A DNA stretch of 64,000 bases, taken from positions 47,050,429 to 47,114,428 of the forward strand of contig OZ038393.1 in NCBI GenBank assembly GCA_964036045.1, in the 5' to 3' direction. Position 1 is the first letter of the stretch, and each line of letters starts with the position of its first letter. This DNA is from Eutreptiella sp. 'Long Island Sound 2002' (Eukaryota > Euglenozoa > Euglenophyceae > Eutreptiales > Eutreptiaceae). Below the pieces are notes generated by a model. That model made no database searches, was not told the DNA's origin, and saw only the letters and a program-made list of their open reading frames with translations. The position numbers and the translations under genes are program-made. Shown here piece after piece: positions 1 through 64,000 of the stretch.

Positions 1-797
1 TGGCGGAAGGGCGTCCCCGGCGGGGGTGCCTTCCGCCGTTGTGAGGGGCGTCTGTGGGCAGGCACTCCCCCCCCCCCGACTGCCCGCCCTCTGGGCATGC
101 TGTTGGGGTCCGTCACCCACATGCCGTGGGGGCGGGTGTGTGGATGTGGGGGCCCAACACTGTCCCCTTGGCCTGCATGCCCTGTGGCGCTGTGCTTACG
201 CACTACAGGTCCTACACACCCTACAGTGGCACCATCCTGGTGGGCGAGCGCTACCGCTACTGGCTCAAGCCCCCATGCGGGAGTACCACTCCTACACGCA
301 CGCTCTACTGGGTGGTGTTGAAGATAAAGTCGTGGGTCATAATGACCCTCCTCTGAAGAAGGCAAGAGAACACGGCGCTGCTAAGCAACTGTGGCCTAAC
401 AGAAACGTCACAACACGTTTCCCTGCTAGGGCTTGGAGGGGAAGGGCGCACAGGTGGCGTGCACAGCGCGGATGTCGGTGGAGTCGAACTGCCCTCGCCA
501 CTCCTTGCTGAGGCGCAGTCAATTGATTGTGTGATCTGCGCCGTATATTTTAGCAAGGCTCAAGGGACTGCACCAGTTTACCCTGACCCTCCCACCTGTA
601 CAACAGAGGCCAATGGACTGGGTTCAGGACAGAGGAACCAAGATACACTCTACGTATTATACGCTTCTTAGTGTGCCCTATAATACACTGTTCCTGAACC
701 CGGTTGCAAGCAAGCAAGCTTAAGGACTTCGCCCATTCCCTTATGGAACGTAGGGCGAAGCCCTGGGTAGCCTGGCAAGGGTTCACACCGCGTGCAC

Positions 798-817
798 AGG
801 TAGGTAGGTAGGTAGGT
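798..817. repeat. (AGGT)5 microsatellite
   Basis: Five perfect copies of the tetranucleotide AGGT in tandem. A simple repeat with no visible function. Confidence 0.9.
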
Positions 818-1591
818 GCTCTCGGTTGTGGAGAGGCGCCCCATGGTTCCCCCTGGCGTCGCCCCTGTGACGAACAGGAAGAGGCTTCGCGCGTGAAGAG
901 GGGAGGCGGCTTACTTCCCGCTAGACCTGACTGTTGGCCCCCAACAAAGCGGCCCCGGGCTACGCCGGGAGGGCTGATCGCCGCCAGCGTGACATGCTTG
1001 TCTCGCCGGGAGGGTGTGCCCCCGTGCTTGCGCACGTCCCCTCCTTTGGGCGGAACCCTAGGGGTTCACCGGACTTCCTGGCGTATCCCGTTCCCAAGGC
1101 GTGCATGCACGTTCCTGGTACTAGGGTTCCGAGGCGCTTGGGTGTCGCACGCTCCGCCTCGAGTCCCAAAGCAGCGCAGGCCTTAGGATGCAGCCTTACC
1201 CCCGGGCTCCGGATCTCGTTTGGCCGGGTCACCTGCATGGCACGGGCTGCCTCAGTGCCCGGGCTGTGGGCACTGGGTTTCCTACTGTTGTGTGGTGTTT
1301 GTGTTTGGGTCCGGTTGGCGGTTGGGTGCGGGTTTTGTTAACCCCGTCAGTCCTGGCTGGGGTCTTGGGTGGGTGTTTTTGGGCTCGATTTGTGGTGTTG
1401 TCCCTCTAGTGTCGGCTATTTGTGGTGTTCGTGGTTGGGCTTCGGTTTCGGCCTGCTTTTGGGACGTGTGTGGTTTCGTGGGCGCCCCTCTTGCCCCCCG
1501 CCGTTTCCGGTTCCGGCGCGCGGTGTGGGCGTGTGTGCTGGGCCCGGGTCTCGCCTGTGCCCAGTCCGTCTTGGCTGGGTTGTCGAGGTGT

Positions 1592-1947
1592 GTTTTTTTT
1601 TTTGCGCTTTGGTTTTTTCTTTTCTTTTTTTTTTTTTTTTTTTTGGCTTTGTGGTCTCCGTCCCTCCATCCCCTTTCTTTCGGGCTGGGCTGGTGGCTCC
1701 CTTTTTTTTTTTTTTTTTTTCCGTGTCCCTTTTCCCCGTGGTCCGCTGTTACTGGCTTCGTGTTGCCGGTTTTCGGTGGGTGGTTCCCCTGTGCCTCTGC
1801 GGGGGTCCCCCCCCCCCTTTTTTTTTTTTTTTCCTGGGGGGGGGGCCTGGCCGCCTGTGGTGGTGTTGGCGGTTGGTTGGGCGGCTGTGGGCTGTTTTCG
1901 TGCCTTTTCCCCTTCCCCCCTCCCTTTTTTTTGGGGGGGGGGGGGGG
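1592..1947. repeat. Cluster of long T, C and G homopolymer runs
   Basis: The plus strand carries T runs of 12 to about 20 bases near 1592, 1624, 1700 and 1818, a C run near 1808 and G runs near 1837 and 1933-1947. The minus strand is correspondingly A- and C-rich. The cluster lies 3' of the minus-strand LINE ORFs, so the A runs could descend from A-rich 3' untranslated sequence. Run lengths are error-prone in any assembly. Confidence 0.8.
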
Positions 1948-2727
1948 CTTGCCTGTTTCTCCCTCTGCCTTCCCTGGGCTGGCGCACGCACTGGCCTGTA
2001 TTCAGTGTTGTCTTCCGGGCTGCTGTCTGCAGTTGCGTTCTGTGTGGCCATGTTCCGGCCCCATGGGTCGGGTGGGCTCTGTACACGGTGGGCTCGGCGT
2101 GCCTTCTTGCTGGGTTAGGTCCTGGCTCTGCCGGCTGGGCGGCTGCGCCAGGCGGCTGCTTGTGGTTTTGGGTTAGGGGGGCTGGGGTTGCTCGTGTCTT
2201 TACCCCTCTGCGGTGCCGGCTGTAATCTTCTGGGTGGTCCGTCACCGCTGTCGCCTGGCGCGCTGTGGTCCCGTGTGTGGCCTGTGGTGCTGGTGTGTGG
2301 CGTGGTGGCGCGGCGCCTTCCCGGGTGTGCGGTGGCTGGCTTCGGTTAGTCCCTCAGGTTAGGGTCAGTTGTGTCGTGTTGTGCCGCTCTGTGCCGCGTC
2401 GCGTCGCGTCGTGCTGTGGTGCGTTGCTCTGTGGCGCGCTGTGGTGCGGTGTGCCGTGGTCTCGCGTGGTGCCGCGGTGGGTCAGTGGAGGTCAGCCTGG
2501 CCTGTGTGGGTCGGTTAGGTCTTCGGGAAATTCTGCTGAATGATCACGGTGTCCTTGGGGCGTGCACACTGACTCTCACCCATGGACTCAATCTTCACCG
2601 GGCCTCGCAGACAGGCAGGTGTACTCGGGGTGTAGGAAAGGCGTTCCTTCTCCAAGGCAGACAAACAGACATCAGGAGTCGGACGGTGGAGGTGGCTTCC
2701 GAACGCTGTTTGAGTCGCGAACGGCTT

Positions 2728-3142
2728 TCACTGCAGCTCGGCTGCGCTGGCAGGGTCCGGGTCGGTGCCGCCGGCAGGGATGAGCTCATACTGTAGGGTC
2801 AGGGGGATGTCCATATCTCCGGTGCTGGACTGCTGGGGTCCGGGGCATCGGTAGTATTCTTGGCACTTCCAGTCTTCACGGCGCTCGGGGATGGCCTTGA
2901 AGGGGGCACCGTCCAGCAGCACCAAAGCCTTCGCGATCGTTCACAGCGTTTCGCTTCCCCTCGCGGTGCTCGATATTCATCATGGACAGGATCGGTGTGC
3001 CGCCGCAGTGCCATTCCTCCACTGGACGCAACAGGTTGGTGACGGACGCCCTCACGGACGTGAGACCAGCCGAGATCAAGCCCCCGTAGCAATACTCTGC
3101 GTCAAACCGCGACGGTAGCGCAGCCCGGCACTTATAGCCCAT
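2728..3142 (-). pseudogene. Unrecognised minus-strand coding remnant after the RS-rich ORF
   Basis: An ATG at 3142 overlaps the stop of the upstream RS-rich ORF by 11 nt and opens a frame beginning MGYKCRAALPSRFDAEYCYG. Unlike the ORFs around it, this frame has balanced composition with Cys, Trp, Tyr and Met. Near 2930 the protein-like reading moves to another frame, continuing LLDGAPFKAIPERREDWK and ending at 2728 after about 65 further codons. I recognise no family. The composition change suggests genuine coding sequence with one frameshift, possibly the last ORF of the LINE or a fragment of something else. Confidence 0.4.
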
Positions 3143-5921
3143 GGTGTGGTCGCGTGACGGTCCGTGGGGTTGCCCTCCCTGGGGGCCTGTGCCTTGGTCC
3201 CGTGTCCTCTGGGGGTGTCGGTCCGTAGTCGTGGGTGCCGCGGCCGTGCTTTCGTCCTCTTCCGGTGCCTGTGAGTTGGCCTTCGTGGTGGTCGGGGTCG
3301 TCGGCTGGCGGTGAGGGCATGGTGGTGTGCCGTGCGGCGGTGTTCCCCGCGGCCTCCTCTGTGGGTGTGGCCCGTTCTCCCCGTGTAGGTGTGCCCTCTG
3401 TTCTCCGTGTGGTTTCCGGTGGCCGGTGGGCGTGCGCTGGTGTGATCCGCATGGCGTCCGATGTTTGCTTCGGTGGTGTGTGTTGGGGTGTTTGGTGGGG
3501 GTGGGGCGGCACTGGTCTCCCCGTCGGTGTGGGTCGTGGTACCTGTCGTGGTGCCCTTTTCCTCCGTGTCTTGGTCCCCGTTCCCGCTCCTTCCTGGTTC
3601 TTGGGTGGTGTCCTGCCCCCATGTGGTGTCGCTTCCGGCGCCCTGTCCCTGCGTGTGCCTGCCCTCACTTGGGGCCCTTCCGTGCCCTCTTGCCTGTGTG
3701 GTCCTTGGTGCCCCTTGCCCTTCCCTTGCCCTTGTCCTGCCCCTTCCTGGTGTGGTGGTGGTGGGAGGGGCGGGGTGGGGAGGGGGCGCCGGTGGCCCAG
3801 GCTTGGGGGTGGGTGGCCTGGAGCCACTGGCGGAGGGCTTGGGGGGTGTAAGGGGGGGCGGAGGCCCTGGACCGCATCGCGGAGGAGGGCCTCCCATGCC
3901 GCTTGCGGCATGATGGCCTCCGGGGCGGCCTCGTTGGGGTTTGCGGGGGTGCGGGTGCGCACCTCCTCGAAGGTATGCACCATGTGCACCCCTTCGTGCC
4001 TTCCCGCTCCTCCGGCCCATTTCACCCAGCGGCGGAGCTCCTGCAGAGCGGAGGGAGACCACCAGGCGAGATAGGCGGGGGCCCGGGGGGGGGAGGGGTC
4101 CGTGCCTGGGGTCCTGGAGCGGCGGGGGGAAGACGTGGACCTGCGGTGGTGGCGGGGGTGGTGGTGCCTGGGGGAGCGGGAGCGGCGGCGGCGGGGGCTG
4201 GGGGTGGAGGACGGGTACGGGCGGAGGGGGGAGCGGGAGGGGGAGGTGAACATGGGGCGGCGGTTGCGCGCTCGGTGGCGTCCGGGGGAGCGGGAGTGGT
4301 GGTGGCGGGGGCTGGGGGTGGTGGATGGGTACGGGTGGCGGGGGGAACGGGGAGCCCGGCGGGGCGTGTGGGGGGAGGGGGAGGTGGATGTGGGGCGGCA
4401 GTGGCGTGCCTGGCTGCGTCGGGGGGAGCGGGAGTGGTGGTGGCGGGGGCTGGGTTGCCGGTGGGGGGAGGGGGAGGGGGACATGGGGCGGCGGTGGCGC
4501 TCGTGGTGGTGCCCGGGGGAGCGGGAGCGACAGGAGCGGGGTCCCTGGGGGTCGTGGTGGTACCTGGGGGAGCGGGAGCGGCGCGAGTGGATGGTTGAGG
4601 CGCGGTGGGAGTGTGGGCGCCGTGGGCGAGTGTGCCGTGCGGGGGGGGAGCGGGAGCGCCGCCGCTTGCGGGACCGGCCCTCGTCGCTCGAGTCGGGCCA
4701 GTCCGGAAGCGTCGGCGGCCTCTCGGGGGCCTCGCGCGGCGCCGCTTGGGGGGGGAGGTCCCCCGTCGTCCTTCGGGCCCCTTCGGCCATCGGATGGTGG
4801 CCGGGGGGGTACGGGGCGTCACGCGGTGCTGGTTGGGGGGGGAGGTCCCCCGTCGTCCATGGGGCCCCTTCGGCCATCGGATGGTGGCCGCGGGGGCAGG
4901 GCTGGTACGGGGGTGGTGGCTGGTACGGGGGGGATGGGTATGCGGGCGGGGCGTTCGGCGGCTGCCATCCCGTCCGCTGGTGCTGTTGGTGTACGGGGGG
5001 TTGTGGCCCGGTGGGGTAGGGCCGTGGGCAGTGGTAGTGGTGGGGGTGGTGTTGGTAGTGGTGGTGGTGGGGCCGCTGGTGGTGGTGGTGTGTGTAGTGG
5101 TGGGGTTGGTGTTGCGGGTATGGCCCATGGAGTCCTTGTGGGTTTTCCGGTCCCCCTTGTGGGGGTGGGGGGTTGGGCATCGTGGGCAGTCCCCGGGGCT
5201 GCACTATGTGGTGGGCATGGGGGAAGGGTTGGGGGCCGGGCTTGACGGTGACGATGGTTGAGGGGTCCCACGTCCCTGGGTCGGTTTGGCCGGCGGTGGT
5301 GGTGGTTTGTGGGGGATGGATGACGGGGCGCTTGGTGACGGGGATTTTGACGAGGGTTTGGACGGGGTCGTGCTGGGTGGCCGTCTCCGCGGTGGTGGTG
5401 GGTGCCGGCGGGAGGGGGGCGCGGGTCGTGGTGGGTGGGGGGTCCTGGCTTGGGCGAGGGCCCGGGCGGGGGTGGTATCGGGTGGTTTTGTGTCGTTGCG
5501 TATGCGGTGTTGTGTGTGGTCGCGTGGGCGCCGGCTTGGGTTTGGGGTTGGGTTTGGGGTTGGGGCCCGGTTTGGGTTTGGGGTCGGGTTTAGGGTTTGG
5601 GGTCCGGTTCCAGGTTGAGGAGTACCTCTGTCCGGAGGTGTGAGGGCGTCGATGCCGGGTCGGGGGTCGTTTGGTGGGTTGCCGGGGTGCCTGAGTCGCC
5701 TGTGTGGGGGTTGGGGGGTTGGTGCGTGCGGCCGCCGCTTTGGCTTTCGCCGTGGCCTTGAGGATGAGTTTGGCGGGGAGGGGGGGGTCGGAGTATGAGG
5801 TGGAGGAGGTGGACGAGGCTAAGGACGAGGAGGAGGTGGTGGACGCGGGTTGGGCTGTGATGCGGGCGGGCTTGCGGGCAGCGGCTTCTGCTGCGGCCAC
5901 GGCGGGGAGGATGGAGGGCAT
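3132..5921 (-). CDS. RS/Pro/His-rich protein of the minus-strand LINE
   Basis: The 929-codon frame starts inside the 3' end of the protease ORF and ends 11 nt into the next ATG. Its N-terminal third has Lys-Pro alternations and His tracts. A duplicated stretch built on GHHPMAEGA...TTGDLPPQ lies around plus positions 4740-4890. The middle consists of degenerate units with RSRSP motifs, as in SR-type RNA-binding or nuclear proteins. Near plus 3.9-4.05 kb there is a better-behaved segment (YLAWWSPSALQELRRWVKWA). Low complexity makes chance openness a real risk, but the RSRSP units and the Trp-rich segment argue for coding. A Gag-like or RNA-binding role is inference. If the RT-protease-RS order is real, this is an unusual 3' ORF for a LINE. 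Confidence 0.5.
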   Translation of the reverse strand: MPSILPAVAAAEAAARKPARITAQPASTTSSSSLASSTSSTSYSDPPLPAKLILKATAKAKAAAARTNPPTPTQATQAPRQPTKRPPTRHRRPHTSGQRYSSTWNRTPNPKPDPKPKPGPNPKPNPKPKPAPTRPHTTPHTQRHKTTRYHPRPGPRPSQDPPPTTTRAPLPPAPTTTAETATQHDPVQTLVKIPVTKRPVIHPPQTTTTAGQTDPGTWDPSTIVTVKPGPQPFPHAHHIVQPRGLPTMPNPPPPQGGPENPQGLHGPYPQHQPHHYTHHHHQRPHHHHYQHHPHHYHCPRPYPTGPQPPVHQQHQRTGWQPPNAPPAYPSPPYQPPPPYQPCPRGHHPMAEGAPWTTGDLPPQPAPRDAPYPPGHHPMAEGARRTTGDLPPQAAPREAPERPPTLPDWPDSSDEGRSRKRRRSRSPPARHTRPRRPHSHRASTIHSRRSRSPRYHHDPQGPRSCRSRSPGHHHERHRRPMSPSPSPHRQPSPRHHHSRSPRRSQARHCRPTSTSPSPHTPRRAPRSPRHPYPSTTPSPRHHHSRSPGRHRARNRRPMFTSPSRSPLRPYPSSTPSPRRRRSRSPRHHHPRHHRRSTSSPRRSRTPGTDPSPPRAPAYLAWWSPSALQELRRWVKWAGGAGRHEGVHMVHTFEEVRTRTPANPNEAAPEAIMPQAAWEALLRDAVQGLRPPLHPPSPPPVAPGHPPPSLGHRRPLPTPPLPPPPHQEGAGQGQGKGKGHQGPHRQEGTEGPQVRAGTRRDRAPEATPHGGRTPPKNQEGAGTGTKTRRKRAPRQVPRPTPTGRPVPPHPHQTPQHTPPKQTSDAMRITPAHAHRPPETTRRTEGTPTRGERATPTEEAAGNTAARHTTMPSPPADDPDHHEGQLTGTGRGRKHGRGTHDYGPTPPEDTGPRHRPPGRATPRTVTRPHHGL

Positions 5922-7798
5922 GTCCCCGGGTTGTAGGTTGGGGGCGGGCGGCTGGGGGGGCCCGGTCGTGACCTGGCGGCCCGGCGGGCCGATCTGGTCG
6001 GCTGCGGCGGGGGAGGGAGGCGCGGGGCTGCGGCCTTCTCTTTCTGGGCTCGGCTGGGCCCGGGTCCTGCAATGTGCGAGGTCGTGTGGGTTGGTGTCAG
6101 CGGGGGGGAACAGTTCGCGTGGGCTGCATTCAGGGGCCGTGGGGGTGGGCCTGGGTCCTCTGGCGTGTGTGTGGGGGGCGTGGGCGGGCCACTGGGTGGG
6201 GTGGGCGTGCCGCGGGGCGTGGGGCTCCCCTTGGCGGGTGTGTGTGGGTTGTCGAGTGTGGGGGGCAGTGAAGGGTGGCCGGTGGGTGGGTGTGTGGCGG
6301 GCGTGTGCTGGTGTTCGGGCGGGTGGGGGAGGCCCGTGTCGTGGGGCCCGGGGGTGCGCGCGATAGTGGGCGTGTGTGGGTCTCCGGTTGAGCAGCGAGA
6401 GGGGGGGGGCATGGGCGGGGATTGTGCGGGGGGTTGTGCTGTGCCGGTGTATGTGTCCGCTTGCTGCGCGCTTGCGTGGGCAGTTGTAGGCCGGGCGGTT
6501 TGGAGGAGAAGCTTGCCGTCTTCTGCTGCCGCGGCAAGGATTTCGCAGACGAGCGTTCGTATCTGGTGGACCTCTTGGTCAGTGGTGGGAAGGGGGCATG
6601 CTAGCTTTGGGCTAAGACCCGCGCGGTTGAGGACCCTGTGGATGGCGTGGTACCCGCAGGTGAGGGACTGCTGCGGCCTGGGGGGGGGGTTTGGTCGTGT
6701 GTCCGGGCCTGCTTCGACTTGTGTGTGGGCGGTGGGGATGGCCCAAACCCAGGGCACGGTCCCCGTGGGTGGCCAGTGGCGCTGGATCCAGTGGGTTAGG
6801 CAGAGCATGGACAATCCCAGGTGGTAGCCCGCCTTCCCTGAGGTGATTTGGGACAGGGCGCGGGCTGGGGGCGTGTCCCCTGGCTGGAGGAGACGCCTGA
6901 GGATCCTGTGCTGGGTGGTGGGGTCCCCCACTGCCCCTGGTGGGGCGGTCTTCGGGGCGAACATGGTGTCTGTCCCCTGGATGATCCATTGCGGGCCGTG
7001 GGACGTAGCCATAGCGGCTATCACGTAGTAGTGGCCGCGCTCGAGGACTGTAACCCAGACCTCCGGCGGGGGGTGGTCACTGTCTGTAGGTGGGGGGGGG
7101 AGGTCGTCGTCCGGGGTGCGGAGGCCGGCGGCGCGGAGGGCGGTGTCGCGGTTGGGGGCGGTGGCCTGTTCCCACTGCTCCGGGTGGTTCGGGTCCGCTG
7201 GGTGGTCCGTCTCCGCTTGGGCCCGCCGTAGGCGTACGGTCCCTCGACGCGTGACGTTGCTGCCGGTGTCGTGCGTCAGGGCCTGGCCCCACTCGATGGG
7301 GGGGATCCAGATGGGCTGGCCCCGGATGTGTTTGCGGGCTCGCCAGAGCACGAGGTCTACTATGGTCTCGTGGAGGCCGCTGCCTGGGGTGGTCAGGTCC
7401 CGGAGGGCTTTGACGGTGAGCTTGGTCCAGTCCTCTTGTAGGCGGTACCAGCCCAGGGGGGTGGTCGGGGCCCTGTCTTGGAGGGTCGCTCGGAGGAGGT
7501 CGGGGTCGCGGATGGTGGCCGGTGTGAGGGGGGGGTGCCCCGGGTCCGGGGGGGGTGGGCTGGATGGGCTGCCGGGGTCTTGCGCGTCTACGTCGATGGA
7601 TGGTTGGCCCTGGCTGGGTTCGGCCGGACTGGGCGGTGCCGGGTGGCTTCTTGGGTGCGAGACGGGTCTCGGGGCGCTGTGGTGGTGCCTTGGAGACCTG
7701 TGGATGGAGACGGGGGGCGCGTGCGGGACGCGGAGCGGGTTAGTGGACGTCTGGGTCATGCACGGCATGGTAATGGATGAGACGCTGCATGTGTTCAC
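5819..7798 (-). CDS. Putative Ulp1/C48-like cysteine protease of the LINE
   Basis: The 659-aa ORF begins 59 nt before the RT stop, in another frame. Residues about 1-95 are Pro/Ser-rich. Residues about 110-390 look globular, with GWYRLQEDWTKLTVKALRDL and WIPPIEWG segments. A C48-like catalytic order is visible: His256 in RGHYYVIAAM, Asp277 in IIQGTDTMF, Gln376/377 and Cys381 in QQSLTCGYHAIHRVL. In Ulp1/SENP proteases the order is His, Asp, Gln, Cys, with Gln a few residues before CG. The match is by motif only, and the canonical Trp after His is replaced by Tyr. The C-terminal third returns to Pro-rich sequence. It could process an element polyprotein or act on host SUMO-like modifiers. An OTU-like or unrelated Cys-containing domain is the alternative. 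Confidence 0.5.
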   Translation of the reverse strand: MNTCSVSSITMPCMTQTSTNPLRVPHAPPVSIHRSPRHHHSAPRPVSHPRSHPAPPSPAEPSQGQPSIDVDAQDPGSPSSPPPPDPGHPPLTPATIRDPDLLRATLQDRAPTTPLGWYRLQEDWTKLTVKALRDLTTPGSGLHETIVDLVLWRARKHIRGQPIWIPPIEWGQALTHDTGSNVTRRGTVRLRRAQAETDHPADPNHPEQWEQATAPNRDTALRAAGLRTPDDDLPPPPTDSDHPPPEVWVTVLERGHYYVIAAMATSHGPQWIIQGTDTMFAPKTAPPGAVGDPTTQHRILRRLLQPGDTPPARALSQITSGKAGYHLGLSMLCLTHWIQRHWPPTGTVPWVWAIPTAHTQVEAGPDTRPNPPPRPQQSLTCGYHAIHRVLNRAGLSPKLACPLPTTDQEVHQIRTLVCEILAAAAEDGKLLLQTARPTTAHASAQQADTYTGTAQPPAQSPPMPPPSRCSTGDPHTPTIARTPGPHDTGLPHPPEHQHTPATHPPTGHPSLPPTLDNPHTPAKGSPTPRGTPTPPSGPPTPPTHTPEDPGPPPRPLNAAHANCSPPLTPTHTTSHIAGPGPSRAQKEKAAAPRLPPPPQPTRSARRAARSRPGPPSRPPPTYNPGTCPPSSPPWPQQKPLPASPPASQPNPRPPPPPRP

Positions 7799-10700
7799 TG
7801 GCGGTGGGGTCGGTGAGTTGTTCCGCGTGTGTTAGCAGGAGGTGTTTGCGGTGTACCATTTGGGCCGCTGCTCTGCGGACCGCTTCTAGCTGGAGGTGTG
7901 CTGCTGCCTCCATGGGGCTTTCCGTGCCTTTGGTGAGGTGTCGGTGCAGGGCCTGTGTCACTACCCCTCTCATGGTGGCTTCTTTGATCAGGGGGTCCCG
8001 GAAGAGGTTTTCGGTGGCCTGGTGTGCGTGGCTGTGGGCTGGCCATCCTTCGTGTTGTCGCAGGGTTTCCGCCGGGGACCAGCCCACTAGGGTGTCCCTG
8101 TCTGTATGGAGGGGGCATTTCTTGAAGTGTTCCCAGTCCTCCGGGGTGGTGTGGTCGCATGGGCAACGGGTGTGTTCGTCGGGGACGTGGATGTGCTTGC
8201 GGGCGAGCCATCTGGCGACCCTGGTGAGGAAAGGCAGTTGCTCCCTGAGGAGCTGGATGCGTCGTTTCTGGAGGTGGGCTGGGACGTTTGCTGGGCGGAG
8301 CGCTGAGTGGTAGAGGGGGACTTGCAGTCTGTCCTGCAGCTCCTGGATGTGCGCCCTGCTGTCTGCGTCGCCGAGCACGCGGGCGAGATGTTGGACGGGG
8401 TTGGGGTAGTGGTACGCTCTGTCGTGGGAGGAATAGGGGGCGTCCTCTGGTACCCAGTCCGGGGTCTGATGGGGCTCGGGTACAGGGGGCACGTGTTGGA
8501 GGTGTGTGTGGTTGCGGCCGAGGTCAGGGATCTGGAGGGCTGGTAGGTGTGTTGTGCGCTGGTGTACTGCCTGGTTGTCGACCTTACCATTTCCGTATTG
8601 GTGCCTGTGGGACTCTTGTTTCACGATGTGGAGTTGGACGTAGGGGGGAAGGCTGCGTAGGGCTTTCCAGAGTAGCAGTGCCTGGGTGCCGAGGCTCGTC
8701 GCGGTTGCTTTGTGAAGTGGTTGCCTTGCTATGCGGAGGAGCAGGTGCGTGTCGACAGTGGCGTCTACCACGAACCAGACCCGGACGATGTGCGGGGAGT
8801 GGGCGGGTAGGTGGGCCGCGACCTCGGTGATGGCGTCGGCCATGGCCCCTAGCTCCCCGTGGGAAGAGGCCCCATAGGTGGTGTGGCCCGTGTGGTGGTC
8901 CATGTGGTAGTGTCCCCCGGTGTGGGTTAGCTGCAGGGTGGCCCCCCCGGTGATGGGCGTGAGGGCGGATTCGCCTGAGGCGTCGGTGAAAAAGAGCCGG
9001 TCCGCCGGTGATGGTTGTGGGAGGCGGCATGGGTTCATCGGCAGGTAGGCGTATATGGCAAGGCCCGTGGCGAGGTGGGCTACTGGGGTTGTGGGCTGTA
9101 GGATGGGGGTGGCGTACACCCCTATTCCTTTGGAGATGATGTGCTTCGCTTGGGGGGACAGGGCTATGAGTCCCTGCTCCGGCTGTCCTTGTGTGAGGTA
9201 GGAGTAGATGTAGTGGAGGATGTAGGCTGTGTCGGGGTTTAGGTCGTGGCATGTGAGGGTTTGTGTTCGGTGCTCCGGTGTGTGGCAGGAGTGGTGGAGT
9301 GGATAGTAGGGGTGCTCGTGCTTGCCCGTTCTGCCTGGCTCGTACATGCTGTAACGGATGGCGACCCCTGCCGGGTCGGGGCGGGGGCATGTGGGTGTAG
9401 TGGTGAAGAGCCATTTGGGCGCGTGGTCGGGGTTCCACGCTACCGTGGGGTTAGTGTCGGTGCGGTGGAACCATGGGGCTATCCATGCGTAGGCCTGTGG
9501 TGGTAGGTGGGTCGTGGGGTGGGTGTGGTGGCGTGCTATGAGGTGTAGCACGGGCCATGGTGCGGTTGGTGCCTCGGGGTCACAGGCCCAACATGTGCGT
9601 GGCATGCTCTGGGAATCTTGGGGGACCTTTGGTAGGTCTCGGGCGGTCATGTGGTGTTTCGGTATGCGCCATTTTGCCCCGTGGTGGATGACGGTGGTCT
9701 GCGTGGGTTTGGCTTCATTCGGGGCCAGTAGCAGGGTTAGTGGTGGGACTGGGCCCGTTACTGGGGGGACGGGTTCGTGTTTCGATCCGGTGGGTGCGTA
9801 GGGCGGTGTCTCTGGGATGGGTCGCGGGTGTTGCTTTGTGAATTCTCGGTAGGCTGTGCGCATGTCTTTGCTGCCCGGTAGAGTGTGTCCCGCTGTTCGT
9901 GCCGTCTGTGTGAGGTACTGGTGGAAGAGGCGGTATTGTGGCCATTCGGGAAGCTGTAGAAAGGGGGTGTGGTGTGCCCCGCTGTGGTGCAGGACCCGCA
10001 GTTGGGCGAGGGTGACGTATACTACGGTGATGGAGGCCCCGACAAGGTCTATGGTGTGGATGGTGCCCTTGGGGTGGTGGTGGAGGTCCCCGCAGAGGAC
10101 CGCTAGTGGCCCTTTCTCTGGGCACGTGTGGTTGGTGAGTATGGCGTGGTGTGGGGATGGGAGCAGAAGCTGCAGGTGGTTCCACAGGCGGGTGTTCATG
10201 TTGGTGGGCATGCCCGTCTGGTGGAGTACCCAGCGCGGGCATGTGTTGCGGGCCCGTTGTGCGGCTTGGAGGCGGATGGCGGTGACCTCGCGGACCTCCG
10301 GTGAGTGGTTGTGGGTCATGCGGTGAAGGAGGAGGGCGGTGTGTCTGGTATAGGCCGCTTTCACCTCGTCCCCTATGGCGTCTCCATAGTGGGGCCATGC
10401 CGCTCGGATGGCGCGGGTGGGTATGGAGGTGGGCCAGCCCCCGTGTGCTGCCCATGCCTTGGTCACGGCGTGTGTGGCCGGCTGGAGGGCGGTGGTGGGG
10501 TGTGTTAGGTGGAGTGCTTGGAAGCCTATGGAGGCGTTCAAGACCCCGGTGAGGTAGTACGCCAGGCTCTGGTGGGACAGGGAGAGGGCCTTGGTGGTCG
10601 GGGACGCATATCTGGGGAGATGGGCGAGGTGTGACTGCAACTTGGGAGGGAGGGTGGCGTCCTCAGGGTTGGCGGCCTGGACTACCCCCAGGTGGGTGGT

Positions 10701-12953
10701 GGTCGTCACGACTTGCATGGGGGGCCCTTGTGGCCCCAGGGTGGGAGGTGTGGCAGACCCCTTGATCATGGCCACTGACTTTGTGGGGTGGACGATGAGG
10801 TTGTTGTGGGAGAGGTAGGAGACGGTCACGTCCAGTAAGTCGTTGGCCTGTTGGGTGACCGTTGGTCCGGGGTCCGGGGCATGGGGGTCGTGTGGGGTGT
10901 GCGCGACGGTGAGGTTGGTGTCGTCCGCGAAGCCGACCAGGGGGGAGAGGAGGGGGTAGGGTGCGTAGGCCGGGTAATCCTGCTCGATTGCGAGGGCCAG
11001 GGGGAGCGTCACTAGAAGGTACAGGAAGGGGCCCTCTGCTCCCCCTTGGGGGACCCCGCTGCCTGGCTCCAGGAAGGGGGTGAGGCCTGCTCCTGTGCGG
11101 ACCGTGTATTTGCGGGTGCGGATGTAGTCGGAGGTGAAGTTGTAGAAGGGGAGGCCTAGGCGTTTCCACACCGCTTCTAGAAGGAGCCAGGGGGTGTTCG
11201 GGAAGGCTCCCTGGACGTCGAGGGAGGCGATGATGAGGTCCACCGGGTCCATGTCCGCGATGGTGTCCTGCAGGAACATGGCCTCGTGTCGGGAGCGGCC
11301 TGGGATGGCCCTCCAGAGGCTCGCTGGTATGTGGGGGTCCAGGTGGGGGCGGATGCGGCGCAGGAGGATGGTCCAGACGATTTTGACCTCCGTGACCGCA
11401 CAGACTATGGGGCGCCAGTTGTCCGGGTTCGCCCAGTCCCCTTTTTTGTAGAGGGGGCGGACAACGTTTGCCCAGTCTGGTGGCAGGGGGGTCCGCCCCG
11501 TGACGATGTCCCAGAGGCGGTGGGCGAGGACGCGGAGGAGGTGGGCGGGGAGGTGGTAGTATGCCTCTGCAGGGAGGCCGTCGTAGCCTGGGGTTTTGTG
11601 TTGCCGGAGACTGTGGATGGCCTTCCGGACTTCGTGGATGGTGAAGGGGCGTTTTTCCAGGTGCCTCCTCTGGGCGTGGTTGAAGACCCGAGGGAGGTGG
11701 TCGATTTTGGCCTGGGTGTCCGGGTCCAGTGTGTCTTGGGTGGGGGTGTGTTGCCGGAGGAAGCTGTCTTGGGTGGCTTGGAGCACTGTGGCTGGGTCGT
11801 TGGTGAGTGAGCCGTCCTCCTGCCGGACCGTGGTGATGGTGCGGTGGCCGGTATCGGTCATGGGGTCGTTGACGTGGCGGATGGCCTTGTAGGGGAGTTC
11901 GTGTTGCGCATACCGTTCGTGTTCCTGGGCGATGCGCTGTTGCCTGTGGATGTGCCATCGCTGCAGGTCCGCCCTGATTTGGGCTATCTGTGTCCTGCAG
12001 TGGTGTATCTGGCGGCGGGTTTGGGGGGTGTCGGTGTGGAGGAGGGTCGCCAGTTGTTGCTTCGCATGCCAGAGGTCATGGAGCATGTCCCCCAGGGCCG
12101 TGGGTGGTTGGTCGTCGTCTGTGTGGGGGTGTTGCTGGAAGCCGCAGGCGACGGCGGCCGTGCGCATGGCTGTGAGTAGGTCGGTGGGGTCTGGTTGGAT
12201 GCGCCGGGCGCGGTCTATGGCCCTGTGATATTGGGACCAGGCATGCTTGTCATGCAGCGGGGGCATCTTCAGGGGGGGTGGTAGGCCTTGGTCCGCATCT
12301 TCTGGGGGGCTGGGGGGAAGGTTGGGGATGGTGAGGCGGATGTGCAGGGGGCTATGGCCTGTGGGTCCCAGCGGGAGGGGTCCATATCGGGCCTCCGCTC
12401 GGATGATGGTGGTGGGGTCGCCATAGCATACGTCGATGCGGGATGGGGCGGCATCCGTTTGGTGGGGGAAGTGGGATGGTTGGCCTTCGAGGCTGGCTGT
12501 TAGGTCCACGAGCCCCAGCATTTCGATGGTGTCGCGGACTGCTTGGTCCTGGGGTGTGGCCTGTCCTCCTCGGTCCGCTGGGGTGGGGGCGGCGTTCATG
12601 TCGCCGATGATAACTGTGGGGGCGAGCATGGCCGTTTGGCGGTACGCCTCGGCCAGGGCCTGGAGGAAGGCTTCCGTGGCTTCGCCGAAGGGGATGTGGG
12701 TGTTGATGACGTTGAGTTGCCATCCGTCCCCGACGACCTCATAGACACCTAGCCTCCCTGGGACGCTGAGGTGGTGGACGAGGTGGACGTGGATGCCGGT
12801 TTGGGCGTATAGGGGGGTCCCCTTGTGCCAGTAGCATTTGTACGCTTTCTGGTCCGGGGTATATATGGGGGTGGTTTCCGGGGGGTCGTCGCGCTGTAGG
12901 CCTTGTTCCTGGAAGGTGAGGAGGTGGGGGACCCACCCCGGCCCCTGTGCCAT
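7740..12953 (-). CDS. LINE endonuclease-reverse transcriptase-RNase H protein
   Basis: This 1737-aa frame is the core of the LINE. Residues 1-210 are an APE-type endonuclease: FQE (14-16), IIGDMN (115-120), SRID (171-174) and TGHSPLHI (198-205, in the SDH position). The frame stays open upstream of the first ATG to about 13,092, and that stretch reads NLLDLNHQAVTYSK, resembling a missing endonuclease N-terminus, so the true start lies upstream. Residues about 440-700 are the RT: D579 in ASLDVQGAF, GVPQGG (633-638) and the catalytic FADD (675-678, in place of YADD). Around 1320-1465 is RNase H (TDASGE, HGELGAM, VVDATVD, YGNGKVDNQA). A CPC...H...C cluster near 1596-1616 resembles the C-terminal zinc region of many LINE ORF2 proteins. 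No internal stops, so the copy or its parent was recently functional. Confidence 0.9.
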   Translation of the reverse strand: MAQGPGWVPHLLTFQEQGLQRDDPPETTPIYTPDQKAYKCYWHKGTPLYAQTGIHVHLVHHLSVPGRLGVYEVVGDGWQLNVINTHIPFGEATEAFLQALAEAYRQTAMLAPTVIIGDMNAAPTPADRGGQATPQDQAVRDTIEMLGLVDLTASLEGQPSHFPHQTDAAPSRIDVCYGDPTTIIRAEARYGPLPLGPTGHSPLHIRLTIPNLPPSPPEDADQGLPPPLKMPPLHDKHAWSQYHRAIDRARRIQPDPTDLLTAMRTAAVACGFQQHPHTDDDQPPTALGDMLHDLWHAKQQLATLLHTDTPQTRRQIHHCRTQIAQIRADLQRWHIHRQQRIAQEHERYAQHELPYKAIRHVNDPMTDTGHRTITTVRQEDGSLTNDPATVLQATQDSFLRQHTPTQDTLDPDTQAKIDHLPRVFNHAQRRHLEKRPFTIHEVRKAIHSLRQHKTPGYDGLPAEAYYHLPAHLLRVLAHRLWDIVTGRTPLPPDWANVVRPLYKKGDWANPDNWRPIVCAVTEVKIVWTILLRRIRPHLDPHIPASLWRAIPGRSRHEAMFLQDTIADMDPVDLIIASLDVQGAFPNTPWLLLEAVWKRLGLPFYNFTSDYIRTRKYTVRTGAGLTPFLEPGSGVPQGGAEGPFLYLLVTLPLALAIEQDYPAYAPYPLLSPLVGFADDTNLTVAHTPHDPHAPDPGPTVTQQANDLLDVTVSYLSHNNLIVHPTKSVAMIKGSATPPTLGPQGPPMQVVTTTTHLGVVQAANPEDATLPPKLQSHLAHLPRYASPTTKALSLSHQSLAYYLTGVLNASIGFQALHLTHPTTALQPATHAVTKAWAAHGGWPTSIPTRAIRAAWPHYGDAIGDEVKAAYTRHTALLLHRMTHNHSPEVREVTAIRLQAAQRARNTCPRWVLHQTGMPTNMNTRLWNHLQLLLPSPHHAILTNHTCPEKGPLAVLCGDLHHHPKGTIHTIDLVGASITVVYVTLAQLRVLHHSGAHHTPFLQLPEWPQYRLFHQYLTQTARTAGHTLPGSKDMRTAYREFTKQHPRPIPETPPYAPTGSKHEPVPPVTGPVPPLTLLLAPNEAKPTQTTVIHHGAKWRIPKHHMTARDLPKVPQDSQSMPRTCWACDPEAPTAPWPVLHLIARHHTHPTTHLPPQAYAWIAPWFHRTDTNPTVAWNPDHAPKWLFTTTPTCPRPDPAGVAIRYSMYEPGRTGKHEHPYYPLHHSCHTPEHRTQTLTCHDLNPDTAYILHYIYSYLTQGQPEQGLIALSPQAKHIISKGIGVYATPILQPTTPVAHLATGLAIYAYLPMNPCRLPQPSPADRLFFTDASGESALTPITGGATLQLTHTGGHYHMDHHTGHTTYGASSHGELGAMADAITEVAAHLPAHSPHIVRVWFVVDATVDTHLLLRIARQPLHKATATSLGTQALLLWKALRSLPPYVQLHIVKQESHRHQYGNGKVDNQAVHQRTTHLPALQIPDLGRNHTHLQHVPPVPEPHQTPDWVPEDAPYSSHDRAYHYPNPVQHLARVLGDADSRAHIQELQDRLQVPLYHSALRPANVPAHLQKRRIQLLREQLPFLTRVARWLARKHIHVPDEHTRCPCDHTTPEDWEHFKKCPLHTDRDTLVGWSPAETLRQHEGWPAHSHAHQATENLFRDPLIKEATMRGVVTQALHRHLTKGTESPMEAAAHLQLEAVRRAAAQMVHRKHLLLTHAEQLTDPTASEHMQRLIHYHAVHDPDVH

Positions 12954-13092
12954 CGGGAGCTCTTGGAGGGCGGTTGTGGCGTCCTTGGAGTATGTGACGG
13001 CCTGGTGGTTGAGGTCGAGGAGGTTGACGGTGGCCTCGGTGGGGGCGGGCCGGGGCTGTGGAGGCTTGTGCCCTCGGCCCTTGCCCCGTCAG

Positions 13093-13865
13093 GGAGGGGG
13101 ACTGGGGGTTGGGGACTTTTTGCCGGTTTGTGGGCGTTTGGGTAGGCGCGGCGGGGGGGGGGCCTTGGCTCCACTCCGGGGGGAGCTCCCCAGTGTATTT
13201 GGTGCCTGTGTGGGCCTTGTTCTCTTCGGTGCGGAGCCGGATGGGGTGGGCGCTGGTGAGCTCCAGGGTGTCGCCGAGTGGTTTGTCCGGGGCGCTGTTG
13301 CCTTGGTCTAGCTCCTTTTGGCGGTGCCAGATCACCCGGATCTGTGGCCCCCCGTTGTCCCCCGGTCCTTTGAGGCGGTACTGGATCGTGCCCTCACACC
13401 AGATCCAGTCGCCTGTGTGGTCGTTGCGGAAGGGCTGTTGGACCTTCGCACCTTTTTCGAACCCTGGGTACGCTTTGGGCGGGGCCTGTGCTGGTGGTGG
13501 GAGGGAGGATGATGAGGATGCCTGGTCCGGGTGGGGCGGTGGTAGTGGTGGGAGGGAGGATGACGAGGATGCTTGGTCTGGGTTCGTCGGGTCGGGTCGG
13601 GCTTGCGTACGGTCTCCGGGGGATCTGTTGGCCATGGCAGTGCGGCGGGGCTGTCGTCGAAGGGGTGGTGTAGGTGGTAGTTCCTCATGGCCTTGGCCTG
13701 CCTGACCCAGGCCTCTGTGGGTTCCGGTGTGTCCAGGCCGTTGGGGGAGCCTTGAGCCCAGTAGAGTGCTGTGTGGAGGGCTTCCCAGGGGGCGCCTTCG
13801 CGGCCTGTGAGGGTGGTGGCTTGGAGGAGTCGCTGCTGGCCCCGTGGGGGGTCTTCCGGGTCCAT
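13093..13865 (-). pseudogene. LINE ORF1-like region, read in two frames
   Basis: Protein-like sequence starts with MDPEDPPRGQQRLLQATTL at 13,865 and stays natural to about 13,620 (ALYWAQGSPNGLDTPEPTEA, MRNYHLHHPFDD). It then moves to a second frame containing an ATG at 13,635 (MANRSPGDRTQ), two DQASSSSSLPP repeats and a globular part (DWIWCEGTIQYRLKGPGD). Near 13,090 the reading returns to the first frame, which is also the RT frame. One forward and one compensating shift of this kind point to indels or base-calling errors in one original ORF. I recognise no zinc knuckle or RRM. The role as an ORF1/nucleic-acid-binding part is from position only. Confidence 0.45.
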
Positions 13866-15483
13866 TTCCGGGGTATAGGCCTGGGCCGCGATGAGGACTC
13901 CTCACCGCGTGCACAGCGCGTGGCCTACTGTCAAATCCCTTTAATGCATCATGTGCACGCATGCAGGGAAGGGAGGCGAGATCAATACCACTGTAACCAC
14001 AGTGACTCAACCAGAAGGTGAGCTCGTCCTGGGCTTACCTACCTTACTCACCATGCATCGTGTGAATGCCGAAGTGAAGCGAACGCAAAACAAACCTAAG
14101 CGTTTAAACAACCCTATTGCGAGTTATAAACAACCCTAAGCGTTTAATTGCATCGTGTGGCTTGCACGATTTTTCCTGTTGTACCTGTTTTGTCATCTGC
14201 GAAAAGGATAACAGGGAATGGCGAATGAGAGACGACAGCACAACGCAAAACAAGCCTAAGCGTCTAGGACAACGCTACTTTAACGCACAAACAACGCAAA
14301 CACGAGCACACACTTCTCCTTTGAACCTGTGAGGAGAAGGGAAGGTGGGTGCATGCACAAGGAAGCGTGGCAACGTGTGTATGTCGGAATCCGGCACATG
14401 CATCGCGAGCACTTCGTCTTCTCTAACCCTACGTGTGCACTACGTGCACCATTTGTCGAGCATACCTTGCAACCTTGTTTTTACCTGTGCAGGGGGAATG
14501 CAGGAGTCGCCCAATCACCCAGAGACAGGACGGAGACAACCCTAACGTTTTAACGTAACAACCACGGTGTGCGGGCCCCTCTATCCCCTCTATCACTTCT
14601 TTCCGCGTGGGCTGCCCACTAGGTATGCCCTCATACTATCCTTATTCCGTTCCGCGGTGTTGGTGGCCTCTTGTTCTTCGTGTCTTCTTTGGCGGTGTCA
14701 TCATTTTCTTCGGCGGTGGCGGCCTATAGGATGTGCATGTTCGGGAAAGCAGAAAGGCTGGCGGTTTCTTTGGTTGCTGGGCGCGTTGGCGTTGCATGTG
14801 TCTCCATCCGCGGTGGCCCTTGTTGTGTACATCCATACCTTTTGTTGTTTGCGGCGGCATATATGTGCGCGGGCATACCTCTTGCTCTTCTTGTGCCCCT
14901 GGGTGCTTGTGGTACGTGTGTTTTGTGGCGGTGGTGGTTTAATATTGTTCTTCCCACACGCGCACGCACACACACACACCTGTACACACGCTTCTTGTGA
15001 TTGTGCTGGTGGTGTGGCTGCGGGCTGTGTACCGCTCAACGGGACTGACGTCGCCCATACCAGTACGGTCACCATCCGGGCAGAATGTGTTGGGGGTTGC
15101 CTGGGGTCCACTCGTTGCCAGTCACGCACCAGGATCAACACGCTCACTGGCTGGTCAAGATCGCAAAGGATCGCTGGGGTCCCTCTAGTCTCATTGACAG
15201 GCCCCCTTGGGAGCCGTTGTGCCCTGCAGGTGCCACCCAGACACAGTGCGGGGCTGACGGGTGGGCCAGCAAGGAGGGGGCGGAATGCCGTCGAGGATTA
15301 CCACCCCCTGTAGTGCCCCCTCAGACCACCCATCAGCCCTCCCGCTGCCCCCTGTGTGTGTGGTGCTTCTGGGAGCTCTAAAGTTAACACTGTCGACCCC
15401 TTACTCCCGAGCCAAAAGAAGTACAGAACAGCAACCAGCACCGCACACACCAATGCAGTACACTTAACTGTTTCTTGACCCTC
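13866..15483. other. Unassigned DNA between LINE and element C
   Basis: No frame here looks coding. The LINE 5' untranslated end probably lies near 13.9 kb. The stretch 14.09-14.27 kb has a short dispersed repeat, and 14.57-15.0 kb is pyrimidine-rich with a CA-rich run near 14,965. It ends in the insertion site of element C. Confidence 0.5.
14089..14266 (+). repeat. Three copies of an AACAANCCTAAGCGTYTA motif
   Basis: Near-identical 18-mers lie at 14,089-14,106, 14,129-14,146 and 14,249-14,266. Two are preceded by ACGCAAA. The CCTAA core recalls telomere-type repeats but is not in tandem. Function unknown. Confidence 0.6.
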
Positions 15484-15487
15484 ACGG
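15484..15487. repeat. Target site duplication ACGG, left of element C
   Basis: ACGG directly precedes the left LTR and recurs directly after the right LTR at 26,164-26,167. This gives a 4-bp duplication. Confidence 0.75.
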
Positions 15488-15761
15488 TGTTGTGGTTTGA
15501 CTGGGAACTCTCTTGTTTTTCGAAAATCCCAAAATACGACAAATCTCTTCTGCGCAGGATCTTTAGGCGGAGCACCAATACATAGAGACTTCACAAATTC
15601 AAAGACAAAAACCCTGTCCAGAGATATCGAAGTATCATACAGCACTTCGCTCACGCAATTGGCATCTCGATGCTTCAGATGTAATCACAGGCTGCAGTGC
15701 GATTGCGACTGCAATTGCGACTCGCGCGCTTGCTGCGCTGCTGCTGTTCAAAGCCATAACA
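15488..15761 (-). repeat. 3' LTR of element C
   Basis: It aligns over its full 274 bp with 25,890-26,163, with substitutions and no large gap. It has TG...CA ends on the minus strand, with terminal TGTT/AACA inverted bases. The sequence immediately upstream in element orientation (CAGGGGCAGGTAG) is a modest polypurine tract. Confidence 0.9.
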
Positions 15762-16259
15762 CTACCTGCCCCTGAGACCTCCAAGAGGTCTCACTCGTCC
15801 GGGTGAACGTCACACTGTCGGACCCAGAAAGGCAGGCCCAGAAAAAAAAATTTGGATCTCAACATGTGCTCGCTACTGAAGCATAATAGTGGTCGAAACC
15901 CACACACAATGAGGTACAGTATATGGTATACCTGTCGTCAGCGCCTCATTCATACGCCGTGTTCGACTCTGCCACGCCTGTGTCTTGGCGGAAGCTGCAG
16001 AAGACGACTTCGCCAGGCACACTGCATGGGCGCTACCCACAGCAAGGCTGTGGGACCGTTGAAATACCATAACATTGGGCACAGCCATCGAAGCTGAGTG
16101 CCCAGCAGATGAACAACCAACAGGACTATACATCTGTCAAATCGACAGAGCATTTTCTGAGGCAGTCGACACCAGTAATGGCGTCCCGACTGCCGAATCA
16201 CCCATTACTTGGCATCCAGACTATCAAATCAGCCAATACCTGGGGTTCCGATTGTCGTT
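15762..16259. other. 3' noncoding part of element C
   Basis: About 500 bp between the accessory frame and the 3' LTR of element C. I see no coding sequence; it contains an A9 run near 15,842 on the plus strand. Confidence 0.5.
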
Positions 16260-18570
16260 TCAGCAGTCCGTGCCCCACTGAAATGTAGACGAGCGATCCA
16301 CCTGGAATCCACATACTTCGGGCACTACCTTCAGCGTCGCAACGCCAGCCATGAACTTGAAGGTGTCATGGACCGTGTAGTGTCCACGAATGTCGCTTTT
16401 GAGGGCACACTTCTGAATCAGGATACCAGATCGATGGTTGAGCAATCAAAGGTTGGGATCAGCGGGCTGGCCGTCGACGGGGCACTTGTACTGGAATACG
16501 AAGACATGGTCACGAGCAAGTGCTCGAAATTTTGCCCGTCCCACTGTTTGTGCCTTGGTCGAATAAAAATTCCAAAGGTTCGACAGTTTTCAAATGTCCT
16601 CGTTCCACGAATCCATTCGATTGGTGACCTCGAAGGAGAACGCGTCATGTCGACCGGTGGACCATCTATAGGTTTGCTTCGAACCAGTACCAGCGGCCAT
16701 GCTGTGGTAGAACTGACCAGTTTGCATATTTACTCGCCACCGCGGTGTGTCGGCAATCGAAACTCTCCGAACAACGATAAAGAGACTGACGTCGTCGACT
16801 CCAGGTCCGAGGGCGTATCGGTCAATGATCTCAAGGCTGGTGGTTCGAGAGTTTGCTTGGAGTCGACCGAGGTGTTGATGCACATACTGGCCATCGGCGA
16901 GAGCGCTCTGCAGAGCGAATCGAACCGCTTCTGCAGTGACAAGGCTCGAAGCCGCGTCGACAATGACGGCCTCGAGGACCTGGTCTCAGCAGCTGACCTT
17001 GCCTCAATGGGCCGCTTTGAAATCGTCATGAATCGGCGTGAGGTACTTGAAGAAGAGGATGTCAAAGTGATGCTGATATACATTCCAATGCGCCGGCAAG
17101 AACCGGTGGTCGAGAGGGTCTGCGTGGAACGGGTCGCTCGCGGACGAATCGCTGAACGCGAACTCCTCCCCTTCATCGGCAAAAACATCCCTTCGGAACT
17201 TGACCGCTCAACGGCAACGTCGTCTTTCCTCGTATCCGCTTTTGAAGGTGGACGTGAGGTATTTCGAGGTACCGAGACGTCGAACCAAATCAGCGGCGTC
17301 CTCGAAAGGAAAGAGGTTGATGTCCTCCACACTGGTCAAGTGAAGGCGGGCAACTCGTAGAATTTCCTTATCGAAGTCTTAGTACCTGATTTGTCCAGGG
17401 CCAGGCTGGTAAAGAGTCGCCAGCTGGACTAGGTCGATGGGGGCACCTGGTGTGACGGCCTTGTACGCATAAGGTCCGGTCAATTCTCTTATTCGATAGT
17501 ACTCCTGGAGTTGGACCATAAGGTCCTGTGTTCGATGTGGAGCACACCCATATGGTTTGTACCCAAGTCGAGTGGTACCTCGTAGGCCTGGCAGTTGGTG
17601 TCGTCAAAGAAGCAAGTCGTCCTTGTACGCAAGAAGGGGCGCTCGATCTTCAAACAACCAGTCCTTTGTCTGGCAAACCCTCCGGAGGTCTCGAACGAGC
17701 CCAAGGATCAGAACAGTAGAGGGTGCTGCTCGACGCATCTTGTCCGCTGTCCAGTAACGTTGGTACCTGAAGATTAGGTCGATTCCATCGGCGACATGCA
17801 TCAGGTCATCGATCCCTGAGATCTCTCGATGCATGCGGTTCAGGCGTGCAATTTGATTGGGCAGGTCGTTCTCCACGAGATTGTTCCTGAATTCCCAGTG
17901 GAGCTCTTCGTTGCATTGCCGCCAGTCGACGAGGTTCCTTCAAAAGATCTGACAAGCCACTTCGATCCTTGTGTACCACTGGTAGCTCGGTGCTCTACCA
18001 GCATTCCCATGTTCATCGAAGGATGTGTCAGGCGCGCCTCGCATCATCTCGTAGGGGAACGGCACTGTTCGACCCCAGCTGTCTATGTGGATGACTCTGC
18101 GGAATTCGACGATAGCGGCGTTCGTACTTGTCACAACTGCTGCATGGCGTTCGCTTAGGAATACGTGACCTCCTCGTTGACCGGCCATGGCGCTCGACGC
18201 GACGACAAGCACCTGCAGGTCGAGTTTGGTATACTCTGGCGCAAGCAGATCTTCTTCGTGCGTCCCAAATCGATAGGGTGGCTTCATTTCAAACTTGCGC
18301 AGGTGTCAGGGTTCGTCGACAGTCTCGACTTCATGGTCGTATTGCTCCATATGATATGGCTGCCACAGCAATGCTGGTTGTCGAACAGTATCGTAGCTGG
18401 GCGTTGGCGTCGACCAACTCTGTGTGGCATACGCATAGTCCTCGTCGTCAAGGGTGTAGGAATCGGGTAAATCTCCGCAGTCGTCTTTGTCGTTGTCTTG
18501 TTCGAAGTAGCAATCGGACTGGTTCGTTCGAGTGGTAGCTTGCGTTCTCCAACTATGATTTTCCGGCCCA
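16260..18570 (-). pseudogene. Degraded accessory gene of element C, unknown family
   Basis: One minus-strand frame runs about 770 codons with no frame change but with stops at plus positions 18,306, 17,940, 17,604, 17,379, 17,208, 17,004, 16,986, 16,590, 16,446 and finally 16,260. All are TGA except 17,379 (TAA). Between stops the protein is natural in composition, for example HIDSWGRTVPFPYEMMRG, IDLIFRYQRYWTADKMRR, HFDILFFKYLTPIHDDFKAA and VDDVSLFIVVRRVSIADTPR. The N-terminal part is acidic and Tyr-rich. It sits between the chromodomain and the 3' LTR, where env-like or captured ORFs occur. I recognise no family and see no clear membrane segment. The antisense 383-codon open frame at 16,209-17,360 is judged a shadow. 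Confidence 0.65.
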
Positions 18571-18580
18571 AAACGTCACC

Positions 18581-18897
18581 TTACTCAAAAAGTACCCAAA
18601 AAGCAAATTTTTCCAATGCAACAGCATGTTTTTTGGATTGAGCGCCCAAAAAATGGGGAGGGTCCTCATGAAAACATTTTGAAAAGGCTCATTTACCCGT
18701 TTTTTCCAAACAAATGGCCCCCGGGGGGGGGGGGGGCTTTTACCAGATTTCACCAGACGTGGCACTAACTACCTGCATACAACTTTACTCAGAAACTTAC
18801 CCAAAAAGCATTTTTGGACTCCCGAAGAATGTTCTTTGGATTCAGCACTCCCAAAATGGGGGGGGTCCTCACGAAAACATTTTCAAAGGGCACATGG
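18581..18897. repeat. Diverged direct repeat around a G-run
   Basis: 18,581-18,698 and 18,785-18,897 share order and many bases: TTACTC...ACCCAAAAAGCA, ATGTT.TTTGGATT, CCCAAAA.TGGGG.GGGTCCTC and GAAAACATTTT. A run of G lies between them at about 18,723-18,736. The pair separates the two accessory frames of element C. Confidence 0.6.
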
Positions 18898-19078
18898 GGG
18901 GCGTTGGACAGCCATGATTGGTCGACCCATGATTTGTCGTTGGGGGCGGTGTTCTCGTTAGTAGAGGTGTTCGGCTCTCCTCCTTACGACGGTTCGTTCC
19001 TGGAGGCGTTGGGCCTCGATGTCCACGAACTGTCGACCCATGATTGATTTCATCCGGACGCTGAGCAGAGGAAGGGAA

Positions 19079-19744
19079 TCAGTCGTCATACCCCGTGTAG
19101 CAAGCGAGATCCTCATCAGGATCGAACCACTCTGGGTGTGAATGAACACATTCCTCCGAAGAATTGGAGTGTGTATCAGGCTCTTCGAGGCCCGAGCACT
19201 GTCCTCGATAGTATTCGGCGTCGCCCTGGGGCGGGGGCCCGTACAGCTGGCAAAATGTTGGGTCAATGCGGGGTTGGGGCCCCCTTTCCCTGGTGGATTC
19301 CAGGACAGGCCAATTGGCCAGGGCTTGCTCCAGCCTTTCCAAGCCTGTGGTGGATCCTGACATTACGATACGCCCACTCGGTGCTAGTCCTGCAAATTCC
19401 TCACGGGAGGACACCCCCCCCTTGCCTCCTTTCAATGAGGGGCCTCCTTTGCCTCTCGAACTTCCGGCGTATGCCGATTGGCTGTAGTTCGGCGGCGAGA
19501 ATGGGTCCAGTGATCGACTTGGTCGAGCTGGCACTGACGCTACTGATCGACAGCGGCGAGCTGAAGTAGATGTCGCTGGGGCTTCGGCACCATTGCCATC
19601 TCCGACGGCAGAGTCGTTGATCTCGTCAACATCGATGACATTCGACATGGATGCTTGAGAGGGCGGAGTATGAGGGGTAGTTCGGGATGTCCGCGGAGCC
19701 GAACCGTAGGCGGAGGCTCCAGTGGTCAACCTGGAACCCCGCAT
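19079..19744 (-). CDS. Accessory ORF of element C, 221 aa, unknown
   Basis: An ATG lies 37 nt after the stop of the chromodomain ORF and in the same frame. The protein is Ser/Pro/Gly-rich at first (TPPSQASMSNVIDVDEIND, GKGGPSLKGGKGGVSS). It has a short helix-like part (TTGLERLEQALANWPVLEST) and an acidic Tyr-rich C-terminus (WFDPDEDLACYTGYDD). No family recognised. It is the only long uninterrupted frame of this element after integrase. It may be an extension of the following accessory gene, which is in another frame. Confidence 0.45.
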   Translation of the reverse strand: MRGSRLTTGASAYGSAPRTSRTTPHTPPSQASMSNVIDVDEINDSAVGDGNGAEAPATSTSARRCRSVASVPARPSRSLDPFSPPNYSQSAYAGSSRGKGGPSLKGGKGGVSSREEFAGLAPSGRIVMSGSTTGLERLEQALANWPVLESTRERGPQPRIDPTFCQLYGPPPQGDAEYYRGQCSGLEEPDTHSNSSEECVHSHPEWFDPDEDLACYTGYDD

Positions 19745-19780
19745 GAGTTTTTCGAAAAACCAAGCTGCAGAGAAGTGAGG

Positions 19781-20044
19781 TTACTCAGGGTGGAGTCGAA
19801 GGAACTCCAGGTACACGGGATCCTCCTCTAGAGCTTTACTCAACTCCCGAGACCATGTGTCGCCATCCCATTCACAGCGGTACAGGAACGTGCGGCGCTT
19901 CTTAGATCCCACTCGACGTCTCGTCAGAATCTTGACAAGTCGAGGGGAGTCCCCAGTTTTGACAGGTGGCATCGGGAATTCCCACACTGGCTGTCCCTCT
20001 CGATGGATGTAGGGCTTTATGTTGTCTTGATTAAAAATTCGCAA
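19781..20044 (-). CDS. pol: Chromodomain-like C-terminus of element C integrase
   Basis: This 87-codon frame holds LVKILTRRRVGSKKRRTFLY, RCEWDGDTW and EFLRLHPE. The order (hydrophobic strand, basic loop, Y/F-x-C-x-W, W, helix) resembles the chromodomain at the end of chromovirus integrases, where it guides insertion into marked chromatin. It is separated from the integrase core by a frame change. It ends in a proper TAA at 19,781. The domain call is by pattern only. Confidence 0.55.
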   Translation of the reverse strand: MRIFNQDNIKPYIHREGQPVWEFPMPPVKTGDSPRLVKILTRRRVGSKKRRTFLYRCEWDGDTWSRELSKALEEDPVYLEFLRLHPE

Positions 20045-20337
20045 CCCATCGAAGGGGGCAGGGATGTCCAGTTGAACATTCTCGCCCTTGTTGAGTACGT
20101 AGAGAACTTTGTAAGGGCCGCACCAAACAACATCGAGTTTCCCTTTATGTCAATATTCCGGCACCAACACCCACCATCATTCCACTACTTCAGGCACTCA
20201 AACGCGTCGGTCCATTTGCAGGACCACATGCATCTGGCGTCGACGTTCCTCGGCAAGTATTGCACGCACAGAATCCAAGGTACGTTCAGCTCGCTGCATG
20301 TAATCATTCACGGTCGAGGGTTCATGTGCATGAGAAG

Positions 20338-21020
20338 TCATTGGGGAAAATGCAATGGAAAATGGGGTGTTCGTCCCTCATCAATCTCGAACGGAGATAG
20401 TCGAAGACTATTGGACTTCAGGTTGTTAAACTGAATCTCGGCAAACAGAAGGTCGACACCCCCCTCGTTGTTACCAAAGATGCCGTGTGTGCGCAAGCGT
20501 TGCAGGATTGACTGGTTGCTGCGCTCCGCTAGGCCCTTGCCTCGAGGACGGTTGGCTACTGTTTGGTGCATCTCGATCTTGAAACGCTGTGCCAAATCTC
20601 TCCAGGCTTGGCACTCGAACAGCTTGTCTCGATCAGAAACAATTTGTTGAGGGCATCCTTTGAGTCGAATTACTTCACGCAGGAACACTTAGACAAGGTC
20701 GTCGGCCGTCATATCTTCGCGGTAAGGGATCAACATTCCACGCTTCGAGAATCGGTCGACCACAGTCATGATGGCGTCATGGCCTCTAGTGGTTGACGGC
20801 AATCCTGAAACCCAATCGATGGACACACTATGCCATTTGGTGTCGGGCACCGGCAAGGATCTGGGTTGTCTGGCGGTGTCGAAACGCCGAGATTTAGCTG
20901 CTTGACACACATCGCAACTTAAGATGTAACGCTCGACGTAATGTTCAAGATGTGAACAAACGTACTCGCGCTTGATCAGCGCCATGGTTCGAAGTACTCC
21001 CGAGTGGCCGACTCCGATTC
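20338..21020 (-). pseudogene. pol: Integrase of element C (broken)
   Basis: The N-terminal HHCC zinc part is visible (GHSGVLR..., SHLEHYVERYILSCDVCQAA). The catalytic core follows with Asp in VSIDWVSGLP, Asp in QQIVSDRDKLF and Glu in GKGLAERSNQSIL, giving a DDE triad. One in-frame TAA at 20,689-20,691 cuts the core between the first and second Asp, where a Tyr codon would fit. It joins DNA ends to the target in functional relatives; this copy cannot make a full protein without readthrough. Confidence 0.8.
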
Positions 21021-21623
21021 GGATTACATAGCCACAATTGAGGTAAGGAGCGTTGGAGGGACAAGCACATGCTTGCCCATCGTCGATAAATGGAAGAACT
21101 TGCCATCATCGAAGGACAACGTGCCATCAGGGAGTTGGTGTCGTGCCGCCGGGCTTCGAACCGCGATTTCGTAGATGTGTCTCGTACGTGGGTCTTCTTG
21201 ATAGGCCGCTGCTCACACAGCTGTCGAAGTCAAATCCTTACACTGATAGTGTCGGTGTACTCGACGGTGTGTACGTTTAAGACTCGACGGGTACGGTGTG
21301 TTTGGTCCAACCTCAGGCAAGGGAACTGGCTGTAGTGTGCCGTCTCGGTGGCGTTGACAGCGAATCAGTTCTGTCAGGATCGGGGGATATTGAAGTTCTT
21401 TGGGAATAGTGACTCGGAGAGGACGGTCCATGTCTATGTCGGGAAGGTGGTCGGTGTCGGCAGACGTATCTGGCTCGTTGCCAGCATCATCGAGATGTAC
21501 TCCGGGCTGGTGTGAATCCTCAGCCAGAGTCTCGTTTGACGGCAGTGGCTCCAGGTCCTCCAGCTCGACGGCTGGTCCAGTGTCAAATTGGAGGGCTGGT
21601 TCTGCATCTTCGTCAACATCAGG

Positions 21624-23931
21624 TTACTTCCCCACGGAGCGTCCGCTTCGAAGCGATACGTACAGGTGGTCGTATGGCTGGGGCCAGACTTCATCGTGTG
21701 AGAACAAGTCCTCGAGCACATGTAGGAACTCATCGACAGGTTCTCCTTCCGTTGAAACCCATCTTTCGAGCAAAGGTACCACAAAGGCTCGTGTACGTGT
21801 AGCATTCTCGATGTCCATCAACTGTCGCGAAGTCAAGCGGGAACAGGCGTCCGCTGCTGGATTCTCCAGACCCGGTACATACCACAATGTGAGGTTGTAC
21901 TCCTCAAGGACCCGGGACCAACGTGCTTGTCGTGGTGTCAATGGTCGAGGACACGACTTAAGAAAATGAAGGCTCTCGTGGTTGGTGTTCACATTCACCT
22001 GATGTGGTCCTCGAAGTAGATGAAACCACTGCTTCAGGGCTATGACGATGGCCCACAGCTCCTGTTCTCCAATCCGGTATCGAGTTTCGGCAGGTTGCAT
22101 TTTCCGCGACATGAAGGCAATAGCTCGAAGATGCTCCTTGTACTTTCCATGCGCACATCGCTGCGCTAGGGTGGCCCCCACGCAATCTTTCGAAGCATCC
22201 GTGTACAAGTGATACGGCTGTCGGGGGTCGATGGCACTGAGAGGTGTCACATTGATCATTGCTTGCTTCAGCTTGTCGAAGGAAGCTTGATACACAGCTG
22301 TCCACTCCCACTCAAAATCTGCCTCAATCATCGCGGTCAGAGGGGCTGCGACAGCTTGGAATGCTTTGACAAACTGCTGGTAAAATCCACAGAACCCGAT
22401 AAATTGTCGAACTTCATGAACCTTGGTCGGCGGAGGCCAACCTCGAATGACCTTGATCTTTTCGGGGTCCATGTCTACTCCGTCTCTATCGATGATGTAT
22501 CCGCAGAAGGGTACTCGACTCTGGAAGATTGTCGATTTATCGATGCAGGGAAAAAGCTGGTGTCGATGGAGTAGTTCATGTACCAAATCGAGATGTCGTT
22601 GGCGTTCATCCGCATCCTTGCAGAAGACGAGAATGTCATCGATGTACACCCATACAAAAAATCCCCATGTGGTCTCGAAGGACATCATTCACGACGCGTT
22701 GGAACGTCGATGGCGCGTTACAGAGGCCAAAGGGCAGAACAATCCATTCGAATGCGCCAAATTGTGTGTTGAAGGCGGTTTTCGCGACATCTTCGTCGTG
22801 GATTCGGATCTGGTGGAACCCGCTGACAAGGTCTATCTTCGAAAATACAGTGCAACGCCCCAGTGTACTTAAGATGGATTGGATCGAAGGTAAAGGATAT
22901 CGATCTCGAACAGTTCGCGTATTCAACGCTCGGTAGTCGACGCATATGCGCCATTTACCATTCGCTTTCTTCACCAGCAGGCAACCCTCTCCGTATGGAC
23001 TCGAGGATGGTGTGATCTGGCCATATCGATGTAACTTGTCCAGCTGTCGTCGACGTTCATCTAATTGACTCGGGTCCATTTTGTAAGGGTGCACGGTGGA
23101 TTGTCTTCCGAATCGAACCGTATTCGATGATCTCTACCAGGTCGATGCGGAGGTAGGTCACCATACTCCGCTTTCTCCCGGTCGTAGGGGTCCGCCCATT
23201 TGTGTATTCAAATAGCCAACTTGCATCGAACGGGGTAGAGCCTGTCATCGTCACTGCTTGCCTGCATCTTGTACATTTGATCGACCGGCACTGCGGGTTG
23301 AGGCACAGCACAGAAACACTTGATCGTCGGTGAGATCAGCTTGACGGATCCCCCTTTTGAGTTTCGGCAACGAAATGTATTCGATCCCCATGTCGCTGCA
23401 CTCTTCATCGGTGATACCATGTTCTGTTTTGGACTCATCGAACATGCCAGCACCATTCTGGAGGTGTGTCGACAAGTGTAGGTCAGGGCGTTTTTTGGCA
23501 TGTGGTGTAGGGCTTCCAATCGAACTCGCTTTCCAGCTACTGGATGAAAGTGTCGAAAGAAGGTCCAACTTTGAAGCGGCTTGGAACTGCAGCTGGGTGG
23601 AATGTCTTGACTCGTCAAAAGGCAACCGGTGTGAACTCGAGCCATGTTGGATGTCCGCATACCGCTACTTCCAGTTGACATCATAGCTTCAAAGCCATGG
23701 TAGTCCAAGTACCACATCGGGCAGAATCTCCAAGACCTTGAAGTGATGTCGAATGACGAGTTCTCCGACTCGAACATAGGCTTTCGTGTAGTATCGCACC
23801 TCGACTTGAACACATCCGGTTGTTAAGACGTGTCCAGGGTTTGTCAGTTTGTAGAGGAGAAGTCGCGCCCTCTTTGCAGTCTTCATTGACATGACGTCAC
23901 TCGTCGCTCCACAGTCGACTAACAATTCCAA
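21624..23931 (-). pseudogene. pol: Protease, reverse transcriptase and RNase H of element C (broken)
   Basis: The protease start shows LELLVDCGATSDVMS (DCGA for the usual DTGA), followed by LGLPWL. The RT has KWRICVDYRALN, SKIDLVSGFHQIRI, LPFGLCNAPSTFQRV and VYIDDILVF (YIDD codons at plus 22,635-22,646). RNase H follows with LYTDASKDCVGATLA. The reading changes frame exactly at an A6 run (plus 22,656-22,661); removing one base there would give a continuous HMGIFVWVYIDD. Stops at 23,689 (TGA) and 23,665 (TAG) interrupt the protease-RT linker. Confidence 0.85.
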
Positions 23932-24045
23932 GCTGGAGTCAAAGGACTCATCACGACGTGCGGAAATGGCCCTCGAGTCGTGAACAGAGACGCATGCACA
24001 GGTTCTGTTTCTTCGACGTTGACACCCCCAAGTGTCGAATTCTTT

Positions 24046-25805
24046 TCAGGTTTACTGGTACTGATGGTGGTGTTCAGCTCTTCTCGAGGACGTCCACCAC
24101 CAGGTCTTCGAAGACACTGCCTGGGCCGTTGTGGGACGTTCTTTGCTCTTGGCGTGGGATCGAAACCGTCTGTTACTGTCTCGACTCAGATCTCTTCGTG
24201 GTGTGCCTGATCTTGATTTCCGGCGTTCTCTTTCTCGAGATGGCCGTCAGTTCTTTGGACAGTCGCACGCCAAGTGGCCTTGTTCGCCACAGTTGTAGCA
24301 CCGCCTAGTTTCTCGACCATCTTGGCGTCCGAACCACTCGTTCCGACGTTCACCAATGTAGGCATGTAGTTCTTCTCAGGGCTTGGCAAATGTATCAAGA
24401 TTCATTGCCTCTGGCACAGTGGAAGCCATGGCAGCCGCGGCTGGGGCCGGCATGCGGTTGACATGCGGTGTTGGCATAGGACTGGAAGGAAACGTTGTAG
24501 AAGTCGAAGTTGGCGGAACCATCATAGGCAGGGGTCTTGAGACGGCAGAACCCATGGTATCAGTTGCCGTTCTCGATGCGTTCTGTACCTCCTCGAGCTG
24601 GTAGCCGGCCGCCATGTAGGCTTTTGCAATGGTCTCCACCAGAGTATCGAAGCCGAATGGTCTCCCAGAACGCCATTTGGAACGGACTTCAACGATATAT
24701 TGCTGACGAACAGCGTCATTCCACAATCCCTCAACAAATCGAGAGTTGACAAGGTAACCCATCTGGAGGTCCCTGGTGTTAACCTTTTACTTGATGACGC
24801 AAGTTCGAAACTCCTTGACGTAGTCCGTATGTCGAGGGAACTCACTTTCTCTCAAGGTCAACATTCTCAACAGGTAAACTGGCTCATGGGACATGCAATC
24901 GAAACGTTGACCCAACACGCGCATGAGCTCGAACCAGTCATCCTGTACAGCTTTTGTCAAACTGTGATAATACTCGACAGCATTACCTTCAAGGAGAAAC
25001 CGTATGGTGGTCACCTGATCCAAGGGTGAAGTGATATAGGGTCCTCCTTCCATGTGCGAAATTCTCCAGATCGCGGTCTCTCATAGAACTTTCGAATCAG
25101 CTTGTTTAAGCAGTCAACACGACGTCCCAGGATCTCCAATGTTGGAGCATGTGGAATCGGGACATTCACTGGATTGTCTTGGTGCATCGCGGTGTGCACT
25201 GGGTTGACTTGTTTCATTGGGTTCGCTGTATTCATGAACGGGTCGAAGACAGGTGGCTGTAGAGGTGGTTGTTGCGACGGATAAGGTGAACTGTTGGACG
25301 GTGAATACGGCGAATAGCTCGACGGAGACGGCTGTGGTTGTGGTTCTGGTCGTTGCTGTGGTTGTTGTTGTGGAAACTGGATGTGATTCGAAGGTTGTTG
25401 ACTCGAAACTTGTGCAAACTGGTTGAGAAGGACATAACATTGCGAAAGTTCATGTTCCAGGCGTCGAAGTTCACTTACTGCAGCTTGTGTAGCATTCTCG
25501 GTCGAGGACAGCAAAATGTTGACGGGGTGATCAGTTGCCGTAGTAGGATTTGCTGCTGATATCTGCAACGCATTGATGTGTTGCTCCCATTCGATGACCT
25601 TGGCTTGAAGATCTGCAAGCTTCTGCGACAAGCTGTGAAGATCACGAGAAATGCATGGAAACCACTCGCTTTCTCGACTCGCGATGCGCTCTGCGATAAA
25701 CATTTCGAACGAACTCGAAAACTCGTGATGCAACGGTGAGTCGGATGGAAACAGGCAGTCTCTGATAAAGTGCAGCATAGCTGCGTCGTCGAAAGGTCGC
25801 TCCAT
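24046..25805 (-). pseudogene. gag: Gag of element C (broken)
   Basis: The N-terminal frame (25,805-25,011) begins MERPFDDAAMLHFIRDCLFP, has a helical part and a Gln/Pro-rich stretch (FPQQQPQQRPEPQPQPSP). After a frame change near 25,030 comes the capsid-like part (VEYYHSLTKAVQDDWFELM, QRFDCMSHEPVYLLRMLTL) and, after a TAA at 24,787, VNSRFVEGLWNDAVRQQYI. A zinc knuckle CYNCGEQGHLACDC (C-X2-C-X4-H-X4-C) lies at about plus 24,259-24,300. TGA codons at 24,376, 24,247 and 24,046 and a TAA at 24,052 interrupt the last part. Confidence 0.8.
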
Positions 25806-25889
25806 TCCAAATTGAGATCCAAATCAAATTGACGGCGTCAAAGATTGATCCCGAATGTTGATCTCCCTGCCACTCAGCTGGCTACCACC

Positions 25890-26163
25890 TGTTGTGGTTC
25901 GACTTGGGAACTCTCTTGTTTCTCGGCATTCCCAAAATACGACAAACCTCTTCTGCGCAGCATCTTTAGGCGGAGCATCAATACATAGACACTTCACAAA
26001 TTCGAAGACCAAAACCCTGTCCAGAGATATCGAAGTATCATACAGCACTTCGTTCACGCAACTGGCATCTCGAGGCTTCAGATGTATTCACAGGCTGCGG
26101 TGCGATTCGACTGCGACTGCGACTCGCGCGCTCGCTGCGCTGATGGTGTTCGGAGCCATAACA
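25890..26163 (-). repeat. 5' LTR of element C
   Basis: The 274-bp partner of 15,488-15,761 in the same orientation. The minus-strand transcript of element C would start in it. The flanking ACGG follows at 26,164. Confidence 0.9.
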
Positions 26164-26167
26164 ACGG
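26164..26167. repeat. Target site duplication ACGG, right of element C
   Basis: Matches 15,484-15,487. The pre-insertion site would read ...GACCCTCACGGCTTCC. Confidence 0.75.
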
Positions 26168-28159
26168 CTTCCTATCTTCATGCCTCCTCTTTCCGCTAGG
26201 GCGCTGACCCACATCACCTCACTAAATCCCACGTGCTCTCGAGAGACGCCTGCTCAATTTCAGCCCAATCAGGGCAGATGTGCGCAGTTTTAGAGCACAT
26301 GGTTCCATGTCAAGACCCTTTCGATCATGGAATGCAAATCAAATTCCGTCAGATTTGGAACGTTGAATCAATCAATCTGGTTCTTGAAACTAAACGAACA
26401 ATTTACAATGCCGCAGTGCCTCCTCTGAAATTTAACCTGAAAAAGCCAAAGGAATCTGCAGATCTGTAAAGACAAAAACTACAGCGTCACCGCCGGTCGC
26501 CAGCACACGTGCGCCCCACCAAATGCCAAATCGTAAAATAAATGTGTTAGCACCCTTTTCGGGTTTGCTATTCACCAGTGCCTATTTTTATATTGAAATT
26601 GATGTTTGCATGGGTGTTTGTCGGTTTTGCCCAGAGGATATTCCAAGAGAACCATGGGCTTTCTGACAGTTCGTTTGGACGGGGCGTTTGGACAGAGCGT
26701 TCCGACAGGGTGTTCAGAAGGCAATGGCAAAGGGACTGATGCTCAGAGAGTATTCAGAGGCATCTCCCAGATTTCGTTTTGATGTGATTAGAGTTCGTCG
26801 TGTGCTGCGCTGAGGGCGCTGGAGGTTGTACGGAGACATCCGACCATGTGCACAAGTACCCTGATGTTTGTTTTGAATACAACTCAGGCATTGTTCGTTC
26901 TAAAACCCATCCACACAATTCGTCAGCAGGCATCCGGGACGTCCTGCCACACACCCTCTGGAGACACCCTGTGCCACAAATGCAGCGGGCATGGAGTACA
27001 GGCTTCTGATTCTGCGGAGAAGAGGGTCCACAGCCATGAGGCGGTTCTGTCTCAATATGCTTGCTACCTCATTACTGCACATGTGCCTGTCTCGTCAATA
27101 GCGACAGGACACACATGTACACACACGGGCGAGGGGCCAAGTCCAGGGATCTGGGTCTTGTAATGTATGTATGATGGCACTTGTACGTATCCCACGGCAG
27201 TTCTACAGCCTGGTTACACACTTCTTCTTTGGCCACTTGAATGTCCAAAAGAGAGCTTGGTGCTATAAGCAATTGTTGGGGACTGGACCATGGTCCCTGA
27301 CCTCAAGCATGTTGCAGAATGTTTGCAACAGCTGCAACGGAAATGCAAAAAGCTGAAGACCGCGCAGGCCAGGATGGCATGTAGGTGGATGGCATTAAGA
27401 GTACAGTGTCCTTAGCCGTGCTCAACCCGTTCCAAAGCTAATGCCCTCTCCTTTCGTACTTAGGTGTTTTGGACTTGGGTTATTAATGGGTTGATGCTCG
27501 TCAACGGTCCACAATTGCTTGCAGTCATGGGTTGTGCCTTGTGCTGTTGCTACTGCTGGTCGCGGAACCGGATATGCCGCTACTCTACATTGCAACTATT
27601 GGTGTCCGTGGCTGCAAATGCATACTTTGAACAATAGATTCTGAAACCTTCGCGAAAGTGAAATTTTAGTCTATTGCTTTTGAGCTGATTATGTTTGATG
27701 CGAAAACAGACTTCGGCTCTACCCTAGATTTTCGTTTTAAGGTCAAAACCGTTCTACTCAACTCAATCACGTCTACTCAATTGAATACCATAGATTTCAA
27801 TTGAACAACTACTTTCCACTATGTCTAAATCCCATTTAGTGGCACCTCATGTGGTTTCATATTTCCAAAACCATGACAACCATTTCACAAAATGTATGTC
27901 AAACACCTACCATTGATTTTTAAACCCTTGCGACCCTTGCATACCCTATTTTATGCATTTTCCTCACAATTGATGGAGTTGAAAATTCCATTGAACAACA
28001 AGAGGATCAACACGCACAATACCATGGGGTGAACACTATCATAAAAGGGTGTGAAGACCATGTATTGATGAATACACTTGTCCTGCACCTTGGCATCCGC
28101 CTTGTATTGCACCCTCCGGGCCTCCGCCTCCTCATATGTCTTTTCACAATCAATTTTTT
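26168..28159. other. AT-richer DNA with no recognised gene
   Basis: Only short open frames on either strand, none with a recognisable motif or sustained natural composition. The base composition is much closer to 50% or below than in the elements on either side, so this may be nearer to host background. A short frame at 28,217-27,951 (minus) ends in a hydrophobic stretch (VLCVLILLLFNGIFNSI) and may belong to the remnant that follows. Confidence 0.5.
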
Positions 28160-29170
28160 TTACGGCCACGAGGCTAATGTCATAGTCCCCGGGTAGTTGC
28201 GGGGGCATGATGAGCATTCGCCAACCCGGACGGGTGGCCTTTGTCCATTCACTCCTCGGAGCATCATCTCACTCCGAGCCACGCAAAAGCATGGCATCAT
28301 ACCCACAACAAACAACCCACTCCTTATCACATTCCAAGTCCTTTTCCATTTCTGATTTGCATGGGAACCGAAAAGTTTATCTAGGTCTTTAAGACGTAGA
28401 GAGGCCCTTGTTGGAGGGACCCCATCTTCCTCAACCACTCTCCCTAATTTCTTACATTCCTCTCCCTCATGCGCATCATTGGTTGGTTCCTCCTCCTCGT
28501 TTGGGTCATCCACATCATTGGTCGGTTCCTCTTCCTCTTCCTCTTCCTACTTTTTTGCTTCCTCCTCAACGTTGCTTGCCACGGCTCCTTTCAAACTCAC
28601 TTGGAGGCTCTCGAGAGAAAAGGCCACACCAACGGACAAAAGCAAAGGAAATATCCATTCACATGCATGCAATACCACATAAGCAAGTGAAAGCAATGAC
28701 TCACATTGTTCAAACCAACGGGAATGCAAGGCATCGCAATTGCTCAACATACGCTTCCGGCATGTGTTCCGGCAATGCACGCGTGTAAAACACCAGTGCC
28801 ACCCTCCGACCACGCCATTGCCATGGGCCATGCAATGCATGTGAATCAAAGACAACGCCATGTTGTTGGGCGTCACACAAGTACCCCTCAATGAGGGATC
28901 CATCCGCACGTGGACCAATTGTGGTGATTTCCTTTACTTCGTTGTGGATGATCCCCCCTTTCTCCACAAAAAAGCCCCCACATGGCAATCCCCCTCCTTC
29001 CCCCCTCAACACGCAAATGCCCGAAACGCGGTGCTCATCATGTTCATGGCAGTGCAATTGTATTGGTGAATGTGGGAGGGGGCCCGGGCAGTACCCAGCT
29101 ACCGGCAACCGGACCCGAGCCGTCGCGAACAGGAGTGCTGAGTTTAGAAGGCTAAAGCAGCCATAAAATT
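28160..29170 (-). pseudogene. 2OG-Fe(II) oxygenase-like remnant, frameshifted
   Basis: The first part (29,108-28,710) contains HCHEHDEHRVSGICVLRGEG, GGGLPCGGFFVEKGG, VVFDSHALHGPWQWRGRRVA and LVFYTRALPEHM. The order HxD, GGG, FD..H..pW.G.R and lv.YT resembles 2-oxoglutarate/Fe(II) oxygenase-type domains: HxD and the later His would bind iron and the Arg the 2OG. After a stop at 28,710 another frame continues with an acidic repeat (EEEEPTND) and RLKDLDKLFGSHANQKWKRT. No intact ORF and no convincing start. Alternative: a chance resemblance in an unrelated remnant. Confidence 0.35.
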
Positions 29171-29409
29171 TTGCTTTTCAAAAGATATCGCTACTGGACC
29201 GACCATTTTGTATGCTATTTTCGCCAAATAAACATTCAAATCGTACTGTACCGATTTCGTTCCTTTAATTTAGCATGTCCATGTGCGTTTTGTATGTGAG
29301 CGGCCTTACCTCCCAACTGAAGACGACCACATTTGGAATCAGCGGCTTTCGGTGATCATTTTAAACATGTTGCTGTTTTGGGACGTGCTGAAGCGGTACC
29401 CAGAACCCC

Positions 29410-30009
29410 ATGGCCAGGTTACGGCATACAACCGGTCTCCGGTCCACTAACCCCATGTACGGCGTGTTCCGTGCCGTGAAGCCCCGCATCGGCAACCGAT
29501 GCACCGCCAGCGGAGATTTGTATATCAGAATGTCAGGAATCAACAGGGTTTTATTTTCATATTGTTTCCGTCAATTTTTACGCTTCCGTTCTGATACTCA
29601 CTGTTTTGACTGCTGGCGGTTGGCTCGCGACTTTACCGTAACCGCCAGTTTAACTGTTTATAATGGAAATTTTAACGCAATCCGTCACGAAGGCTCCAAA
29701 GTCGCCAGGAACTGCATGGATGCTTCCGCAATTTTCATAATTAATACTCGCAACCTCAATCCGAATTTTTCAGGATGTCGAAATCGGATTTTCGACTTCG
29801 ACATCCCCGCACTTGATTTGACCTCCATCGAGTGGACCTACGTGCTTCCCTATGCACGAATCAACTTCCCCTTTATCTTGCCCTCCATTTGTCTTAAAGA
29901 TATGGGCAAAACAAAGTTGATTCGTGAGGCCACTTGTGAAGGTCATATCTCGTGCCGCTTGCGAGTATTGACTATAAGGAAACGTGGGATGTATTCACAA
30001 TACTCCTGA
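29410..30009 (+). CDS. LTR-internal ORF, element B 5' LTR (199 aa)
   Basis: An ATG 21 nt into the LTR opens the same frame as the 234-codon ORF of element A LTRs. It ends early because CCGA in element A reads CTGA here. No known domain. See the element A copy for description. It may be only an open stretch of U3. Confidence 0.25.
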   Translation: MARLRHTTGLRSTNPMYGVFRAVKPRIGNRCTASGDLYIRMSGINRVLFSYCFRQFLRFRSDTHCFDCWRLARDFTVTASLTVYNGNFNAIRHEGSKVARNCMDASAIFIINTRNLNPNFSGCRNRIFDFDIPALDLTSIEWTYVLPYARINFPFILPSICLKDMGKTKLIREATCEGHISCRLRVLTIRKRGMYSQYS

Positions 30010-31401
30010 CGTAATTTAGGAAGCTTTATATGCCTTGCGTTTCCACACGTGCGCGCTAGTGTAATGGATCATGGTCAAGAGGGTAGAGTTTGCGTTACAA
30101 CTCATTGACCATGACATTGCGTGCGTTGAGATAACTTTCGAGTGTAGCGCGCAAGTGTTGGTGTTGCATAGGAACTCTCCTTGAGTTCCTATGAGCGATT
30201 GACACAAAGTTATGCCCTTGGAGGGGCATGACATATCGTGGTGGGAGCTACCTTTTTGGGTAATATGTGGTATGTGCCATGTGTTGTGTTGCGTGCCCAT
30301 TTGGCGGGTCCATTGCTCCAAGACAAGCCCGCCAATGGACCTCATATTGTGCAAGCCCCTTCTCCACACTCCCTACTGTCAATTGCAAGCCTAACCTTCG
30401 TGAAGGGAAGCTTGTGTGGTGAACCCGAAGCGATGCGTTGGGAGCAGGGTGTGTATTTTGGAATTTTCCATATTTTCATGTGCCCACTTGGGAAGCAGCG
30501 CTCGTAACCTTTCAAGGCGCCCCAAGTGGAGCACATATGTGGGTCATTGGTGTCAAGTCATTGTGTTCAGAAGGATTAAGTGATTGCACGATCCAAGCCG
30601 AAGATATTATAATATAATTATGCACCTTTCAAGGCACTTTTGTGTGTCATTGTGCCAATTTTGCCATTTTTGGCTCGTCATGATGTCAAGTGGCGACTGT
30701 GTACCTCAACGTTGCGCTCAATTGACATCATGACCCAAGTATGTTATGAGGGTACATACTTCGGTAGCCAACATATCTTGGACCCGGCGAATAACTCCTC
30801 TTAGGCTTGGCATACCGTGGCCGCCATGTTGGCGATTTGGGACTATCCCAAATCATGGGCTCACTTGGCGACCCTGCCATTCCCAATACCAGAGGAGTTG
30901 GGCGACGCCCAAAAGATATGTTGGACCAACATGACTTGATACCAATCTTATGGCACACTCCGGTCCGAGTCGGGCATGTGCCTCATTTGCCTTAACCATG
31001 AGTGTGCGCATTTTTGGCCATTTTGAGCAATTTTCCACTTTTGCTGCCCGCCGTGCACTATGTTCTAACCCTCGTGCACGCCGGACGCATGGACCAATGG
31101 ACCATATATGACATGGGTGTTATGGGTAATGGTCCCCATGGTCCACACACCACGTGGGCGAAGCGGAGCCGCCTTCGTTAAGGCGCTAGGCCAAATTGAG
31201 TATGGGCATTTTTGCCATTTGGGCATTTGTGGACCCAATTGGGATCGTCACCACGCCAGGCAGCATGGAAATCTATGAGAGCCAAAAGCATGGGAGTCTC
31301 TGTTGGACTCCGGGCGGATCGTGTATGGAATGGCGGATCCGATCTCCAAGCCGGCGTGGAGATATACTATTGGGAGCACACCGAATTTTGGCTCATTGCA
31401 A

Positions 31402-31405
31402 GCAG
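31402..31405. repeat. Target site duplication GCAG, left of element A
   Basis: GCAG ends the first part of LTR B and recurs at 48,594-48,597 before LTR B resumes. Because the base before the right copy is A (shared with the LTR end), a 5-bp AGCAG duplication with an LTR ending in GTC cannot be excluded. Confidence 0.85.
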
Positions 31406-31426
31406 TGAAGCGGTACCCAGAACCCC

Positions 31427-32131
31427 ATGGCCAGGTTACGGCATACAACCGGTCTCCGGTCCACTAACCCCATGTACGGCGTGTTCCGTGCCGTGAAGCC
31501 CCGCATCGGCAACCGATGCACCGCCAGCGGAGATTTGTATATCAGAATGTCAGGAATCAACAGGGTTTTATTTTCATATTGTTTCCGTCAATTTTTACGC
31601 TTCCGTTCTGATATTCACTATTTTGACTGCTGGCGGTTGGTTCGCGACTTTACCGTAACCGCCAGTTTAACTGTTTATAATGGAAATTTTAACGCTATCC
31701 GCGACGAGGGCTCCAAAGTCGCCAGGAACTGCATGGATGCTTCCGCAATTTTCATAATCAATACTCGCAACCTTAATCCGAATTTTTCAGGATGTCGAAA
31801 TCGGATTTTCGACTTCGACATCCCCGCACTTGATTTGACCTCCATCGAGTGGACCTACGTGCTTCCGTATACACGAATCAACTTCCCTTTTATCCTGCCC
31901 TCCATTTGTCTTAAAGATATGGGCAAAACAAAGTTGATTCGTGAGGCCACTTGTAAAGGTCATATCTCGTGTTGCTTGCGAGTATTGACGATAAGGAAAC
32001 GTGGGATGTATTCACAATACTCCCGACGTAATTTAGGAAGCTTTATATGCCTTGCGTTTCCACACATGCGCGCTAGTGTAATGGATCATGGTCAAGAGGG
32101 TAGAGTTTGCGTTATAACTCTTTGGCCATGA
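31427..32131 (+). CDS. LTR-internal ORF, 234 aa, unknown
   Basis: This ATG frame starts MARLRHTTGLRSTNPMYGVF and runs 234 codons. It includes FDCWRLVRDFTVTASLTVYN, DASAIFIINTRNLNPNFSGC and EWTYVLPYTRINFPFILPSI, which have natural hydrophobic/aromatic content. The same frame is open in both LTRs of element A and carries one stop in each LTR of B. Differences between the A and B types are mostly amino-acid changing (T/I, C/Y, A/V, H/D, E/K, R/C), which does not support purifying selection. No domain recognised. If translated, it would need a transcript starting upstream of the LTR. Confidence 0.3.
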   Translation: MARLRHTTGLRSTNPMYGVFRAVKPRIGNRCTASGDLYIRMSGINRVLFSYCFRQFLRFRSDIHYFDCWRLVRDFTVTASLTVYNGNFNAIRDEGSKVARNCMDASAIFIINTRNLNPNFSGCRNRIFDFDIPALDLTSIEWTYVLPYTRINFPFILPSICLKDMGKTKLIREATCKGHISCCLRVLTIRKRGMYSQYSRRNLGSFICLAFPHMRASVMDHGQEGRVCVITLWP

Positions 32132-34228
32132 TGTTGCGTGCGTTAAGATAACTTTCGAGTGTAGCGCGCAAGTGTTGGTGTTGCATAGGAACTCTCCTTG
32201 AGTTCCTATGAGCGATTGACACAAAGTTGTGCCCTTGGAGGGGCATGACATATCATGGTGGGAGCCACCTTTTGGGGCAATATGGAGTATGTGCCTTGTG
32301 TTGTGTTGCGTGCCCATTTGGCGGGTCCATTACTCCAAGCCAAGCCCGCCAATGGACCTCATATTGTGTGAGCCCCTTCTCCATACTCCCTACGATCAAT
32401 TGCAAGCCTAACCTTCGTGAAGGGAAGCTTGTGTGGTGATCCCGAAGCGATGCGTTGGGAGCAAGGTGTGTGTTTTACAATTTTCCATATTTTCGTGTGC
32501 CCAGGTGGGAAGCAGCGCTCGTATCCTTTCAAGGCGCCCCAAGTGGAGCACATATGTGGGATCGAAGGTTATTGGTGTCAAGTCATTGTATGTAGAAGGA
32601 TTAGTCGATTGCACGATCCAAGCCAAAGATATTATAATATAATTATGCGCCTTTCAAGGCACTTTGGTTTATCTTTTTGCCAATTTTGCCATTTTTGGCT
32701 CGTCATGATGTCAAGTGGCGACCGTGCATCTCAACGTTGCGCTCAATTGACATCATGACCCAAGTATGTTATGGGGGTACATACTTCGGTAGCCAACATA
32801 TCTTGGACCCGGCGAATAACTCCTCTTAGGCTTGGCATACCGTGGCCGCCATGTTGGCGATTTGGGACTATCCCAAATCATGGGCTCACTTGGCGACCCT
32901 GCCATTCCCAATACCGGAGGAGTTGGGCGACGCCCCAAAGATATGTTGGACATATATGACTTGATACCAGTCCTATGGCACACTCCGGTCCGAGTCGGGC
33001 ATGTGCCTCATTTGCCCCAACCATGAGTGTGCGCAATTTTGGCCATTTTGAGCATTTTTCCACTTTTGCTGCCCGCCGTGCACTATGTTCTAACCCTCGT
33101 GCACGCCGGACGCATGGACCAATGGACCATATATGACATGGGTGTTATGGGTAATGGTCCCCATGGTCCACACACCACGTGGGCGAAGCGGAGCCGCCTT
33201 CGTTAAGGCGCTAGGCCAAATTGAGTATGGGCAATTTTGCCATTTTTGCATTTGTGGACCCAATTGGGATCGTCACCACGCCAAGCAGCATGGAGATCTA
33301 TGAGAGCCAAGGGCATGGGAGTCTCCGTTGGACTCCCGGTAGATCACGTATGGAATGCTGGATCCGATCTCCAAGCCGGCGTGGAGATATACTATTGGGA
33401 GCACACTGAATTTTGGCTCATTTCAAGCAGCCAAAATGACCCAATTTTGGGACCCCAATTTCCCCCTCCGTGTGGTCAATTGGCGGCCCCACTTCTCTAA
33501 GCCCATAGGGAGCCCGGACCCAAATCTAAGTTGTACACTCAGATATAAGTCCTAGGTCCTGCCTCCTACCCTGTGAGCCATTGGCCTTACCTTGGCCGGG
33601 CGAGCCACGCGTGGGAATGACGCCAATTTTGGTGATTTTGGCATCATGACCCCACTTGACTCATCCGTGTTGCCCTGATGCCGGGACCTCAGAGAGAACC
33701 AGGTTGGGTGAGGGCTCCAGGGAGTTCGTACTCGAAGGGCATAGGGTCAGTTGCCTCGTCCCTACCTCTGGCCGGTCCGGACGAGGGGTCAATTTTGGAG
33801 TTTTTCAAGCTAATTTCAGTTTGGGCTGAAACAGCCCATTTTCAGCTACCAACTCCTGGGTGATAATGGCGGGGCCATATCTCCGGCTCAGAGTGGAGTT
33901 CGGACCCGCCGTTAGAGGAGCATGGGGAGCCACTGTTGGTTGGCCTTGGAGCCCTCTTGGTACCCAGGAACTCGCCTGTGGCTGGGCGGGACACCTTCCT
34001 TATGGGCAGGGTTTCAGGGTCCGGACTGAGCAGGGCATGGGTTGTGTTTGAGCCCCCGCCCCCATCAGCCACTGAGAGGGTCGGACCTGGGATTGGGATA
34101 TGAGTTGGGACTGAGTGTCTATGGTCCTGTGATGCCCTTACCCCAGTCCAGTCTTAACCCCATGTGTACATATCCTGATGTGTTGCTGTACATACTTTCG
34201 TTCCCTCTTTGCAGAGTGGCAAGGATTC

Positions 34229-34239
34229 TGAAACGCTTT
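34229..34239 (+). promoter_or_regulatory. Predicted transcript 5' end / self-primer (TGAAACGCTTT), element A
   Basis: This 11-mer is the exact reverse complement of the 11 nt directly after the LTR (34,352-34,362). In Tf1-type chromoviruses the first 11 nt of the RNA fold back onto the primer site and are cut to prime reverse transcription. That would put the transcription start at 34,229, leaving a 123-nt R-U5 region. A weak TATA-like TACATACTT lies about 35-40 bp upstream. The same 11-mer is at 48,471-48,481 and, in element B, at 49,396-49,406. Confidence 0.6.
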
Positions 34240-34351
34240 GTCACATGACACAGGCGTATTGATGCCCTTGTGAGCGTAGTGCCTTGCCTGCCTGCTCACC
34301 TGTGCGTGTCACCGCAGCGTCCCGTGGCCGGCCCCCCACGGGAACGCGTCA

Positions 34352-34362
34352 AAAGCGTTTCA
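34352..34362 (+). promoter_or_regulatory. Predicted primer binding site AAAGCGTTTCA, element A
   Basis: The first 11 internal bases after the 5' LTR. They lack the TGG that a tRNA-CCA primer site would start with, and pair perfectly with 34,229-34,239. Conserved in element B at 49,519-49,529. Confidence 0.6.
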
Positions 34363-34802
34363 CCGCCGCGGGGTTACCCAACCCTCGCGTGCCACTCGGG
34401 GCCACCAACCCCGAGCAGCGCGTCGCAGCAGCGCGGCGCAGCTCGCAGCTCGCAGCGCAGCGCAGCGTCTCGCAGCGCAGCGCAGCAGCTCGCAGCGCCA
34501 CTCAGCGACAGCGCCGAGTTCGTCACGGAGCCCGCAGCGCCGTCCAGAGCATCGTCCTGACCGCGCAGCGCCCGTGGAAGAGGTGCACAGACCAGGACTC
34601 CTGCATCGGCCCCATCGGCCGACCCGGAGTCCCAACGGCCGACCAGCAAGGCCGCGTCAACCACCTCCACAACCACCGGCTGACCAGCACCAGCCGCACT
34701 TCCAATCCAGTGCTGCAGCACCCTCCTCAACAACCACAACCAGTTCGTTGAGTTGAACGAGTGCACATCAAGGACTTCAAGATCATCTACGCCCCCGCTG
34801 CC
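34352..34802 (+). other. Gag leader of element A
   Basis: About 450 bp of leader. Positions about 34,415-34,500 are a degenerate CAGCG/CAGCT tandem array. The rest is Pro/Gln-codon-rich but has no ATG frame leading into gag. The gag frame is open upstream only to a GTG at 34,761. Confidence 0.6.
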
Positions 34803-37800
34803 ATGGTGAATTGGCAGGAAGCGGGCAGGACGTGGCCGCGGCCCCACCCCCATGCAGCACGCCTGCTGCGTGGGTTGGTTTGGGACCAGCATTACCGCCA
34901 CAGCAACCCCCAGTGCGAAGGGGGCATGCCCAGGAGCTTCGAGCTCCGCACGGACATCGCCCCCGACCGCCTGCAGGCCGTGGAGGACTGGCTGCGGGCG
35001 GAGGGGTACGAGTACCGCCACCAGCAGAGGCGCTGGAGGGCGTGGACCCGGCCGGACAGGCCCGGCGAAGGGCTGCGCACCGACGGGATCGAGGAGGACG
35101 AGGACCCCAACGCCTACCCGTCGGGCGCCTCGATCAACGTCTCCCTGTGGGACGTGATCGAGAAGAAGTTCCCGGAACCGGGAAGCGAGCGCAGGCTGCA
35201 GGGCAGCAGCAGCGCGTCTCCGGGGACGGAGAAGCGGTCCGCCGGGGACAAGAAGAGGGACCGGAGGTGGCGGGAGTACCAGGAGTCCCTGGCTGCCGAA
35301 GCCGCCCAAGGCGCCAAGGGCGGAACCCCAGCCCCCAGTCCCCAACGGCCCAATGGTGGACACCACCCCGGCTCCACCACCCTTGGCGACTACATCCAAG
35401 TCGCCAAGCAGGCCCAGGCCAAACCCCGTCCGCTGCTCCTGAGGGCCCGGCAGGCCTCAGCAGGCCCCAGCAGCGACATCGAGTCGGCCCACCGCGGGAG
35501 GACGCCGGCCGACCAGGCCAGCTCCAGCAGCAGCGTCGCTCCCGAAAGGGACGTGGCACGCGCCTGTGAGCGCGCCTGTGGGGTGCCCTGCAACCGTCGG
35601 GTTGCCCGGCAACGGGCCAAGCAGTACAGCGCTGCTGTGGAGGGCGCCGCCGGCATCGCCCAGGAGGAAGCTGCGCAGTGGGCGCATGGCATGGCCATCC
35701 ACACCCAGACCGTGGCGGCCATTGCGGCTGGACTCACGCCCGTGGCCGCCCATGGGGTAGCGACTGCCCAGGTCAACGGTGAGTTGGCGGCAGCCGACGA
35801 GGAAGCCCGCCTGACGCAGGAGGCCATTGCCTGCAAGGAGGCCGAGGTGAAGGCGCTGGGGGGGGCGCTTGCCCAAGAGAGGGCAAAAAAGGAGGCGGAG
35901 GAAAGGGCCCACGCCGAAGCGACGGCTAAGGCCCATGAGGATGCCGCCAAGAAGGAAGCCATCGAGGCCGCGCGACGGAAGGTCGCTGAGGAGAAGGCCA
36001 AGACGGAGGCGGAGCTGGCGGCGTTGGAGGCGCAGAAGGCGCAGCTGCTGCAGGCCCGGGAGACCGAGGCGGCTTGTGCTCGGGAAGAGGCCGAAGCGCG
36101 AGCTGCCGCAGCCACCGCCGCCGCAATGGAGGAGGCAGAGGCCAAACTCCGCCACGAGACTCCCCCGGGAGGATCGCGAGTGGAGACCCTTCGAAGGCTT
36201 TTCGAAGGGGACGCCTCCTCCAGGATGAAGCTGGATGAGGCGGACACGGGCAGCAGTGGGAGCGGTAGCACCACCGCCCGTCGCCGGAGGAAGGGCAAGG
36301 GGAAGACCCCCGAGAGGCCGCGGAGGCCAGCGGGTGGGCACCCCCACGACAGTGACCCCTTCTTCACCGCCAGTGACGGGGATGAACGAGGCCGTCGACA
36401 TCGCCAAGTGGTGGCTTGGACGGGCGGAAGTGGCGGAGACGTCCCCATGGAAGGTGAGGATGAGGATCCCCCTCCTCCCTACCGGAGCTCCGAGTCCTCC
36501 GTGACCGAGACGCCCAGGTGGGGCGACATGGACGAGGATGACGACATGGACTTCGGCATCACGAGGAGGCGCCCATCCTCGGACCCACCGAGGCGACCCG
36601 GCGGAGACCCACCGGGACCCCCTGGCGGAGGACCTTCAGGACCCCCTGGAGGACGCCCACCAAGTGGACCCCCTGGAGGCGGACCACCGGGCGGGGGAGG
36701 ACCCCCTGGACCGGGCGGACCCGGCGGAGGCCCTCCTGGAGGACCCCCTGGGGACCCCGGCGACCCACCAGGGAACGGTGTCCCGGATGCCACCTGGCGG
36801 TGGATTGTCTACCTCCGCAGGAGAGTCCAGTTGCTCGAGCTGGAGGTAGACACGGGCAAGAGCGAGATGGCTCGCATCTCCACGGTCGCCGCGCGCGCGC
36901 AGAAGGACTTGGACATCGCCAGGGCCGAGACCAAGTCGCTGACCAACGTCGTCAGCGGCCTGCAGGAGAGGCTGGATGCGCTGGAAGCCCGTGGGAGAGT
37001 CGGCAGCGACCACCCACCCCTGGAGTCAGGCTCGTCGGACGACGGCTGGGGACCCGGACCAGGTCCAGGCAGACCCCACGCCCCCCGCGGAGCCCCCAGG
37101 AGTCGCCCCAGCGCCAGTGCCCCCTCTCTCACCGCCCCCTCTCACCACAGCGCGGGCCGCCGCAACGAGCGCGTGCCGCCCGGCAGTGGCAGTGAGGAAT
37201 GGCGCGATGAGTGGCTCAGCGCGGACTACCACAACCGCCATGCTCCACCGCGGACGCCTGTACGCCCCCGACGCCCGCCACCAGCCCCGGTGCCAATCCC
37301 CAGGGCTGGAGGACGTTATGGTGGACTCAGGGATGAGGTCCCCAGAGGAGACGTGGAGTGGGATGTCGGCGAAGGTGAGGACCTGGACCTGGACCTGGAC
37401 CTGGAGGAGTTCAACATCAGCCCGCCGCGTGGTGTACGACGGGAGGCCGCTGAACGCAGCCGCCGGCGCCGTGATGAGGATGCGTACATGGATGCAGTAC
37501 GGCGTGAACATTTTGGTTCAGCGTACGTGGAGGAACCGCGGCGTAGCCACAGGGACTCCATGGAGGAGATGGACGTAGCGGCCGTGGGAGTCCGTGGGCG
37601 AGGGCGATGGGAACCTCGGTCGACCTCGCGGCCGGCGTTCATGGTCTCTAAGGCCGCGGACGCCGCCGTGTGGGAAGACTTGAAGGACATCAAGCCTCCC
37701 ATGTACGATGGCAACCCCCTCAACCTCGACCGCTTCTTGGAGAAGCTGGACGATTGGGGGCTGGCCGTCACTGAAGACCAACCTCCCGCGGATGCGGAGA

Positions 37801-39131
37801 GATATGTCTTCAAACGGTTCAGGTACCGCCTGCCGGAAGTGCTCGGCGAGCTATACTTCGTGGCGACCAAGGAGGGGAAAATCAAGACCCTCAAGGACGC
37901 CAAGAAGTGGCTTAACGAGCAGGAGCGGGTGGACGCTCCGCAGGTGGCTGCCAAGCGCTGGAAGTCCATCAAGCTTGAGCATGATGGACGGGAGATCCGC
38001 CTGCGAGAGTGGCGAGACTTCCGAGGGAAATACACCCTCTTCCGCCGCAATGTGGAGGATTGGAACGAGGGTGACGAGCAGGCTCGCCTGCTCTCCATGC
38101 TACCGGAAGCATGGATCAAGAGGGTCACCAAGGAGGAATCCAAGAGGGCCAAGTCCAACCACACGGTCAAGATGATGCTCCCCAAGGAGTATCATACGAA
38201 CGTGGTGAGTTGGGCGAAGAAGAACGTGGCCCGGGATGTCAAACGGCACTCCCTGCGGAACGCTCTTCTCATCACCGTCTCGGGCGATCGCGAGAAGACC
38301 GCGATCTGGCGCCTTGACGATTGTGAGTTGAGCGGCCAGACCATCCGTCTGCAGCCCATCCCGGCGCGGATGAGCTGCGACGAGATCCTGGAGTGGGTTG
38401 GCGAGGAAGTACTCAAGGAGTACCGAAACCTCCACCACACCCGCGGGTTGAGGCCCGGCGACCGCGACGTCAACTACGTTGGCGAGGGACCTGGCGGGGA
38501 AGACGCCATGGACCCAGCGGGAGCCGGCGGCGATGAGACTCTCGTCGACGATGACGACGACGATGAGCCCGCCGAAGTGGCCGTGTGTGCCTTCGTGGCC
38601 AAGAACCTGAGCGCGGGGACCAAGCCAGCAAACTGGAAGCCCCTGCAGCAAGGCTGGAGGAAGCAGGAGAAGAGGGACCCTCGCCGCATTGGCGACCCTC
38701 CGCTGTCCTTTGGAAAGTTCATACGAGCTCACCCTCAGGGCTGTTTCGTGTGTTATGGGAGGAAGAAAGGCTTCAACCATGACCACCGAACATGCCCCGT
38801 CCACAAGGCCGACACGGAGGCTTACAAGAAGGCGCACGGGTCGAAGAAGCGTGCGCCTGCGGGTATCCGGGAAGCCAAAATGGAGGTCGACAAGGACGAG
38901 CTGGCCAAGCTGATGTCGTCGGTGGGGACCGAGTTGGCCAAGGAGATCCAGGAGATCAAGCGGAACTGGGTCCCCAGGTCGGACAACAAGAACAAGGAGA
39001 ACAACCAGAATGACCAGAACAAGGACAAGGACAAGAAGGGTAAAGGAGGAGGTAAAGGGAGAAGAAAGAAGGGCGTCAACGACGTTGAGGCCGAGGAGCA
39101 CACCCCCTCTTCCACAACCGACGCCCCCTAG
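34803..39131 (+). CDS. gag: Gag polyprotein of element A
   Basis: 1442 aa from the first ATG (34,803), very long for a Gag. The N-terminal part is Trp/Arg-rich (RWRAWTRPDRPGEGLR). An Ala/Glu/Lys-rich coiled coil lies at about 35.62-36.15 kb. A Pro/Gly repeat of PPGGGPSGPPGGRPP type follows at 36.58-36.77 kb, and a second heptad-like segment (RRRVQLLELEVDTGKSEMA) at 36.80-36.98 kb. The capsid-like part (YDGNPLNLDRFLEKLDDWGL, YTLFRRNVEDWNEGDEQARL) lies at 37.66-38.13 kb. A zinc-knuckle variant C-X2-C-X8-H-X4-C (CFVCYGRKKGFNHDHRTC) is at 38,742-38,795. The C-terminus is Lys/Asn/Asp-rich. It forms the particle and binds element RNA in relatives. It ends in a UAG followed in frame by pol. Confidence 0.92.
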   Translation: MVNWQEAGRTWPRPHPHAARLLRGLVWDQHYRHSNPQCEGGMPRSFELRTDIAPDRLQAVEDWLRAEGYEYRHQQRRWRAWTRPDRPGEGLRTDGIEEDEDPNAYPSGASINVSLWDVIEKKFPEPGSERRLQGSSSASPGTEKRSAGDKKRDRRWREYQESLAAEAAQGAKGGTPAPSPQRPNGGHHPGSTTLGDYIQVAKQAQAKPRPLLLRARQASAGPSSDIESAHRGRTPADQASSSSSVAPERDVARACERACGVPCNRRVARQRAKQYSAAVEGAAGIAQEEAAQWAHGMAIHTQTVAAIAAGLTPVAAHGVATAQVNGELAAADEEARLTQEAIACKEAEVKALGGALAQERAKKEAEERAHAEATAKAHEDAAKKEAIEAARRKVAEEKAKTEAELAALEAQKAQLLQARETEAACAREEAEARAAAATAAAMEEAEAKLRHETPPGGSRVETLRRLFEGDASSRMKLDEADTGSSGSGSTTARRRRKGKGKTPERPRRPAGGHPHDSDPFFTASDGDERGRRHRQVVAWTGGSGGDVPMEGEDEDPPPPYRSSESSVTETPRWGDMDEDDDMDFGITRRRPSSDPPRRPGGDPPGPPGGGPSGPPGGRPPSGPPGGGPPGGGGPPGPGGPGGGPPGGPPGDPGDPPGNGVPDATWRWIVYLRRRVQLLELEVDTGKSEMARISTVAARAQKDLDIARAETKSLTNVVSGLQERLDALEARGRVGSDHPPLESGSSDDGWGPGPGPGRPHAPRGAPRSRPSASAPSLTAPSHHSAGRRNERVPPGSGSEEWRDEWLSADYHNRHAPPRTPVRPRRPPPAPVPIPRAGGRYGGLRDEVPRGDVEWDVGEGEDLDLDLDLEEFNISPPRGVRREAAERSRRRRDEDAYMDAVRREHFGSAYVEEPRRSHRDSMEEMDVAAVGVRGRGRWEPRSTSRPAFMVSKAADAAVWEDLKDIKPPMYDGNPLNLDRFLEKLDDWGLAVTEDQPPADAERYVFKRFRYRLPEVLGELYFVATKEGKIKTLKDAKKWLNEQERVDAPQVAAKRWKSIKLEHDGREIRLREWRDFRGKYTLFRRNVEDWNEGDEQARLLSMLPEAWIKRVTKEESKRAKSNHTVKMMLPKEYHTNVVSWAKKNVARDVKRHSLRNALLITVSGDREKTAIWRLDDCELSGQTIRLQPIPARMSCDEILEWVGEEVLKEYRNLHHTRGLRPGDRDVNYVGEGPGGEDAMDPAGAGGDETLVDDDDDDEPAEVAVCAFVAKNLSAGTKPANWKPLQQGWRKQEKRDPRRIGDPPLSFGKFIRAHPQGCFVCYGRKKGFNHDHRTCPVHKADTEAYKKAHGSKKRAPAGIREAKMEVDKDELAKLMSSVGTELAKEIQEIKRNWVPRSDNKNKENNQNDQNKDKDKKGKGGGKGRRKKGVNDVEAEEHTPSSTTDAP

Positions 39132-39164
39132 CGGAGCCCCTGCAGCCAAGGGCCCCAGCTAGGG
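39126..39164 (+). promoter_or_regulatory. Gag-pol UAG readthrough junction, element A
   Basis: The gag stop TAG (39,129-39,131) is followed in the same frame by open codons through the whole of pol. CCCTAGC (39,126-39,132) can pair with GCTAGGG (39,158-39,164), so the stop could sit in a 7-bp stem with a 25-nt loop. The identical arrangement occurs in element B. Readthrough of a single stop makes Gag-Pol in murine leukaemia-type retroviruses; its use here is inferred. Confidence 0.65.
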
Positions 39165-42100
39165 CGGTCGCAGGATGGTGACGTGGGAAGCGCCGATCCA
39201 TCCCAGTCGGGAGTCGATAAGCACAAGGGGACTGCCGCGGGCGGAAGGCCCGGTCAGGCGCCCAGTCGCGGAGGCGGGGTGAGGGCAAGTGAGGGCACGA
39301 ACCGTTGCACCCGTCCGTCCTTCGCGACCAAGAACGTGTTTGATGTACTACAGGATCTATCCGAGAGTATCGGAGGATCACCCGGACCGCAGCTGGATGC
39401 TGCAGATGGGCAGCCTGAGCCCATTGTCCACGACCTGCACCAGTCGCTTGTGGAGCTTCTGGAACGGCCGGAGATCCTGAGTTTGCACGCCGTGCGCCGT
39501 GTCGGTCGCGAGCGGCAGTTGCATCTTAAGGTCCGTGCCTTATGCGGAGAAGTGGAAAAGGTTTTCGACGTGTTGGTCGACACGGGAGCTCAAGTCAGCT
39601 TGGTCAAGGCTGGCCTGCTTCCGCCAGAGTGTCTTACCGACAGTCGGAAACCTGTCAGGCTGAAGGTGGCGAACGGCCAGTACATGGTGGGAGGCACGAA
39701 GGAAGCGGCCATTGGGCTGCAGTTCGTGAACCATCGTGAACTGAGCCGCCCAGACCTCGGCAAGGAAATCCTCCTGCACGGTAGCTTCTACGAGGCCGAG
39801 ATGGACTGGGACATGATCGTCGGGTACGACTTCATGATGGAGACGGACTCCGGCGTCCTCCCGGCCCAGGCTTCCATGACCCTGTACCAGGACGACCAAC
39901 TCTCGTGGCTTTCGTCACCTGAGCACCATGTGGAATGCCAATGGATCCACCCCGAACGCAATCAGCTCGAAGTGGCCGCGCTGGACACTGAGCCAACTGG
40001 TCCTGCAAACCAGGAGTACGGCGTAAGGCCGGAAGTGGCGAGCCGAGTTGTCGCGGACTTGGGAGCTTCGGATCTGGCCCTGGATGCGTTCTCTTCAGGA
40101 ACCTCCGCCCATCTGCGGGTATGTGAGAAGTACTGGAGCGCCCAGGACTCCGCGTGGAAGAAGCACTGGGGTCCGCATCAGGGATTGATGTGGATCCATT
40201 GCCCCCGTTGGGACATTCCAAGAGCGATAGCGAAGATTCGCAAGGACCGCTCCAAGGCAGTGCTGGTTGTTCCTATGGGATGCACCGAGGAGGAAAGTAC
40301 CCGACATTGGGTAGCCTCATTGACCAACATGACCTTAAACAAGGTCGTCCTACCGGCTGGAGAGAGTGTCTATCAAGACGCTAAGGGACAGCCCATGCCA
40401 CCCCAGAGATGGCCAACAGAATTCCACTATGTGGATGGGGGCCTTGATCAGGCCGACACCACGGACTTCGTGTGTGTCAACCGCATCATAGCAGAGCCGT
40501 GGAGGCAATGCTCTGCGGTTCCCCCTGTTGACATCGAAGAATCGGACTCCGAAGACCCCCTCACTGAAGAGGAGTGGGATCTGGTTCAGGGGTATATGGA
40601 TCAGCCCTTTCACGACTGGGGAAACCAGCGTGAGGGCAAAGGCCAGGACAAAGCCTGGTGGGAAGTGGACTCAATCGTCTCTGGTTCCTATGACGGGGAT
40701 ACCTTCGTACAGAGGGTGCTGGATCACATGTCCAGCCAAGACGAGCCGCCTGGCGGTAACCCACCCACCTACGGCGATCTGTTCCGAGGCAAAACCAGGG
40801 ATGGCCCTTTGGGCCACCTGGGAAGACCACCTGAGCCGAAAGCGAGCGGAGTAGCTACCCCTCAAGTAAGCTCCGTGGTTCAAGTGCCCGGAAAAGCCAA
40901 GGCGGAGTCCGATGACTGCCCCAAGATCCAGGCGTTGAGGGCCAGGCTGAAGCGGAAGTATGGCGAGACCTTCTTCAGCGGAAAGCCTGTGTTCCCCCCA
41001 CCGGTGCGTGGACCGTATGGCGAGGCCAAGATACGACTGAGGCAGGACCCCCGTGTGTATCGTCACCGGGAGTTTGCCCTAAGGGGCGAGAGGAAAGAGG
41101 CCATGGAGAAGATCCTCCGTGACTTCATCCAGAGAGGCTGGCTTGAGCCGTGCCACTCCGAATGGGCCTCTCCTTGCTTCGTCGTCCCCAAGAAGGTTGC
41201 CGGTGAGTGGCGGCTCGTGGTCGACTACCGCGGCCTGAACGCCCAAACGCAGCACGACAGCTATACGCTGCCCCTCATTGAGGATATGCTGCAAAAACAA
41301 CACCGGCGGAGGATCTTCACGGTGATTGACCTGAAACATGGTTATCATCAGATGCCTCTGGCCGAGGAGTCCCGTGCCTGCACAGCCATGAGCACCCCAC
41401 TTGGACCTCTCCAGTGGAAGGTGATGCCCATGGGCGTTACCAACGGTAATGCGGCTTTTCAGCGGATGCTGGAGAACCTGCTTGAGCCGGTGCGCGACTG
41501 TGCGGACCCCTTCGTGGACGACGTGATCATCGCGTCCGGGGACCCCAGCATGAGCTACGAGGAGCTCCTGGAGGCACACGAGAGGGACGTCACTCGAGTG
41601 CTGGACCTTCTGGTCCGGCACAAACTCACGGGCAGCAGTGACAAGGCCACCATTGCGGTAAGCGAGGTGGTCTTCGCTGGCCACGTAGTCGGGAACGGGC
41701 AGCGAAAGCCCATACCTGGCAAGGTGGCTGCGATTGAGCACTGGGAAAAGCCCAAGACGGTCTCTGAGCTACGGGCGTACTTGGGGTTCTGCAATTACTA
41801 CTCGGGGTATATCAAAATGTATGCCGAGTATGCAGCCCCCATGACGACCATGCTCAAGGGCAACCGAGAGGAGACCAAGAAGGGGTCCAAGAAGGCTCTG
41901 GTCTGGACTGAAGAGTCTGACCAGGCCTTTGAGGGGATGAAGCAGGCGCTGCTATCCGCAGTGGGTCTGCACCTCGTGGATCCCGACCGAGGGTTCGTCC
42001 TGCGCACCGACGCTTCCGACTACGCCATTGGGGCTGTGTTGGAGCAAGTGCTTGACGATGGGAGGCACGTGCCCGTGGCCTTCTGGAGCCGAGTCCTGGC

Positions 42101-44153
42101 GGAAGGCCAGAGACGGACGTGGACGCCCCGTGAAAAGGAGGCGTATGCCATCGTCATGGCTCTCAGGAAATGGGCTGGGTACATAGCCCTCCATCCCGTC
42201 ACCGTCTGCACCGACCATCAGAGTCTGCAGTCGTGGCACAAGGAGCACGTGGACACCCCCTCAGGTCCCGCCTCCCGACGGGCAAGATGGCACGAGACCT
42301 TGGCCAAGTTCGACCTTACGGTTGTTTATATTCCTGGAAAGGATAACACCGTGGCGGACTGTCTCAGTAGGTGGGCCTATCCCGCCAGCAAGGGCATGCA
42401 GGATATCTCTGCCCATGGCGATGAGGCTGAGACCGCTGAAGCCAAGAAGATCATTGAAATGGAGCGCCTGATGGAGGAGGAGGGTGCCAAATGCTTCGTC
42501 GTCATGGCCGCAGATGCCCCCCTCGCTTCGAGGGTGAGCAGAGCGGTCGGTGTACTCGCCCCTGTGGGTGCCGCGGGCGGAAGGCCCGGTCCGGCACCCC
42601 CTGTGGGAGTGGAGTCCGACAAGCACCTCTTCCCAGAGTCTTGCCTCCAGGACGACTGGACCGACGATTACGCCAAGTCTGAGGCCTTTGCGGCCGAGTA
42701 TAGGGCTGTGACCGACCCTGACGACGGGCAGAAGTGGCCAAAGGGGCTGACTGAGGAAGATGGCAAGCTCTACCGGAATGGTAAGCTGCTAGTCCCAGAG
42801 TCCCGGGTGCTCGAGCTGTGTGAAGCTTGGCACCACCACATGCTGCACCCAGGGGTCAAGAAGCAAGCTCTTGACATGCAGCGTCGGTTCGAGATCGACC
42901 ATATCGTTCTCTACACCGCCATCAAGAGGGTCAGGAAGGGTTGCTCGGTCTGTCAGGCCTGCAATCCCGACAACCGGAACGTCAAGGGGGAACCCCAATG
43001 GACCCCGGTTCCTGACCAGCCCATGGAGAGCGTGGCCATGGACGTCTTCTCCATGCCCGAAGTGCACATTGGCAAGGAGACCTTTGACTGTGTGGTTCTC
43101 TGTGTGGACCGCCACAGCGGCTACCTTGTAGTCGTTCCGGCACGCAAAAAGGGGTTGCTTGCCAAGGAAGTGGCAGTCATGATGATTCGTCATTGGCTGA
43201 CCGTCTTTGACATCCCCCGCACCATTTGCAGTGACCGAGGGCCCCAGTTTACTGGTGGCTGGTTCAAGGCTATGTGTTCCCTCATGGGAATACGTCATGC
43301 CAAGAGTGTCGCCTATCTCAGCCGGTCTAACGGCCGTGCTGAAGTGGCTGGACGGCAGCTGTTCGAGAAGCTGCGCAAGATCCACATCACCAATCCACGG
43401 CGGAACTGGTTCGAGGAGATGTGGCCTGCTCTCAAGGCCCATCATGACACCCCCACTCCGGGCGGTTTGTCCCCTCACCAGATTCTGTTCGGCAGGGACC
43501 CCCTGGGTAGGGGACTTCCCTTGTCTGGTGATGGCATGGCTATGGATGCCAAGGAGTTCTTCGCGCGGCAAGAGCAAACGGCGCGGGACATCCGCCAGCA
43601 GCTTGAGAAGGAGCATGCTGAGCGTCAGAAGTCCGCCCCGAGCTCGACAGCGCAGAAGTTCAGGGTGGGAGACCCGGTGTGGGTGATCAGACCCCGCCCC
43701 ATGGGCACCCACCGCACCAAAACCTGGTTCACACCCGGCGAGGTGGTCCGCAGGATTGGTGAGGACACCTACCGCATCAAGGTGGGTCACGGACAGTTCC
43801 GGGAGCGCCACGAGAGTCAACTCCGTGTGCGGGAACCCGACCTCCGTGGCCGACATGTGTCCCTGGACTACGCCAAACATGAGGCCGATTCGGACGACGA
43901 CTATGCTGAGCAGGACGACTATACTGTCGAGAAGATCCTGGCTCAGCGTCCGAAGGCCTCGGCACCCGGAGGTCTGGAGTTCAAGGTTCGTTGGCGAGGC
44001 TATGGGCCGTCCCACGACACCTGGGAACCCGTCTCCTCGTTCGTGCCGCGGGTCAATACTCCCTTCATGGAGTACATCCGCAAGCACAAGACCAAGATCC
44101 ACGTTTCGGACTTGGCAGCACTCACCCGGGCGATTGCAGCCAGGGGTGCCTGA
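39132..44153 (+). CDS. pol: Pol polyprotein of element A (PR-RT-RH-IN-chromodomain)
   Basis: Read on from the gag UAG, about 1673 aa. There is no ATG near the start; the first start-like codon is a GTG at 39,183, which favours a Gag-Pol fusion. Protease: VLVDTGAQVSLV (DTGA at 39,579-39,590). RT: LVVDYRGLNAQ, TVIDLKHGYHQMPL and catalytic FVDD (41,511-41,522). RNase H: LRTDASDYAIGAVL and KDNTVADCLSR. Integrase: HHCC with GCSVCQAC, then D (43,041), D in CSDRGPQFTGG (43,233) and E in GRAEVAG (43,341), a D-X35-E spacing. The chromodomain YTVEKILAQRP...FKVRWRGYGPSHDTWEP lies at about 43.92-44.09 kb, with all key aromatics kept. Compared with element B it has one extra 39-bp segment at 42,569-42,607. 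Confidence 0.95.
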   Translation, partial: RSPCSQGPQLGRSQDGDVGSADPSQSGVDKHKGTAAGGRPGQAPSRGGGVRASEGTNRCTRPSFATKNVFDVLQDLSESIGGSPGPQLDAADGQPEPIVHDLHQSLVELLERPEILSLHAVRRVGRERQLHLKVRALCGEVEKVFDVLVDTGAQVSLVKAGLLPPECLTDSRKPVRLKVANGQYMVGGTKEAAIGLQFVNHRELSRPDLGKEILLHGSFYEAEMDWDMIVGYDFMMETDSGVLPAQASMTLYQDDQLSWLSSPEHHVECQWIHPERNQLEVAALDTEPTGPANQEYGVRPEVASRVVADLGASDLALDAFSSGTSAHLRVCEKYWSAQDSAWKKHWGPHQGLMWIHCPRWDIPRAIAKIRKDRSKAVLVVPMGCTEEESTRHWVASLTNMTLNKVVLPAGESVYQDAKGQPMPPQRWPTEFHYVDGGLDQADTTDFVCVNRIIAEPWRQCSAVPPVDIEESDSEDPLTEEEWDLVQGYMDQPFHDWGNQREGKGQDKAWWEVDSIVSGSYDGDTFVQRVLDHMSSQDEPPGGNPPTYGDLFRGKTRDGPLGHLGRPPEPKASGVATPQVSSVVQVPGKAKAESDDCPKIQALRARLKRKYGETFFSGKPVFPPPVRGPYGEAKIRLRQDPRVYRHREFALRGERKEAMEKILRDFIQRGWLEPCHSEWASPCFVVPKKVAGEWRLVVDYRGLNAQTQHDSYTLPLIEDMLQKQHRRRIFTVIDLKHGYHQMPLAEESRACTAMSTPLGPLQWKVMPMGVTNGNAAFQRMLENLLEPVRDCADPFVDDVIIASGDPSMSYEELLEAHERDVTRVLDLLVRHKLTGSSDKATIAVSEVVFAGHVVGNGQRKPIPGKVAAIEHWEKPKTVSELRAYLGFCNYYSGYIKMYAEYAAPMTTMLKGNREETKKGSKKALVWTEESDQAFEGMKQALLSAVGLHLVDPDRGFVLRTDASDYAIGAVLEQVLDDGRHVPVAFWSRVLAEGQRRTWTPREKEAYAIVMALRKWAGYIALHPVTVCTDHQSLQSWHKEHVDTPSGPASRRARWHETLAKFDLTVVYIPGKDNTVADCLSRWAYPASKGMQDISAHGDEAETAEAKKIIEMERLMEEEGAKCFVVMAADAPLASRVSRAVGVLAPVGAAGGRPGPAPPVGVESDKHLFPESCLQDDWTDDYAKSEAFAAEYRAVTDPDDGQKWPKGLTEEDGKLYRNGKLLVPESRVLELCEAWHHHMLHPGVKKQALDMQRRFEIDHIVLYTAIKRVRKGCSVCQACNPDNRNVKGEPQWTPVPDQPMESVAMDVFSMPEVHIGKETFDCVVLCVDRHSGYLVVVPARKKGLLAKEVAVMMIRHWLTVFDIPRTICSDRGPQFTGGWFKAMCSLMGIRHAKSVAYLSRSNGRAEVAGRQLFEKLRKIHITNPRRNWFEEMWPALKAHHDTPTPGGLSPHQILFGRDPLGRGLPLSGDGMAMDAKEFFARQEQTARDIRQQLEKEHAERQKSAPSSTAQKFRVGDPVWVIRPRPMGTHRTKTWFTPGEVVRRIGEDTYRIKVGHGQFRERHESQLRVREPDLRGRHVSLDYAKHEADSDDDYAEQDDYTVEKILAQRPKASAPGGLEFKVRWRGYGPSHDTWEPVSSFVPRVNTPFMEYIRKHKTKIHVSDLAALTRAIAARGA
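42569..42607 (+). repeat. 39-bp templated insertion in pol of element A
   Basis: Absent from element B. Its first 29 nt match 39,233-39,261 at the start of pol with 2 mismatches (and 54,394-54,422 of element B with 1). The insert is flanked by CCCCTGTGGG at 42,559-42,568 and 42,598-42,607. It keeps the frame, adding 13 residues between RNase H and integrase. Confidence 0.8.
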
Positions 44154-45637
44154 TCAGCGCCCTGAGCTCTCCCCTGATGTGTTATGAGCGCTTGTGAGGC
44201 CGACGAATCGTCCCTTACTTGCTTGCTCTCTTCCATCTTTTGGTGACGGAGTGGCCATATACCCCCCCCTGCTGTATCCAGAGGAGGATGGCCCCTCTCT
44301 TTCATTTCTATTCGTCACTCCCCCCCCTGCTGAATCCATGGGAAACCAGGTAGGGCGACTGACCTTCATATTTTTGAGCTCTTGGGGCCTTGAAGCCCAT
44401 ACGACGTTGCGCAACGGATGCCGCTGTCATCGGCATTGCGATTTTTTGGTGTGTGGTCTGGTTCCATGGCATTTGCGGAATCCAGACCAGTCGACGTGTG
44501 TCTCGAGACTATATATGCCTGAACTCAGGCGTTATCCTGTCCATCCTCCTGCATTTGCCTTATCCTGACCGTGGCGTGGTTTGGCACTCTGTTCTGAGTG
44601 TGTTTACACGCCTATTTACCCAAATTGTTGCTTGTTTTTCTGCCCTCCAGGATATGTGCATCTGTATGTTAAGTGTCATCAGTCCATCGCTGAGGGATGG
44701 ACTGTTTTTCACCACGAATCGGGATACAGATGCGCCTTGAGTCGCCGTGTACATATCCTTACAGCCTGGTCCAGCCTGGACCAGTACTTGATTACAGATT
44801 CTACTGTTTGAGTGCCCGTGATACCGTGTTGCCCTATTCGCTGTGATGTGTGGAGATCCTGATGGCGCCAGGCGGTAAGCCCAGTTGCCTGACTACACTC
44901 CCAGCGGTCCGCCACTGTCAGTCCCAGTGTGAGCCTACCGATTCGCAGACGCACTTGCATTCGGATGGCGGCCTTCGGTGCTCCTGACCTCGGTCAGTCT
45001 GCCTGGGAAACTGGTGGTTTGAGGAGTCGACGCCTCCGCCCACACTGCATGAGGACTCCCTCATGTATGGCCACGCTTCGTGGTAGTAGGGCGAGGGAAA
45101 AGACGGCCTTGATGCCCGATCCCTTCAGGAGGAGTTCCCTTACGATTTGGGGTTCGTAAGGAGTTCGACTATGGCACTCTGGACTCGCGTCGTATGGATA
45201 TGGACATGGTGCGCCCGAGGAAGGACCCGTGGGGACTCTCCCCAGTCGGCGGGCCTTGGGAAGCTTGGGGTAGCCTGATGGATCTTTGTGGTCGCTCTCG
45301 ACTTGTGGGGCCACCTGGGCCGTCGTGTGACGCCTATGTTGGCCGTGTATGCCACTGCCACTGTGGTGGTGACCGTAGCAGCCGGCACCCGGTGCGCCTG
45401 GTATGGGTTAACGGGTCCTTTGGATGCCGAACAATCGCCGCCAGGACCCGGGAATTGATACTTGATACTATACATGTGCTACGAGCTGTTACAGCAGCAT
45501 ACCTATCCCACTGTGGGATACCTATCTTACTGTGACATACTGAAGTGAGGATGTGACACCCCCCCCCCCTTCAGGAATTGGTCCTGGGTACCCGCTGCCA
45601 TGCGTGGGTGTTATCGAGCCCCCCCAGGGTTTGCTCT
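44154..45637 (+). other. 3' noncoding internal region of element A
   Basis: About 1.5 kb between pol and the polypurine tract, conserved in element B (59,276-60,840). A 116-codon frame at 44,390-44,740 encodes hydrophobic stretches (AAVIGIAIFWCVVWFHGICG) and is open in both copies, but starts with TTG and has no ATG. A short palindrome TATCCCA/TGGGATA lies near 45,507. Confidence 0.6.
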
Positions 45638-45648
45638 AAGGAGGGGGG
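45638..45648 (+). promoter_or_regulatory. Polypurine tract AAGGAGGGGGG, element A
   Basis: An uninterrupted purine run directly before the 3' LTR TG. It would prime plus-strand DNA. The same run is at 60,841-60,851 in element B. Confidence 0.85.
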
Positions 45649-48593
45649 TGAAGCGGTACCCAGAACCCCATGGCCAGGTTACGGCATACAACCGGTCTCC
45701 GGTCCACTAACCCCATGTACGGCGTGTTCCGTGCCGTGAAGCCCCGCATCGGCAACCGATGCACCGCCAGCGGAGATTTGTATATCAGAATGTCAGGAAT
45801 CAACAGGGTTTTATTTTCATATTGTTTCCGTCAATTTTTACGCTTCCGTTCTGATATTCACTATTTTGACTGCTGGCGGTTGGTTCGCGACTTTACCGTA
45901 ACCGCCAGTTTAACTGTTTCTAATGGAAATTTTAACGCTATCCGCGACGAGGGCTCCAAAGTCGCCAGGAACTGCATGGATGCTTCCGCAATTTTCATAA
46001 TCAATACTCGCAACCTTAATCCGAATTTTTCAGGATGTCGAAATCGGATTTTCGACTTCGACATCCCCGCACTTGATTTGACCTCTTTCGAGTGGACCTA
46101 CGTGCTTCCGTATACACGAATCAACTTCCCTTTTATCCTGCCCTCCATTTGTCTTAAAGATATGGGCAAAACAAAGTTGATTCGTGAGGCCACTTGTAAA
46201 GGTCATATCTCGTGTTGCTTGCGAGTATTGACGATAAGGAAACGCGGGATGTATTCACAATACTCCCGACGTAATTTAGGAAGCTTTATATGCCTTGCGT
46301 TTCCACACATGCGCGCTAGTGTAATGGATCATGGTCAAGAGGGTAGAGTTTGCGTTATAACTCTTTGGCCATGATGTTGCGTGCGTTAAGATAACTTTCG
46401 AGTGTAGCGCGCAAGTGTTGGTGTTGCATAGGAACTCTCCTTGAGTTCCTATGAGCGATTGACACAAAGTTGTGCCCTTGGAGGGGCATGACATATCATG
46501 GTGGGAGCCACCTTTTGGGGCAATATGGAGTATGTGCCTTGTGTTGTGTTGCGTGCCCATTTGGCGGGTCCATTACTCCAAGCCAAGCCCGCCAATGGAC
46601 CTCATATTGTGTGAGCCCCTTCTCCATACTCCCTACGGTCAATTGCAAGCCTAACCTTCGTGAAGGGAAGCTTGTGTGGTGATCCCGAAGCGATGCGTTG
46701 GGAGCAAGGTGTGTGTTTTACAATTTTCCATATTTTCGTGTGCCCACTTGGGAAGCAGCGCTCGTATCCTTTCAAGGCGCCCCAAGTGGAGCACATATGT
46801 GGGATCGGAGATTATTGGTGTCAAGTCATTGTATGTAGAAGGATTAGTCGATTGCACGATCCAAGCCAAAGATATTATAATATAATTCTGCGCCTTTCAA
46901 GGCACTTTGGTTTATCTTTTTGCCAATTTTGCCATTTTTGGCTCTTCATGATGTCAAGTGGCGACCGTGCATCTCAACGTTGCGCTCAATTGACATCATG
47001 ACCCAAGTATGTTATGAGGGTACATACTTCGGTAGCCAACATATCTTGGACCCGGCGAATAACTCCTCTTAGGCTTGGCATACCGTGGCCGCCATGTTGG
47101 CGATTTGGGACTATCCCAAATCATGGGCTCACTTGGCGACCCTGCCATTCCCAATACCGGAGGAGTTGGGCGACGCCCCAAAGATATGTTGGACATATAT
47201 GACTTGATACCAATCCTATGGCACACTCCGGTCCGACTCGGGCATGTGCCTCATTTGCCCCAACCATGAGTGTGCGCAATTTTGGCCATTTTGAGCATTT
47301 TTCCACTTTTGCTGCCCGCCGTGCACTATGTTCTAACCCTCGTGCACGCCGGACGCATGGACCAATGGACCATATATGACATGGGTGTTATGGGTAATGG
47401 TCCCCATGGTCCACACACCACGTGGGCGAAGCGGAGCCGCCTTCGTTAAGGCGCTAGGCCAAATTGAGTATGGGCAATTTTGCCATTTTTGCATTTGTGG
47501 ACCCAATTGGGATCGTCACCACGCCAAGCAGCATGGAGATCTTTGAGAGCCAAGGGCATGGGAGTCTCTGTTGGACTCCCGGTGGATCAGGTATGGAATG
47601 CCGGATCCCATCTCCAAGCCGGCGTGGAGATATACTATTGGGAGCACACTGAATTTTGGCTCATTTCAAGCAGCCAAAATGACCCAATTTTGGGACCCCA
47701 ATTTCCCCCTCCGTGTGGTCAATTGGCGGCCCCACTTCTCTAAGCCCATAAGGAGCCCGGACCTAAATCCAAGTTGTACACTCAGATATAAGTCCTAGGT
47801 CCTGCCTCCCACCCTGTGAGCCATTGGCCTTACCTTGGCCGGGCGAGCCACGCGTGGGAATGACGCCAATTTTGGTGATTTTGGCATCATGACCCCACTT
47901 GACTCATCCGTGTTGCCCTGATGCCGGGACCTCAGAGGGAACCAGGTTGGGTGAGGGCTCCAGGGAGTTCGTACTCGAAGGGCATAGGGTCAGTTGCCTC
48001 GTCCCTACCTCTGGCGGGTCCGGACGAGGGGTCAATTTTGGAGTTTTTCAAGCTAATTTCAGTTTGGGCTGAAACAGCCCATTTTCAGCTACCAACTCCT
48101 GGGTGATAATGGCGGGGCCATATCTCCGGCTCAGAGTGGAGTTGGGACCCGCCGTTAAGGGAGCATAGGGAGCCACTGTTGGTTGACCTTGGAGCCCCTT
48201 GGTTTCGAGGAACTCGCCTGTGGCTGGGCGGGACACCTTCCTTATGGGCAGGGTTTCAGGGTCCGGACTGAGCAGGGCATGGGTTGTGTTTGAGCCCCCG
48301 CCCCCATCAGCCACTGAGAGGGTCGGACCTGGGATTGGGATATGAGTTGGGACTGAGTGTCTATGGTCCTGTGATGCCCTTACCCCAGTCCAGTCTTAAC
48401 CCCATGTGTACATATCCTGATGTGTTGCTGTACATACTTTCGTTCCCTCTTTGCAGAGTGGCAAGGATTCTGAAACGCTTTGTCACATGACACAGGCGTA
48501 TTGATGCCCTTGTGAGCGTAGTGCCTTGCCTGCCTGCTCACCTGTGCGTGTCACCGCAGCGTCCCGTGGCCGGCCCCCCACGGGAACGCGTCA
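45649..48593 (+). repeat. 3' LTR of element A
   Basis: Pairs with 31,406-34,351 by shared variants such as GATATTCACTATTTTGAC. Ends ACGCGTCA, after which GCAG and the rest of LTR B follow. Hairpin copy at 46,427-46,453. Confidence 0.93.
45670..46374 (+). CDS. LTR-internal ORF, element A 3' LTR (234 aa)
   Basis: Second open copy of the LTR frame, differing from 31,427-32,131 at a few residues (for example Y to S and I to F). No domain recognised. A transcript entering this LTR from the element would contain it upstream of the poly(A) site. Confidence 0.3.
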   Translation: MARLRHTTGLRSTNPMYGVFRAVKPRIGNRCTASGDLYIRMSGINRVLFSYCFRQFLRFRSDIHYFDCWRLVRDFTVTASLTVSNGNFNAIRDEGSKVARNCMDASAIFIINTRNLNPNFSGCRNRIFDFDIPALDLTSFEWTYVLPYTRINFPFILPSICLKDMGKTKLIREATCKGHISCCLRVLTIRKRGMYSQYSRRNLGSFICLAFPHMRASVMDHGQEGRVCVITLWP

Positions 48594-48597
48594 GCAG
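48594..48597. repeat. Target site duplication GCAG, right of element A
   Basis: Matches 31,402-31,405. Confidence 0.85.
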
Positions 48598-49518
48598 CCA
48601 AAATGACCCAATTTTGGGACCCCAATTTCCCCCTTCCGTGTGGTCAATTGGCGGCCCCATTTATCTAAGCCCATAGGGAGCCCGGACCCAAATCCAAGTT
48701 GTACACTCAGATAGAAGTCCTAGATCCGGCCTCCTGCCCTGTGAGCCATTGGCCTTACCTTGGCCGGGCGAGCCACGCGTGGGAATGACGCCAATTTTGG
48801 TGATTTTGGCATCATGACCCCACTTGACTCATCCGTGTTGCCCTGATGCCGGGACCTCAGAGGGAACCAGGTTGGGTGAGGGCTCCAGGGGGTTCGTACT
48901 CGAAGGGCAGAGGGTCAGTAGCCTCGTCCCTACCTCTGGCGGGTCCGGACGAGGGGTCAATTTTGGGGATTTTTGAGTTAATTTCAGTTTGGGCTGAAAC
49001 AGCCCATTTTCAGCTACCAACTCCTGGGTGATAATGGCGGGGCCATATCTCTGGCTCAGAGTGGAGTTGGGACCTGCCATTAGAGGAGCATGGGGAGCCA
49101 CTGTCGGTTGGCCTTGGGGCTGCTTGGTACCCAGGAACTCGCCTGTGGCTGGGCGGGACACCCCCCCTATTGGCAGGGTTTCAGGGTCCGGACTGAGCAG
49201 GGCATGGGTTGTGTTTGAGCCCCCGCCCCCATCAGCCACTGAGAGGGTCGGACCTGGGATTGGGATATGAGTTGGGACTGAGTGTCTATGGTCCTGTGAT
49301 GCCCTTACCCCAGTCCAGTCCTTACCCCATGTGTACATATCCTGATGTGTTGCTGTACATACTTTCGTTCCCTCTTTGCAGAGTGGCAAGGATTCTGAAA
49401 CGCTTTGTCACATGACACAGGCGTATTGATGCCCTTGTGAGCGTAGTGCCTTGCCTGCCTGCTCACCTGTGCGTGTCACCGCAGCGTCCCGTGGCCGGCC
49501 CCCCACGGGAACGCGTCA
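48598..49518 (+). repeat. 5' LTR of element B, second part
   Basis: Resumes with CCAAAATGACCC exactly where LTR B was broken at 31,405, and ends ACGGGAACGCGTCA. Together with the first part it totals 2938 bp, matching the intact LTRs of element A. Confidence 0.93.
49396..49406 (+). promoter_or_regulatory. Predicted transcript 5' end / self-primer, element B
   Basis: TGAAACGCTTT, exact reverse complement of the primer site at 49,519-49,529, in the same relative place as in element A. Confidence 0.6.
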
Positions 49519-49529
49519 AAAGCGTTTCA
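49519..49529 (+). promoter_or_regulatory. Predicted primer binding site, element B
   Basis: AAAGCGTTTCA directly after the 5' LTR, conserved with element A. Confidence 0.6.
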
Positions 49530-49969
49530 CCGCCGCGGGGTTACCCTACCCTCGCGTGCCACTCGGGGCCACCGACCCCGAGCAGCGCGTCGCAGCAGCG
49601 CGGCGCAGCTCGCAGCCCGCAGCGCAGCGCAGCGTCTCGCAGCGCAGCGCAGCAGCTCGCAGCGCCACTCAGCTACAGCGCCGAGTTCGTCACGGAGCCC
49701 GCAGCGCCGTCCAGAGCACCGCCCTGACCGCGCAGCAGCCGTGAAAGAGGTGCACAGACCAGGAATCCTGCATCAGCCCCATCGGCCGACCCGGAGTCCC
49801 ATCGGCCGACCAGCAAGGCCGCGTCAACCACCTCCACAACCACCGGCTGACCAGCACCAGCCGCACTTCCAATCCAGTGCTGCAGCACCCTCCTCAACAA
49901 CCACAACCAGTTCGTTGAGTTGAAGGAGTGCACGTCAAGGACCTCAAGACCAACTACGCCCCCGCTGCC
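49519..49969 (+). other. Gag leader of element B
   Basis: Same leader as in element A, including the CAGCG-type array at about 49,580-49,670. Confidence 0.6.
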
Positions 49970-52900
49970 ATGGTGAATCGGCAAGAAGCGGGTAGGAGGT
50001 GGCCGCAGCCCCACCCCCATGTGGCGCGCCTGCTGCGCGGGCTGCTGTGGGACCAGCAATACCGCTACAGCAATCCCCAGTGCGAAGGCGGCATGCCCGG
50101 GAGCTTCGAGCTCCGGGAGGACATGGGGGAGGACCGCCTGCGGGCAGTGGAGGAGTGGCTGCGGGCGGAAGGGTACGAGTACCGCTTCCGCCGCAAGCGC
50201 TGGAGGACGTGGACCCGGCCGGACAGGCCCGGCAAAGGGCTGCGCCCCGACGGGATTGAGGAGGACGAGGACCCCAACGCCTACCCGTCGGGCGCCTCGA
50301 TCAACGTCTCCCTGTGGGACGTGATCGAGAAGAAGTTCCCGGAACCGGGAAGCGAGCGCAGGCTGCAGGGCAGCAGCAGCGCGTCTCCGGGGACGGAGAA
50401 GCGGTCCGCCGGGGACAAGAAGAGGGACCGGAGGTGGCGGGAGTACCAGGAGTCCCTGGCTGCCGAAGCCGCCCAAGGCGCCAAGGGCGGAACCCCAGCC
50501 CCCAGTCCCCAACGGCCCAATGGTGGACACCACCCCGGCTCCACCACCCTTGGCGACTACATCCAAGTCGCCAAGCAGACCCAGGCCAAGCCCCGTTTGC
50601 TGCTCCTGAGGGCCCGGCAGGCCCCAGCAGGCCCCAGCAGCGACGTGGAGTCGGCCCACCGCGGGAGGATGCCGGCCGACCAGGCCAGCTCCAGCAGCAG
50701 CGTCGCTCCCGAAAGGGACGTGGCGCGCGCCTGTGAGCGCGCCTGTGGTGTGCCCTGCAACCGTCGGGTTGCCCGGCAACGGGCCAAGCAGTACAGCGCT
50801 GCTGTGGAGGGCGCCGCCGGCATCGCCCAGGAGGAGGCTGCGGAGTGGGCGCATGGCATGGCCATCCACGCCCAGACCATGGCGGCCATTGCGGCTGGAC
50901 TCACGGCCGTAGCCGCCCATGGGGCAGCGACTGCCCAGGTCAACGGTGAGTTGGCGGCAGCCGACGAGGAAGCCCGCCTGACGCAGGAGGCCATTGCCTG
51001 CAAGGAGGCCGCGCTGAAGGCGCTGGAAGAGGCGCTGGCCCAAGAGAGGGCAAAAAAGGAGGCGGAGGAAAGGGCCCACGCCGAAGCAACGGCTAAGGCC
51101 CAGGAGGACGCCGCCAAGAAGGAAGCCATCGAGGCCGCGCGACGGAAGGTCGCTGAGGAGAAGGCCAAGACGGAGGCAAAGCTGGCCGCGTTGGAGGCGC
51201 AGAAGGCGCAGCTGCTGCAGGCCCGGGAAGCCGAGGCGGCTCGTGCTCGGGAAGAGGCCGAAGCGCGAGCTGCCGCAGCCACCGCCGCCGCAATGGAGGA
51301 GGCAGAGGCCAAACTCCGCCACGAGACTCCCCCGGGAGGATCGCGAGTGGAGACCCTTCGAAGGCTTTTCGAAGGGGACGCCTCCTCCAGGATGAAGCTG
51401 GATGAGGCGGACACGGGCAGCAGTGGGAGCGGTAGCACCACCGCCCGTCGACGGAGGAAGGGCAAGGGGAAGACCCCCGAGAGGCCGCGGAGGCCAGCGG
51501 GTGGGCACCCCCACGACAGTGACCCCTTCTTCACCGCCAGTGACGGGGATGAACGAGGCCGTCAACATCGCCAAGTGGTGGCTTGGACGGGCGGAGGTGG
51601 CGGAGACGTCCCCATGGAAGGTGAGGATGAGGATCCCCCTCCTCCCTACCGGAGCTCCGAGTCCTCCGTGACCGAGACGCCCAGGTGGGGCGACATGGAC
51701 GAAGATGACGACATGGAGTTCGGCATCACGAGAAAGCGCCCATCCTCGGACCCACCGAGGCGACCCTGCGGAGACCCACCGGGACCCCCTGGCGGAGGAC
51801 CTTCAGGACCCCCTGGAGGACGCCCACCAAGTGGACCCCCTGGAGGCGGACCACCGGGCGGGGGAGGACCCCCTGGACCGGGCGGACCCGGCAGAGGCCC
51901 TCCTGGAGGACCCCCTGGGGACCCCGACGACCCACCAGGGAACGGCGACCCGGATGCCACCTGGCGGTGGATTGTCTACCTCCGCAGGAGAGTCCAGTTG
52001 CTCGAGCTGGAGGTAGACACGGGCAAGAGCGAGATGGCTCGCATCTCCACGGTCGCCGCGCGCGCGCAGAAGGACCTGGACATCGCCAGGGCCGAGACCA
52101 AGTCGCTGACCAACGTCGTCAGCGGCCTGCAGGAGAGGCTGGACGCGCTGGAAGCCCGTGGGAGCGTCGGCAGCGACCACCCACCCCTGGAGTCTGGCTC
52201 ATCGGACGACGGCTGGGGACCCGGACCAGGTCCAGGCAGACCCCACGCCCCCGGCGGAGCCCCCAGGAGTCGCCCCAGCGCCAGTGCCCCCTCTCTCACC
52301 GCCCCCTCTCACCACAGCGCGGGCCGCCGCAACGAGCGCGTGCCGCCCGGCAGTGGCAGTGAGGAATGGCGCGATGAGTGGCTCAGCGCGGACTACCACA
52401 ACCACCGTGCTCCACCGCGGACGCCTGTACGCCCCCGACGCCCGCCACCAGCCCCGGTGCCAATCCCCAGGGCTGGAGGACGTTATGGTGGACTCAGGGA
52501 TGAGGTCCCCAGAGGAGACGTGGAGTGGGATGTCGGCGAAGGTGAGGACCTGGACCTGGACCTGGAGGAGTTCGACATCAGCCCGCCGCGTGGTGCACGA
52601 CGGGAGGCCGCTGAACGCAGCCGCTGGCGCCGTGATGAGGATGCGTACATGGATGCAGTACGGCGTGAACATTTCGGTTCAGCGTACGTGGAGGAACCGC
52701 GGCGTAGCCACAGGGATTCCGTGGAGGAGATGGACGTGGCGGCCGTGGGAGTCCGTGGGCGAGGCGGATGGGAACCTCGGTCGACCTCGCGGCCGGCGTT
52801 CATGGTCTCTAACGCCGCGGACGCCGCCGTGTGGGAAGACTTGAAGGACATCAAGCCCCCCATGTACGACGGCAACCCCCTCAACCTCGACCGCTTCTTG

Positions 52901-54292
52901 GAGAAGCTGGACGATTGGGGGCTGACCGTCACTGAAGACCTGCCTCCCGCTGATGCGGAGAAGTATGTCTTCAAACGGTTCAGGTACCGCCTGCCGGAAG
53001 TGCTCGGAGAGCTATACTTCATGGCGACCAAGGAGGGGAAAATCAAGACCCTCAAGGAAGCCAAGAAGTGGCTCAACGAGCAGGAGCGGGTGGACGCTCC
53101 GCAGGTGGCGGCCAAGCGCTGGAAGTCCATCAAGCTTGAGCATGATGGACGGGAGATCCGCCTACGAGAGTGGCGGGACTTCCGAGGGAAATACACCCTC
53201 TTCCGCCGCAACGTGGAGGACTGGAACGAGGGTGACGAGCAGGCTCGCCTGCTCTCCATGCTGCCGGAGGCATGGATCAAGAGGGTCACCAAGGAGGAAT
53301 CCAAGAGGGCCAAGTCCAACCACACGGTCAAGATGATGCTCCCCAAAGAGTATCATACGAACGTGGTGTCTTGGGCGAAGAAGAACGTGGCCCGGGATGT
53401 CAAACGGCACTCCCTGCGGAACGCTCTTCTCATCACCGTCTCGGGCGATCGCGAGAAGACCGCGATGTGGCGCCTTGACGATTGTGAGTTGAGCGGCCAG
53501 ACCATCCGTCTGCAGCCCATCCCGGCGCGGATGAGCTGCGACGAGATCCTGGAGTGGGTTGGCGAGGAAGTACTCAAAGAGTACCGAAACCTCCACCACA
53601 CCCGCGGGTTGAGGCCCGGCGACCGCGACGTCAACTATGTTGGCGAGGGACCTGGCGGGGAAGCCGCCATGGATCCAGCAGGAGCCGGCGGCGATGAGAC
53701 TCTCGTCGACGATGACGACGACGATGAGCCCGCCGAGGTGGCCGTTTGTGCCTTCGTGGCCAACAACCTGAGCGCGGGGAGCAAACCGGGAAACTGGAAG
53801 CCCCTGCAGCAGGGTTGGAGGAAGAAGGAGAAGAGGGACCCTCGCCGCATTGGCGACCCTCCGCTGTTCTTTGGGGAGTTCATACGAGCTCACCCTCAGG
53901 GCTGTTTCGTGTGTTATGCGAGGAAGAAAGGCTTCAACCATGACCACCGAACATGCCCCGTCCACAAGGCCGACACGGAGGCTTACAAGAAGGCGCACGG
54001 GTCGAAGAAGCGTGCGCCCGCGGGTATCCGGGAAGCCAAAATGGAGGTCGACAAGGACGAGCTGGCCAAGCTGATGTCGTCGGTGGGGACCGAGTTGGCC
54101 AAGGAGATCCAGGAGATCAAGCGGAACTGGGTCCCCAGGTCGGACAACAAGAACAAGGAGAACAACCAGAATGACCAGAACAAGGACAAGGACAAGAAGG
54201 GTAAAGGAGGAGGTAAAGGGGGAAGAAAGAAGGGCGTCAACGACGTTGAGGCCGAAGAGAACACCCCCTCTTCCACAACCGACGCCCCCTAG
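49970..54292 (+). CDS. gag: Gag polyprotein of element B
   Basis: 1440 aa from the ATG at 49,970. Same architecture as the element A Gag: Arg/Trp-rich N-terminus, Ala/Glu coiled coil, Pro/Gly repeat, second coiled coil, capsid-like part, and zinc-knuckle variant CFVCYARKKGFNHDHRTC. The first 100 residues are the most diverged from element A (for example RRKRWRTWTRPDRPGKGLRP). One copy of the LDLD repeat before LEEF is missing. No stop before the terminal TAG. Confidence 0.92.
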   Translation: MVNRQEAGRRWPQPHPHVARLLRGLLWDQQYRYSNPQCEGGMPGSFELREDMGEDRLRAVEEWLRAEGYEYRFRRKRWRTWTRPDRPGKGLRPDGIEEDEDPNAYPSGASINVSLWDVIEKKFPEPGSERRLQGSSSASPGTEKRSAGDKKRDRRWREYQESLAAEAAQGAKGGTPAPSPQRPNGGHHPGSTTLGDYIQVAKQTQAKPRLLLLRARQAPAGPSSDVESAHRGRMPADQASSSSSVAPERDVARACERACGVPCNRRVARQRAKQYSAAVEGAAGIAQEEAAEWAHGMAIHAQTMAAIAAGLTAVAAHGAATAQVNGELAAADEEARLTQEAIACKEAALKALEEALAQERAKKEAEERAHAEATAKAQEDAAKKEAIEAARRKVAEEKAKTEAKLAALEAQKAQLLQAREAEAARAREEAEARAAAATAAAMEEAEAKLRHETPPGGSRVETLRRLFEGDASSRMKLDEADTGSSGSGSTTARRRRKGKGKTPERPRRPAGGHPHDSDPFFTASDGDERGRQHRQVVAWTGGGGGDVPMEGEDEDPPPPYRSSESSVTETPRWGDMDEDDDMEFGITRKRPSSDPPRRPCGDPPGPPGGGPSGPPGGRPPSGPPGGGPPGGGGPPGPGGPGRGPPGGPPGDPDDPPGNGDPDATWRWIVYLRRRVQLLELEVDTGKSEMARISTVAARAQKDLDIARAETKSLTNVVSGLQERLDALEARGSVGSDHPPLESGSSDDGWGPGPGPGRPHAPGGAPRSRPSASAPSLTAPSHHSAGRRNERVPPGSGSEEWRDEWLSADYHNHRAPPRTPVRPRRPPPAPVPIPRAGGRYGGLRDEVPRGDVEWDVGEGEDLDLDLEEFDISPPRGARREAAERSRWRRDEDAYMDAVRREHFGSAYVEEPRRSHRDSVEEMDVAAVGVRGRGGWEPRSTSRPAFMVSNAADAAVWEDLKDIKPPMYDGNPLNLDRFLEKLDDWGLTVTEDLPPADAEKYVFKRFRYRLPEVLGELYFMATKEGKIKTLKEAKKWLNEQERVDAPQVAAKRWKSIKLEHDGREIRLREWRDFRGKYTLFRRNVEDWNEGDEQARLLSMLPEAWIKRVTKEESKRAKSNHTVKMMLPKEYHTNVVSWAKKNVARDVKRHSLRNALLITVSGDREKTAMWRLDDCELSGQTIRLQPIPARMSCDEILEWVGEEVLKEYRNLHHTRGLRPGDRDVNYVGEGPGGEAAMDPAGAGGDETLVDDDDDDEPAEVAVCAFVANNLSAGSKPGNWKPLQQGWRKKEKRDPRRIGDPPLFFGEFIRAHPQGCFVCYARKKGFNHDHRTCPVHKADTEAYKKAHGSKKRAPAGIREAKMEVDKDELAKLMSSVGTELAKEIQEIKRNWVPRSDNKNKENNQNDQNKDKDKKGKGGGKGGRKKGVNDVEAEENTPSSTTDAP

Positions 54293-54325
54293 CGGAGCCC
54301 CTGCAGCCAAGGGCCCCAGCTAGGG
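54287..54325 (+). promoter_or_regulatory. Gag-pol UAG readthrough junction, element B
   Basis: TAG at 54,290-54,292, in frame with pol. CCCTAGC and GCTAGGG (54,319-54,325) are both conserved, as is the spacer. Confidence 0.65.
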
Positions 54326-57300
54326 CGGTCGCAGGATGGTGACGTGGGAAGCGCCGAACCATCCCAGTCGGGAGTCGATAAGCACAAGGGGACTGCCGCG
54401 GGCGGAAGGCCCGGTCTGGCACCCAGTCGCGGAGGCGGGGTGAGGGCAAGTGAAGGCACGAACCCTTGCACCCGTCCGTCCTTCGCGACCAAGAATGTGT
54501 TTGATGTACTACAGGATCTTTCCGAGAGTATCGGAGGATCACTCGGACCGCAGCTGGATGCTGCAGATGGGCAGCCTGAGCCCATTGTCCACGACCTGCA
54601 CCAGTCGCTTGTTGAGCTTCTGGAACGGCCGGAGATCCTGAGTTTGCACGCCGTGTGCCGTGTCGGTCGCGAGCGGCAGTTGCATCTTAAGGTCCGTGCC
54701 TTATGCGGGGAAGTGGAAAAGGTTTTCGACGTGTTGGTCGACACGGGAGCTCAAGTCAGCTTGGTCAAGGCTGGCCTACTTCCACCAGAGTGTTTGACCG
54801 ACAGTCGGAAGCCTGTCAGGCTGAAGGTGGCGAACGGCCAGTACATGGTGGGAGGCACGAAGGAAGCGGCCATCGGGCTGCAGTTCGTGAACCATCGTGA
54901 GCTGAGTCGCCCAGACCTCGGCAAGGAAATCCTCCTGCACGGTCGATTCTACGAGGCCGAGATGGACTGGGACATGATCGTTGGGTACGACTTCATGATG
55001 GAGACGGACTCTGGCGTTCTCCCGGCCCAGGCCTCCATGACCCTGTACCAGGACGACCAGCTCTCGTGGCTTTCGTCACCTGAGCACCATGTGGAATGCC
55101 AATGGATCCACCCCGAACGCAATCAGCTCGAAGTGGCCGCACTGGACACTGAGCCCACTGGGCCAGCGAACCAGGAGTACGGCGTAAGGCCGGAAGTGGC
55201 GAACCGAGTGGTCGCGGACCTGGGAGCGTCGGATCTGGCCCTGGATGCGTTCTCTTCAGGAACCTCCGCCCATCTTCGGGTATGTGAGAAGTACTGGAGC
55301 GCACAGGACTCCGCGTGGAAGAAGCACTGGGGTCCGCATCAGGGATTGATGTGGATCCATTGCCCCCGTTGGGACATTCCAAGAGCGATAGCAAAGATTC
55401 GCAAGGACCGCTCCAAGGCAGTGCTGGTTGTTCCTATGGGATGCACCGAGGAGGAAAGTACCCGACATTGGGTAGCCTCATTGACCAACATGACCTTAAA
55501 AAAGGTCGTCCTACCGGCTGGAGAGAGTGTCTATCAGGACGCTAAGGGACAGCCCATGCCACCCCAGAGATGGCCAACGGAATTCCACTATGTGGATGGG
55601 GGCCTTGATCAGGCCGACACCACGGACTTCGTGTGTGTCAACCGTATCATAGCAGAGCCTTGGAGGCAATGCTTTGCGGTTCCCCCTGTTGACATCGAAG
55701 AATCGGACTCCGAAGACCCCCTCACTGAAGAGGAGTGGGATCTGGTTCAGGGGTATATGGATCAGCCCTTTCACGACTGGGGGATCCAGCGTGAGGGCAA
55801 AGGCCAGGACAAAGCCTGGTGGGAAGTGGACTCAATCGTCTCTGGTTCCTACGACGGGAATACCTTCGTACAGAGGGTGCTGGATCACATGTCCAGCCAA
55901 GACGAGCCGCCTGGCGGTAACCCACCCACCTACGGCGATCTGTTCCGAGGCAAGACCAGAGACGCCCCTTTGGGTCACCTGGGAAGACCACCTGAGCCGA
56001 AAGCGAGCGGGGTCGCTACCCCTCAAGTAAGCTCCGTGGTTCAAGTGCCCGGAAAAGCCAAGGCGGAGTCCGATGACTGCCCCAAGATCCAGGCGTTGAG
56101 GGCCAGGCTGAAGCAGAAGTATGGCGAGACCTTCTTCAGCGGAAAACCTGTGTTCCCCCCACCGGTGCGTGGACCGTATGGCGAGGCCAAGATACGACTG
56201 AAGCAGGACCCCCGTGTGTATCGGCACCGGGAGTTTGCCCTGAGGGGCGAGAGGAAAGTGGCCATGGAGAAGATCCTCCGTGACTTCATCCAGAGAGGCT
56301 GGCTTGAGCCGTGCCACTCCGAGTGGGCCTCTCCCTGTTTCCTCGTCCCCAAGAAGGTTGCCGGTGAGTGGCGGCTCGTGGTCGACTACCGCGGCCTGAA
56401 CGCCCAAACGCAGCACGACAGCTATACGCTGCCCCTCATTGAGGACATGCTGCAAAAGCAACACCGGCGGAGGATCTTCACGGTGATTGACCTGAAACAT
56501 GGTTATCATCAGATGCCTCTCGCCGAAGAGTCCCGTGCCTGCACAGCCATGAGCACTCCACTTGGACCTCTCCAGTGGAAGGTGATGCCCATGGGCGTCA
56601 CCAACGGCAATGCGGCTTTTCAGCGGATGCTGGAGAACCTGCTTGGGCCGGTGCGCGACTGTGCGGACCCCTTCGTGGACGACGTGATCATCGCGTTCGG
56701 GGACCCGAGCATGAGCTACGAGGAGCTCCTGGAGGCACACGAGAGGGACGTCACTCGAGTGCTGGACCTTCTGGTTCGGCACAAACTCACGGGCAGCAGT
56801 GACAAGGCCACCATTGCGGTAAGCGAGGTGGTCTTCGCTGGCCACGTAGTTGGGAACGGGCAGCGAAAGCCCATACCTGGCAAGGTGGCTGCGATTGAGC
56901 ACTGGGAAAAGCCCAAAACGGTCTCTGAGCTACGGGCGTACTTGGGGTTCTGCAACTACTACTCGGGGTATATCAAAATGTATGCCGAGTATGCAGCCCC
57001 CATGACGACCATGCTCAAGGGCAACCGAGAGGAGACCAAGAAGGGGTCCAAGAAGGCTCTGGTCTGGACAGCTGAGTCCGACCGTGCCTTTGAGGGGATG
57101 AAGCAGGCGCTGCTATCCGCAGTGGGTCTGCACCTCGTGGATCCCGACCGAGGGTTCGTCCTGCGCACCGACGCTTCCGACTACGCCATTGGCGCTGTGT
57201 TGGAGCAAGTGCTTGACGACGGGAGGCACGTGCCCGTGGCCTTCTGGAGCCGAGTCCTGGCGGAAGGCCAGAGACGGACGTGGACGCCCCGTGAAAAGGA

Positions 57301-59275
57301 GGCGTATGCCATCGTCATGGCTCTCAGGAAATGGGCTGGGTACATAGCCCTCCATCCCGTCACCGTCTGCACCGACCATCAGAGTCTGCAGTCGTGGCAC
57401 AAGGAGCACGTGGACACCCCCTCAGGTCCCGCCTCCCGACGGGCAAGATGGCACGAGACCTTGGCCAAGTTCGACCTTACGGTTGTTTACATTCCTGGAA
57501 AGGATAACACCGTGGCGGACTGTCTCAGTAGGTGGGCCTATCCCGCCAGCAAGGGCATGCAGGATATCTCTGCCCATGGCGATGAGGCTGAGACCGCTGA
57601 AGCCAAGAGGATCATTGAAATGGAGCGCCTGACCGAGGAGGAGGGTGCTAAATGCTTCGTCGTCATGGCTGCAGATGCCCCCCTCGCTTCGAGGGTGAGC
57701 AGAACGGTCAGTGTACTCGCCCCTGTGGGAACTGAGTCCGACAAGCACCTCTTCCCGGAGTCTTGCCTCCAGGACGACTGGACTGACGACTACGCCAAGT
57801 CTGAGGCCTTTGCGGCCGAGTATAGGGCTGTGACCGACCCTGACGACGGGCAGAAGTGGCCAAAGGGGCTGACCGAGGAAGATGGCAAGCTCTACCGGAT
57901 TGGTAAGCTGCTAGTCCCGGAGTCCCGGGTGCTCGAGCTTTGTGAAGCTTGGCACCACCACATGCTGCACCCAGGGGTCAAGAAGCAAGCCCTTGACATG
58001 CAGCGTCGGTTCGAGATCGACCATATCGTTCTCTACACCGCCATCAAGAAGGTCAGGAAGGGTTGCTCGGTCTGTCAGGCCTGCAATCCCGATAACCGGA
58101 ACGTCAAGGGGGAACCCCAATGGACCCCGGTTCCTGACCAGCCCATGGAGAGCGTGGCCATGGACGTCTTCTCCATGCCCGAAGTGCACATTGGCAGGGA
58201 GACCTTTGACTGTGTGGTTCTCTGTGTGGACCGCCACAGCGGCTACGTTGTAGCCGTTCCGGCACGCAAAAAGGGGTTGCTTGCCAAGGAAGTGGCAGTC
58301 ATGATGATTCGTCATTGGCTGACCGTCTTTGACATCCCCCGCACCATTTGCAGTGACCAAGGGCCCCAGTTTACTGGTGGCTGGTTCAAGGCTATGTGTT
58401 CCCTCATGGGAATACGTCATGCCAAGAGCGTCGCCTATCTCAGCCGGTCTAACGGCCGTGCTGAAGTGGCTGGACGGCAGCTGTTCGAGAAGCTGCGCAA
58501 GATCCACATCACCAATCCACGGCGGAACTGGTTCGAGGAGATGTGGCCTGCTCTCAAGGCCCATCATGACACCCCCACTCCCGGCGGTTTGTCCCCTCAC
58601 CAGATTCTGTTTGGCAGGGACCCCCTGGGTAGGGGACTTCCCTTGTCTGGTGATGGCATGGCTATGGATGCCAAGGAGTTCTTCGCGCGGCAAGAGCAAA
58701 CGGCGCGGGACATCCGCCAGCAGCTTGAGAAGGAGCATGCTGAGCGTCAGAAGTCCGCCCCGAGCTCGACAGCGCAGAAGTTCAGGGTGGGAGACCCGGT
58801 GTGGGTGATCAGACCCCGCCCCATGGGCACCCACCGCACCAAGACCTGGTTCACACCCGGCGAGGTGGTCCGCAGGATTGGTGAGGACACCTACCGCATC
58901 AAGGTGGGCCACGGACAGTTCCGGGAACGCCACGAGAGTCAACTCCGTGCGCGGGAACCCGACCTCCGCGGCCGACATGTGTCCCTGGACTACGCCAAAC
59001 ACGAGGCCGACTCGGACGACGACTATGCTGAGCAGGACGACTATACAGTCGAGAAGATCCTGGCTCAGCGTCCGAAGGCCTCGGCACCCGGAGGTCTGGA
59101 GTTCAAGGTTCGTTGGCGAGGCTATGGGCCGTCCCACGACACCTGGGAACCCGTCTCCTCGTTTGTGCCGCGGGTCAATACTCCCTTCATGGAGTACATC
59201 CGCAAGCACAAGACCAAGATCCACGTTTCGGACTTGGCAGCACTCACCCGGGCGATTGCAGCCAGGGGTGCCTGA
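54293..59275 (+). CDS. pol: Pol polyprotein of element B
   Basis: About 1660 aa read on from the gag UAG. It carries the same domains as element A: DTGA protease, RT with FVDD, RNase H with RTDASDYAIG, integrase HHCC and DDE (second Asp in CSDQGPQFTGG) and chromodomain. All catalytic residues are kept and there is no stop, although this copy predates the insertion of element A in its own LTR. It lacks the 13-residue insert of element A. One RT substitution next to the active site region (IIAFGDPS for IIASGDPS) is a normal variant. Confidence 0.95.
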   Translation, partial: RSPCSQGPQLGRSQDGDVGSAEPSQSGVDKHKGTAAGGRPGLAPSRGGGVRASEGTNPCTRPSFATKNVFDVLQDLSESIGGSLGPQLDAADGQPEPIVHDLHQSLVELLERPEILSLHAVCRVGRERQLHLKVRALCGEVEKVFDVLVDTGAQVSLVKAGLLPPECLTDSRKPVRLKVANGQYMVGGTKEAAIGLQFVNHRELSRPDLGKEILLHGRFYEAEMDWDMIVGYDFMMETDSGVLPAQASMTLYQDDQLSWLSSPEHHVECQWIHPERNQLEVAALDTEPTGPANQEYGVRPEVANRVVADLGASDLALDAFSSGTSAHLRVCEKYWSAQDSAWKKHWGPHQGLMWIHCPRWDIPRAIAKIRKDRSKAVLVVPMGCTEEESTRHWVASLTNMTLKKVVLPAGESVYQDAKGQPMPPQRWPTEFHYVDGGLDQADTTDFVCVNRIIAEPWRQCFAVPPVDIEESDSEDPLTEEEWDLVQGYMDQPFHDWGIQREGKGQDKAWWEVDSIVSGSYDGNTFVQRVLDHMSSQDEPPGGNPPTYGDLFRGKTRDAPLGHLGRPPEPKASGVATPQVSSVVQVPGKAKAESDDCPKIQALRARLKQKYGETFFSGKPVFPPPVRGPYGEAKIRLKQDPRVYRHREFALRGERKVAMEKILRDFIQRGWLEPCHSEWASPCFLVPKKVAGEWRLVVDYRGLNAQTQHDSYTLPLIEDMLQKQHRRRIFTVIDLKHGYHQMPLAEESRACTAMSTPLGPLQWKVMPMGVTNGNAAFQRMLENLLGPVRDCADPFVDDVIIAFGDPSMSYEELLEAHERDVTRVLDLLVRHKLTGSSDKATIAVSEVVFAGHVVGNGQRKPIPGKVAAIEHWEKPKTVSELRAYLGFCNYYSGYIKMYAEYAAPMTTMLKGNREETKKGSKKALVWTAESDRAFEGMKQALLSAVGLHLVDPDRGFVLRTDASDYAIGAVLEQVLDDGRHVPVAFWSRVLAEGQRRTWTPREKEAYAIVMALRKWAGYIALHPVTVCTDHQSLQSWHKEHVDTPSGPASRRARWHETLAKFDLTVVYIPGKDNTVADCLSRWAYPASKGMQDISAHGDEAETAEAKRIIEMERLTEEEGAKCFVVMAADAPLASRVSRTVSVLAPVGTESDKHLFPESCLQDDWTDDYAKSEAFAAEYRAVTDPDDGQKWPKGLTEEDGKLYRIGKLLVPESRVLELCEAWHHHMLHPGVKKQALDMQRRFEIDHIVLYTAIKKVRKGCSVCQACNPDNRNVKGEPQWTPVPDQPMESVAMDVFSMPEVHIGRETFDCVVLCVDRHSGYVVAVPARKKGLLAKEVAVMMIRHWLTVFDIPRTICSDQGPQFTGGWFKAMCSLMGIRHAKSVAYLSRSNGRAEVAGRQLFEKLRKIHITNPRRNWFEEMWPALKAHHDTPTPGGLSPHQILFGRDPLGRGLPLSGDGMAMDAKEFFARQEQTARDIRQQLEKEHAERQKSAPSSTAQKFRVGDPVWVIRPRPMGTHRTKTWFTPGEVVRRIGEDTYRIKVGHGQFRERHESQLRAREPDLRGRHVSLDYAKHEADSDDDYAEQDDYTVEKILAQRPKASAPGGLEFKVRWRGYGPSHDTWEPVSSFVPRVNTPFMEYIRKHKTKIHVSDLAALTRAIAARGA

Positions 59276-60840
59276 TCAGCGCCCTGAGCTCTCCCCTGAT
59301 GCGTTTGGAGCGCTTGTGAGGCCAACGATTCGTCCCTTACTTGCTTGCTCTCTTCCATCTTTTGGTGACAGAGTGGCCATATACCCCCCCCCTGCTGTAT
59401 CCAGAGGAGGATGGCCCCTCTCTTCTTCTACTCGTCACTCCCCCCCCTGCTGAATCCTTGGGAAACCAGGTAGGGCGACTGACCTTCATAATTCTGAGCT
59501 CTTGGGGCCTTGAAGCCCATACGACGTTGCGCAACGGATGCCGCTGTCATCGGCATTGCGATTTTTGAGTGTGTGGTCTGGTTCCATGGCATTTGCGGAA
59601 TCCAGGCCAGTCGACGTGTGTCTCGAGACTATATATGCCTGAACTCAGGCGTTATCCTGTCCATCCTCCTGCATTTGCCTTATCCTGACCGTGGCGTGGT
59701 TTGGCACTCTGTTCTGAGTGTGTTTACACGCCTATTTACCCAGATTGTTGCTTGTTTTTCTGCCCTCCAGGATATGTGCATCTGTATGTTAAGTGTCATC
59801 AGCCCATCGCTGAGGAATGGACTGCTTTTTACCACGAATCGGGATACAGAGGCGCCTTGAGTCGCCGTGTACATATTCTTACAGCCTGGTCCAGCCTGGA
59901 CCAGTACTTGAATACATGTTCTTCTGTTTGAGTGCCTGCTCACCTGTGCGTGTCACCGCAGCGTCCCGTGGCCGGCCCCCCACGGGAACGCGTCAAAAGC
60001 ATGTTCTTCTGTTTGAGTGCCTGTGATACTGTGTTGCCCTTTTCGCTGTGATGTGTGGAGATCCTGATGGCGCCAGGCGGGAAGCCCAGTTGCCTGACTA
60101 CACTCCCAGCGGTCCGCCACTGTCAGTCCCAGTGTGAGCCTACCGATTCGCAGACGCACTTGCATTCGGATGGCGGCCTCCGGTGCTCCTGACCTCGGTC
60201 AGTCTGCCTGGGAAACAGGTGGTTTGAGGAGTCGACGCCTCCGCCCACACTGCATGAGGACTCCCTCATGTATGGCCTTCGTGGCAGTAGGGCGAGGGAA
60301 AAGACGGCCTTGATGCCCGATTCCTTCAGGAGGAGTTCCCTTACGATCTGGGGTTCGTAGGGAGTTCGACTATGGCACTCTGGACTCGCGTCGTATGGAT
60401 ATGGACATGGTGCGCCCGAGGAAGGACCCGTGGGGACTCTCCCCAGTCGGCGGGCCTTGGGAAGCTTGGGGTAGCCTGAAGGATCTTTGTGGTCGCTCTC
60501 GACTTGTGGGACCACCTCGTTCGTCGTGTGTCGCCTATGTTGGCCGTGTATGCCACTGCCACTGTGGTGGTGACCGTAGCAGCCGGCACCCGGTGCGCCT
60601 GGTATGGGTTAACGGGTCCTCTGCATGCCGAACAATCGCCGCCAGGACCCGGGACTTGATACTTGATACTATACATGTGCTACGAGCTGTTACAGCAGCA
60701 TACCTATCCCACTGTGGGATACCTATCTTACTGTGACTTACTGAAGTGAGGTTGTGACACCCCCCCCCCCTTTCGGGAAGTGGTCCTGGGTACCCGCTGC
60801 CATGCGTGGGTGTTATCGAGCCCCCCCCAGGGTTTGCTCT
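59276..60840 (+). other. 3' noncoding internal region of element B
   Basis: Counterpart of 44,154-45,637. It differs by the 85-bp insertion at 59,938-60,022 and small indels. The hydrophobic 116-codon frame is at 59,510-59,860. Confidence 0.6.
59938..60022 (+). repeat. LTR-end/primer-site fragment inserted in element B
   Basis: 62 nt (59,938-59,999) are identical to 49,461-49,522, which spans the LTR end and the first 4 nt of the primer site. The insert is followed by a second copy (60,000-60,022) of the 23 nt that precede it (59,915-59,937). Element A has neither. Confidence 0.85.
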
Positions 60841-60851
60841 AAGGAGGGGGG
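60841..60851 (+). promoter_or_regulatory. Polypurine tract, element B
   Basis: AAGGAGGGGGG directly before the 3' LTR, as in element A. Confidence 0.85.
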
Positions 60852-62469
60852 TGAAGCGGTACCCAGAACCCCATGGCCAGGTTACGGCATACAACCGGTC
60901 TCCGGTCCACTAACCCCATGTACGGCGTGTTCCGTGCCGTGAAGCCCCGCATCGGCAACCGATGCACCGCCAGCGGAGATTTGTATATCAGAATGTCAGG
61001 AATCAACAGGGTTTTATTTTCATATTGTTTCCGTCAATTTTTACGCTTCCGTTCTGATACTCACTGTTTTGACTGCTGACGGTTGGCTCGCGACTTTACC
61101 GTAACCGCCAGTTTAACTGTTTATAATGGAAATTTTAACGCAATCCGTCACGAAGGCTCCAAAGTCGCCAGGAACTGCATGGATGCTTCCGCAATTTTCA
61201 TAATTAATACTCGCAACCTCAATCCGAATTTTTCAGGATGTCGAAATCGGATTTTCGACTTCGACATCCCCGCACTTGATTTGACCTCCTTCGAGTGGAC
61301 CTACGTGCTTCCCTATGCACGAATCAACTTCCCCTTTATCTTGCCCTCCATTTGTCTTAAAGATATGGGCAAAACAAAGTTGATTCGTGAGGCCACTTGT
61401 GAAGGTCATATCTCGTGCCGCTTGCGAGTATTGACGATAAGGAAACGTGGGATGTATTCACAATACTCCCGACGTAATTTAGGAAGCTTTATATGCCTTG
61501 CGTTTCCACACGTGCGCGCTAGTGTAATGGATCATGGTCAAGAGGGTAGAGTTTGCGTTACAACTCATTGACCATGACATTGCGTGCGTTGAGATAACTT
61601 TCGAGTGTAGCGCGCAAGTGTTGGTGTTGCATAGGAACTCTCCTTGAGTTCCTATGAGCGATTGACACAAAGTTATGCCCTTGGAGGGGCATGACATATC
61701 GTGGTGGGAGCTACCTTTTTGGGTAATATGTGGTATGTGCCATGTGTTGTGTTGCGTGCCCATTTGGCGGGTCCATTGCTCCAAGACAAGCCCGCCAATG
61801 GACCTCATATTGTGCAAGCCCCTTCTCCACACTCCCTACGGTCAATTGCAAGCCTAACCTTCGTGAAAGGAACCTTGTGTGGTGAACCCGAAGCGATGCG
61901 TTGGGAGCAGGGTGTGTATTTTGGAATTTTCCATATTTTCATGTGCCGACTTGGGAAGCAGCGCTCGTAACCTTTCAAGGCGCCCCAAGTGGAGCACATA
62001 TGTGGGATCGAAGGTCATTGGTGTCAAGTCATTGTGTTCAGAAGGATTAAGTGATTGCACGATCCAAGCCGAAGATATTATAATATAATTATGCACCTTT
62101 CAAGGCACTTTTGTGTGTCATTGTGCCAATTTTGCCATTTTTGGCTCGTCATGATGTCAAGTGGCGACCGTGTACCTCAACGTTGCGCTCAATTGACATC
62201 ATGACCCAAGTATGTTATGAGGGTACATACTTCGGTAGCCAACATATCTTAGACCCGGCGAATAACTCCTCTTAGGCTTGGCATACCGTGGCCGCCATGT
62301 TGGCGATTTGGGACTATCCCAAATCATGGGCTCACTTGGCGACCCTGCCATTCCCAATACCGGAGGAGTTGGGCGACGCCCAAAAGATATGTTGGACCAA
62401 CATGACTTGATACCAATCCTATGGCACACTCTGGTCCGAGTCGGGCATGTGCCTCATTTGCCTTAACCA
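60852..62469 (+). repeat. 3' LTR of element B, truncated
   Basis: Pairs with the first part of the 5' LTR by shared variants (GATACTCACTGTTTTGAC). Similarity stops after ...TTTGCCTTAACCA; the last about 1.3 kb, including the predicted promoter and LTR end, are missing. Hairpin copy at 61,630-61,656. Confidence 0.9.
60873..61571 (+). pseudogene. LTR-internal ORF, element B 3' LTR (one stop)
   Basis: Same frame as the 234-codon ORF of element A, interrupted by TGA where the others read TGG (at about 61,078-61,080). Confidence 0.3.
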
Positions 62470-62520
62470 CCGTATGGATTCGCCAGCCATCATTGTGTGG
62501 GATGCATCGGCTGAGGCAAC

Positions 62521-64000
62521 ATGAAAAGGTACTGCTGCCACTGTGGCCGTTATAAGACGCTAGACACATTCAGGAACTGTCCGGGTGTTCTGTGCCTCTT
62601 CCCCACGCCGCCAAGGACTAGGCCATTCTGGTGCCACCATGGAGCTTGTGGCAGAATCGGACGTACAACACTGCGAGTCCTATGTCCCACCAAAGCACAT
62701 GCAAAGGTTTCGCTCATTGGCATTGAGGGAGCAATTGCCCAGCGGACGCGCAAGAGGTGTGGTGCTGTGCGTCAGACGAAGTTGAAGGTGTTGCAGCGAA
62801 TCTCACAATGCCGGTCGCCCACAAAGCCACTCGAAAAGGAACCCGCACAGACCCTAATGCATTGCCGGCAGCGCTTCACCAAGTTGCAGTCTACCCACCG
62901 AGCTCTGTTGCATGCATTGCACAAGTCTCGGATCAGGTGTAAGCAGTTGCTCTCTCATAAAATCAAGTTGACCGCCGGTCAAGATGCATGGAGGAGTCGA
63001 CCTACCACCAGTGCTGCTGAGGCGAGGCGATTGAGAAGGCAGGCTGGTTGCGTGACTCTGTACAAGGGAGGTAGGTTGAAAGCCTCCATCCGCTACATGT
63101 ACTATCGCATGTTCCAAGAGGGTGCGTCTGAAAATGGAGCGAACAACACCATTCTGGCTGTGGCTGAGGGTCTGGGTGTCACGCTGCCAACATGCTTACC
63201 AGCCCGTCGAACGAAGCACAAACTGCGGTTGGAGGCCGGTGTCTGGGCCACTTTCTGTGCGATCCGCAAGATGTGTGCTGCCAAGCAGGATGCAACCCGG
63301 CGTGGAGTGCCCTTCTCAATCAGCAAAGGTCGCGATGGAACCACCAAGCAAGGGTGGCACTTTCAGGTGCTGACGCTGACCTTCCAAGTTGGATTCAACG
63401 ACCCAGTCTCAGTGGTGATGGCAATATCATTGGCGCACGACAAGAAGGCTGTGACACAGGCAACTCTGACTGGAACTGTGGTGCGCAAAATTGTGGCTCT
63501 GGCTGGTGGTGTTCTGCATGAGGATGATTTCAAGAGCTCTGTGGTCACGGACTCAGCGAACAATGAGAAAAAAACAAACAGGTTGGAAGGTAACAAGGTC
63601 CATGTGCCCTGTCTTGCACACATCTCCAGCAACACAGGTAAACACGGTGTAAGAGATCAGCATGTGTCATATCTGTGTGGTCAGTGGGATCAACCTGGTG
63701 GCGTAGGCCCAACAGATTCGGTGCAATGTGAGTCCTGCGTGGTTTGGGTGCACATGTCATGCTACAGTCTGACCCACGACAGCCTCCCTCCCTCCTTTCA
63801 GTGTGTGGTCTGCCAGCTTGACTCTGTGCCATGTGTTGGAGGGACAGAAAACTGGGAATACCATGAAGGTAAGTTGAGGGAACTGATAAAGGCCTTCCTC
63901 GATGGTTCGTATGGAAAAGGTGCCGCAGCAGAGTTCCGTGGTTGGATGGCTGAGAGAGGTGTAAATGAAGTCGTCCTGGGTAGGAATGTGGGTGCCAGGT
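62521..64000 (+). CDS. Cys/His-rich protein with PHD-like and transposase-like motifs, 3' end outside window
   Basis: An ATG at 62,521, 6 nt after an in-frame TGA (62,512), opens 493 codons without a stop to the window edge. The N-terminus is a Cys/His cluster: YCCHCGRYKTLDTFRNC, then C25, C38-H39-H40, C43, C55. A basic helical part follows to about residue 180. Residues 341-368 read VVTDSANNEKK...HVPCLAHI, similar in pattern to the TDxxSN...C..AH region of hAT-type transposases. Residues 403-431 give C-X2-C-X4-H-X2-C-X13-C-X2-C with W409, a PHD-finger pattern, but the first Cys pair is incomplete (only C386). Natural composition throughout. Possible splice donors (GGTAAGT at 63,868; GGTAAA at 63,637) mean exon ends may lie within. 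It may be a DNA transposon gene or a host chromatin gene. Confidence 0.6.
   Translation, partial: MKRYCCHCGRYKTLDTFRNCPGVLCLFPTPPRTRPFWCHHGACGRIGRTTLRVLCPTKAHAKVSLIGIEGAIAQRTRKRCGAVRQTKLKVLQRISQCRSPTKPLEKEPAQTLMHCRQRFTKLQSTHRALLHALHKSRIRCKQLLSHKIKLTAGQDAWRSRPTTSAAEARRLRRQAGCVTLYKGGRLKASIRYMYYRMFQEGASENGANNTILAVAEGLGVTLPTCLPARRTKHKLRLEAGVWATFCAIRKMCAAKQDATRRGVPFSISKGRDGTTKQGWHFQVLTLTFQVGFNDPVSVVMAISLAHDKKAVTQATLTGTVVRKIVALAGGVLHEDDFKSSVVTDSANNEKKTNRLEGNKVHVPCLAHISSNTGKHGVRDQHVSYLCGQWDQPGGVGPTDSVQCESCVVWVHMSCYSLTHDSLPPSFQCVVCQLDSVPCVGGTENWEYHEGKLRELIKAFLDGSYGKGAAAEFRGWMAERGVNEVVLGRNVGAR

What the first reader, a model, noticed from the sequence alone, without database searches (positions are those of the whole stretch)
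34229..34362. Self-priming signal: LTR 11-mer complementary to the primer site
TGAAACGCTTT (34,229-34,239) is the exact reverse complement of AAAGCGTTTCA, the first 11 internal bases (34,352-34,362). The pair is conserved in element B (49,396-49,406 with 49,519-49,529). The primer site lacks the TGG needed for a tRNA primer. Tf1 and related chromoviruses prime reverse transcription with the first 11 nt of their own RNA. An 11-nt match by chance in a 3-kb LTR is unlikely, and its place near the LTR end is where a transcript start is expected. It predicts a start at 34,229.
Basis: partly seen in the sequence, partly recalled or inferred. Interest (0 to 1): 0.75.

Follow-up and report, generated by a model that had tools for sequence, protein, structure and literature searches.

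The report
Retrotransposon that likely primes itself
The start of this jumping element's RNA is predicted to fold back onto the site where copying into DNA begins and to serve as its own primer; a diverged branch of the family changed both partners in step, which supports this known but uncommon mechanism.

Summary
TGAAACGCTTT (34229-34239) is the reverse complement of the first 11 internal bases of element A (34352-34362); element B has the same pair. The LTR is 2946 bp and ends CA at 34351; the match is exactly 11 bp and flush with it, and no TGG lies in the first 40 internal bases. Chance is low: 16 of 20,000 shuffled LTRs hold the 11-mer. The genome has 4870 exact pairs at this spacing (reversed control 0). 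A diverged subfamily has two changes in the LTR 11-mer, TAGAACGCTTT, and its primer site has the two matching ones: 53 matched pairs against 3 mismatched combinations. The duplex closes a folded 123-nt leader. Within the main subfamily 0 of 15 fetched variant primer sites were compensated, as expected for decay after insertion. Best reading: Tf1-type self-primed reverse transcription in a 17-kb chromodomain Ty3 element.

The parts
31406..34351 (+). 5' LTR of element A (2946 bp, TG...CA)
   Evidence: 98.8% identical to 45649-48593; boundaries from TSD GCAG, TG/CA ends and PPT
34215..34228 (+). conserved block AGTGGCAAGGATTC directly upstream of the 11-mer, preceded by a pyrimidine-rich run ending CAG (34190-34214); promoter element or transcribed, not resolved
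   Evidence: non-consensus fraction 0.01-0.04 at 13 of its 14 positions and 0.50 at one T/C position (-2) in 70 copies, one row (L100) misplaced; kept as AGTGGCAAGGATCC in the diverged copy L121
34229..34239 (+). putative self-primer TGAAACGCTTT, predicted first 11 nt of the RNA
   Evidence: exact complement of the primer site; covaries with it
34270..34299 (+). hairpin in R-U5 of the predicted leader
   Evidence: single-sequence fold and consensus fold
34317..34347 (+). U5 hairpin GCGTCCCGTGG / CCACGGGAACGC just before the primer site
   Evidence: single-sequence fold; weaker in the consensus fold
34352..34362 (+). primer site AAAGCGTTTCA, first 11 internal bases of A
34761..39131 (+). gag-like ORF, 1456 aa, no Pfam family
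39183..44153 (+). pol ORF: protease (weak), weak Dam-like domain, RT, RNase H, integrase, chromodomain
45638..45648 (+). polypurine tract AAGGAGGGGGG before the 3' LTR of A
45649..48593 (+). 3' LTR of element A; second copy of the 11-mer at 48471-48481
29389..31405 (+). first part of the 5' LTR of element B, interrupted by insertion of A
48594..49518 (+). rest of the 5' LTR of element B
49396..49406 (+). self-primer 11-mer of element B
49519..49529 (+). primer site of element B

Best explanation
A and B are Ty3-type LTR retrotransposons with a chromodomain that start reverse transcription with their own RNA, as described for Tf1 of fission yeast. Transcription is inferred to start at 34229. 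The first 11 nt fold back over a structured leader (112 nt between the two 11-mers) and pair with the 11 nt that follow the 5' LTR. RNase H is inferred to cut after nt 11, leaving a 3' end flush with the LTR boundary that primes minus-strand DNA. Plus-strand synthesis then copies the attached 11-nt RNA, so the new primer site is a copy of the primer, which keeps the two in register. Shown here: exact complementarity, its position and its double-sided covariation. Predicted: the fold. Inferred: the start site, the cut and the priming.
For: Exact 11-bp match flush with the LTR end in A and B. 4870 exact pairs genome-wide, reversed-pattern control 0. Subfamily with TAGAACGCTTT / AAAGCGTTCTA: 53 places, control 0; both mismatched combinations together 3. 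Slid-register controls show no double-sided change, 14 cells in register (rows were chosen as paired, so only the register contrast counts). No TGG in the first 40 internal bases of A or B, while the distant Ty3 element D in the same window has TGG 2 nt after its LTR and at most 5 nt of LTR complementarity from its first five internal positions. The 11-bp duplex closes the MFE leader fold, z -3.39, 1 of 200 shuffles as stable, and is in the MFE of 33 of 34 distinct copies (copies chosen by exact pair) and of the 8 second-subfamily leaders folded, of 22 printed in full. Length, position and leader logic match self-primed Tf1/sushi elements as described in passages of PMC10085805 and PMC4600332.
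Against: No RNA data. 0 of 15 fetched copies with an altered primer site carry the matching LTR change. The covariation may be one ancestral change: 16 of the 53 places are near-identical members of a cluster on C2. In the column-shuffle control the number of pairs with a change on both sides (2) was reached by 267 of 500 shuffles, though paired cells and covariation score were reached by 0 of 500. The 14 nt upstream are about as conserved as the 11-mer, so the start could lie upstream. A three-duplex 'pretzel' is not clearly resolved. One copy (L011) does not form the duplex in its MFE.
Confidence: 0.85

Rival explanations
1. A host RNA, most likely an internal tRNA fragment as in half-tRNA primed elements, pairs with the primer site; the LTR match is secondary.
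For: Half-tRNA primers exist in some Ty1/copia lineages (PMC6317226, passages). No host tRNA set could be examined.
Against: No TGG within 40 nt. It does not explain why the LTR 11-mer changes in step with the primer site.
Confidence: 0.05
2. The two 11-mers form a conserved RNA stem for packaging, dimerisation or translation, and priming uses something else.
For: The leader is strongly folded and covariation supports an RNA duplex, whatever its use.
Against: The 3' arm lies exactly at the primer-site position, flush with the LTR, at exactly 11 nt, and no TGG-type primer site is visible.
Confidence: 0.06
3. Self-priming from an internal 11-mer: the transcript starts upstream, for example after the CAG at 34214, and is cut or carries a 5' flap. 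This is a variant of self-priming and overlaps with the best explanation.
For: Conserved AGTGGCAAGGATYC block and upstream pyrimidine-CAG.
Against: A flap would be copied into the primer site during plus-strand synthesis, yet complementarity stops at exactly 11 nt (C opposite C at the next position). This argument is inference from the cycle as recalled.
Confidence: 0.15
4. Chance or descent: the pair arose once and is carried along without function.
For: Copies are related; within-subfamily variants are not compensated.
Against: 16 of 20,000 shuffles; two-position change on both sides, 53 against 3.
Confidence: 0.03

Closest known systems
Tf1/Tf2 of Schizosaccharomyces pombe and related Tf1/sushi chromoviruses (Tj1, Tosmo elements)
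   Same: Self-primer in the LTR complementary to the site right after the CA of the 5' LTR, chromodomain Ty3 element, folded leader (papers seen as passages; the 11-nt primer length of Tf1 is recalled).
   Different: LTR of 2946 bp, gag-like ORF of 1456 aa and pol ORF of 1656 aa, weak Dam-like domain between protease and RT; clade placement not tested.
Tcn1-clade chromoviruses of mosses and club mosses
   Same: Chromodomain elements of which the majority lack tRNA sites and are predicted to self-prime (PMC6317226, passages).
   Different: SM-Tcn1 of Selaginella showed neither a tRNA site nor self-priming (PMC2864245, passages) and has 440-bp LTRs.
Skipper chromoviruses of dictyostelids
   Same: Chromodomain elements; most lack TGG at the primer site.
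   Different: No LTR complement to the primer region was found in them (PMC5006619, passages); here it is exact.

Membership tests
Self-primed LTR retrotransposons (Tf1 type) | LTR segment complementary to the site directly downstream of the 5' LTR | tested here: met
   11 of 11, offset 0, in A and B
Self-primed LTR retrotransposons (Tf1 type) | no tRNA 3'-end site | tested here: met
   no TGG in the first 40 internal bases
Self-primed LTR retrotransposons (Tf1 type) | complementarity maintained by covariation | tested here: met
   53 matched against 3 mismatched for the two-change subfamily; not seen in 15 decayed copies of the main subfamily
[quoted passage not shown]
   no transcript data
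Self-primed LTR retrotransposons (Tf1 type) | RNase H cleavage after the primer | not testable with these tools
   needs biochemistry
Self-primed LTR retrotransposons (Tf1 type) | three-duplex 'pretzel' leader | tested here: inconclusive
   central duplex and a U5 hairpin predicted; a downstream-of-site duplex of -19.4 kcal/mol competes with the hairpin
Chromoviruses (Ty3 with chromodomain) | RT, RNase H, integrase, C-terminal chromodomain | tested here: met
   PF00078, PF17917, PF17919, PF00385 above their cut-offs; rve 27.9 bits, below its cut-off of 32.6
Tf1/sushi clade | phylogenetic position of RT-RH-IN | not tested
   no reference sequences of the clade at hand

The most novel reading that the evidence does not exclude
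Self-priming is used by a lineage of giant, high-copy chromoviruses outside the Tf1/sushi clade, in a host that is neither fungus, vertebrate nor land plant, and the copying of the primer into the primer site at each cycle drives concerted change of the two.
Probability: 0.3. Interest if true: 0.6.

Novelty: new member of a known kind. Interest (0 to 1): 0.5.

Why it matters
Self-priming was first demonstrated for Tf1 and has been implicated or predicted in other elements since (PMC4600332 and PMC6317226, passages). Here thousands of copies and a subfamily changed on both sides give a natural test of the model, including its prediction that the primer site inherits the primer's sequence. It adds a large, abundant element to the self-primed group.

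Tried and rejected
tRNA primer: no TGG, but the genome pattern for the 11-mer upstream of a tRNA T-arm did not complete, so a half-tRNA is not excluded. Dinoflagellate host: suspected from related proteins with methyltransferase domains; disfavoured because the dinoflagellate spliced leader (21-base pattern recalled) has 0 exact matches. Relatives in viral contigs: none confirmed of 36 pattern hits. DNA search with 34200-34420 gave nothing because common words are skipped; it is not evidence of rarity. Within-family compensation: I found by eye 17 variant primer sites in the listing (about 100 of 4408 places listed, not counted by script); 15 were fetched and none is compensated; the other two are L067 and L069, a G-U wobble. 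The many repeated blocks of the window are not separate units: they resolve into A inserted in the 5' LTR of B. Searches for related families by protein (P0015 many times, P0098 once), for LEAFY as a host marker (once) and for primer-side variants (once) did not complete.

Full report
Setting. The window is G000:C16:47050429-47114428 of an unnamed 2.28-Gb assembly. Self-comparison and boundary reading give: element A, 5' LTR 31406-34351, internal 34352-45648, 3' LTR 45649-48593, polypurine tract AAGGAGGGGGG before the 3' LTR, 4-bp target duplication GCAG. A lies inside the 5' LTR of element B (29389-31405 plus 48594-49518); B continues at 49519 and its 3' LTR starts at 60852 and is cut off at 62469. 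A encodes a 1456-aa gag-like ORF without Pfam match and a 1656-aa pol ORF with RT, RNase H, integrase (below its cut-off) and a chromodomain. It is a chromodomain Ty3 element.

Observation. The 11-mer and its complement are exactly where stated, in A and B. The match starts at the first internal base and is 11 bp long, no more: the next bases on either side do not pair. Shuffling the LTR gives the 11-mer in 16 of 20,000 trials, and in its last 250 bp in 5 of 20,000. In the window as a whole 61 of 63,689 positions have an 11-mer complement within the preceding 250 bp, 43 of them inside the LTRs, so one pair alone would be suggestive only.

Genome-wide test. The exact pair with 98-125 nt between the 11-mers occurs at 4870 places; the pattern read backwards at 0. 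An anchor inside the leader, chosen without regard to the 11-mers, occurs 5791 + 5831 times. I examined the first 70 places listed, all on contig C1: the LTR 11-mer is exact in 66; 35 copies have the primer site, exact in 31; 29 of 35 pair perfectly, 4 with one G-U wobble, 2 with mismatches. Of the 35 copies without the primer site (3' or solo LTRs), 30 end GCGTCA, 2 end GTGTCA and 3 have no recognised end, which confirms the LTR end. Neighbouring positions are about as conserved, so conservation alone does not single out the 11-mers.

Covariation. Among variant primer sites of the main subfamily 0 of 15 fetched copies have the matching change in the LTR; these look like mutations after insertion. 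One LTR of the 70 (L100, longer stretch L121) belonged to a diverged subfamily, 77% identical to A over 228 aligned columns, with the 11-mer TAGAACGCTTT. The model predicts the primer site AAAGCGTTCTA. That pair exists at 53 places, reversed control 0. The 50 places that were listed lie on ten numbered contigs; 16 of them are near-identical members of a cluster on C2 with an otherwise strongly changed leader. The mixed combinations, both kinds covered by one search because each is the reverse complement of the other, total 3. A Fisher test gives p between 3e-122 and 9e-122, by how the 3 are split, but copies are related and this is not a probability of independent events; the change may have happened once. 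It is still two positions changed on both sides, G-C to A-U and A-U to G-C, in a leader with other changes and length differences. Those 17 aligned rows were selected as paired, so their 100% pairing is by construction. In that count the column shuffles reach the observed number of double-sided pairs in 267 of 500 trials, but the paired percentage and covariation score in 0 of 500, and no slid register shows a double-sided change.

Structure. In the predicted leader of A the 11-bp duplex closes a multibranch fold, -64.2 kcal/mol, z -3.39, 1 of 200 shuffles as stable. It is in the MFE of 33 of 34 distinct copies (36 copies chosen by exact pair) and of all 8 second-subfamily leaders folded, two of them from the C2 cluster, out of 22 printed in full. 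A U5 hairpin precedes the primer site. A competing duplex between the sequence after the primer site and the U5 arm (-19.4 kcal/mol) would give the three-duplex 'pretzel' described for Tf1-type RNAs (PMC10085805, passages), but the data do not choose between them.

Alternatives. No TGG occurs in the first 40 internal bases of A or B; element D, a distant Ty3 element (31% over 330 aligned residues of RT/RNase H) on the minus strand of this window, has TGG 2 nt after its LTR and no LTR complement above 5 nt, a useful contrast. An internal tRNA fragment remains possible since no host tRNA set could be searched. The transcript start is inferred. The block AGTGGCAAGGATYC directly upstream, behind a pyrimidine-rich stretch ending CAG, is very conserved apart from one T/C position and could be a core promoter or transcribed. 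The exact 11-nt limit argues for a start at 34229, because any extra 5' RNA on the primer would be copied into the primer site; this is inference from the Tf1 cycle as I recall it.

Known context. Self-priming was first demonstrated for Tf1 and reported or predicted for related chromoviruses (PMC4600332 and PMC10085805, passages), and predicted for 12% of plant LTR elements surveyed, the Tcn1 and TAR lineages being named (PMC6317226, passages). Skipper of dictyostelids mostly lacks TGG and also lacks an LTR complement (PMC5006619, passages). In searches of the held library for self-priming with retrotransposon, sushi, chromovirus, protist or alga terms no listed title or abstract start describes this element; I saw passages of five of the listed papers, not whole texts. 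Clade membership in Tf1/sushi was not tested.

Verdict. It is a new, well-supported member of a known mechanism class; what could raise it is a position outside the Tf1/sushi clade or direct mapping of the primer.

Noticed in passing
29389-49518: Element A is inserted inside the 5' LTR of element B; the repeated blocks resolve into this nesting.
   Followed up: yes
15488-26163 (- strand): Element D: a distant Ty3 element with 274-bp LTRs (91% identical) and a TGG-type primer site, RT/RNase H fragments at 21627-23094.
   Followed up: partly
7740-12953 (- strand): LINE-like ORF with endonuclease-type (below cut-off) and RT domains.
   Followed up: no
pol ORF 39183-44153, residues about 299-382: Weak Dam-like methyltransferase match between protease and RT (E 0.02, below cut-off); a relative, P0027, matches at 4.4e-9. 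The NPPF motif of P0027 is not kept in A.
   Followed up: partly
34190-34228: Pyrimidine-rich run ending CAG followed by a highly conserved 14-nt block, right before the predicted transcript start.
   Followed up: partly
G000:C2 6.59-7.52 Mb and 11.12-12.21 Mb: 16 near-identical copies of the second-subfamily leader spaced about 94-235 kb apart within the two stretches, possibly a large segmental array.
   Followed up: no
LTR ends of L036-L105: Insertion sites favour NTAN: TA at positions 2-3 after the LTR end in 16 of 32 copies without a primer site and with a recognised LTR end.
   Followed up: partly
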